The notes beneath the pieces are model-generated. The model saw nothing but the letters and a program-made list of their open reading frames with translations, ran no database searches and was not told the origin of the DNA. DNA of 32,516 nucleotides, taken from Dehalococcoidia bacterium (lineage in GTDB: Bacteria > Chloroflexota > Dehalococcoidia > DSTF01 > WHTK01). This document shows positions 1 to 32,516 of this stretch, piece by piece. The position numbers and the translations under genes were made by a program. Every line of letters begins with the position of its first letter. Position 1 is the first letter of the stretch. The stretch covers positions 1-32,516 of the forward strand of contig DATLYJ010000054.1 of the NCBI GenBank assembly GCA_035574915.1. The letters are read 5' to 3'.

Positions 1-1
1 G

Positions 2-2194
2 GGCGCCCGGCTGGCGCCGGAGCACCGCTACGTGCGCGTGCTGAACGGGTTCGCGAGCCCGCTCGATCCGACCGCCCTCGCCCTCCTCGACCGGGACCGG
101 GAGGTCGCCGGCGTCTACCCCGTGCGAGTCGCCTACCCGGCTCAGGTCGAGCGCGGTCCGGCCGCGCCCGCCGTCGTCCCCGGGCTCGAGGTTCCGGGGC
201 TGGACGGGAGCGGCGTGACGGTCGCGCTCCTCGACACGGGCGTCGACCCCTCGCATCCGTACCTGCGCCGCAGCGTGCTCGCCGGCCTCGACGTCATCTC
301 GCCGGGGAGCGGCGGGATCGCGCAGCCGCACCCGCTCGTCCCTGGGCGTCCGGAGCGCCACGGCACGGAGCTGGCCGGGATCGTGACGGGAGCGGAGGGC
401 CCGGGCGGCCTGCACGGGATCGCTCCCGGCGCCTCCATCCTCCCCATCCGGGTCGCCGGGTGGCAGCCCGACGCCGAGGGGGGCTACGCCGTCTACTCGC
501 GCACCGACCAGATCCTGGCGGGCCTCGAGGCGGCGGTCGATCCGAACGGCGACGGGGACGTGCACGACGCTGCACGGATCGCCCTCGTGGGGGTGGTCGA
601 GCCCTACGCGTCCTTCCCGGACGGGCCGCTCGCGCGCGCGATCGCGGGAGCGACCGCGCTCGACGTGCTCGTGGTCGTCCCGGCCGGGAACGACGGGCGG
701 GCGGGGCCGAGCTACGGCAGCATCGGCGGGCCCGGGGGCGCCCCCGACGCGCTGACCGTGGGCGCCGCCGACGGGCGCCTGGTCGCCCCGACCGTCCGCC
801 TGCACGTGCGAGCGGGGCTGCGGGTGTTGTTCGAGGGGGTGATGCCGCAGGGGGGCGCGCCCACCCACCTCGTCACCGCGGGGGTTGCGGCCGTCCCCCG
901 TGCTGTGGCCGCGGCCGGGATCGGAGGGCTCTTCCGGGAAGGGTTGAGCACCGTCGCGGGCCGGGCGGCTCTCCTCCCCCGCGGGGTGCTCTCGGAGGAG
1001 ACGGTGGAGGAGGCGGTCGCGGCCGGCGCGCTGGCGGTGCTCGTCGACGGGCTCCTGCCCGCCGGCGCCTTCAGCCTCGACGTGCCGCCGGGTGTGCCCG
1101 TGATCGGGCTGCCCGGAGAGCTGGCCAGCACGATCCGCGCCCACCTCGCCGCCGGCGTCCCCGTGACCGCGGCGATCGGAGCCAGCGCCGTCCACCCGAA
1201 CGAGGCCGGCGGCGCGGTCGCGGCCTTCTCCTCCAGCGGGCTCGCCTTCGGAGGGCAGGTCAAGCCCGACCTCGTCGCCGCCGGCGTCGCCGTGCCGACC
1301 TCGGAGCCTAGCCGCGGCGACGACGGTCAGGTGCGGTTCGGCACGGTCAGCGGGACGAGCGCGGCCGCCGCCGTCGCGGCCGGGGCGGCGGCGGTCCTCG
1401 CCCAGGGGCGACCCACCCTCGACGCGGTCGCGCTGCGCGCGCTGCTCGTCGGCGCCGCGCAACGCCGCGACCTCGACGCGGCCGCATCGGGCGCAGGCCT
1501 GCTCGACCTCCGCGCGGCGGTGCAGCAGGAGCTGGCCGCGGAGCCCGCGACGATCTCCTTCGGCGCCGCCGGTGGCGCCGTTCGCGAGCGCAGGCTCCGC
1601 CTGCGAAACGTCTCCACGCGTCCGCTCGTGGTCACGATCGAGACCTCCGCGCTCGCGCCGAAGGGAGTCGAGGTCACCGCCGACCCGGGCCGGATCCGGA
1701 TCCGTCCCGGCCGTGCGGTGGAGGTCGTCCTCGCCGCCGACACCACCGACCTCTCCCCGCAAGCGGGCGCGGCCACGGGGGAGCTCGTGCTGCGGGCCGA
1801 GGGGGCGCCGGACGTGCACGTCCCCTGGGCGGTGGCCGTGCCGGCCCGGGAGACCGACCTGCTCGCGGACGTCTCGCTCCGCACGACCGGCTCTCGGGTG
1901 ACGGAGGCAGAGCCGGCCGTGCTCGAGCTGGTCGCGGGCGCGGTGACGGCGGCCCCCCAACCCGAGCTGCGGCCTGTGGCGCTCCTCGAGGTGCAGCTCC
2001 TCCGCGACGGAGAGCCGGTCGGCGTGCTCGCGCGCCGGCGCGAGCTCCTGCCCGGGCGCTACACGTTCGCGCTCACCGGCCGGGGCCCGAGCGGAGAGCG
2101 GCTCCGGGGCGGAGGCTGGGAGGTCCGCGTCGTCGCCTTCCCCGGGGACGGCACCCGGCGCCAGGTCGCGCGCGTCCCCTACCACCTCCGCTGA
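2..2194 (+). CDS. S8 (subtilisin-like) serine peptidase with PA-type insert, 5'-truncated by the window
   Basis: A serine protease of the subtilase family, cut off by the left edge: the frame is open back to base 2 and an I9-propeptide-like stretch precedes the catalytic domain. Counting from the GTG at 32, the triad is Asp68 (VALLDTG), His110 (RHGTELAG) and Ser443 (SGTSAAAA), with the oxyanion-hole Asn220 (PAGND). Between Asn220 and Ser443, about residues 260-390, is an insert rich in Val, Ala and Gly that resembles a protease-associated (PA) domain. About 200 residues after Ser443 look like beta-sandwich modules. No signal peptide can be judged because the N-terminus lies outside. All catalytic residues are present, so it should be active, probably as a secreted or surface enzyme (inferred). 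The gene looks richer in G+C than those to its right. Family assignment is firm; substrate is unknown. Confidence 0.9.
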   Translation, partial: GARLAPEHRYVRVLNGFASPLDPTALALLDRDREVAGVYPVRVAYPAQVERGPAAPAVVPGLEVPGLDGSGVTVALLDTGVDPSHPYLRRSVLAGLDVISPGSGGIAQPHPLVPGRPERHGTELAGIVTGAEGPGGLHGIAPGASILPIRVAGWQPDAEGGYAVYSRTDQILAGLEAAVDPNGDGDVHDAARIALVGVVEPYASFPDGPLARAIAGATALDVLVVVPAGNDGRAGPSYGSIGGPGGAPDALTVGAADGRLVAPTVRLHVRAGLRVLFEGVMPQGGAPTHLVTAGVAAVPRAVAAAGIGGLFREGLSTVAGRAALLPRGVLSEETVEEAVAAGALAVLVDGLLPAGAFSLDVPPGVPVIGLPGELASTIRAHLAAGVPVTAAIGASAVHPNEAGGAVAAFSSSGLAFGGQVKPDLVAAGVAVPTSEPSRGDDGQVRFGTVSGTSAAAAVAAGAAAVLAQGRPTLDAVALRALLVGAAQRRDLDAAASGAGLLDLRAAVQQELAAEPATISFGAAGGAVRERRLRLRNVSTRPLVVTIETSALAPKGVEVTADPGRIRIRPGRAVEVVLAADTTDLSPQAGAATGELVLRAEGAPDVHVPWAVAVPARETDLLADVSLRTTGSRVTEAEPAVLELVAGAVTAAPQPELRPVALLEVQLLRDGEPVGVLARRRELLPGRYTFALTGRGPSGERLRGGGWEVRVVAFPGDGTRRQVARVPYHLR

Positions 2195-2210
2195 GCGCCA
2201 GAGCCGGGCA

Positions 2211-2216
2211 TATACT
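2211..2216 (+). promoter_or_regulatory. -10 hexamer for gdhA
   Basis: TATACT lies 17 nt after the protease stop codon and 33 nt before the gdhA start. No convincing -35 hexamer is found 16-18 nt upstream. The predicted transcript has a short leader carrying the AGGAGG ribosome binding site. Confidence 0.45.
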
Positions 2217-2249
2217 CGCGACCGTCTAGACGAGACAGGAGGACCGTCG

Positions 2250-3527
2250 ATGTCTCAAGCCGCGGCGACGTCCCATCTCCGCGAGAACCCGTTCGAGCTG
2301 GCGACGGCGCAGCTGCGGAAGGTGGGCGAGCTCTTCGCCCTCGATCCGAACCTGATCCGCGTCCTCTCCCAGTGCAAGAAGGCGGTCGAGGTCTCGATCC
2401 CCGTCCAGATGGACGACGGGTCGATCGAGGTCTTCCTCGGCTATCGGGTCACCCACAACATCGCCCGCGGGCCCTCGAAAGGGGGCATCCGCTACCACCC
2501 CGACGTGACCCTGGACGAGGTCAAGGCGCTGGCGATGTGGATGACCTGGAAGTGCGCCGTGGTCAATCTGCCCTACGGGGGAGCGAAGGGCGGCGTCATC
2601 GTCGACCCGCGCTCGCTGTCAGATGGCGAGCTGGAAAGATTAACGCGACGCTACGCTTCCGAGATCAGCATCATCATCAGCCCGGAAATGGACGTCCCGG
2701 CGCCGGACCTCGGCACGGACCCGCGCGTGATGGCGTGGATCATGGACACCTACAGCATGCACCATGGCCATTCGACGCCGGGCGTCGTCACCGGAAAGCC
2801 CGTCGTCATCGGCGGCAGCCGCGGCCGCTATGAGGCGACGGGGCGGGGCGTGCTCTTCATCACTCAGGAGGCGTGCAAACGGCGCGGGATACCGCTCGAA
2901 GGCCAGACGGTCGCTATCCAGGGGTTTGGCAATGTGGGAGGCGTCGCCGCGAGGCTGCTGGCGCAGGCCGGCGCCCGCATCGTCGCCGTGAGTGACTCGC
3001 GGGGCGGCATCTACAAGCCCGAGGGGCTGGACGTCGAGTCCCTGTACGCTCACCGCCTCGCCGGCGGCCAGCTGGGCGAACACCCCGGCGCCGACCACAA
3101 CCACATCACAAACGCCGAGCTGCTAGAGCTGCCGGTCGACATCCTCATCCCCGCGGCCCTCGAGGGCCAGGTGACGGAGCTCAATGCCGGCAAGGTGCAG
3201 GCGAAGATGATCGTCGAGGCTGCTAACGGGCCGGTGACACCGCGGGCGGACGAGATCCTCTCCGCCCGCGGCATCTACGTCGTGCCGGACATCGTGGCTA
3301 ACGCCGGAGGGGTCGTCGTCTCTTACTTCGAGTGGGTGCAGGACCTGCAGTCCTTCTTCTGGGAGGAGTCGGAGGTCAACACCCGCCTTCAGCGCATCAT
3401 GGTCAACGCGTTCAACGAGGTGTCGACCCTCGCCCACGCCCGGAGTCTTCGTCTGCGAGAAGCGGCCTACGTGGTGGCGGTGCAGCGCGTGGTCGACGCC
3501 ATTACCGCGCGCGGCATTTACCCCTGA
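2250..3527 (+). CDS. gdhA: Glu/Leu/Phe/Val dehydrogenase family, glutamate dehydrogenase
   Basis: NAD(P)-dependent oxidative deamination of glutamate to 2-oxoglutarate and ammonia, or the reverse, in the cytoplasm. The 425-residue length matches the family's usual ~420. The substrate-binding domain has Lys77 (GPSKGG), Lys101 and the catalytic Lys113 in PYGGAKGG, plus Asp153 in PAPDLGT. The Rossmann domain has GFGNVG at 225-230, followed by the VSDSRGG strand. The ATG is fixed by an AGGAGG Shine-Dalgarno site 8 nt upstream. It stands alone: a protease gene ends 55 nt upstream and a small gene converges from the right with a 10-nt overlap. Glutamate rather than branched-chain substrates is favoured by the overall match, but leucine dehydrogenase-like specificity cannot be excluded by eye. 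Cofactor preference is not decided. Confidence 0.93.
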   Translation: MSQAAATSHLRENPFELATAQLRKVGELFALDPNLIRVLSQCKKAVEVSIPVQMDDGSIEVFLGYRVTHNIARGPSKGGIRYHPDVTLDEVKALAMWMTWKCAVVNLPYGGAKGGVIVDPRSLSDGELERLTRRYASEISIIISPEMDVPAPDLGTDPRVMAWIMDTYSMHHGHSTPGVVTGKPVVIGGSRGRYEATGRGVLFITQEACKRRGIPLEGQTVAIQGFGNVGGVAARLLAQAGARIVAVSDSRGGIYKPEGLDVESLYAHRLAGGQLGEHPGADHNHITNAELLELPVDILIPAALEGQVTELNAGKVQAKMIVEAANGPVTPRADEILSARGIYVVPDIVANAGGVVVSYFEWVQDLQSFFWEESEVNTRLQRIMVNAFNEVSTLAHARSLRLREAAYVVAVQRVVDAITARGIYP

Positions 3528-3736
3528 GCCCCTTCGCCCAGCGCTCCAGGCGCCCTTGAGCCGTTAGCCGGCCGCAACCAGCGGCTGAGCCTCCCGCCTG
3601 ACCGCGCAGCCCGGCCCGGGGCCGGCTCCCGCCCCTCCGCCAGGGCATCCCGGAGCAGCTGACGGCGGCGCGCCATGCGCCGGTCGAGCTCCCGCTCCAC
3701 GTCCCGCACCATCATCTCCTCGATCAGGTTGAACAT
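3518..3736 (-). CDS. Small charged alpha-helical protein of unknown function (72 aa)
   Basis: I do not recognise this protein. It starts MFNLIEEMMVRDVERELDRR and continues as an Arg/Glu-rich amphipathic helix for about 40 residues, then a Gly/Pro/Arg-rich tail likely to be disordered. The start at 3736 is preferred over the in-frame upstream start at 3754, because an AAGGAGA ribosome binding site lies 6 nt ahead of this ATG. A -35/-10 pair (3776-3804) is well placed upstream. Its 3' end overlaps the gdhA 3' end by 10 nt in a convergent arrangement. The promoter and ribosome binding site argue that it is real. It may be a small regulatory or scaffold protein (speculative). Confidence 0.6.
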   Translation of the reverse strand: MFNLIEEMMVRDVERELDRRMARRRQLLRDALAEGREPAPGRAARSGGRLSRWLRPANGSRAPGALGEGAQG

Positions 3737-3775
3737 CGGGGTCTCCTTAACCACTAAAGCGCTGTCAATGGTTAG

Positions 3776-3804
3776 ACTCTACCAGCCTCCCGACTAACTG
3801 ACAA
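3776..3804 (-). promoter_or_regulatory. Promoter for the small protein at 3518-3736
   Basis: On the minus strand TTGTCA (3804-3799), a 17-nt spacer and TAGAGT (3781-3776) form a good sigma-70-type promoter. Transcription would start near 3769 and give a leader of about 33 nt. The -35 hexamer overlaps that of the divergent promoter at 3798-3825. Confidence 0.55.
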
Positions 3805-3825
3805 TAGTTTTTGGATGGTTATCAT
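3798..3825 (+). promoter_or_regulatory. Promoter for the oxidoreductase at 3884
   Basis: CTGACA (3798-3803), a 16-nt spacer and TATCAT (3820-3825). The region is clearly more A+T-rich than its surroundings. The start site would be near 3832, about 50 nt before the start codon. Confidence 0.5.
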
Positions 3826-3883
3826 TGCCATTTTTTCGCCGCCGCTCGCATGATCCACGGAAGCTGAAGCAGGAGGTGCACCG

Positions 3884-5113
3884 ATGCCGGAAGGGAGGCT
3901 GGGTATCGGCTTCGCCGGAGCGGGCTTCGCGGCGCGCTTCCATATCCAGAGCCTCGTGGGCGTGCGCGACGCCGACGTGGCCGCCGTCGCCGCGCCGACC
4001 CGCGAGCACGCCGAGGAGGCGGCCGCGCTGGCCCGTGGCCTCGGCGTCGGCGAGCCTGCTGTCTACGCGAGCGCGGGGGAGATGGCGAAGGACCCTCGCG
4101 TCGACGCCATCTGGATCTGCGTCCCGAACGACCTGCGGCTGGCCGTCGTCGAGGAAGTGCTCGATGCCGTGAAAGGCGGGGCCTCGCTGGTTGGGCTGGC
4201 GTGCGAAAAGCCGCTGGCCCGCAACGTCGCGGAAGCGCGGCGGATGGTCGAGTTGATCCAGGCCAGCGGCCTCCTGCACGGCTACCTGGAGAACCAGGTG
4301 TTCGCGCCCAGCCTTACGCGGGGCAAGGAGATCATCTGGCGGCGGGCTGCCGCTATCGCCGGCAGGCCTTACCTGGCGCGAGCGTCCGAGGAACACAGCG
4401 GCCCGCACATGCCCTGGTTCTGGTCCGGCGTCCGGCAGGGCGGCGGCGTCCTCAACGACATGCTCTGCCATTCCTTCGAGGCCGCGCGCTTTCTCCTCAC
4501 CGAGCCAGGACGGGCGCGCTCCAGCGTCGAAGTGCAGGAAGTCAGCGCCCAGATTGCGTCCCTGAAGTGGACCCGTCCCGACTACCAGCGCCAGCTGCGC
4601 GACGCGACAGGCGTCGATTACGGCACGGCCGCGGCGGAGGACTTCGCCCGCGCGACGGTGAAGGTCTCGGCGGACGGGCAGCCGGCAATCATCGAGGCGA
4701 CAACTTCCTGGAACTTCGTCGGCCCCGGCCTGCGCCTGCGCATGGAGCTATTCGGGCCGGAGTACTCGATGCAGGTGGACACGCTGCATTCCGACCTCTC
4801 CGTCTTCCTCTCGCGGCGGATCAGCGGCGCCGAGGGCGAGGACCTGGTCGAGAAGCAGAACGCGGAGCAGGGCCTCATGCCCGTGATCGCTGACGAGGCG
4901 GCGGCCTACGGCTATACGGCAGAGAACCGGCACATGGTCGAACGCTTTCTGGCCGGGCGCCAACCGGACGAGACCTGGGAGGACGGGCTCGAGGTCACGC
5001 GCGTGCTGATGGCGTGCTACCTTTCGGCCGAGCGCGGGGCGACCGTCCGTTTCCCGGCCGCAGAGCTGGAGACATTCGTGCCGGCCGTGGCGCAGGGGAC
5101 CTGGCGGCCGTAG
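3884..5113 (+). CDS. Gfo/Idh/MocA family oxidoreductase (409 aa)
   Basis: An NAD(P)-dependent sugar or sugar-derivative dehydrogenase. The N-terminal Rossmann fold shows GAGFAARFH at 12-20 and the family EKP triad at 108-110. The C-terminal alpha/beta domain has GGGVLNDMLCHSFEA, with Asp192 and His196 in the usual catalytic Asp/His positions. The C-terminal half is longer than in typical 340-residue members. The start codon follows a strong AGGAGG site by 8 nt. A serine hydrolase gene begins 33 nt downstream on the same strand, so the two probably form an operon. A second, shorter member lies convergently at 6324-7370 beside sugar-acting genes, which points to sugar catabolism. Substrate cannot be read from the sequence. 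Family is certain. Confidence 0.88.
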   Translation: MPEGRLGIGFAGAGFAARFHIQSLVGVRDADVAAVAAPTREHAEEAAALARGLGVGEPAVYASAGEMAKDPRVDAIWICVPNDLRLAVVEEVLDAVKGGASLVGLACEKPLARNVAEARRMVELIQASGLLHGYLENQVFAPSLTRGKEIIWRRAAAIAGRPYLARASEEHSGPHMPWFWSGVRQGGGVLNDMLCHSFEAARFLLTEPGRARSSVEVQEVSAQIASLKWTRPDYQRQLRDATGVDYGTAAAEDFARATVKVSADGQPAIIEATTSWNFVGPGLRLRMELFGPEYSMQVDTLHSDLSVFLSRRISGAEGEDLVEKQNAEQGLMPVIADEAAAYGYTAENRHMVERFLAGRQPDETWEDGLEVTRVLMACYLSAERGATVRFPAAELETFVPAVAQGTWRP

Positions 5114-5146
5114 GAGCGGCGCCGGGTAGTGCAGGAGGAGTGCGGG

Positions 5147-6310
5147 ATGGTAGACGAAAAGTTGAACCAGAAAGTCCGCGAGCTGCTGGAAGGCCAGGTG
5201 AAGAGCGGGAGGCAGATCGGCACGCAGGTCGCAGCCTACCGATACGGCAAGCTGTTGGTCGACGCCTGGGCGGGTACGATGGGCCCCCGGGACCCGCGCC
5301 CCGTCCAGGCTGACACGCTCTTCCCCAGCTTCTCGACGACGAAAGGGGTTGCGGCTACCGCGCTGCACGTCCTTGCCGACCGTGGCGTGATCGACTACGA
5401 GGCGCCGGTGGCGAAGTACTGGCCGGCCTTCGCTCAGAACGGCAAGGAGCGCATCACGGTCAGCCAGGCGATGAGCCACCAGGCCGGCCTGCACGCGATG
5501 CCGAGGCCTATGCGAGCCGACTTCGTTTGCGACTGGAGCGCAGGGCTGCGCTGGATGGAGGAGAGCGCGCCGGCCTGGGAGCCGGGGACGGCCACGGGCT
5601 ACCACGCGATCACCTGGGCCTGGATCGCCGGCGGCATCATCCAGTACGCCTCCGGCCGCCACGTGAGCGAGGTGGTCGAAGAAGAGATCGCGAGGCCCCT
5701 GGGAGTCAGCGGTGACATGTACATCGGCGTCCCGGCCGGCGTGGAGCCGAGGCTGGCCAGCCTGCTCGAAGCAGGGCCGGTGGTCGAGGCGGCGGCGGCC
5801 CAGCGAGCGGGTGTCACGCCCGACAGCGACTTCGCACGGGCCATGCCAACGGACCACGACTTCAGCTGGAACGATATGCGCCTTCGCCAGGCCTGCGTGC
5901 CCTCGGCCAACGGTCACTTCACGGCCCGCGCCCTGGCCCGCATGTACGGCGCCCTGGCCAACGGCGGCGAGATCGACGGCGTGCGCCTCGTGACGCCGGA
6001 GCGGGTCCGGGAGATGCAGCGCATCGTTACCAACGCCCCGGACCGCGTCCTGCTGGGCTGGCCGCTGCGCAAGGGCATCGGCTATTTCATGGGCGGCAAG
6101 ACGAACGGAGTGCACGGCGCCATGGGCCCGCGCGAGACCGCCTTCGGCCATCCGGGCGCCGGAGGTTCCGTAGCCTTCGCCGACCCCGAGGTCGGGCTCT
6201 CGATCGCCGTGACCATTAACCGCATGTACCAGGAAATGGTGGACCCTGGCCCTGACCCGGCGTTCGAGGTCTGTGAGCTGATCCGAAATGAACTCGGGGT
6301 GAACGGTTGA
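5147..6310 (+). CDS. Serine hydrolase, beta-lactamase/EstB-like family (387 aa)
   Basis: A penicillin-binding-protein-fold hydrolase of the class C beta-lactamase/esterase superfamily. The nucleophile motif SxxK is STTK at 63-66, the Tyr motif is Tyr152-His-Ala (YxN replaced by YxA), and the third motif is HPG at 335-337. No signal peptide is visible, so a cytoplasmic esterase, transesterase or lactone/amide hydrolase is more likely than a periplasmic beta-lactamase (inference). The start at ATG 5147 is chosen because AGGAGGAG lies at 5133-5140. The in-frame GTG at 5129 is ahead of this site. It follows the oxidoreductase by 33 nt and converges with the next gene, leaving 13 nt between stops. 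The operon context suggests it cleaves an ester or lactone of a sugar compound, but this is a guess. Confidence 0.85.
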   Translation: MVDEKLNQKVRELLEGQVKSGRQIGTQVAAYRYGKLLVDAWAGTMGPRDPRPVQADTLFPSFSTTKGVAATALHVLADRGVIDYEAPVAKYWPAFAQNGKERITVSQAMSHQAGLHAMPRPMRADFVCDWSAGLRWMEESAPAWEPGTATGYHAITWAWIAGGIIQYASGRHVSEVVEEEIARPLGVSGDMYIGVPAGVEPRLASLLEAGPVVEAAAAQRAGVTPDSDFARAMPTDHDFSWNDMRLRQACVPSANGHFTARALARMYGALANGGEIDGVRLVTPERVREMQRIVTNAPDRVLLGWPLRKGIGYFMGGKTNGVHGAMGPRETAFGHPGAGGSVAFADPEVGLSIAVTINRMYQEMVDPGPDPAFEVCELIRNELGVNG

Positions 6311-6323
6311 GCGCCCGCGGTGA

Positions 6324-7370
6324 TTAAGCGTCCAGGCGGACGGCCCGCCCGATGCGGGAAGATTCGTAGCACGCATCCAGGACGCGCTGGACGTTGAGTG
6401 TCTCTTCGGGGAGCACTCGCAGGTGCTCCTTGCCCTCGACGACCGCCAGGAAGTGCGCGACCGCTTCTTCCCAACCAGACGAGCGCGGGACGTCTAGCGG
6501 CTCGTCCACCTTTTCGCCCTTGTCCCACCTGTAGACCATGCGCGCTTCGTTGTCCGCGCCGGCATGGGTACCGAGGATGTGGATGTACTCGCGCTCGCGC
6601 TCGATATGCGAGGCCCACGAAGCCTGCACCGTCATGGTCGCGCCGTCCTCGAAGCGCACGAAGGCCGCCCCGAAGTCATCGACGTCGAACGCGGCCGGGT
6701 CCCAGGCGTTGCGGCGGGCCGCGGCAACCTCCGGGCGGTTGCCGAAGAAGGTGCCGACCTGGGCCATCACCTCTACCGGCCGCGGCCGGCCCATGAACCA
6801 CATGGCGCAGTCGATCACGTGCACGCCGATGTCGAGCATCGCGCCGCCGTGGGAGAAGCGCCGTTGCGTGAAAGAGCCCCAGGTCGGGATGCCGAGGCGC
6901 CGGATGTAGACCGCGTTCGCGTGGTACACGCGGCCGAACTCGCCCGCGGCGATGCGCTCCTTGATCGCGACGTTCACCGGCCGGAAGCGCAGGTTCTGCT
7001 CCACCATCAGGTAGGAGCCTGCCCTGGCCGCGGCCTCGAACATGGCTTCCGCCTCGGCGAGCGAGGTCGCGAGCGGCTTTTCGCAGAGGACGTGCGCCCC
7101 GGCAGCCAGCGCCTCCATCACGACCTCGCGATGGAAGACGTTGGGGACGCAGACGCTGACGACCTCTGGCTTCTCGCGCGCCAGCATCTCGCGCCAGTCG
7201 GTATAGGCGCGCTCGACCCCGTATTCGGCGCCGACCTTCGCGGCCAGCCCGGGGACGATGTCGGCCAGGCCGACCAGGCGGGCGCCCGCCTTGCGGTACC
7301 CGGGCAGGTGTCCGTGGGTGGCGATCCACCCCGCGCCGACCACGGCGACCTTCGGGCCTCCGCCCGCCAC
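6324..7370 (-). CDS. Gfo/Idh/MocA family oxidoreductase (348 aa)
   Basis: An NAD(P)-dependent dehydrogenase with typical length and motifs: VVGAGWIA (10-17) for dinucleotide binding, EKP at 97-99, and GGAMLDIGVHVID (175-187) providing Asp180 and His184. It has the look of members that oxidise hydroxyls of glycosides or sugar acids. The GTG start at 7370 directly abuts the TAG stop of the isomerase gene, with no Shine-Dalgarno site, so translation is probably coupled to the gene upstream. It is the last gene of the minus-strand trio DUF1080 - isomerase/epimerase - oxidoreductase. The trio suggests this enzyme makes or reduces the 3-keto group in a 3-keto-glycoside pathway (inference from gene company). 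Confidence 0.88.
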   Translation of the reverse strand: MAGGGPKVAVVGAGWIATHGHLPGYRKAGARLVGLADIVPGLAAKVGAEYGVERAYTDWREMLAREKPEVVSVCVPNVFHREVVMEALAAGAHVLCEKPLATSLAEAEAMFEAAARAGSYLMVEQNLRFRPVNVAIKERIAAGEFGRVYHANAVYIRRLGIPTWGSFTQRRFSHGGAMLDIGVHVIDCAMWFMGRPRPVEVMAQVGTFFGNRPEVAAARRNAWDPAAFDVDDFGAAFVRFEDGATMTVQASWASHIEREREYIHILGTHAGADNEARMVYRWDKGEKVDEPLDVPRSSGWEEAVAHFLAVVEGKEHLRVLPEETLNVQRVLDACYESSRIGRAVRLDA

Positions 7371-8189
7371 CTAGAGGAGCCTTTCGAGGAGGGCCTTCGC
7401 GGCCAGGATGCCTTCCCGCTCCGGCAGCCGCTGGCCCTCATATTCGATGCCGACGAAGCCCTGATAGCCGGCTTCTTTCACGATCCCGATCATCCGGGCG
7501 AAGTCGATGCGGGTCTCGTTCCCGGCTTCGTCGAAGTCATAGCATTTGGCGCTGACCGCCTTTGCGTAAGGCATCATCTTGCGCACGGCCTCGTAGCGGT
7601 CGGTCTGGGGCGGGAAGTTGCCGAAGTCCGGGAGGGAGCCGAAGTTCTGCCTTCCGACCGTCTGGAACAGCGAGGCCAGCCAGTCCGGCTCGGCGAAGCA
7701 GCCATAGTGGCCCGCCTGGCTGTGGTTCTCGATGAGCACGTTGATACCGGCCGCGCTCGCGTATTCGGTCAGGGCCGAGAAGCTCTCGGTCGCGCGCTCC
7801 AGCATTGCCGCCGGGTCGGAGTCGTCGCCGTGGACGTTGCAGCGGATCGAGTGACAACCGAGCACTTCGGCGATGTCGACCCACTTGTGATGGTTCTTCA
7901 CTGCCTGCCGGCGTTCGGCTGCGTCGGCGGCGGCCAGCTCGCCCTCGCCGTCGCACATGATCAGGAGGAGTCGCAGGTCAAGCTCATCGGCGAGCTTGCG
8001 CACCCGCTGCAGGTAGCGGTATTGCGGCGAAGGAAAAAACGTGTTCACGAACTCGAAGCCGCGGATGCCAAGGTCCGCGCACATCTGCAGCATCCCGAGC
8101 TGGTCGATTTCCTTGGCGAAGAAGAGCCGGTGCATGGACCAGGCGGCGAGAGACACCTGGAGAGTGGAGGGCTGGCTGTCAGGCGCCAT
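7371..8189 (-). CDS. Sugar phosphate isomerase/epimerase-like TIM-barrel protein (272 aa)
   Basis: A member of the xylose isomerase-like/AP endonuclease 2 TIM-barrel superfamily. Candidate metal ligands appear in order: Glu154 in VLIENHS, Asp188 in LPDFGNF, a Lys/Asp segment near 215-220, and Glu249 in GIEYEG. Such proteins isomerise, epimerise or eliminate sugars and sugar acids. Beside a DUF1080 protein and a Gfo/Idh/MocA enzyme, a role as 3-keto-sugar epimerase, lyase or hydratase is plausible. The ATG has no Shine-Dalgarno site. A TAAACT hexamer ends 6 nt before it, which suggests a leaderless transcript. That hexamer overlaps the stop codon of the preceding gene, 9 nt away. Fold is confident; reaction is not. 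Confidence 0.85.
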   Translation of the reverse strand: MAPDSQPSTLQVSLAAWSMHRLFFAKEIDQLGMLQMCADLGIRGFEFVNTFFPSPQYRYLQRVRKLADELDLRLLLIMCDGEGELAAADAAERRQAVKNHHKWVDIAEVLGCHSIRCNVHGDDSDPAAMLERATESFSALTEYASAAGINVLIENHSQAGHYGCFAEPDWLASLFQTVGRQNFGSLPDFGNFPPQTDRYEAVRKMMPYAKAVSAKCYDFDEAGNETRIDFARMIGIVKEAGYQGFVGIEYEGQRLPEREGILAAKALLERLL

Positions 8190-8195
8190 CGCGCT

Positions 8196-8201
8196 AGTTT
8201 A
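8196..8201 (-). promoter_or_regulatory. -10 hexamer for leaderless start at 8189
   Basis: TAAACT on the minus strand, followed by exactly 6 nt and then the ATG at 8189, so +1 would be the A of the start codon. It overlaps the TAA stop of the DUF1080 gene. No -35 resemblance is seen. Confidence 0.5.
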
Positions 8202-8798
8202 GCGTCCGCCCGCTCGTAGCGGGGCAACGCTCACCTCGCGGAAGCGGACCACGGACGCGGCGTCGTGGTTCTGCAGGCCGATGTACCCTCGCGCCGGGCG
8301 TGGGCCGCGCTCCGGCTCGTAGTCCCGTTGGCGTGGCGGCACCGGCTGGGAGGGGTCGAAGTCCGTGAGGAGGACGCCGTTGAGTGTCACGCGGACGCGC
8401 TCGCCGTCGAGGTCAATGTCCATCGTGTTCCACTCGCCCGGGGGCCTGTCCGGCTCCAGCGAGGTGCGTGTCATGGAGTAGATGACGCCAGTGCGGTGCC
8501 ATTCGTCCTGGCCGGCGTTGATCTGCACCTCATAGCCGTTGTGCACGGCGAACCAGGGATCCGGCGGCGGCGCGGCGATGCGGATGAAAATCCCGGAATT
8601 GTCCTCGCGACGCGTGGTCCGGTACACGACGCGCAGCGTGCAGTCGCCGAAGGTCTCGCGCGTGTACCAGAGGAGCCCCATCCCGCCCTCGGTCTGGAGG
8701 CAGCCGTCCACAACCGTGAAGCCGCCCGGCCCCACGTGCTCCCAGCCGTCGAGGTCCCGGCCGTTGAAGAGCTGACGTCGATCAGACTGCGCGGTCAC
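8199..8798 (-). CDS. DUF1080 (3-keto-disaccharide hydrolase-like) protein (199 aa)
   Basis: A concanavalin-like beta-jelly-roll protein of the DUF1080 family, now associated with cleavage of 3-keto-glycosides. Family hallmarks seen in order are LFNGRDLDGW near the N-terminus, DNSGIFIR, GYEVQI, GEWN and GYIGLQNH near the C-terminus. The length is that of a single domain. I place the start at the GTG at 8798, because TACAAT sits exactly 6 nt upstream, which fits a leaderless message. An in-frame GTG at 8816 lies before that hexamer. No signal peptide is visible from either start, whereas many relatives are exported, so this copy may act in the cytoplasm on imported glycosides. It heads the trio with the isomerase and oxidoreductase genes. 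Confidence 0.87.
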   Translation of the reverse strand: MTAQSDRRQLFNGRDLDGWEHVGPGGFTVVDGCLQTEGGMGLLWYTRETFGDCTLRVVYRTTRREDNSGIFIRIAAPPPDPWFAVHNGYEVQINAGQDEWHRTGVIYSMTRTSLEPDRPPGEWNTMDIDLDGERVRVTLNGVLLTDFDPSQPVPPRQRDYEPERGPRPARGYIGLQNHDAASVVRFREVSVAPLRAGGR

Positions 8799-8804
8799 TC
8801 CGGG

Positions 8805-8810
8805 ATTGTA
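8805..8810 (-). promoter_or_regulatory. -10 hexamer for leaderless start at 8798
   Basis: TACAAT on the minus strand, 6 nt before the GTG at 8798, which would place +1 on the start codon. No clear -35 is present. Confidence 0.5.
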
Positions 8811-8871
8811 CGCCACAGCAGGACTTCGACCTGGGACCCGACTGGCAGGAAGTGGCCACGTCAGCGGGTGC

Positions 8872-8877
8872 TAGACT
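8872..8877 (+). promoter_or_regulatory. -10 hexamer for the VOC gene
   Basis: TAGACT 46 nt before the VOC start codon and facing away from the DUF1080 promoter at 8805-8810. There is no good -35. Confidence 0.35.
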
Positions 8878-8923
8878 GTGTGACTCCCCGGTACGGAAAG
8901 ACGTTTGACGCAGAGGAGGACGC

Positions 8924-9355
8924 ATGACCAGGCTGAACCCGTACTTGAACTTCCCCGGCAACGCGGAAGAAGCGTTCAACTTCTACAAGTCGGTCTTTGG
9001 CGGCGAATTCAGCGCGCTCGTCCGGTTCAAGGACATGCCGATGGAGGGCGCGAGCGTCTCCCCGGCTGACGAGAACAAGATCCTGCACATAGGCCTGCCG
9101 ATCGGGGACAACGTCCTGATGGCGTCGGACGCTCCCGAGGGCATGGGGCCAAAGGTCAACTTTGGCAACCACGCCTACATTTCCGTCCACCCCGACAGCA
9201 GGGCCGAGGCAGACCGCATCTTCAACGCCCTCTCCGCCGGTGGCGAAATCGAGATGCCCATCGGCGACCAGGCCTGGGGCGACTACTACGGCAGCTTCAA
9301 AGACAGATTTGGCGTGCAGTGGATGGTGAACTACTCGCCAGCCGCCGCCTCCTGA
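8924..9355 (+). CDS. VOC family protein, PhnB/glyoxalase-like (143 aa)
   Basis: A single-chain vicinal-oxygen-chelate-fold protein of the PhnB (YjdN) type. Typical signatures are the N-terminal NPYLNFPGNAEEAFNFYKSVF block, an internal LPIGDNVLMASD strand, and the closing FGVQWMVNYS strand near the C-terminus. Length matches the family (about 140). Metal ligands are not fully conserved in PhnB-like members, so the reaction is unknown. They are often annotated as glyoxalase or resistance proteins without proof. The ATG follows an AGGAGG site by 5 nt. The gene is divergent from DUF1080 and convergent with the LLM oxidoreductase, and appears monocistronic. Confidence 0.87.
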   Translation: MTRLNPYLNFPGNAEEAFNFYKSVFGGEFSALVRFKDMPMEGASVSPADENKILHIGLPIGDNVLMASDAPEGMGPKVNFGNHAYISVHPDSRAEADRIFNALSAGGEIEMPIGDQAWGDYYGSFKDRFGVQWMVNYSPAAAS

Positions 9356-9397
9356 CCGCGAGCTCCCCCGGACGCCAGTTGTCCCCGGCCGCGCTGA

Positions 9398-10330
9398 CTA
9401 CTGCCGCCGCAGCAACGGGAGCACCATCTGGCCCAGGCGCCTGTAGGACGCCAGGACCAGGGCCTGGTCGAGGACGATGTGGCGCACGAGCACATGCTCG
9501 AAGCCCATCTCGGCGAGGCCGGCGAACTCCTCGGCGACGCGCTGGGCCCCGCCGATCACGAGCGTCTCTGGACTGAAGCCGCGGTAGCCGCGCTCGAGGA
9601 CGGGCCGTGTCGCTGCCTCGGCGTCGGCGTCGGTCTCGCCCACGTAGATGTCGCGGCGGATGGCGAGGTGGGGCTCGCGGCCGGCCGCTGCCGCTGCCTG
9701 GCGGTAGATATCGGCCTCCACCTGTAGCCTCTCACCGAACACCGACGGCGCGGCGAGCCAGGCGTCTCCCATGCGACCGGCGCGTTCGAGCGCCGGCCTG
9801 GCGCTGGCGCCGACCCAGATCGGGACAGGCTGCGGTGGCAGCGGCGAGATGGCGGCGTCGGTGAGCGTGTGATAGCGGCCCTCGAACGTCAGGCGCTCGC
9901 CGTCCAGCAGCCGGCGCAGGATCGTGAGGTGCTCTTCCATGCGGCTGGGCCGGGTCTTCAGGGGCACAGCGAAGGGCGAGAACTGCTCCTCGCCCTCACC
10001 CGCCGCGACGATGACCACGAAGGGGCCCTGGGCCAGCGCCGCCAGCGTGCCGACCTGCTCGGCGAGGAGGTAGGGCTGGTAAAGGGGCAGGAGGAAGAGA
10101 GCGCCCGTGACCATGTCGCCCGTCTCGGCCATCAGTCGCCCAATCGTCGGGATGCCCTGGAAGTAGTGCCCGGGCGTGTTGTGGTGGTCACCGACGAAAA
10201 GGGAGTCGAGCCCTGCTTCGCGCACCGCGCGCGCCCGCTCCACCAGCATGCGTCCGGCTTCCCGCGCGGGGATCGAGCGCGGGAGAGCGGTGGTGAGCGA
10301 GACGCCGACCTTGAGGGCGGAGGGCTGCAC
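9398..10330 (-). CDS. LLM class flavin-dependent oxidoreductase (310 aa)
   Basis: A luciferase-like monooxygenase superfamily TIM-barrel protein that uses FMN or F420. Visible family segments are the LKVGVSLTTALP first strand, GLDSLFVGDHHN, the ALFLLPLYQP segment, PVPIWVGASARPALERAGRMGDAWL and the closing GFEHVLVR. The choice of start is instructive: TATAAT at 10343-10338 lies 7 nt before the GTG at 10330, so the message is probably leaderless and begins at that GTG. Starts further upstream (10339, 10402) would overlap or precede the promoter. Substrate and whether F420 or FMN is used cannot be told. It is divergent from the zinc-ribbon protein gene and converges on the VOC gene. Confidence 0.87.
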   Translation of the reverse strand: MQPSALKVGVSLTTALPRSIPAREAGRMLVERARAVREAGLDSLFVGDHHNTPGHYFQGIPTIGRLMAETGDMVTGALFLLPLYQPYLLAEQVGTLAALAQGPFVVIVAAGEGEEQFSPFAVPLKTRPSRMEEHLTILRRLLDGERLTFEGRYHTLTDAAISPLPPQPVPIWVGASARPALERAGRMGDAWLAAPSVFGERLQVEADIYRQAAAAAGREPHLAIRRDIYVGETDADAEAATRPVLERGYRGFSPETLVIGGAQRVAEEFAGLAEMGFEHVLVRHIVLDQALVLASYRRLGQMVLPLLRRQ

Positions 10331-10337
10331 GGGTCGC

Positions 10338-10343
10338 ATTATA
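10338..10343 (-). promoter_or_regulatory. Consensus -10 (TATAAT) for leaderless LLM oxidoreductase
   Basis: Perfect TATAAT on the minus strand, 7 nt before the GTG at 10330. A partial -35 (TAGACC, 16-nt spacer) lies at 10365-10360. Confidence 0.6.
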
Positions 10344-10374
10344 GGGGCCGGCCGCGGACGGTCTATGAGGCTGG

Positions 10375-10402
10375 TTGACATCGCGCGCCTTGCTCCTAAC
10401 AT
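10375..10402 (+). promoter_or_regulatory. Promoter for the zinc-ribbon/NTF2-like gene
   Basis: Perfect TTGACA (10375-10380), a 16-nt spacer and TAACAT (10397-10402). The start site would be about 10409, giving a leader of roughly 38 nt with GGAGGTAAGG just before the ATG at 10447. Confidence 0.65.
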
Positions 10403-10446
10403 GGCGGCACAGCTTGCCGGGGTCCGGCCAGCTGCGGAGGTAAGGA

Positions 10447-11058
10447 ATGGGCTTCCTGGGCAGGCTATTTGGCGGCGAGAAGAGGGCAGCGGCGGAGCGA
10501 GGCCCGCCGGCGCCGGCCACGCCGCTAGTGTCCGGCAACCGTTACTGGCGTTGTCCCGCCTGTGGCGGCGTGCAGGGCAAGAAGGAACTGGACGTGACGG
10601 TCATGACTGGCTCGCCGGTGCCCGCGGGCCTAGTGGCCTGCTCGAAGTGCGGCCGCGAGCACGATGCCATCCAGGTCTATGGCGGCGCCTTCGACTTCAC
10701 GGGCGAGGCCGAGGTGCTCTCGCGGGTCCAGGTCGCTCGACGCTACCTCGAGGGGGAGATGGCCCAGGACGCCGCGGCGGTCGAGGCGCTCCTCGCCCCG
10801 GACGCAGTCCATGTCTCCATGCGCGGCGAAACAGCCGGGGCGAAGGCGATCGCCGACCGCCTGCGCAACCCCCAAGGCCCGGGGGCCGGCATCATGGGGC
10901 GCCTGCAGTGGAGCGCGCCCCAGGAGGTCGAAGGCAAGGTCAGGTTCGAGGGCAAGCCGTCGATGCCCAGCGCGCCCTTGCCTGGCATCACCATGACTCT
11001 TTCCTTCAACGAGGCCAACAAGATCACCCGCATAGAGATGGCCCGGCGCGAGGCGTGA
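10447..11058 (+). CDS. Zinc-ribbon plus NTF2/SnoaL-like two-domain protein of unknown function (203 aa)
   Basis: I do not recognise a named family. The N-terminus has a short hydrophobic MGFLGRLFGG start, then a treble-clef or zinc-ribbon pattern with Cys36-x2-Cys39 and Cys65-x2-Cys68. Residues 93-203 resemble an NTF2-like (SnoaL or nuclear-transport-factor-type) alpha+beta domain: a first helix LSRVQVARRYLEGEM, LLAPDAVHVSMRGE, and a terminal ITMTLSFNEANKITRIEM strand. NTF2-like domains often bind small ligands or act as scaffolds. A zinc ribbon ahead of one could place it on a protein or nucleic acid. The ATG is preceded by GGAGGTAAGG. A small membrane protein gene follows after 41 nt. Reality as a gene is well supported; function is open. 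Confidence 0.75.
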   Translation: MGFLGRLFGGEKRAAAERGPPAPATPLVSGNRYWRCPACGGVQGKKELDVTVMTGSPVPAGLVACSKCGREHDAIQVYGGAFDFTGEAEVLSRVQVARRYLEGEMAQDAAAVEALLAPDAVHVSMRGETAGAKAIADRLRNPQGPGAGIMGRLQWSAPQEVEGKVRFEGKPSMPSAPLPGITMTLSFNEANKITRIEMARREA

Positions 11059-11084
11059 CTCCGGCCGCGGCCACCGCGGCGTGC

Positions 11085-11090
11085 TAGGCT
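11085..11090 (+). promoter_or_regulatory. Possible -10 hexamer for the small membrane protein
   Basis: TAGGCT 9 nt before the ATG at 11100. There is no Shine-Dalgarno site, so the leader would be at most about 3 nt. Confidence 0.3.
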
Positions 11091-11099
11091 GGTTACACC

Positions 11100-11297
11100 A
11101 TGCAGAAGCACAAAGGACTGCGCCTCAGCCTGATCGGCGCGCTGGTCTTCCTTATCAGCATCTCCTTGCTGCTCGTCCTGCCGGACCTGGTGCCGGCCGT
11201 GGGGATGCTGCTCGGGGGCGCCCTGGTCTGGGGCGGCCTGATATGGACCCTCTTCGGTTACTACACCTCGCCCGAAGGCCCGCTGCCCGGCCCCTGA
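11100..11297 (+). CDS. Small two-helix membrane protein (65 aa)
   Basis: A short inner-membrane protein with two hydrophobic segments, about residues 10-29 (LSLIGALVFLISISLLLVLP) and 34-53 (VGMLLGGALVWGGLIWTLFG), and a Pro/Gly-rich tail. The basic N-terminus (MQKHKGLR) suggests an N-in, C-in hairpin by the positive-inside rule. No family is recognised. The start codon lacks a Shine-Dalgarno site and may be read from a near-leaderless transcript, or by read-through from the gene 41 nt upstream. It ends 3 nt from the end of the convergent DUF4389 gene. Confidence 0.6.
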   Translation: MQKHKGLRLSLIGALVFLISISLLLVLPDLVPAVGMLLGGALVWGGLIWTLFGYYTSPEGPLPGP

Positions 11298-11300
11298 GCC

Positions 11301-11951
11301 TCAGTTGAGGCTGAAGGGTGGGTACCTGTCCGTCAGCGCGTAGATGTAGCCATTCAGGCGGGTGCTCCAGCGGAGTACGCCGGCGAGGTAGTTGTGCATG
11401 CCAGCGGGAAACTGGCCGGTGAACAGCACGGCGAACTGGGCGACGAACAGGACGACGAAACCGATGAGCGCCAGGGCGGCGAGCACAAACAGGTGCGGAA
11501 TCAGGAGCAACTCCTTGATGTACAGGCCGAATAACGGGAAGTTCAGGATGCGGTTGGACTTGTCGGTGTAGTCGGCCTCGTAGACCACCGGATAACCGGC
11601 CTGCTCGGTGCTGAACGGCGGGTAAGCATCCGCCAGACCAAAGAAGTAGGCTCCGACGCTTGTGCTCCAGCGCTGCCAGCCAGCGACGAATCTGAACATG
11701 CCTGCCGGAAAGCGTCCCGTGAACAGAATGGCGAAGGTCGCGATGAAGTAGACGATGACGGCGACCAGGCCTACTAAGGCGATGACAATCATGTGGGGGA
11801 TCATCAGGATGTAGCGGATGAACGTCCCGATGAACAACGGGAAGTTCAGAAGGCGTGATGATTTCTCCGGCAAGGCTACCGTCACCCTTATCGGGTAGGC
11901 CTGGGGCGCCTGGACGGATGCGGCTGCGGCCGATGCAGGCTCGCTTGTCAT
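11301..11951 (-). CDS. Tandem DUF4389 membrane protein (216 aa)
   Basis: A membrane protein made of two DUF4389 repeats, about residues 19-114 and 119-214. Each repeat has an YPxxV strand, an R(L/I)LNFPLF turn, a helix ending (M/L)IPH, a long hydrophobic helix, an FTG(R/Q)FPAGM loop and a closing RWSTxxxxYxxxLxDxYPPFS motif. The two copies are strikingly alike at the motif level, which indicates internal duplication. Each repeat has about two membrane helices, so four in all. The family's function is not known. The ATG at 11951 is preceded by AAGGAAGGAG. A possible TTGACA lies at 12020-12015 on the minus strand but the matching -10 is poor. Confidence 0.85.
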   Translation of the reverse strand: MTSEPASAAAASVQAPQAYPIRVTVALPEKSSRLLNFPLFIGTFIRYILMIPHMIVIALVGLVAVIVYFIATFAILFTGRFPAGMFRFVAGWQRWSTSVGAYFFGLADAYPPFSTEQAGYPVVYEADYTDKSNRILNFPLFGLYIKELLLIPHLFVLAALALIGFVVLFVAQFAVLFTGQFPAGMHNYLAGVLRWSTRLNGYIYALTDRYPPFSLN

Positions 11952-12096
11952 GACCCAACTCCTTCCTTTTCAGTGGGCACCTTTGGGCAGGAGGATGCTC
12001 TCCTGGCAGGAATTTGTCAAGGTGCTTATGCGTATGACAACTGAAAACGGATCTAGGGACGCCGGGTCCTCATTGCCGCCGGGCGAAGCGTTGCGT

Positions 12097-12126
12097 CGGC
12101 GCCGCGGGCGGCAAGCCCGGGCGCCG
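12097..12126. other. Strong GC hairpin between divergent genes
   Basis: CGGCGCC-g-CGGGC pairs with GCCCG-GGCGCCG around a 5-nt loop (12110-12114). It sits between two divergent genes, just upstream of the promoter at 12141, where a terminator is not expected. No U-tract follows on either strand. Confidence 0.45.
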
Positions 12127-12140
12127 CGGATGAAACGTCG

Positions 12141-12170
12141 TTGTAAGAGTTCCGGAGCTTTGTGTATACT
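12141..12170 (+). promoter_or_regulatory. Promoter for the small zinc-ribbon gene
   Basis: TTGTAA (12141-12146), an 18-nt spacer and TATACT (12165-12170). The predicted leader is about 46 nt and ends in a GGGGAGG ribosome binding site (12212-12218). Confidence 0.55.
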
Positions 12171-12222
12171 CTGCGCTGTTTACAACTTACGGCGGCTGCC
12201 GGCAGGTGAGTGGGGAGGCGCA

Positions 12223-12432
12223 GTGGAGACCGGATTTCCGAAATGCCAGCGGTGCAAGACAGGAGACCTGGTCCCCCTCTCCGACTTCGGGAGCCAGGGC
12301 GCCGCTATCCACTACAAAGCCTGGGCTTGCACCAACCCGGAGTGCGGCTACAACATCAAGATCCGCAACGGCGACATCTACATGGACGAGCCGATATCAA
12401 GCGGCATGATGCACACTCAGCGCCTGCGCTAG
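12223..12432 (+). CDS. Small zinc-ribbon protein (69 aa)
   Basis: A compact protein with one predicted zinc ribbon: Cys-x2-Cys in KCQRC near the N-terminus and Cys-x4-Cys in CTNPEC some 25 residues later, followed by a short strand YNIKIRNGDIYM. The start is the GTG at 12223, supported by GGGGAGG at 12212-12218 and the promoter at 12141-12170. The frame is also open further upstream to 11950, but that part is non-coding in character and overlaps the divergent promoter region. The protein could bind nucleic acid or be an adaptor; nothing more specific can be said. It converges on the polysaccharide operon. Confidence 0.68.
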   Translation: METGFPKCQRCKTGDLVPLSDFGSQGAAIHYKAWACTNPECGYNIKIRNGDIYMDEPISSGMMHTQRLR

Positions 12433-12495
12433 GCGCCCTTTCGCGCCCGACCTACGCCCCTGGTTGCTCCTGACGCGACTTGCGCTGTCCCTGCC

Positions 12496-13800
12496 CTAGC
12501 GGGAAGCGCCCGCGCCGATGCCGGCGTAACGGATGCCGGCCGCCTCCACCCGCGCGCGCTCGAAGGCGCCCCGGCCGTCGAGGAACACCCGGCAGCCCCT
12601 AAGCGCCGAGAGGTCCAGGCTCTCATACTCGCGATGCGCCGCCTGCAGGACGGCGGCGTCCACCGCCGCCTCCGGCGGCAGCGGCGAGGGCTCGAGGCCC
12701 TGCCCCCGGATCTCGTCCGGCGAAAACAGGGGGTCGTGCACGAGGACGCGGACTCCGCGGGCGCGGAGCGCTGCCGCCATGAGGAGCGTGCTTGAGAACG
12801 CCGACTCCTTGACGTTTCCCCGGTAGGCGAGCCCCAGGACGAGGACGGTGCGGCCCTCGAGTGAGGTCACGCCGGTCTGTCTGAGGGCGTCCTCCAGCAC
12901 CTCGACCGCGTAGCCCGCCATGCCGTCGTTGAGGTCGCGGCCGGCAGAAACCAGGCGCAGGTCCGGGAGCGCGTCCAGCAGGAAGTAGGGGTACACGGGG
13001 ATGCAGTGGCCCCCCACGCCCACGCCAGGGGTGTGCAGGTGTGAGAACGGCTGGGAGTTCGCGGCGCGAGCCGCGGCCGCGTAGTCGATCCCGAGCGCGT
13101 CCGCGGCCCGCGCTAGCTCGTTCGCCAGGGCGATGTTCACGTCGCGGTAGATGCTTTCCGCGAGCTTGGCGAATTCGGCCGTCTCGGCATCCGGCAACAG
13201 CATTACCTCGGCGTCCAGCATGCGGCGGTAGAAGGCCGCGGCCCGGTCGCCCGCTTTCGGGCTGACGCCGCCCACCACCTTCGGGTAGGTCCGCAGGTCC
13301 CGGAACACCTGGCCCGAATACACGCGTTCGGGGCTGTAGGCCAGGTCGAAGTCGGCCGGCGCCAGGCCGGAGCCGCGGGCGAGGTCGCGGCCGAAGCGTT
13401 GGCGGGTCACCCCTACCGGCACCGTCGTTTCGAGGACCACGAGGTGGCCGGGCCGCATCCCGCCGGAGATCGCGGCCGCGGCGGCGTCCAGGTGCTTGAA
13501 GTCGGGCCGCCGCTCAGGGTCGATGCCCACCGGCACGATGCAAACGACGACGTCGCTCTCGCGCACGGCGGCGGCGGTGTCCGTGGTCGCGCGCAGCATG
13601 CCGGCGGAGCGCGCCGCCGCCAGGGCCTCTTCCAGGCCCGGCTCGCCGCTGATCGGGCACTCGCCGTCGTTCACCGCGCCGACGACGCCTTCGTCCACGT
13701 CGCAGCCCAGGACGCTTGCGCCCTTGGAAGCGAACTGGGCCGCCAGGGGTAAGCCGACCTTCCCCAACCCGACGACGGCGACTCGCAAGTCCGCGCTCAT
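12496..13800 (-). CDS. Nucleotide-sugar 6-dehydrogenase, WbpA/WecC type (434 aa)
   Basis: UDP-glucose/GDP-mannose dehydrogenase family. It carries out the two-step NAD-dependent oxidation of the C6 hydroxyl of a UDP-HexNAc to a uronic acid. The N-terminal Rossmann fold starts VAVVGLGKVGLPLA (7-20), the middle has the TTVPVG and AYSPERV segments, and the catalytic cysteine is Cys266 in GVGGHCIPVYPYF. The C-terminal UDP-binding domain follows (VLVLGLAYRGNVKES). The wording around Cys266 (HCIPVYPYF) is that of the UDP-HexNAc dehydrogenases rather than UDP-glucose dehydrogenase. It is the last gene of the five-gene operon and overlaps the preceding gene by 4 nt (ATGA). In this setting the substrate is most likely UDP-GlcNAc (WbpA role); UDP-ManNAc (WecC role) is the alternative. 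Confidence 0.9.
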   Translation of the reverse strand: MSADLRVAVVGLGKVGLPLAAQFASKGASVLGCDVDEGVVGAVNDGECPISGEPGLEEALAAARSAGMLRATTDTAAAVRESDVVVCIVPVGIDPERRPDFKHLDAAAAAISGGMRPGHLVVLETTVPVGVTRQRFGRDLARGSGLAPADFDLAYSPERVYSGQVFRDLRTYPKVVGGVSPKAGDRAAAFYRRMLDAEVMLLPDAETAEFAKLAESIYRDVNIALANELARAADALGIDYAAAARAANSQPFSHLHTPGVGVGGHCIPVYPYFLLDALPDLRLVSAGRDLNDGMAGYAVEVLEDALRQTGVTSLEGRTVLVLGLAYRGNVKESAFSSTLLMAAALRARGVRVLVHDPLFSPDEIRGQGLEPSPLPPEAAVDAAVLQAAHREYESLDLSALRGCRVFLDGRGAFERARVEAAGIRYAGIGAGASR

Positions 13801-14822
13801 TCGATCCGTTCCGGGACCACAGGCCTGCCGCTGCGGGCCGACTCCGTGAGCGCGTCCGCCACGGCCAGGGCGGCGAGCGCGTCGCGCGCGCTCACGGGCA
13901 GCGGCCCGCCGCTCTGCAGCGCCGCGACGAACGCCTCCAGCTCGGCCACGAGTTGCTCTCGGGGCTCGATGTCGATGCGGGTGCCGCCGGGGCCGCGGGC
14001 GAAGCGCGAGTCCGCCCAGTCGCGCACGGGGCCGGTGCGCTGCTCCGGTGTCCTGTAGAAGTCGAGCGTCTGGGCGGCGTAATCGAGCACGAGTAAGCCC
14101 TGCTCGCCGAGCACCACCAGGTCGCGCAGTCGTCGGGGAGAGAGCCAGTTGACCTCGAGCGTGGCGATCGGCCCCTGCCCGTCGCCGGCTTCGAAGCGCA
14201 GGACGCCGGCGATGCCGTTCTCCAGCGGCGTCACGACGCCGCTGACGGCGGCGGCATAAGCTTCCGCGACCTCTGTCCCGGCGATGAGGCGCGCTGTGTC
14301 GATGTCGTGGATGGCGCTGTCGTGGACGACGTTGAGGTCGCGCGGCGGGACGCGGAGGGCGCCGGCGCGGCGGGCGGTGATCTGGAGCACGCGACCGACT
14401 TCGCCTTGCTGCACGCGCCGCGCGGCCTCCTGCACTGCCGGATTGAAGCGCTCGATGTGGCCGGCCATTAGCGGCACGCCGGCCGCTGCCGCGGCCTGCA
14501 CCAGCCGGCGCCCTGCCGCCAGCGAGGGCGCCAGCGGCTTCTCGACCAGCAGGGCGCAGCCCGCCTCGACCGCGGCCAGCGCGGCCTCCTCGTGCAAGGC
14601 GGCGGGCAGGGCTATGACGACGGCGTCGAGTCGCTCGGCCGCCAGCATCTCCCGGAAGTCGCCGTAGGCCTTCGTGCCGGGAGGGCGCGGGGCCTGCTTC
14701 AGGCGCGACGGGTCGCTGTCGCAGATGGCGGCCAGGCGCGCGCCCGGGAGGGAGGCGAGCACGCGGGCGTGGTTCGCGCCAAAGCCGAGGCCGGCGACAC
14801 CGAAGGCGAGGTCCGTCTTCAT
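13797..14822 (-). CDS. Gfo/Idh/MocA oxidoreductase, UDP-GlcNAcA 3-dehydrogenase (WbpB/WlbA-like, 341 aa)
   Basis: It is predicted to oxidise the C3 hydroxyl of UDP-GlcNAcA to a 3-keto sugar, the step before transamination. Motifs are GLGFGANHA (11-19), EKP at 94-96, GHIERFNPA at 121-129 and HDSAIHDID at 167-175, the latter typical of the nucleotide-sugar branch of the family. The start at 14822 is chosen because its ATG overlaps the TGA of the upstream aminotransferase gene (ATGA). An in-frame upstream start at 14846 would lie well inside that gene. The same 4-nt overlap joins it to the dehydrogenase downstream. Family certain; the exact substrate rests on the operon. Confidence 0.88.
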   Translation of the reverse strand: MKTDLAFGVAGLGFGANHARVLASLPGARLAAICDSDPSRLKQAPRPPGTKAYGDFREMLAAERLDAVVIALPAALHEEAALAAVEAGCALLVEKPLAPSLAAGRRLVQAAAAAGVPLMAGHIERFNPAVQEAARRVQQGEVGRVLQITARRAGALRVPPRDLNVVHDSAIHDIDTARLIAGTEVAEAYAAAVSGVVTPLENGIAGVLRFEAGDGQGPIATLEVNWLSPRRLRDLVVLGEQGLLVLDYAAQTLDFYRTPEQRTGPVRDWADSRFARGPGGTRIDIEPREQLVAELEAFVAALQSGGPLPVSARDALAALAVADALTESARSGRPVVPERIE

Positions 14823-15907
14823 TCGGCAGCGTGCTCCGCGGTCCACTCGTTCACGGCGGCGACGATCGCGTCGAGGTCTTCGCGGCTTAGCCCGGGGTGC
14901 ACGGGCAGTGACAGCACCTCGGCCGCCAGCCGCCGCGCGGCGGGCACAGTGTCGCCGCTGTAGCCGAGGCCGCGGTAGAGAGGCTGGTCCGGGATGGGCG
15001 TCGGGTAGTAGATGCCGGTCTGGATGCCGCGCCCGGCGAGCCAGGCGGCGAGGCCGTCCCGGTCCCGGGGCACGCGGACGGTGTACAGGTGCCAGACCAT
15101 GCCTTCGTCCTCCGGACAGGGCGGCAGGACGAGCCCCCTCAGGCGCTGCGATAGGTAGAGGGCATTCTGGCGTCGTCGGGCGTTGAGGGCGCCCAACCGG
15201 TCAAGCTGGGCCAGGGCGAGCGCCGCCTGGAACTCCGTCATCCGGTAGTTGAAGCCCAGGATGGAGCTGCTGTAGCGGGACTCCTCGCCGTGGGAGCGCA
15301 GGAGACGGAGGCGCGCTGCGAGCGAGGCGTCGTCGGTCGTGACTACGCCGCCTTCGCCAGAGGTCATGTTCTTGGTGGCGTAGAGAGAGAAGCAGCCGGT
15401 CCCGGCGGCCCCGGCCCGGCGGCCGGATCGCCGTGCGCCGTGAGCCTGGGCGGCGTCCTCGATTAGCGCCAGGCCGTGCTGCCGCGCGATGCCTTCGATG
15501 GCGTCGATGTCGCAGAGGCGGCCGTACAGGTGCACCGGCAGGATGGCTTTCGTGCGCGGCGTGATCGCTGCTTCGATGAGCGATTCGTCGATGTTGCCGT
15601 CTTCCTTGACGTCGACGAACACGGGCCTGGCGCCGGTGGCGAGGACCATGTTCGCGGTCGCCTGGAAGGTAAAGGGGGTGGTGATTACCTCATCGCCCGG
15701 GCCGATGCCGTGGGCGAGCAGGGCCAGGTGCAGCGCTGCCGTCCCGTTCGCGACGGCGACCGCCTCGGCAGTACCGCTGACTTCCGCAGCGAAGCGACGC
15801 TCTAGCTCGCGGGTGACGGGCCCGTTGACCAGCTGGCCGGAGTCCAGCACTCGTAGGACCGCCCTGCGCTCTTCCTCACCGATGATGGGCTGGGCGATGC
15901 GGATCAT
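14819..15907 (-). CDS. DegT/DnrJ/EryC1/StrS aminotransferase (WbpE-like, 362 aa)
   Basis: A PLP-dependent sugar aminotransferase of fold type I, expected to convert the 3-keto nucleotide sugar to the 3-amino sugar with glutamate as donor. The PLP lysine is Lys179 in SLYATKNMTSGEGG. The cofactor-binding Asp151 lies in IEDAAQAHGA, and the substrate-binding N-terminal segment has GPVTRELERRFA. The start at 15907 is chosen over 15955 because its ATG overlaps the stop codon of the acetyltransferase gene by the ATGA pattern. Translational coupling on both sides argues for fixed stoichiometry in one pathway. Length is normal for the family. Confidence 0.9.
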   Translation of the reverse strand: MIRIAQPIIGEEERRAVLRVLDSGQLVNGPVTRELERRFAAEVSGTAEAVAVANGTAALHLALLAHGIGPGDEVITTPFTFQATANMVLATGARPVFVDVKEDGNIDESLIEAAITPRTKAILPVHLYGRLCDIDAIEGIARQHGLALIEDAAQAHGARRSGRRAGAAGTGCFSLYATKNMTSGEGGVVTTDDASLAARLRLLRSHGEESRYSSSILGFNYRMTEFQAALALAQLDRLGALNARRRQNALYLSQRLRGLVLPPCPEDEGMVWHLYTVRVPRDRDGLAAWLAGRGIQTGIYYPTPIPDQPLYRGLGYSGDTVPAARRLAAEVLSLPVHPGLSREDLDAIVAAVNEWTAEHAAE

Positions 15908-16476
15908 GCGGCACTCGGCAGGTCGTAGGTCTCGTGGCAGGTCGGGCAGGACCACTGATGGGCGCGGTCGCCGGGCTTCAGGCGGTGGCCGCGTTTGCAG
16001 ACGTAGCCCACCAGCTTCGCCGGGCTGCCGACCACTAGTCCGTGGTCGGGCACGTCGTGGACCACCAGCGCGCCGGCGCCGACCATCGCCCAGCGGCCTA
16101 TCGTGACGCCTGGGAGGATGACGCAGCCGGCGCCGATGGAGGCGCCGTACTTCACCAGGGTGTGGACGGGGATCCAGTCCTCGTCCGAGATCTGGCGCCC
16201 GTCGGGGTCGACCGAGCGCGGGTACTTGTCATTCGTGAAGGTAGTGTGGGGGCCGACGAAGACGCCATCTTCGAGCGTGACCCCGCGGTAGACGCTGACC
16301 CGGTTCTGGAGCTTGACGTTGTTGCCGACCACGGCGCCGTGGTCGACGTACACGCTATGTCCAAAGTTGCAGTCGTCGCCGACGACGGCGCCGGCGCGGA
16401 TATGACAGTAGTGCCAGATGCGGGTGTTGGCGCCCACCCTCGCGCCCTCCTCGATCTCGGCAGTGGGGTGAATCAT
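15904..16476 (-). CDS. Left-handed beta-helix N-acetyltransferase (WbpD/WlbB-like) with C-terminal zinc-ribbon-like tail (190 aa)
   Basis: Hexapeptide-repeat acyltransferase, predicted to acetylate the 3-amino group of UDP-GlcNAc(3NH2)A from acetyl-CoA. Repeats begin at IHPTAEIEEGARVGANTRIW and run to about residue 140. The FTNDKYPR motif at 80-87 is characteristic of the 3-N-acetyltransferase branch. Residues 160-185 add Cys160-Lys-Arg-Gly-His164 and Cys177-x2-Cys180-His, a possible small zinc site that goes beyond the basic fold. The ATG at 16476 is preferred; a TTG one codon upstream is possible. No strong Shine-Dalgarno site is seen. It lies 51 nt after the epimerase gene and overlaps the aminotransferase gene by 4 nt. 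Confidence 0.88.
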   Translation of the reverse strand: MIHPTAEIEEGARVGANTRIWHYCHIRAGAVVGDDCNFGHSVYVDHGAVVGNNVKLQNRVSVYRGVTLEDGVFVGPHTTFTNDKYPRSVDPDGRQISDEDWIPVHTLVKYGASIGAGCVILPGVTIGRWAMVGAGALVVHDVPDHGLVVGSPAKLVGYVCKRGHRLKPGDRAHQWSCPTCHETYDLPSAA

Positions 16477-16527
16477 CAATCCGTCATTGCGGGGGCGCTG
16501 GCCCGAAGCAATCTCCCTGTCCTTCGC

Positions 16528-17622
16528 TCAGGCGTGGTGGCTACTCGCGTTGGGTCCGTCCGGGCTCGCTCGTTCGAGGATTTCGACTATTCTCGCCGCC
16601 GCACGACCATCGCCGAAGGCGCGCTCGGGGGCCTCGAGAGGCAGCGGCCGCCTGGCCGCCGCTACTATCCGCGCCGGGTCCGAGCCGGCGAGCACGTTCC
16701 AGCCCGACTTCAGCGTCTCGGGCCACTCCGTCTCCTCCCGCAGCGTAACACAGGGCACTTCCAGGAAGTAAGCCTCGCGCTGGACGCCGCCGGAGTCAGT
16801 CAGGACGGCGCGCGCGTTGCGCTCCAGCGCCAGCATTTCGATGTAGCCCACGGGTTCCGAGATACGCAGGTTGTCGCCGGGGAGGACTGCCGCCTCCCGC
16901 GCTGCGGCCAGCGTCCTGGGGTGTAGCGGCAGCACCACGGGCAGGTCCAGGAACGACAGCGCCTGGAAGAGGCGCCGCAGGACGCCGTGGTCGTCCGTAT
17001 TGGCCTGGCGGTGGATGGTCGCGAGGTAGTACGCCCCGCGCTCGACGCCGCGGGCGCGCAAGAGCTCTTCCTCGCGGCGCTCGACCAGGGGCAACGTCGC
17101 GAGCAGGGCGTCGTACATCAGGTCGCCGACGCGGTGCACGCCCTCGGTGATGCCCTCGGCCGCGAGGCAGGCGACGGCGGTGGCCGTGGGCGCGAAGAGG
17201 TAGGTGGAGAGGTGGTCTGTGACCACGCGGTTAACCTCCTCCGGCATCGAACGGTCGTAGCTGCGCAGGCCCGCCTCGACGTGCGCGACGGGCAGGCCGA
17301 GCTTTGCCGCGGCGAGCGCCCCGGCGAGCGTCGAGTTCGTGTCCCCGAAGACGATGACGCAATCGGGCCGCTGCTCCTGCAGGACGCCCTCGAGGCGTTC
17401 GAGGATGCGCGCCGTCTGGACGGCGTGGCTCGCGGAGCCGACGCCGAGGTTGAGGTCCGGCGCAGGCAGGTGGAGGTCGCGGAAGAAGATGTCGGAGAGG
17501 AGGTCATCGTAGTGCTGGCCGGTGTGCACCAGCACCTCTTCGTGCCGCTGGCGCAACTCGCGGCTGAGCATGGCCGCCTTCACGAACTGCGGCCTGGCGC
17601 CGACGACGGTAAGGAACCTCAC
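16528..17622 (-). CDS. wecB: UDP-N-acetylglucosamine 2-epimerase, non-hydrolysing (WecB/WbpI type, 364 aa)
   Basis: GT-B-fold epimerase that inverts C2 of a UDP-GlcNAc derivative to the manno form. Conserved elements are GARPQFVKAA (8-17), TGQHYD (34-39), Asp94 in FGDTNSTLAG, Glu116 in HVEAGLRS, the PEEVNR segment (127-132) with Glu129, His204 in ATIHRQAN, and SGGVQREA (277-284). The company of four genes for 3-acetamido-uronic acid synthesis suggests that it acts last, on UDP-GlcNAc(3NAc)A (WbpI role). It could instead act on plain UDP-GlcNAc (WecB role). It is the first gene of the operon. Its GTG start has no Shine-Dalgarno site, and CATAAT lies 6 nt upstream, so the operon message may be leaderless. 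Confidence 0.92.
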   Translation of the reverse strand: MRFLTVVGARPQFVKAAMLSRELRQRHEEVLVHTGQHYDDLLSDIFFRDLHLPAPDLNLGVGSASHAVQTARILERLEGVLQEQRPDCVIVFGDTNSTLAGALAAAKLGLPVAHVEAGLRSYDRSMPEEVNRVVTDHLSTYLFAPTATAVACLAAEGITEGVHRVGDLMYDALLATLPLVERREEELLRARGVERGAYYLATIHRQANTDDHGVLRRLFQALSFLDLPVVLPLHPRTLAAAREAAVLPGDNLRISEPVGYIEMLALERNARAVLTDSGGVQREAYFLEVPCVTLREETEWPETLKSGWNVLAGSDPARIVAAARRPLPLEAPERAFGDGRAAARIVEILERASPDGPNASSHHA

Positions 17623-17628
17623 GCCGCG

Positions 17629-17634
17629 ATTATG
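17629..17634 (-). promoter_or_regulatory. -10 hexamer for leaderless polysaccharide operon
   Basis: CATAAT on the minus strand, exactly 6 nt before the GTG at 17622. No -35 match is seen at 16-18 nt. Confidence 0.45.
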
Positions 17635-17709
17635 GGCGACGGACGGCGACGGGGCGAGGGTGCGCCGGCTGAGGCGTCGCGCCGATTATTCGTTATGGAT
17701 GGTGTGAGC

Positions 17710-17880
17710 ATGCCCACCGGCGAGCAGATCGACGCCTGCACCGGCCTCGAGTACCTTGCGCGCGAGGTATTACGACAGCGCCACCGGGCGCTTCCTCTCG
17801 CTCGACCCGCTGGGCGGCGGCTACGACTATGCCTACGGCAACCTCGTCATGTTCACGGACCGCTGCCGAACATCCGCATG
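17710..17880 (+). pseudogene. RHS-repeat core tail, frameshifted fragment 1
   Basis: A remnant of the conserved C-terminal RHS core: TGEQIDACTGLEYL in one frame, then [26 protein letters not shown] in the next frame, and VMFTD before the similarity stops at about 17870. An extra T near 17756 (CCTTGCG instead of the CCTGCG seen in fragment 3) breaks the frame. RHS proteins are large shell-forming proteins that deliver C-terminal toxins. Here only about 55 residues remain and no upstream shell gene exists in the window. The nucleotide sequence is closely similar to the copies at 18532 and 28387. A single frame starting at 17756 continues into the next gene, which could mislead annotation. Confidence 0.7.
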
Positions 17881-17909
17881 CGGCAGAATCTCTCGGGAGG
17901 GTACGAGTG

Positions 17910-18388
17910 ATGGCTTCGAGCTGGACTTCAGGAAGCGAGTATTCGAAGAGGAAGGTGGATGCGCCGCGTGGCCTTCGCTCGCCCGAAGTGCTTCGTGGGG
18001 AGGAACTGAAGCATGTCCTGGCCTCGGCATTCAAGCCGTCGATCGCAGACTGGAACTGACGCTGAACTCGCTTGAAGTGTATGGCGATGGCGCAGTGTTG
18101 GTATACCGTGTTCGGAGAGTGCCCAGCGGCCGTCGGTGGGGGCTTTTTCGCTCCGCCGACGAATTACCTGGGATCCTGGAGTTCGATGTGGTCGACAATA
18201 CTGGGAGACACTATCGCTGCGCAACGTCCCGCGCAGCACAGGACAGTTGGGAGATGAGAGGAGAAGCCACCATCACGCCCGCGTTTGGCCTTGATGCTCA
18301 ACACGTCAGCATCGACGTGAGGCTACCTGCCAGGCCGGGTGCTCCTGCAACGCGGGCGGAATGGCGTTTTCGATTGCGCTTGAGTTAG
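17910..18388 (+). pseudogene. Small beta-sandwich-like protein gene, probably frameshifted
   Basis: The ATG at 17910 follows GGAGGG (17896-17901) at good spacing and opens a frame of 49 codons (MASSWTSGSEYSKRK... to ADWN) ending at 18059. Directly after, another frame continues as LTLNSLEVYGDGAVLVYRVRR... and runs to a stop at 18388. Adding one C in the run at about 18055 (AACTGACG read as AACCTGACG) joins both frames into a protein of about 160 residues. The second part alternates strands (VYGDGAVLVYRV, LEFDVVDNTGRHYRC, HVSIDVRL, AEWRFRLRLS) as in Ig-like sandwiches. The region is visibly lower in G+C than its neighbours. I do not know the family. It follows an RHS tail, where toxins or immunity genes are normally found. 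Confidence 0.5.
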
Positions 18389-18506
18389 CCAAATGCGCCA
18401 CCGTGGCCGCCTGACGGTTTGGGTCGGCGAACTTCGGCTACGACGATCTCCTCAGTACCTAGAGTGCGACGCCTTCGGCCCGCCGGAACCAACGGAAGTT
18501 CGCCTG

Positions 18507-18526
18507 CCCTGAGCGAAGCCGAGGGG
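18507..18526. repeat. REP-like imperfect palindrome
   Basis: The 20-nt segment (CCCTGAGCGAA then GCCGAGGGG) has CCCT/AGGG arms around a GAA centre with mismatches. It resembles the short CCCTGAGC...GAAGGG-type intergenic palindromes common in environmental bacteria. It is a single copy in this window and sits between two RHS remnants. Confidence 0.35.
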
Positions 18527-18531
18527 ACGCC

Positions 18532-18624
18532 GACACGGGCCGCTTCCTCTCGCTCGACCCCCTGGGCGGCGGCTACGACTACGCCTACGACAACCCCGTC
18601 ATGTTCACGGACCCGAGCGGGGTG
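18532..18624 (+). pseudogene. RHS-repeat core tail, fragment 2
   Basis: A 31-codon remnant, [20 protein letters not shown] then [11 protein letters not shown], which is the very end of an RHS core at the DPxG toxin junction. It lacks the upstream [11 protein letters not shown] block. It ends 10 nt before the stop of the minus-strand binding-protein gene, so no toxin tip follows. Confidence 0.7.
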
Positions 18625-18626
18625 CG

Positions 18627-18659
18627 GGAGGCCGCTAGCTCTTTAGCGGGGCGGCCTCC
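18627..18659 (-). terminator. Hairpin around the stop codon of the binding-protein gene
   Basis: GGAGGCCGC (18659-18651) pairs with GCGGCCTCC (18635-18627). The TAG stop at 18637-18635 is partly in the downstream arm. There is no U-tract. Confidence 0.35.
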
Positions 18660-20476
18660 GTGTCCACCCACCACTCGAGGCGCTCGTGCACCGGCGGCGC
18701 GCCCTGGGTGTAGCCCCGGAAGGCGCCGACGTTGCCCAGCACCGGCCAGTAGAGCGCGAAGTTGAGCGTGTACGCCGTCACAGGGATGCCGTAGGCCGCG
18801 TCCGCCAGGTACTCGTCCAGCTTGCGCGCAATCTGCTTCTGCTTGTCGAGGTCGAACTCGCCGCGCAGGTCGTCGATCATCTTGATCAGCGTGGCGTCGC
18901 CCTTGCGCGCGTCACCGATGTCCGTCGCCCCCATGTAGCGCGAGGCTGTCGGGTTAAGGAGCGAGTACAGCCAGGTGCCGAGCGAGGTGTACGCGGTCTC
19001 GGCGCGCAGGTTCAGGCCGGCGAAGCCCTTCTTCTCGCCCTGGACGTAGGCGAAGTGGTAGTTCGGCAGGAAGTCAGTCTGGTACTCCCGGGGCTTCGCC
19101 ACCACGTTGAAGCCGCCCTCCTTCAACATGCCCAGCGTGATCGCGTGCAAGCGCAGGTACGTGGCGCTGTAGCCATCGGCGCGGTAATTGAAGTCGACCT
19201 CGGCGCCGTTATAGCCGGCGGCGGACATGAGCTTCTTCGCCTCCGCCGGGTTGTAGTTCAGGTACTTGGCGTTCGGCCCGAACTTCTTCTCGTCCCTCGG
19301 GTCCACCCAGAAGAAGTCGAAGCCCGGTGTGACCAGTCCCGAGGTGCGGGCGGCGACGTCGAGGCCGTCTGCCGCGAACTTCTGGCGGTTGCCGACCACG
19401 TCGATGATCGCCTCGCGGTCGATGAGCATCGAGACGGCCTGGCGCAGGCGCTTGTCGCGAAAGATCGAGTTATTGTCGTAACCGAAGGCGATGGTCGTGC
19501 CGCCGCTGCTGTAGACGTCGTCCTGGCGGAGGGAGGTCTGGGGCTGGTCCTTCTTCGCCTGGATGACGTCGTCCTGGGTCACGACCGTCGTCCAGATGTT
19601 GCCGGCCTTGAACTGGGCCAGGCGCGTGGCGTATTCGGGGACAATCGCCACCTCCCAGGAGTCAGGGAAGGGCCGCCCCTTGACGTGGTAGTCGGGGTTC
19701 TTCGTGAAGGTCAGGCCCTGGGAAGGGCGGTAGTCTGAGAGCATCCAGGGCCCGTATCCGCGGGCCGTACCTCGGGGGTCGAACCCGCCGTCCGCTTCGC
19801 GCGGCATGATCGGCAGGATGACGCTGGAGGCAAAGAGGTGCAGCACGGCCGCGTCCGGGTGGTGCAGTTGCGCGACCACTGTGCTCTTGTCCGTCGCCTT
19901 GAGGGACATCACCGGCACGCCCGGCGACGACTCGCTGTAAAGGATGTCGCCCTTCAGCGGACTGAGGCGGGTGAAGCGGTCCCAGCTGAACACCACGTCA
20001 TCGGCGTCGATGGGCCGGCCGTTCGTCGGGGACCTCGGGTCCCACTTGAGGCCCTGGCGCAGCTTGAAAGTCAGCTGCAGCTTGTCGCCCGTGATCTCGT
20101 AGTGGTCCGCCAGCTCACCTTCGTTCTCGCCCGAAGCCCGGTGCGGCGCCTTTGCCACCTTGAACTTCAGCAGGCGCGGGTAGACGTAGTTGGAGACGCC
20201 CGTGCGCGTGAAGGAGTTGTTGGTGAGGGCGTCCATGGAGGTGATGTCCTCGTTGCGGAAGTCCCTCACCGCGCCGCCCGGCTTCGCCCGCGAAGTCGAG
20301 TCGACAGGCTGCGAGAGCAGGCCGCTCGCGTCGCCGCCGGCCGTCCCTGACTCTCCTCCTCCGCCACAACCGGCCACGCCCAGGGCGATTGCGCCGGCCC
20401 CGGCCACGGCTGCCCCGCCCAGCGCGCGCCGGCGCGAAAGGCGGCTCTTCGTCATTCGTTCCCAGTAACCGGACAT
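18635..20476 (-). CDS. ABC transporter substrate-binding protein, family 5 (Dpp/Opp-like), Tat lipoprotein (613 aa)
   Basis: An extracytoplasmic binding protein for peptides, nickel or other oligomeric solutes, delivering to an ABC importer not found here. The N-terminus has a twin-arginine signal (SRLSRRRALGG, RRR at 15-17), a hydrophobic core and a lipobox VAGC with Cys37 as lipid anchor. The mature part follows the SBP_bac_5 plan with NGRPIDADDVVFSWDRF, GYGPWMLSDYRP, the RLAQFKAGN segment and RLRQAVSMLIDREAIID. The start at 20476 (MSGYWERM) is chosen over 20527 because a GGGAGCAGG site lies a few nt upstream and because the paralogue at 25644 starts with the same MxYWER pattern. A good promoter lies at 20519-20547. 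Confidence 0.9.
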   Translation of the reverse strand: MSGYWERMTKSRLSRRRALGGAAVAGAGAIALGVAGCGGGGESGTAGGDASGLLSQPVDSTSRAKPGGAVRDFRNEDITSMDALTNNSFTRTGVSNYVYPRLLKFKVAKAPHRASGENEGELADHYEITGDKLQLTFKLRQGLKWDPRSPTNGRPIDADDVVFSWDRFTRLSPLKGDILYSESSPGVPVMSLKATDKSTVVAQLHHPDAAVLHLFASSVILPIMPREADGGFDPRGTARGYGPWMLSDYRPSQGLTFTKNPDYHVKGRPFPDSWEVAIVPEYATRLAQFKAGNIWTTVVTQDDVIQAKKDQPQTSLRQDDVYSSGGTTIAFGYDNNSIFRDKRLRQAVSMLIDREAIIDVVGNRQKFAADGLDVAARTSGLVTPGFDFFWVDPRDEKKFGPNAKYLNYNPAEAKKLMSAAGYNGAEVDFNYRADGYSATYLRLHAITLGMLKEGGFNVVAKPREYQTDFLPNYHFAYVQGEKKGFAGLNLRAETAYTSLGTWLYSLLNPTASRYMGATDIGDARKGDATLIKMIDDLRGEFDLDKQKQIARKLDEYLADAAYGIPVTAYTLNFALYWPVLGNVGAFRGYTQGAPPVHERLEWWVDTEAAPLKS

Positions 20477-20518
20477 GTACCTGCTCCCTTCCGTGGCGCG
20501 GCTTGCGAATGATGAAGA

Positions 20519-20547
20519 CTTATACACTCATTCCCGCGCCCTGTCGC
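20519..20547 (-). promoter_or_regulatory. Promoter for the binding-protein gene at 20476
   Basis: On the minus strand GCGACA (20547-20542), a 17-nt spacer and TATAAG (20524-20519). It lies downstream of the FAD oxidoreductase hairpin, so this gene has its own transcription start. Confidence 0.5.
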
Positions 20548-20588
20548 GAACCGCGCAAATCTCTCAAGTCCGGCGCCGGATGTGTAAC

Positions 20589-20612
20589 GAGGCCGGCACT
20601 GAGGCCGGCCTC
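20589..20612 (-). terminator. Terminator-like hairpin after the FAD oxidoreductase gene
   Basis: GAGGCCGGC (20612-20604 on the minus strand) pairs perfectly with GCCGGCCTC (20597-20589) around a 6-nt loop. It lies 25 nt after the stop codon. Only GTTACACA follows, so there is no real U-tract. Confidence 0.5.
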
Positions 20613-20637
20613 CGCGCCTACAGGGAAGGCTGCGCGA

Positions 20638-21858
20638 CTAGCCGGCCGTGGGATCAGCAGCGGCCATGATCCGGCCCAGGTTCTCCTCAGAGAAGAACTC
20701 GGCGGGCGAGGTGGCGCCCGCCGCCATGCGCACGAAGCCGTCCATCGCCTCCTGGCTGCGCGTGACAGACGCGAGCACCTTCTGCATTTCCTCCGGCGGG
20801 GGCTCGAGGGTCGCGAGCTGGGTCGTGAACTCGTACATCGCCATGACGTGGCGGTCGCGGGCCGCCTGGTAGTCGGACATTGCGGCGTAGAAGTGGCGGG
20901 AACCCGTGAACGATTCGTCCAGGGCCTGAGCGAGCAGTTCGGCGTCGCGGAAGGCATCCTGCATGCCCTGGCCCGTGATCGGGTCTTTGTTGTACGCGGC
21001 GTCGCCGACGAGCGCCCAGCCCGGCCCGAAGGGTTTGCGGAAAAAGTTCGGCACGAACATGCCGCGGAAGCGTTCCTCCCGCCTGCCCGCGCGGGCTCGT
21101 TCCGCGAACTCCGGCACCAGGTCGAGGGCCTTCCAGAAGTTGCCCTCGATGTCGTGCCGGTTCGCCACGAACTCCGCGTAGGGCCAGCCGGCGATGACCA
21201 GGGTGAGGCCGTCGTTCGTTGGCCAGGCGGCATAGCCACGGTAAGGCCGCACGTAGGTCTCCATGCGGCCGCGCATAGGAACACCGCTCCAGTAGCTGTA
21301 GTAACCGACAAGGAGAGGCGGCTTCGCGTTGTATTGCTCCGGGTTCACGGCCTCGGCGACGAGCGACCGCAGCCCATCGGCGCCCACGACAACGCGGGCG
21401 CGTTCCGTCACGCTGCCGCCACCGTAGGCGTGGCCGCGGATGCCGGCGACGTTGCCTTCTTCGAAGATGAGCTCATCCACGGTGAAGCGCTCCCTGACCT
21501 CGGCCCCCGCTTCGGCGGCAGCATCGAGCAGCAGCTTGTCGATCACGGTGCGTCGCGGCGCATAGGATGCCTCAGCCTCGGCTGTTGCCGGTGAGCCTTC
21601 GAGCGTGAAGGGCCCGAAGTTGAAAGCGTAGGTGTCGATCGGCGGGCAGTCTGTCGCCGCCAGCCGCTCGAAGAGCCCCCAACGCTTCAGGGCGGCGATC
21701 CCGGGCGTGTGCACGATATGCGTCGACACCGTGTCGCTCGGAAAGCTCGCCTTGTCCACCAGCAGGATCCTGTAGCCTTTTCGGGCCAGGAGCATCGCCA
21801 GCGGCGAACCGGCGCATCGAGCCCCCACGACAATCGCGTCGTACTTACTCTCGGTCAT
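20638..21858 (-). CDS. FAD-dependent oxidoreductase, geranylgeranyl reductase/PHBH-like (406 aa)
   Basis: A flavoprotein monooxygenase or reductase of the p-hydroxybenzoate hydroxylase fold. The FAD-binding Rossmann motif is a variant, VVGARCAGS (10-18), and the adenosine-ribose acidic residue is in LLVDKA (33-38). Further motifs are PRRTVIDKLLLDAA (101-114), the DG motif VVVGADGLRS (157-165), and GDAAYNKDPITGQGMQDA (285-302), which holds the flavin pyrophosphate and ribityl contacts. The ATG at 21858 follows GGGAGG by 6 nt. The frame stays open upstream to 22227, but that part overlaps the LuxR gene. It lies between a LuxR regulator and a binding-protein gene on the same strand. Substrate unknown; aromatic or isoprenoid compounds are typical. 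Confidence 0.87.
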   Translation of the reverse strand: MTESKYDAIVVGARCAGSPLAMLLARKGYRILLVDKASFPSDTVSTHIVHTPGIAALKRWGLFERLAATDCPPIDTYAFNFGPFTLEGSPATAEAEASYAPRRTVIDKLLLDAAAEAGAEVRERFTVDELIFEEGNVAGIRGHAYGGGSVTERARVVVGADGLRSLVAEAVNPEQYNAKPPLLVGYYSYWSGVPMRGRMETYVRPYRGYAAWPTNDGLTLVIAGWPYAEFVANRHDIEGNFWKALDLVPEFAERARAGRREERFRGMFVPNFFRKPFGPGWALVGDAAYNKDPITGQGMQDAFRDAELLAQALDESFTGSRHFYAAMSDYQAARDRHVMAMYEFTTQLATLEPPPEEMQKVLASVTRSQEAMDGFVRMAAGATSPAEFFSEENLGRIMAAADPTAG

Positions 21859-21924
21859 CCCGATCCTCCCTCGGTTGATGAAGCGAGGATCGGTCCTGGC
21901 ACGCCGGGCACTCATCGCCCGGGT

Positions 21925-21966
21925 GTACCAAATGCGCCGAGGCGCCGTGTGGTCTTTTCGTACCAA
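21925..21966. repeat. Direct repeat GTACCAA, possible operator
   Basis: GTACCAA occurs at 21925-21931 and 21960-21966, 35 nt apart and in the same orientation, in the 130-nt gap between the LuxR-type gene and the FAD oxidoreductase gene. On the transcribed strand it reads TTGGTAC. It could be a binding site for the neighbouring regulator, but this is only suggestive. Confidence 0.25.
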
Positions 21967-21988
21967 CGTCCAGAGGGGAAAGACAGGT

Positions 21989-23623
21989 TCAGGCCAGGCC
22001 GTGCTGGAAGGCGAAGGCCGTCGCGGCCGAGCGGGAGGAGACGCCAAGCTTGGCGAAGATGTTCTGGATGTGGCGGCGCACCGTGTGCTCGCTGAGGACG
22101 AGCTCGGCGGCGATGGCGCTGTTCGTCTGACCTGAGGCGACGAGGCGCAGGACCTCGAGTTCACGCTCCGTGAGGCCGCCGGCCGGGCGTGTCGCGGCCT
22201 TCGGCAAGAGTGTTTCCACCCGCGCAAGGTCCGGTGCGGCGCCGAGCTTCTGGAATAGCCAGCGGGCGGCGTCCAACTCGAGTTCGGCGCCGTCGTGGTC
22301 GCCGAGCTCGCGGCAGGCCATGGCGATGATGACTCGGGTCCGCGCCGCCTCGTACGGGGCCTCGATGGCCTGCCATTCGGCGAATGCGCGCCTCAATTCG
22401 GAGAGCGCGGCGGCCGCTTCGCCGGTCGCGAGGCGCGTGGCGCCCGTTGCGGTCCGCGCCGCGGCGCGAAGGAGCGCGCCCGGGCGCGCCGCGGCCAGCT
22501 CTGCGAGCTCAGCCGCGCCCGCCCGCGCCGCCTCGAGGTCACCCGCTGCTAGCATGACCTCGACGAAGGCCGGTAGGATGCGCCAGCGGTCCAGCGGCGA
22601 CAGGGCTTCGGCGGCGGCGACCCGAATTGCGGCTGCCGCCGCCTCGACCTGGCCCTGACCGAGGCGCAGGAGCGCCATACCTGGCTGCACGTGGTGCCCG
22701 AAACGGCTTGCCTGGCGGAAAGCCTCCTCGGCCATCGCAAACTCGCCGCGAAGCCGCAGGATCTCACCCTGTTCGTAGAGGGCCGGCCCGGCATCGGCCT
22801 CACGCGTCGTTAGCGCACCGGCCCGCTGCGCTTCCCGCATCGCGTCCAGCCAGAGGCCCTGGAGGCGCAAGATGGTCGAGCGATGCACCAGGCACTCCCG
22901 GTGAAATGGCACTAGCCCTCGCTGCGAATCGCACCAGCGTCCCAGACTCGAGGTCCATACCCTCGCTCGGGGCAAATCGAGGGTCGCCTGGCAGCAGTCA
23001 ATCGCTACGCAATAGACGAAGCCGTTCAGGACGGGAGAAAGAGGCGTCACGCCAATGGAGACCATGATCTCATCGAGCAGCTCGAAGCCGCTCTCGACGT
23101 GGCCTTCGCCGATCAGCCCCTGGGCGCGGCCGAGCGCAGCCATGGTCTCCAATTGCCGGTCCCCAAAGCGGCGGGCCAGGGCGATTATTTCGTCGCACCT
23201 TTCCCTTGCACCGCTGAAGTCTCTCTGGTTCAGCAGCCAGACGGCGGGCGGAAGCATCAGGTAGCCGCGCTCGACACAGTCGAGGCCGCCCTCATCGAGG
23301 AGGCGCTTCCCCCTGCTCAGCCATCCGCTGGCCAGTGTCATTTCGCCGGCCAGCGACGACAGGAGTCCGAGCCAGAACGTGCAGCGGGCCGCGCGCTGCA
23401 CGTCCCCATGGCGCAGCGACTCCTCATGGGCGTTCTCCCAGGCGCTGCAGCTCTCCGGTTCGCGCCCGGTCATGTGGGCCGCAACGGCGAAGCGCTCGAG
23501 GTCGTCCAGGGTCAGTGACCGCTCGCGCGCCAGGGGCGCGAGCAAGTCATACGCCTCCTCCCAGTCGCGTCCCTCGAAGGCAGCGCGCGCCCCTTGGACG
23601 GTGTCAGCTATTGTCATACGCAC
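21989..23623 (-). CDS. LuxR-family transcriptional regulator with TPR-like N-terminal region (544 aa)
   Basis: The last 60 residues form a LuxR/NarL helix-turn-helix: GGLTERELEVLRLVASGQTN, AIAAELVLSEHTVRRHIQNI and FAKLGVSSRSAA. The preceding 480 residues are Ala/Leu/Glu-rich helical repeats of TPR type (for example WEEAYDLLAPLARERSL, CVERGYLMLPPAVWLLNQRDFSGARERCDE), as in the C-terminal parts of MalT/LAL regulators, but no AAA/NACHT ATPase with a Walker A motif is present. So it looks like a LAL regulator without its ATPase. The start is uncertain: GTG at 23623 or ATG at 23617, neither with a ribosome binding site close by. It may control the adjacent FAD oxidoreductase and binding-protein genes (inference). 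Confidence 0.88.
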   Translation of the reverse strand: MRMTIADTVQGARAAFEGRDWEEAYDLLAPLARERSLTLDDLERFAVAAHMTGREPESCSAWENAHEESLRHGDVQRAARCTFWLGLLSSLAGEMTLASGWLSRGKRLLDEGGLDCVERGYLMLPPAVWLLNQRDFSGARERCDEIIALARRFGDRQLETMAALGRAQGLIGEGHVESGFELLDEIMVSIGVTPLSPVLNGFVYCVAIDCCQATLDLPRARVWTSSLGRWCDSQRGLVPFHRECLVHRSTILRLQGLWLDAMREAQRAGALTTREADAGPALYEQGEILRLRGEFAMAEEAFRQASRFGHHVQPGMALLRLGQGQVEAAAAAIRVAAAEALSPLDRWRILPAFVEVMLAAGDLEAARAGAAELAELAAARPGALLRAAARTATGATRLATGEAAAALSELRRAFAEWQAIEAPYEAARTRVIIAMACRELGDHDGAELELDAARWLFQKLGAAPDLARVETLLPKAATRPAGGLTERELEVLRLVASGQTNSAIAAELVLSEHTVRRHIQNIFAKLGVSSRSAATAFAFQHGLA

Positions 23624-23710
23624 GGATGGGGCGGAGCCTCACTCCTCCTCCGTCACGAACACTTTACACGCGGGGTCAACCGCCCTGGATCGCGGCGCGC
23701 GGGGGGACGA

Positions 23711-23742
23711 AGAGGGCCGGCCTTGGAGAAGGCCGGCCCTCT
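23711..23742 (-). terminator. Perfect 14-bp hairpin after the second binding-protein gene
   Basis: AGAGGGCCGGCCTT pairs with AAGGCCGGCCCTCT around a 4-nt loop. It begins 19 nt after the stop codon at 23761 and before the LuxR gene. There is no U-run on the minus strand, yet its size and place fit an intrinsic transcription stop. Confidence 0.6.
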
Positions 23743-23760
23743 GTCTGTGTGCTGCCGCGG

Positions 23761-25644
23761 CTACGACTGGGCCAGCGGCTTCTTGGTGTCGTCGATCCAC
23801 CAGTGGATGGCGGTCTCGGCCGCGGCGCTGCCCGCCGGTGCAGCCCGGTAGACGCCGAGGTTACCGATGACGGGCCAGTAAACGCCGACACTCAGCGCCG
23901 CAAAGGGGCCATATGGGATGTGGTAGGAGGCCTTGGCCAGCATCCTCTGCAAGTCCGCCGCCAGCTCCTGCTGCCTCTTGACGTCGAACTCGCGCCGGAT
24001 CTTGTTGGTGATGTCGTTCACGGCCGGGTCGCCGTCCTGAGGGTTCTGTCCGTTCGGGGTCGCGCCCTCGAAGCGGCTGCCGTTGGCGTTCATGTTCGAG
24101 AAGATCTGCGTCGCCGGCGTCGGGTAACCGGTGACGGCGCGGTAGATGATGCCCGTGAAGCCCTTGAAGGTCGTCCGGTTCTTGTCGTAGGCCTTCGTAT
24201 AGCCGTAGTGGTAGTTCGGCACCCAGTCGTTCTGGTAGTCACGCGGGTCGAGCTTGGCCCGCACGCCTCCCTCACTGAGCATGGCGCTGATCAGCTCCGC
24301 GCGGCGGGTGTAGACGGCCCCGTACTGCGTACCGCCGTTGAAGTGCAGCAGCGTGTCGATGCCGTTCGGGAACCCGGCGGCGGCCATCAGCTTCTTGGCC
24401 TCGGCGGGGTTGTACGTATAGACCTTCGACCATTCGCCGAACTTCTTGGTGTCCGTGGGGTCGATCCAGTAGCCCTCGGCGCCGCAGCCGACGACGGTGT
24501 GGTATCGAGGCATGATGTCCACCCCGTCATTCAGGAAGGCCTGGCGGTTGCTGTCCACGTCGATGATCAGCTCGCGGTCCATGAGCATGGAGACGGCCTG
24601 GCGCGCCCGCTCGTCCTTCCAGGGGGTGTCGCCGGCTCCGTAGCCGAAGCCGAGGGTCGATGGGAAGATGGGGTAAGTGTCGCCCTGCAGCATCACCAGG
24701 TCCATGTTGTCCTTCTTGGTGGCGATGGCGTCTTCCTGGACGACAACTGTGTTCCAGATGTTGCCGGCTTTGAACTGGGCCAGGCGCTGGGCGTACTCGG
24801 TGATGATCGGGTGTTCCAGCTTGTCCGGGTAGGGCCGGCCCTTGACGTAGTAGTCCGGGTTCTTCTGCCAGACCCGGAAAGCGGACGGACGGTTTTCGAG
24901 CAGTGTCCAGGGCCCGGAGCCCCGGATCTCGCCGCGGGGGTCGAAGCCCCCGTCGGACTCGCGCGGCATGACCCAGAACAGCCGCTCGAAGGCAAACAGC
25001 TTCAGCAATTCGGGGTCCGGCTGCTTCAGCTTCACGATGACCGTGCGTGAGTCCGGGGCGGACATGGACTCGACGGCCGAGTCCGGGGCCGTGTTCGCGT
25101 CGTAGGCCAAGTCCGTCTTGAAGGGACTCACGCGAATGAACTTGTTCCAGCTAAAGACAACGTCCTCGGCATCCAGCGGCCGGCCGTTAGTGGGCGACCG
25201 GGGGTCGAGCTTGAGGTTCGGGCGCAGCTTCAGGGTGAGCTGGGTCCTGTCGCCGTTGTACTCATAGGACTCGACGGCATCTCCTTCGACGTCGCCCCTG
25301 GACGGCTCCGGGTACTTCCCCGGTACGTATTTGAACAGACGCTGGTAGGCGTACACGCCGATCAACGACGCGGCGCTGAAGGAAGTGGTCGCCAGCAAGT
25401 CGAACGTGGTGGCGTCGGCGGTGACGAAGCTCTTGAAGGTGCCACCCGGCTTGGCCCTCGAAGTGGTGTCGACGGGCTTCGAGACGAGGCCCGCGCCTGT
25501 GCCGTCGCCCGAGCCGCCGCCACTGTCGTTGCCGCCGCAGCCCACCGTGCTCAGGGCCACGGCCCCGGCCCCGAGGCCGGCCGCGCCTGCCAGAGCCCGG
25601 CGGCGAGTCAGGCGGCTCTTCGCTAACCGCTCCCAATAAGCCAA
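23761..25644 (-). CDS. ABC transporter substrate-binding protein, family 5 (Dpp/Opp-like), Tat lipoprotein (627 aa)
   Basis: A paralogue of the protein at 18635-20476. The N-terminus MAYWERLAKSRLTRRRALAG is a twin-arginine signal with RRR at 14-16, and the lipobox ends at Cys36 (STVGC). Both proteins then have a Gly/Ser/Asp-rich linker and the shared PVD(T/S)TSRAKPGG segment, followed by the SBP_bac_5 fold (NGRPLDAEDVVFSWNKF, GSGPWTLLENRPS, RARQAVSMLMDRELIID). The start is a TTG at 25644, supported by AGAAGGAGAA 6 nt upstream. No permease or ATPase gene is present in the window. Ligand unknown. Twin-arginine export of such a binding protein implies folding before export, as is common in related high-G+C bacteria. 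Confidence 0.9.
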   Translation of the reverse strand: MAYWERLAKSRLTRRRALAGAAGLGAGAVALSTVGCGGNDSGGGSGDGTGAGLVSKPVDTTSRAKPGGTFKSFVTADATTFDLLATTSFSAASLIGVYAYQRLFKYVPGKYPEPSRGDVEGDAVESYEYNGDRTQLTLKLRPNLKLDPRSPTNGRPLDAEDVVFSWNKFIRVSPFKTDLAYDANTAPDSAVESMSAPDSRTVIVKLKQPDPELLKLFAFERLFWVMPRESDGGFDPRGEIRGSGPWTLLENRPSAFRVWQKNPDYYVKGRPYPDKLEHPIITEYAQRLAQFKAGNIWNTVVVQEDAIATKKDNMDLVMLQGDTYPIFPSTLGFGYGAGDTPWKDERARQAVSMLMDRELIIDVDSNRQAFLNDGVDIMPRYHTVVGCGAEGYWIDPTDTKKFGEWSKVYTYNPAEAKKLMAAAGFPNGIDTLLHFNGGTQYGAVYTRRAELISAMLSEGGVRAKLDPRDYQNDWVPNYHYGYTKAYDKNRTTFKGFTGIIYRAVTGYPTPATQIFSNMNANGSRFEGATPNGQNPQDGDPAVNDITNKIRREFDVKRQQELAADLQRMLAKASYHIPYGPFAALSVGVYWPVIGNLGVYRAAPAGSAAAETAIHWWIDDTKKPLAQS

Positions 25645-25685
25645 CTTGTTCTCCTTCTAGTGCTCCGCATGGGGGTTTCGTGAAA

Positions 25686-25691
25686 TCTATA
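25686..25691 (-). promoter_or_regulatory. Possible -10 hexamer for the binding-protein gene at 25644
   Basis: TATAGA on the minus strand in an A+T-rich patch, 41 nt before the TTG start. No convincing -35 is seen. Confidence 0.3.
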
Positions 25692-25813
25692 ACAGGCACG
25701 GTGCTTACAGACGAGGGCCATTGCGCCCTTCGCGACAGTCTCGAGGGCGGAGGGGTTGCAGAACGATGCCTCGCAGGCAAATTCACATGCCGCTTTCGGG
25801 GGGCGCGAAGGTC

Positions 25814-25842
25814 TTGCGTTTAGGGAAACGCGACCCTAAACT
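25814..25842 (+). promoter_or_regulatory. groES-groEL promoter
   Basis: TTGCGT (25814-25819), a 17-nt spacer and TAAACT (25837-25842). The start site would be about 25849, inside the CIRCE operator, so bound repressor would block initiation. Confidence 0.65.
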
Positions 25843-25846
25843 GCGG

Positions 25847-25873
25847 TTAGCACTCGATAAAGCAGAGTGCTAA
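25847..25873 (+). promoter_or_regulatory. CIRCE operator (HrcA binding site)
   Basis: TTAGCACTC, a 9-nt spacer and GAGTGCTAA: a perfect match to the CIRCE inverted repeat. It lies 51 nt before the groES start and just after the -10 hexamer. HrcA repression relieved by heat is the established mechanism for this element. hrcA itself is not in the window. Confidence 0.95.
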
Positions 25874-25924
25874 CCCCCGCCAGCCGCAACAACACTTACG
25901 GAAGTTACCTTCAAGGAGGTCACA

Positions 25925-26218
25925 ATGGCTCAGTTGATCCCGCTCGCCGACAAAATCGTGCTCCGGCCCATCGTCCAGGAAGAGGTGCTCGCCAGCGGCA
26001 TCGTGATCCCGGACACCGCGAAGGAAAAGCCGCAGCAGGGCGAGGTCATAGCCGTCGGCCCCGGCCGGCGCGACGACGACGGCAAGATCATCCCCATGGA
26101 GATCGCTGTCGGTGACCGCGTGCTCTACGCCAAGTACACGGGCCAGGAAGTCAAGATCGAAAACGAGGAGCTAATCGTCCTCCGCGAAAGCGACATTCTC
26201 TGCAAGGTAAAGGTCTAA
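25925..26218 (+). CDS. groES: Co-chaperonin GroES (97 aa)
   Basis: The 10-kDa lid of the GroEL chaperonin, forming a heptameric ring in the cytoplasm. It starts MAQLIPLADKIVLRPI and has the mobile loop EEVLASGIVIPDTAKEKPQ, the roof segment and the closing VLRESDIL strand. Length is canonical. AAGGAGG (25913-25919) precedes the ATG. It is first in the operon with groEL, separated by 86 nt, and is controlled by the CIRCE element upstream. Confidence 0.97.
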   Translation: MAQLIPLADKIVLRPIVQEEVLASGIVIPDTAKEKPQQGEVIAVGPGRRDDDGKIIPMEIAVGDRVLYAKYTGQEVKIENEELIVLRESDILCKVKV

Positions 26219-26227
26219 CGAGCATTT

Positions 26228-26289
26228 CAGCACAGTTCGGCGCTTCGGCTGGTCAGGCTAGGGCCTGAAGTGCTGGCCGGCTGAACTGC
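26228..26289 (+). other. Structured groES-groEL intercistronic region
   Basis: Nested complementary segments: CAGCAC (26228-26233) with GTGCTG (26270-26275), and TCAGGC (26253-26258) with GCCTGA (26263-26268) around TAGG. The AAGGAG site for groEL follows directly. It could shield or process the messenger RNA between the two genes; the folding is judged by eye. Confidence 0.35.
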
Positions 26290-26304
26290 TAAGGAGTCAA
26301 CTAA

Positions 26305-27924
26305 ATGGCAAAGCAGATTGTGTTTGATGAGGAGGCGAGGCGCTCTCTGAAGGCGGGCGTCGACGTGATGGCGGAGGCGCTACGCGTCACGCTTGGCCCC
26401 CGCGGCCGCCGCGTCGTCCTTGACAAGAAGTACGGGCCGCCCGCCGTAGTGGACGACGGCGTCTCCATCGCCAAGGAAATCGAGCTGAAAGACCCGTTCG
26501 AGAACATGGGCGCTCAGCTTGCCAAGGAGATTTCCTCGAAGACTAACGACGTCGCTGGCGACGGCACCACCACCGCTATGGTCCTGGGCGCGGCGATCGT
26601 CCGCGAGGGCCTGAAGAACGTGGCGGCCGGCGCCAACCCGATGATGCTCAAGCGCGGCATCGAGAAGGGCGTCGAGGCCGTCATCCGCGAATTGCGCGCC
26701 ATGGCCAAGCCGGTGACCGGTAAGGACCAGATCGCCCAGGTGGCCTCGATCTCCGCCGACGACACCGAGATCGGCAACATGATCGCCGAGGTCATGGAGA
26801 AGGTCGGCAAGGACGGCGTCATCACGGTCGAGGAATCGCGCGGCATCCGCATGGAGACCGAGTTCGTGGACGGCCTCCAGCTCGACCGCGGCTACTCCTC
26901 GCCTTATTTCGTTACCAACACCGAGCGCATGGAAGCGGTGCTCGATGAGCCCTACATCCTGATAACCGACAAGCGCATCTCCTCGGTGACCGACATCCTG
27001 CCCATCCTCGAGAAAGTCCTGCAGGTGACGAAGAACTTCGTGATCATCGCCGACGACGTCGACGGCGAAGCGCTTGCCACCCTCGTCGTCAACAAGCTGC
27101 GGGGCACGATCAACGCGCTGGCCGTGAAGGCGCCGAGCTTCGGCGACCGCCGCAAGGCGATGCTCGAAGACATCGCCATCCTGACGGGCGGTACCTTCAT
27201 AACCGAGGACATGGGCCGCAAGCTCGAGAACGCCCAGGTCGCCGACCTCGGCCGCGCCCGCCGCGTGGTCGCAGGCAAGGACGACACCACGATCATCGAA
27301 GGCTACGGGTCCGACGAGGCCATCCAGGCGCGCATCAAGCAGATCAAGGCCCAGATCGATGACGCCGCATCCGACTTCGACCGCGAGAAGCTGCAGGAGC
27401 GGCTGGCGAAGCTCGCGGGCGGCGTCGCCGTGCTCAAGGTCGGCGCCGCGACAGAGGTGGAGCTGAAGGAGAAGAAGCTCCGCGTCGAGGACGCGCTCTC
27501 GGCGACCCGGGCCGCTGTCGAGGAGGGCATCGTCCCCGGTGGCGGCGTGGCCCTCATACGCTGCCAGAAAGTGCTCGACCAGCTCGCCGCGACCCTGGAG
27601 GGCGACGAGCGCACCGGCGTGACCATGATGCGCAAGGTGTTCGAGGAGCCGCTGACCCAGATCGCCGACAACGCCGGCGCCGAGGGCACGGTCGTCGTCG
27701 ACGCCGTGCGCAAGAACCCGGACCCTGAGTACGGCTATGACGCGATGAACGGCCAGTTCGGCAACATGATCCAGCTGGGCATCATCGACCCGGTGAAGGT
27801 GACCCGGACCGCACTGGAGAACGCCGCTTCGATCGCCACGATGATCCTGACCACGGAGTCGCTGGTGACGGACATCCCGGAGCCGCCGAGCAACGCGCCC
27901 ACGCCGCCGCCGATGGACTATTAA
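26305..27924 (+). CDS. groEL: Chaperonin GroEL (539 aa)
   Basis: The 60-kDa ATP-dependent folding chaperonin, forming a double heptameric ring. Key residues are present: Asp51 and the GDGTTTA loop (Asp86) for ATP and Mg, the [10 protein letters not shown] segment (405-414), and catalytic Asp396. Apical-domain strands ([27 protein letters not shown]) are intact. The C-terminus is [15 protein letters not shown], without the Gly-Gly-Met repeats of the E. coli protein. AAGGAG precedes the ATG by 10 nt. An intrinsic terminator follows after about 40 nt, so the operon is groES-groEL only. Confidence 0.98.
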
Positions 27925-28387
27925 GAGGACCGTCAGCCCTCAGCGGTTCGCGGTCAGCAAACGAGGAGGCCGGCTCTGTCCGGCCTCCCTGTTTTCCAAT
28001 TCCCTTGGCACGGGCCTGCCTCTCCTGCCTCATGCCGCGCCAGTACTCCTCGATGCGGCGGTCGCCGAGCTCGCTGATCCGCCGCCGTATGTCCTGGCAC
28101 CCCCTGCTGCCCGCGTCGAGCGGCCGCAGCCCGCTCGGGTCCGTGAACATGACGGGGTTGTCGTAGGCGTAGTCGTAGCCGCTGCCCACCGGGTCGAGCG
28201 AGAGGAAGCGCCCCGTCTCGCTGTCGTAATACCTCGCGCGCAGGTACTCGAGGCCGGTGGCGGCGTCGGTCTGCTCGCCGGTGTAGGTGAAGGGGTTCGC
28301 GGTGCTGCCGGTCGAGGACCTGACAGCGCCGAACACGTCGTACTCATATGCATTGAGCACCGTGCCTGAGGCGTCCACCAGCGCCAT
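27782..28387 (-). CDS. RHS-repeat core tail, fragment 3 (truncated RHS protein)
   Basis: A 201-codon open frame whose first 100 residues are the last part of an RHS core: [20 protein letters not shown], then [44 protein letters not shown] and FTDPSGLRP. After the DPxG junction comes a helical stretch [21 protein letters not shown], similar in style to RHS toxin tips, then unstructured sequence. The last 140 nt run antisense through the groEL terminator and into the groEL 3' end, so the true coding part probably ends before about 28000. A complete RHS protein would be over a thousand residues. TAGAAT lies 5 nt before the ATG, so it might still be transcribed. It is most likely an orphan remnant. 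Confidence 0.55.
27965..27998 (+). terminator. Rho-independent terminator of the groES-groEL operon
   Basis: GGAGGCCGG (27965-27973), loop CTCTGT, CCGGCCTCC (27980-27988), then CTGTTTTCC. This is the one hairpin here with a recognisable T-run. Confidence 0.8.
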
Positions 28388-28830
28388 AATGCATTCTACG
28401 GTCGCCGTTGCCTAGCGGTCGCCTCTGGTCCGGTCTGTCGCGTAAACACGACATGAAGCTATGCTGGACCACATCGTCACCTCGCCGCACAGAACATGTG
28501 TCCGTTAGTAAGCCGTCAAGGCGCCCGTCTGTCAACATGCCGAAAGCGCGCCTTGGTACAAGGCCCGCAGTCATTCCTAATCCGGGAAAACCCCCGCCTC
28601 TGCGGCGAATCCTGTGTCTTCGCCTCTTTTCCGGGTGACGACGACGCGTCGACGCGTTACACGTCTCCGCCTCTCATGCACCAAACTGCCAAACAGTTTC
28701 CCGCCCCCGGACCATCCCCTGCGAAATCCGCGCCAATCTGTGGCCAACCCCTTCGCCTTCGTGGGCCAGGCCCCGCCCCCCGGACGCGCGTCCTCCGCTA
28801 CAATGAGCCCGACCGCTCCGAACCCGCCAC
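28388..28830. other. Gene-poor 443-nt stretch upstream of dnaE
   Basis: No open frame with coding character is found. Held here are a -10-like TAGAAT (28393-28398, minus), a perfect 14-nt palindrome ACGCGTCGACGCGT (28644-28657), an inverted repeat AAACTG-n5-CAGTTT near 28685, and the dnaE -10 hexamer at its right end. On the minus strand a perfect TTGACA is present near 28535, but its -10 is poor. Confidence 0.5.
28799..28804 (+). promoter_or_regulatory. -10 hexamer for dnaE
   Basis: TACAAT, 26 nt before the dnaE ATG. The predicted leader is about 20 nt and has no Shine-Dalgarno site. No -35 is evident. Confidence 0.4.
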
Positions 28831-31800
28831 ATGTTCACCCACCTTCACCTCCACACGGAGTACTCCCTCCTCGACGGCCTCACCCGTATACCCCAGCTCA
28901 TGGAGCGCGTCCGCGAGATCGGCCAGGAGGCAGTCGCGCTTACCGATCACGGCGCGCTTTACGGCGCCATCGACTTCTATAAGGAGGCCAGGGCCAACGG
29001 CATCAAGCCGATCATCGGCGTCGAGGCCTACGTCGCGCCCGGCTCCCGCCTCACCCGCGAGAACGGCGACAAACAGCCCTTCCACCTGACCATGCTCGCC
29101 CGTAACAAGACGGGCTACCGCAACCTCCTCAAGCTCGTGACGAGCAGTCACCTGGAGGGCTACTACTACCGCCCGCGCATGGACCGCGAGCTCTTCCAGA
29201 AGTACAGCGAGGGCATCACGGTGCTCTCCGGCTGCCCCTCCGGCGAAATCCATCGCCTCATCCTCGAGGGCCGCATCGACGACGCGAAGGAGACCGCGCG
29301 CTGGTACCGCGAGGTCTTCGACGGCCACTACTACTTCGAGGTCCAGGAACACGACCTGCCCGAGTTCCGCCAGGCCCAACGCGTGCTGGTTGACCTCTCG
29401 CGGGACCTGGGTATCCCCCTGGTCGCCACCAACGACTCGCATTACCTCGACCGCGAAGACCACGACATGCAGGACATCCTCCTCTGCATCCAGACCAACT
29501 CCACGGTGCACGAAGAGAAGCGGATGAAGATGTCCGACCCTTCCTATTACGTGATGTCCGAAGCGGAGATGCGCGCCGCCTTCCGCCAGTTCGCCCACGG
29601 CAACGAGGCCTGCGACAACACCTGGCGCATCGCCGAGCAATGCGACCTCGAGCTGGAGTTCGGCCGCCTGCACCTGCCCGAGCCCGACCTGCCGCCGGGC
29701 GTCACGGCGCACGAACACCTCGTCGACCTCTGCTGGCAGGGCCTGCGCCGCCGCATACCTGACGCCGGCCCCGAGGCCGAGGAGCGCCTGCGCTACGAGC
29801 TCGACGTCATCGAGCACACCGGCTTCACCAACTACATCCACATCGTGCGCGAGATCGGCGGCTTCGCCCGCTCGCGCGGCATCCGCGTCGGCGTCCGCGG
29901 CAGCGCCGCCGCCAGCCTCGTGCTCTACTGCCTCGGCGTCACGGACTTCAACCCCCTGCGCGCCAACCTCGTCTTCGAACGCTTCCTCAACAAGGAGCGG
30001 CCCGAACCGCCCGACGTGGACTTCGACCTCCCCGACGACCGGCGCGAGGAGGTCCTGCAGTTCGTCGCCCAGCGCTACGGCCACGACCGCGTGGCCCAGA
30101 TCATCACCTTCGGCACCATGGGCGCGAAGGCGTCGATCCGCGACGTCGGCCGCGCCCTCGGCATGGGCTACGCCGAGGTCGACCGCGTCGCGCGTCTGGT
30201 CCCGAACGCCCTGCACATGACGATCGAACGCGCGCTGCGCGAGGCGCCTGAGCTGAGGGCAGCCTACGAGCAGGACCCGCAGGTCCGGCAGCTCCTCGAC
30301 AGCGCCCGCCGCCTGGAAGGCGTCGCCCGTAACGCCAGCACTCACGCCGCCGGCGTCGTCATCAGCGCCGAGCCGCTCGTCGAGCACCTGCCCCTCGCCC
30401 GTCCCGCCCGCGGCGACGCCACCGCCATGCCCACGACCCAGTTCACCATGGAGAACGTCGCCGCCATCGGCCTGATCAAGATGGACCTCCTGGGCCTGGC
30501 GAACCTCACCATCCTCGACCGCGCCGTCGAGATGATCCGTCAGCGCCACGGCGTCGAGGTCGACCTCGAGTCCCTGCCCGATGGCGACGAGAAGACGTTC
30601 GCGATGCTCTCCGCCGGCGAGACCTTCGGCGTATTCCAGCTAGAGTCCGCCGGCATGCGGCGCGCCGTGCTCGAGCTGCGGCCGACGCGCCTCGGCGACC
30701 TCGCGGCGCTCGTTGCCCTCTACCGCCCCGGGCCAATGCAGCACATCGGCACCTTCTGCCGCGCCAAGCACGGCCTCGAGCAGGTCACCTACCCGCACCC
30801 TGACCTGGCAGAGATCCTGGACGAGACCTACGGCGTCATCGTCTTCCAGGACCAGGTGCTGAAGATCGCCCAGAAGTTCGCCGGCTACTCCCTCGGCGCC
30901 GCGGACATCATGCGCAAGGCGATGGGCAAGAAGATTGCCGCCCTCATGCAGGCCGAGCACGAGCGCTTCATCCAGGGGGCCATAGCCAAGGGCTACTCGC
31001 AGGAAGACGCCCAGAAGGTCTACGACCTCATCGAGCCCTTCGCCGGCTACGCCTTCAACTCCGCCCACTCCTGGGCCTACGGCAACATCGCCTACCAGAC
31101 GGCGTGGCTGAAGGCCCACTACCCGGAAGAGTACCTCTGCGCCGTGCTCATGCAGGCCGGCAGCCACCCCTCCGGCGCCCTCGAGCGCATCGCCCAGGCC
31201 TACAGCGAGTGCGTGCGCCTCGGCATCCCCGTCCTCCCGCCGGACGTGAACGCGAGCGGCGTCAACTTCACCCTCGAGGAGACTGCGGAGGGTAAGACAG
31301 GCATCCGGTTCGGCCTGGCCACGATCAAGAACGTCGGCGTTGGCGCCGCGCAGTCGATCGTCGAGTCCCGCGGCTCCGAGGGCTTCACGTCGATCGACGA
31401 CTTCTGCCGCAAGCTCAACACCACGAACGTGAACAAGCGCGCGCTGGAGTCGCTGATCAAGGCAGGCGCGCTCGACAGCATTGCCGGCAGGCCTGACGCG
31501 CGCGGTTCACTCCTGCTCAGCCTCGACCGCATCATGAACATCGCCCAGAGCTCGCAGCGGCTGCGCGAGACCGGCCAGGCGACGATGTTCGACCTCTTCG
31601 GCTCCGAGGTCGCCACGCCGCTGGCCGGCATCGACCTGCAGAGCGCGCCGGTGCCGAAGCAGGAGGTGCTGGCCTGGGAGAAGGAGCTCATCGGCGTCTG
31701 GCTCTCGGAGCACCCGTACAAAGCGGCGGCTTCCGTCCTCGCCCAGCACGTATCCGCGCTCTGCAGCGAGATCACGCCGGAGATGCTCGAGGACATGCCC

Positions 31801-32516
31801 GCGCAGGGCCGCGAGGTCGTCGTCGCGGGCATCGTGGGTTCCCAGCGCCGGCTGGCGACGCGCGACGGCCGGCCCTTCATCGCCGCCGAGATCGAGGACC
31901 TCTCCGGCACGCTCGAGGTCACCGTCTGGCCCGACGTCTACGAGCGCACGGCCGACCTCTGGAAGCACGGCAACATCCTGCTGCTGCAGCTGCGCGTGCG
32001 GGAGCGCGGCGACCGCCTCACTGCCGGCGTCGTCGATGTCGTCCCCTACTCCGAAGGCTTCGTGCCGCCAGACTGGGCCTCGGAGTCCCGTCCGGACCTC
32101 CTTCGCATCGCCGACCGCTCCGCCAACGGCTACGCAGCGGGCAACCCCAACGGCAACGGCCACGGCTCGGACCTCGTCCGCTCAGCCGTCCTCGAAGCGG
32201 CCGCGCCTCCCGTCCCCGAAGTGATCACGGACGAAGATGGCCAGCTGCTGGAGACGAACGACGGCTCCCTGATGGCACCGCCCGAGGACCTCGACATGCC
32301 ACCCGGCGCGATCCAGGCCCCGGCTGACGAAGGGCCGCGCGACGCCGCGGATGCGGCAGCGGAGGCGCCCGTGGACGGGTGGGGCGACGGCCCGCCCTCC
32401 AGCGCAGGGGCGCAGCACGCTGCGCCCGGGGAGGTGTGGGGTGGCTCCGGCGCCTCCGGCACCCGGGTGCCTGCCCCCGCGGCCGGCCGGGGCGCCCCCG
32501 GCGTCTCCGGCGTAGG
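28831..32516 (+). CDS. dnaE: DNA polymerase III subunit alpha, 3'-truncated by the window
   Basis: The replicative polymerase, open from the ATG at 28831 to the right edge (1228 codons with no stop). The PHP domain starts FTHLHLHTEYSLLDG with His6 and His8. The polymerase palm has RGSAAAS (356-362), the paired catalytic aspartates Asp397 and Asp399 in PDVDFD, and Asp552 in KMDLLGL. The THAAGVV and YRPGPM segments are in place. An internal clamp-binding motif QATMFDLF lies at 916-923, and an OB-fold (VVVAGIVGSQRRLATRDG, FIAAEIEDLSGTLEVTVW) from about 994 to 1065. From about residue 1098 the protein is low-complexity, rich in Ala, Pro, Gly and Asn. That part is probably a linker to a C-terminal domain outside the window. 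The start lacks a Shine-Dalgarno site. Confidence 0.97.
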   Translation, partial: MFTHLHLHTEYSLLDGLTRIPQLMERVREIGQEAVALTDHGALYGAIDFYKEARANGIKPIIGVEAYVAPGSRLTRENGDKQPFHLTMLARNKTGYRNLLKLVTSSHLEGYYYRPRMDRELFQKYSEGITVLSGCPSGEIHRLILEGRIDDAKETARWYREVFDGHYYFEVQEHDLPEFRQAQRVLVDLSRDLGIPLVATNDSHYLDREDHDMQDILLCIQTNSTVHEEKRMKMSDPSYYVMSEAEMRAAFRQFAHGNEACDNTWRIAEQCDLELEFGRLHLPEPDLPPGVTAHEHLVDLCWQGLRRRIPDAGPEAEERLRYELDVIEHTGFTNYIHIVREIGGFARSRGIRVGVRGSAAASLVLYCLGVTDFNPLRANLVFERFLNKERPEPPDVDFDLPDDRREEVLQFVAQRYGHDRVAQIITFGTMGAKASIRDVGRALGMGYAEVDRVARLVPNALHMTIERALREAPELRAAYEQDPQVRQLLDSARRLEGVARNASTHAAGVVISAEPLVEHLPLARPARGDATAMPTTQFTMENVAAIGLIKMDLLGLANLTILDRAVEMIRQRHGVEVDLESLPDGDEKTFAMLSAGETFGVFQLESAGMRRAVLELRPTRLGDLAALVALYRPGPMQHIGTFCRAKHGLEQVTYPHPDLAEILDETYGVIVFQDQVLKIAQKFAGYSLGAADIMRKAMGKKIAALMQAEHERFIQGAIAKGYSQEDAQKVYDLIEPFAGYAFNSAHSWAYGNIAYQTAWLKAHYPEEYLCAVLMQAGSHPSGALERIAQAYSECVRLGIPVLPPDVNASGVNFTLEETAEGKTGIRFGLATIKNVGVGAAQSIVESRGSEGFTSIDDFCRKLNTTNVNKRALESLIKAGALDSIAGRPDARGSLLLSLDRIMNIAQSSQRLRETGQATMFDLFGSEVATPLAGIDLQSAPVPKQEVLAWEKELIGVWLSEHPYKAAASVLAQHVSALCSEITPEMLEDMPAQGREVVVAGIVGSQRRLATRDGRPFIAAEIEDLSGTLEVTVWPDVYERTADLWKHGNILLLQLRVRERGDRLTAGVVDVVPYSEGFVPPDWASESRPDLLRIADRSANGYAAGNPNGNGHGSDLVRSAVLEAAAPPVPEVITDEDGQLLETNDGSLMAPPEDLDMPPGAIQAPADEGPRDAADAAAEAPVDGWGDGPPSSAGAQHAAPGEVWGGSGASGTRVPAPAAGRGAPGVSGV

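Follow-up and report, generated by a model that had tools for sequence, protein, structure and literature searches.

Background

Bacteroides uses a four-step scheme in which C3 oxidation is followed by elimination, hydration, and reduction. The system closest to the locus described here is the 3-keto-glycoside pathway BT2156–BT2159 of Bacteroides thetaiotaomicron, in which BT2156 and BT2159 presumably belong to the TIM barrel and Gfo/Idh/MocA complement. BT2157 is its DUF1080 protein (PDB 3osd, 8rr2, 8tda, 9fbe; details were taken from the PDB titles and from PMC13273386, PMC9007349, and PMC11003636), and BT2158 is described as a periplasmic glycoside 3-dehydrogenase (PMC11300592). The same four steps were described for A. 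tumefaciens (PMC10628242) and for levoglucosan (PMC7676230). The Agrobacterium operon GlycDH/AtOGE/AtHYD/Gfo and the Bacillus smithii operon LgdA-LgdB1-LgdB2-LgdC each group two oxidoreductases with two enzymes for cleavage/hydration in a single neighborhood. Two more sets are comparable in part, namely the C-glycoside deglycosidase (CGD) system DgpA-DgpB-DgpC and the 3-keto-glucoside epimerization set ycjS-ycjR-ycjQ of E. coli, in which a TIM barrel is accompanied by two sugar dehydrogenases.

We analyzed a window of 32,516 nucleotides (the whole stretch of DNA under study, contig DATLYJ010000054.1 of assembly GCA_035574915.1) from a Dehalococcoidia bacterium (Chloroflexota). Its locus shares with BT2156–BT2159 a DUF1080 protein of the same fold, a TIM barrel, and two Gfo/Idh/MocA proteins, and His275 of BT2157 corresponds to His184 of the DUF1080 protein. 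It differs in that export signals were not seen in the DUF1080 protein, the TIM barrel, and the first oxidoreductase (in contrast to the periplasmic BT2158), in that the DUF1080 protein is of a different subfamily (18–22% identity to BT2157 in the structure comparison), and in the convergent orientation of the second oxidoreductase. Unlike the module analyzed here, the Agrobacterium and B. smithii operons lack DUF1080 and have two proteins of TIM-barrel type, and the first enzyme of the Agrobacterium operon is a flavoenzyme, while ycjS-ycjR-ycjQ belongs to a bigger cluster that also encodes phosphorylases and an ABC importer but, again, no DUF1080.

Gene content of the locus and proposed route

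The minus-strand genes follow each other in the order DUF1080-TIM-GIM1, with intergenic gaps of 9 nt and then 0 nt, while GIM2 and a serine hydrolase gene on the plus strand converge on this trio (Table 1). Both parts of this arrangement had been described from the sequence alone, and both were recovered together with the expected Pfam families. The matches of the trio were all well over the respective cut-offs (TIM: PF01261, 97.7 bits; GIM1: PF01408, 103.2 bits; DUF1080: PF06439, 150.7 bits against a cut-off of 26.8, with residues 14–197 covering positions 3–186 of the 187 in the profile), and those of GIM2 and the serine hydrolase were likewise far above. The DUF1080 gene may start at the GTG at 8798 instead of at 8816, judging from the start positions of its relatives. 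The closest named relatives of the trio come from Chloroflexota MAGs (e.g., RBG_16_68_14). Counting matches over the cut-off, the genome has one DUF1080, three AP_endonuc_2 (one of them endonuclease IV-like), and five Gfo/Idh/MocA genes. No transporter or sugar kinase gene adjoins the cluster.

Table 1 Genes of the locus with their coordinates in the window
Feature	Position	Strand	Remarks
DUF1080 / PF06439, 3-keto-glycoside eliminase/hydratase-like protein	8199..8816	-	205 aa; from Pfam and predicted fold
AP_endonuc_2 TIM barrel (TIM)	7371..8189	-	272 aa; no Tat signal
GIM1, Gfo/Idh/MocA NAD-dependent oxidoreductase	6324..7370	-	348 aa; closest solved relative DgpA
GIM2, second Gfo/Idh/MocA oxidoreductase	3884..5113	+	409 aa; convergent partner
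Serine hydrolase, beta-lactamase fold (PF00144)	5129..6310	+	15 nt downstream of GIM2

We infer the activities, the allocation of enzymes to steps, the substrate, and its import as follows. The set of four enzymes would cut glycosidic bonds in the cytoplasm by oxidation, elimination, hydration, and reduction instead of hydrolysis, a reading to which we assign a probability of roughly 0.65. An imported glycoside would first be oxidized at its C3 hydroxyl by a Gfo/Idh/MocA enzyme, most likely GIM1, that uses NAD+. The resulting 3-keto group would acidify H2, allowing the DUF1080 protein and/or TIM to eliminate the aglycone and leave 2-hydroxy-3-keto-glucal. This enone would then be hydrated to the 3-keto sugar, either by the DUF1080 protein (through His184) or by TIM, and GIM2 would finally reduce the 3-keto sugar to the sugar, regenerating NAD+. 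By analogy, this logic fits that of the four-enzyme operons for A. tumefaciens and levoglucosan. We place somewhat more confidence in an activity of the module, of whatever kind, on 3-keto sugars or glycosides, whereas the exact assignment of steps to enzymes is tentative, with slightly less than even odds.

If the proposed route is correct, it would widen the range of non-hydrolytic glycoside breakdown, known from gut-dwelling and plant-associated bacteria, to include uncultured Chloroflexota and the cytoplasm. Exported and internal copies, with and without DUF1080, would moreover offer a natural comparison for telling the cutter from the hydrator. The chemistry and all of the families are already known; the new elements, as far as we can tell, are an apparent move into the cytoplasm and a linked TIM subfamily with Ser in place of His.

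DUF1080 protein

The best fold matches of the AF2 model (pLDDT 92.8) were all DUF1080-family structures, with BT2157 entries among them (9fbe, Z 21.6; 8rr2, Z 20.7). The titles of these two entries name a 3-keto-glycoside eliminase/hydratase with 2-hydroxy-3-keto-glucal or 3-keto-glucose bound, and further matches included the 3-keto-2-hydroxy-glucal hydratases of Alistipes and B. theta (8v31 and 8tda). The fold is common to CBM66 and lectin domains, but the DUF1080 enzymes scored about 3 or more Z units higher, with non-members (lectin-like folds) reaching at most 17.4.

The sequence-only reading had made its proposal depend on the catalytic residues of characterized DUF1080 enzymes, which were checked for one residue, and its counterpart is in place. 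In an alignment of the 8tda segment with 31 rows and four bridging Bacteroidota sequences, His275 of BT2157 aligned with His184, which is invariant in the 31 rows (His266 of the 8tda chain equals His275 provided that the chain ends at residue 290, according to the entry's own numbering). In the B. theta lyase, the substitution H275N impairs hydration (PMC13273386). Further residues common to the DUF1080 protein and 8tda are Asn73-Ser74-Gly75, Glu96-x-Gln98, and Gly127-Glu128-Trp129-Asn130. Searches with the NCBIfam profiles returned no match for the DUF1080 protein, and those against PHROGs no match for either the DUF1080 protein or TIM. Fold and sequence together suggest that the DUF1080 protein is a candidate eliminase and/or hydratase acting on 3-keto-glycosides. 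This match to the BT2157 entries, along with His184 and the proximity of GIM1 to DgpA described below, agrees with the 3-keto-glycoside pathway that had been put forward from the letters alone.

TIM barrel

The top fold match of the TIM model (pLDDT 92.6) was 4ovx, an uncharacterized protein of Planctomyces limnophilus (Z 39.6, rmsd 1.1 over 259 residues, 46% identity). Behind it, ranks 2–10 in Foldseek were all occupied by CGDs. In VIA-align, Art22 came second (Z 30), and CGDs including DgpC and AgCarB2 (Z 27–28) ranked slightly above ketohexose 3-epimerases (Z 26–27) and YcjR (6wn6, Z 25.6). CGDs on one side and 3-epimerases or YcjR on the other are thus about 1 Z unit apart, and the modeled fold brings them close to a tie.

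According to a profile alignment, Glu154, Asp188, Lys215, and Glu249 of TIM correspond to the metal-site residues 147, 179, 271, and 305 of AgCGD2, and His156 and Glu251 to its catalytic His149 and Glu307. Mutation of the ExH, D, K, and ExE residues of CGDs lowers activity, and the Ala mutant of the metal-ligand His loses most of it (PMC8563793). The position of this ligand in AgCGD2 (His269) is taken by Ser213 in TIM, and by Ser throughout the order and in 4ovx. The CGD beta-subunit supplies a residue needed for C–C cleavage (PMC10628242, PMC13273386), and Pfam annotation of the adjacent genes recognized no gene for it. Because Ser213 replaces the metal-ligand His and no beta-subunit gene was recognized in the cluster, TIM is not a standard CGD. 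As compared with DgpA-DgpB-DgpC, the locus therefore has an oxidoreductase closest to DgpA and a TIM barrel with the fold and most catalytic residues of the DgpC-type alpha subunits, but departs from that system in these two respects and in the added DUF1080.

With one metal ligand missing, any assignment of a step to TIM is tentative, and the Ser213 substitution is the main doubt in this respect; the same change makes its mechanism directly testable. The earlier label "isomerase/epimerase" thus holds for the TIM barrel as such, but structurally the protein is near the glycoside-eliminating lyases (CGD alpha subunits), one metal ligand short. A more far-reaching version of the proposed route, in which this Chloroflexota order has internalized a 3-keto-glycoside pathway exported in other phyla and TIM became a lyase/hydratase with new metal-site chemistry in place of the His ligand, is in our view on the unlikely side.

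GIM1 and GIM2 oxidoreductases

Among solved structures, the closest relatives of GIM1 in phmmer searches were DgpA (3.4e−55, 190.8 bits) and DgpA1 (7.6e−54), with the next type of protein about 27 orders of magnitude behind (4.6e−27). DgpA-type enzymes oxidize C- and O-glycosides at C3 with NAD+ (PMC11239390). GIM1 has an NAD-binding Rossmann domain (PF01408), and its Lys98 (CEKP motif), Asp180, and His184 (Asp-x3-His) are invariant across the order. On this basis, GIM1 is most likely a DgpA-like candidate for glycoside 3-oxidation. GIM2 has no close relative among the solved structures, and its identity across the order is mostly 65–71%. Both proteins stayed below every NCBIfam equivalog cut-off, including for GIM1 those of BT_2158 (42 bits against 750), BT_2159 (28 against 650), and, as the best match, levoglucosan dehydrogenase (114.2 against 650). 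Which of the two oxidizes and which reduces is a guess.

Distribution and conserved neighborhood

The order was surveyed in 18 genomes. The TIM gene was present in 12 of them, and DUF1080 in six, every one of which has TIM as well. Close GIM2 relatives were found in 10/12 of the genomes with TIM and in 0/6 of those without (Fisher p 0.0015), and in the two exceptions the contig stops near GIM1. In nine genomes including this one, GIM1 comes after TIM and is faced by GIM2; in the remaining three, contigs end near the genes. Based on this neighborhood and co-occurrence across the order, the conserved core is TIM-GIM1-GIM2, and the second Gfo/Idh/MocA enzyme, which had been noticed as converging from the other side, is supported as a partner. 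Among 400 genomes sampled across the phylum, strong TIM matches were limited to the order, and those elsewhere were two remote ones with 33–34% identity.

Five further genomes of the order carry the trio in identical arrangement, which, with a single DUF1080 in this genome, is more than chance. The proposal of the trio as one unit stands with regard to its families and their association, but DUF1080 is optional, an upstream addition in two families of the order; since the other six TIM genomes do without it, the core does not depend on it. In the f3 genomes, the neighbor considered as a replacement for DUF1080 is a DNA alkylation repair protein and not a sugar enzyme. The serine hydrolase, which the sequence-only reading had listed alongside, was dropped as a member, as its homologs in the order are located on other contigs, none beside TIM.

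Export signals and parallel loci in other phyla

Export signals were assessed with a simple motif and hydropathy scan, not a trained predictor, and for DUF1080 the criterion was a 10-residue stretch with a mean hydropathy ≥ 1.6 ahead of the domain. By this test the N-terminus of the DUF1080 protein shows none, and neither do those of TIM and GIM1 on reading of the sequence. Among close DUF1080 relatives from loci without a TIM gene, 74/76 pass the criterion, as compared with 1/7 distinct copies that accompany a TIM gene (the one in locus L008, via a doubtful upstream start codon). With L008 counted as lacking a signal, Fisher's test gives 9e−9, a value that is descriptive only, the relatives not being independent. 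The DUF1080 proteins of the trios form one clade (support 98/85). Similarly, a twin-arginine-like motif precedes the domain in seven or eight of 8 TIM relatives from other phyla, while the 11 TIM relatives in the order start at or near the domain or have arginines only in apparent sequence upstream of the true start. Most relatives of DUF1080 and TIM from other phyla thus bear export signals, unlike those of the order, which supports a cytoplasmic route, in line with what the lack of signals in the trio had suggested at the outset. With copies that are apparently cytoplasmic, the substrate must be imported. Pfam annotation of the conserved neighbors of the exported DUF1080 relatives yielded an amino acid permease, a TonB receptor, a protease, CoaE, and others, with no pathway clue.

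An independent parallel, in which the gene set by its sequences occurs in exported form, is provided by a further locus (L184) of the Rhodothermota genome G460. Tat-like starts are present in its TIM relative (44%) and in a Gfo/Idh/MocA protein of a different subfamily, and its DUF1080, which is BT2157-type and of another subfamily, has a lipoprotein-like start; a GIM2 relative with 61% identity is encoded on the opposite strand. As the DUF1080 and the first Gfo/Idh/MocA protein of this locus belong to other subfamilies, a functional link between the parts is supported. In the Armatimonadota locus L035, the neighborhood contains no TIM gene, and a Gfo/Idh/MocA gene is located about 5 kb away.

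Alternative explanations

The chief rival, which we regard as rather improbable, is an epimerization core like YcjS-YcjR-YcjQ, in which one dehydrogenase would make a 3-keto-glycoside, TIM would epimerize it next to the ketone, and the other dehydrogenase would reduce it. No bond would be cut by the core, and DUF1080 would add cleavage in some lineages only. Such a core is consistent with the presence of YcjR among the fold matches of TIM, with the six genomes that have TIM and two Gfo/Idh/MocA genes without DUF1080, and with the make-up of the ycj cluster (two dehydrogenases and one isomerase; PMC11543891), and a change in chemistry would be in keeping with the missing metal ligand. However, CGD subunits outrank YcjR in both structure comparisons and share the catalytic ExH and ExE residues with TIM, and TIM and DUF1080 genes occur together in two phyla, the DUF1080 proteins concerned being of different subfamilies.

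Alternatively, the proposed chemistry could hold with a C-glycoside or an anhydrosugar such as levoglucosan, and not an O-glycoside, as physiological substrate, which would agree with DgpA as the closest relative of GIM1 and with levoglucosan dehydrogenase as its best, though sub-threshold, NCBIfam match. We consider this quite improbable, as the beta-subunit gene, the source of the C–C cleavage residue (PMC10628242, PMC13273386), was not recognized by Pfam annotation of the adjacent genes and the levoglucosan pathway relies on two TIM barrels with no DUF1080 (PMC7676230).

Very improbable is an action of the oxidoreductases and TIM on free cyclitols or monosaccharides (inositol, L-glucose, or similar) next to an unrelated co-transcribed DUF1080 hydrolase or binding protein: despite matches to the IolG (inositol 2-dehydrogenase) model, a DUF1080 fold common to CBM66 and lectin domains, and its absence from half of the module-bearing genomes, inositol catabolism was rejected because the IolG scores (GIM1, 110 bits; GIM2, 69.5 bits) are far under the cut-off of 355 bits and no other inositol-catabolism gene was recognized nearby, and it is further opposed by the higher Z scores of the DUF1080 enzymes, the invariant His184, and the much greater similarity of GIM1 to DgpA than to inositol dehydrogenases (about 54–62 bits in phmmer).

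Related genes in other genomes

A DUF1080 subfamily with 51-67% identity to the window protein (loci L009-L087) occurs widely in Acidobacteriota and other phyla; nearly all of these proteins carry an export-like N-terminus, and their genes nearly always lack an adjoining TIM barrel or Gfo/Idh/MocA oxidoreductase gene. Judged from sequence, Rhodothermus sp. isolate S012_61 (Rhodothermota; genome G460, locus L184) appears to hold an exported counterpart of the window gene set. In a relative, genome G016 (L166, L167), the second oxidoreductase gene (GIM2) lies in two frames with an internal TGA, through either gene damage or faulty assembly. In several genomes of the window's order (f3) with the TIM barrel gene and without DUF1080, the former adjoins a DNA alkylation repair gene.

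Positions of related and neighbouring features
Feature	Position	Remarks
Rhodothermus gene set	L184:301-5983	
TIM barrel	within 301-5983	Tat-like
DUF1080, BT2157 type (Bacteroides eliminase/hydratase)	within 301-5983	lipoprotein-like
Gfo/Idh/MocA	within 301-5983	Tat-like
GIM2	within 301-5983	convergent; 61% identity to window GIM2
Split GIM2	G016:C47:15075-16299	
DNA alkylation repair	L103:5769-6494	beside TIM
DNA alkylation repair	L101:3317-4069	beside TIM
DNA alkylation repair	L105:4099-4770	beside TIM
Glyoxalase/VOC-type protein	window 8924-9352	divergent from DUF1080, 107 nt between
Nucleotide-sugar cluster	window 12496-17622	
LuxR-type regulator region	window 18635-25644	

Other genes in the window

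The large LuxR-type regulator is flanked on both sides by family-5 extracellular solute-binding proteins (n = 2), and no permease gene was recognised among the ORFs scanned. The nucleotide-sugar cluster (UDP-sugar dehydrogenase, Gfo/Idh/MocA, DegT aminotransferase, hexapeptide transferase and UDP-GlcNAc 2-epimerase) probably serves the synthesis of a surface polysaccharide.
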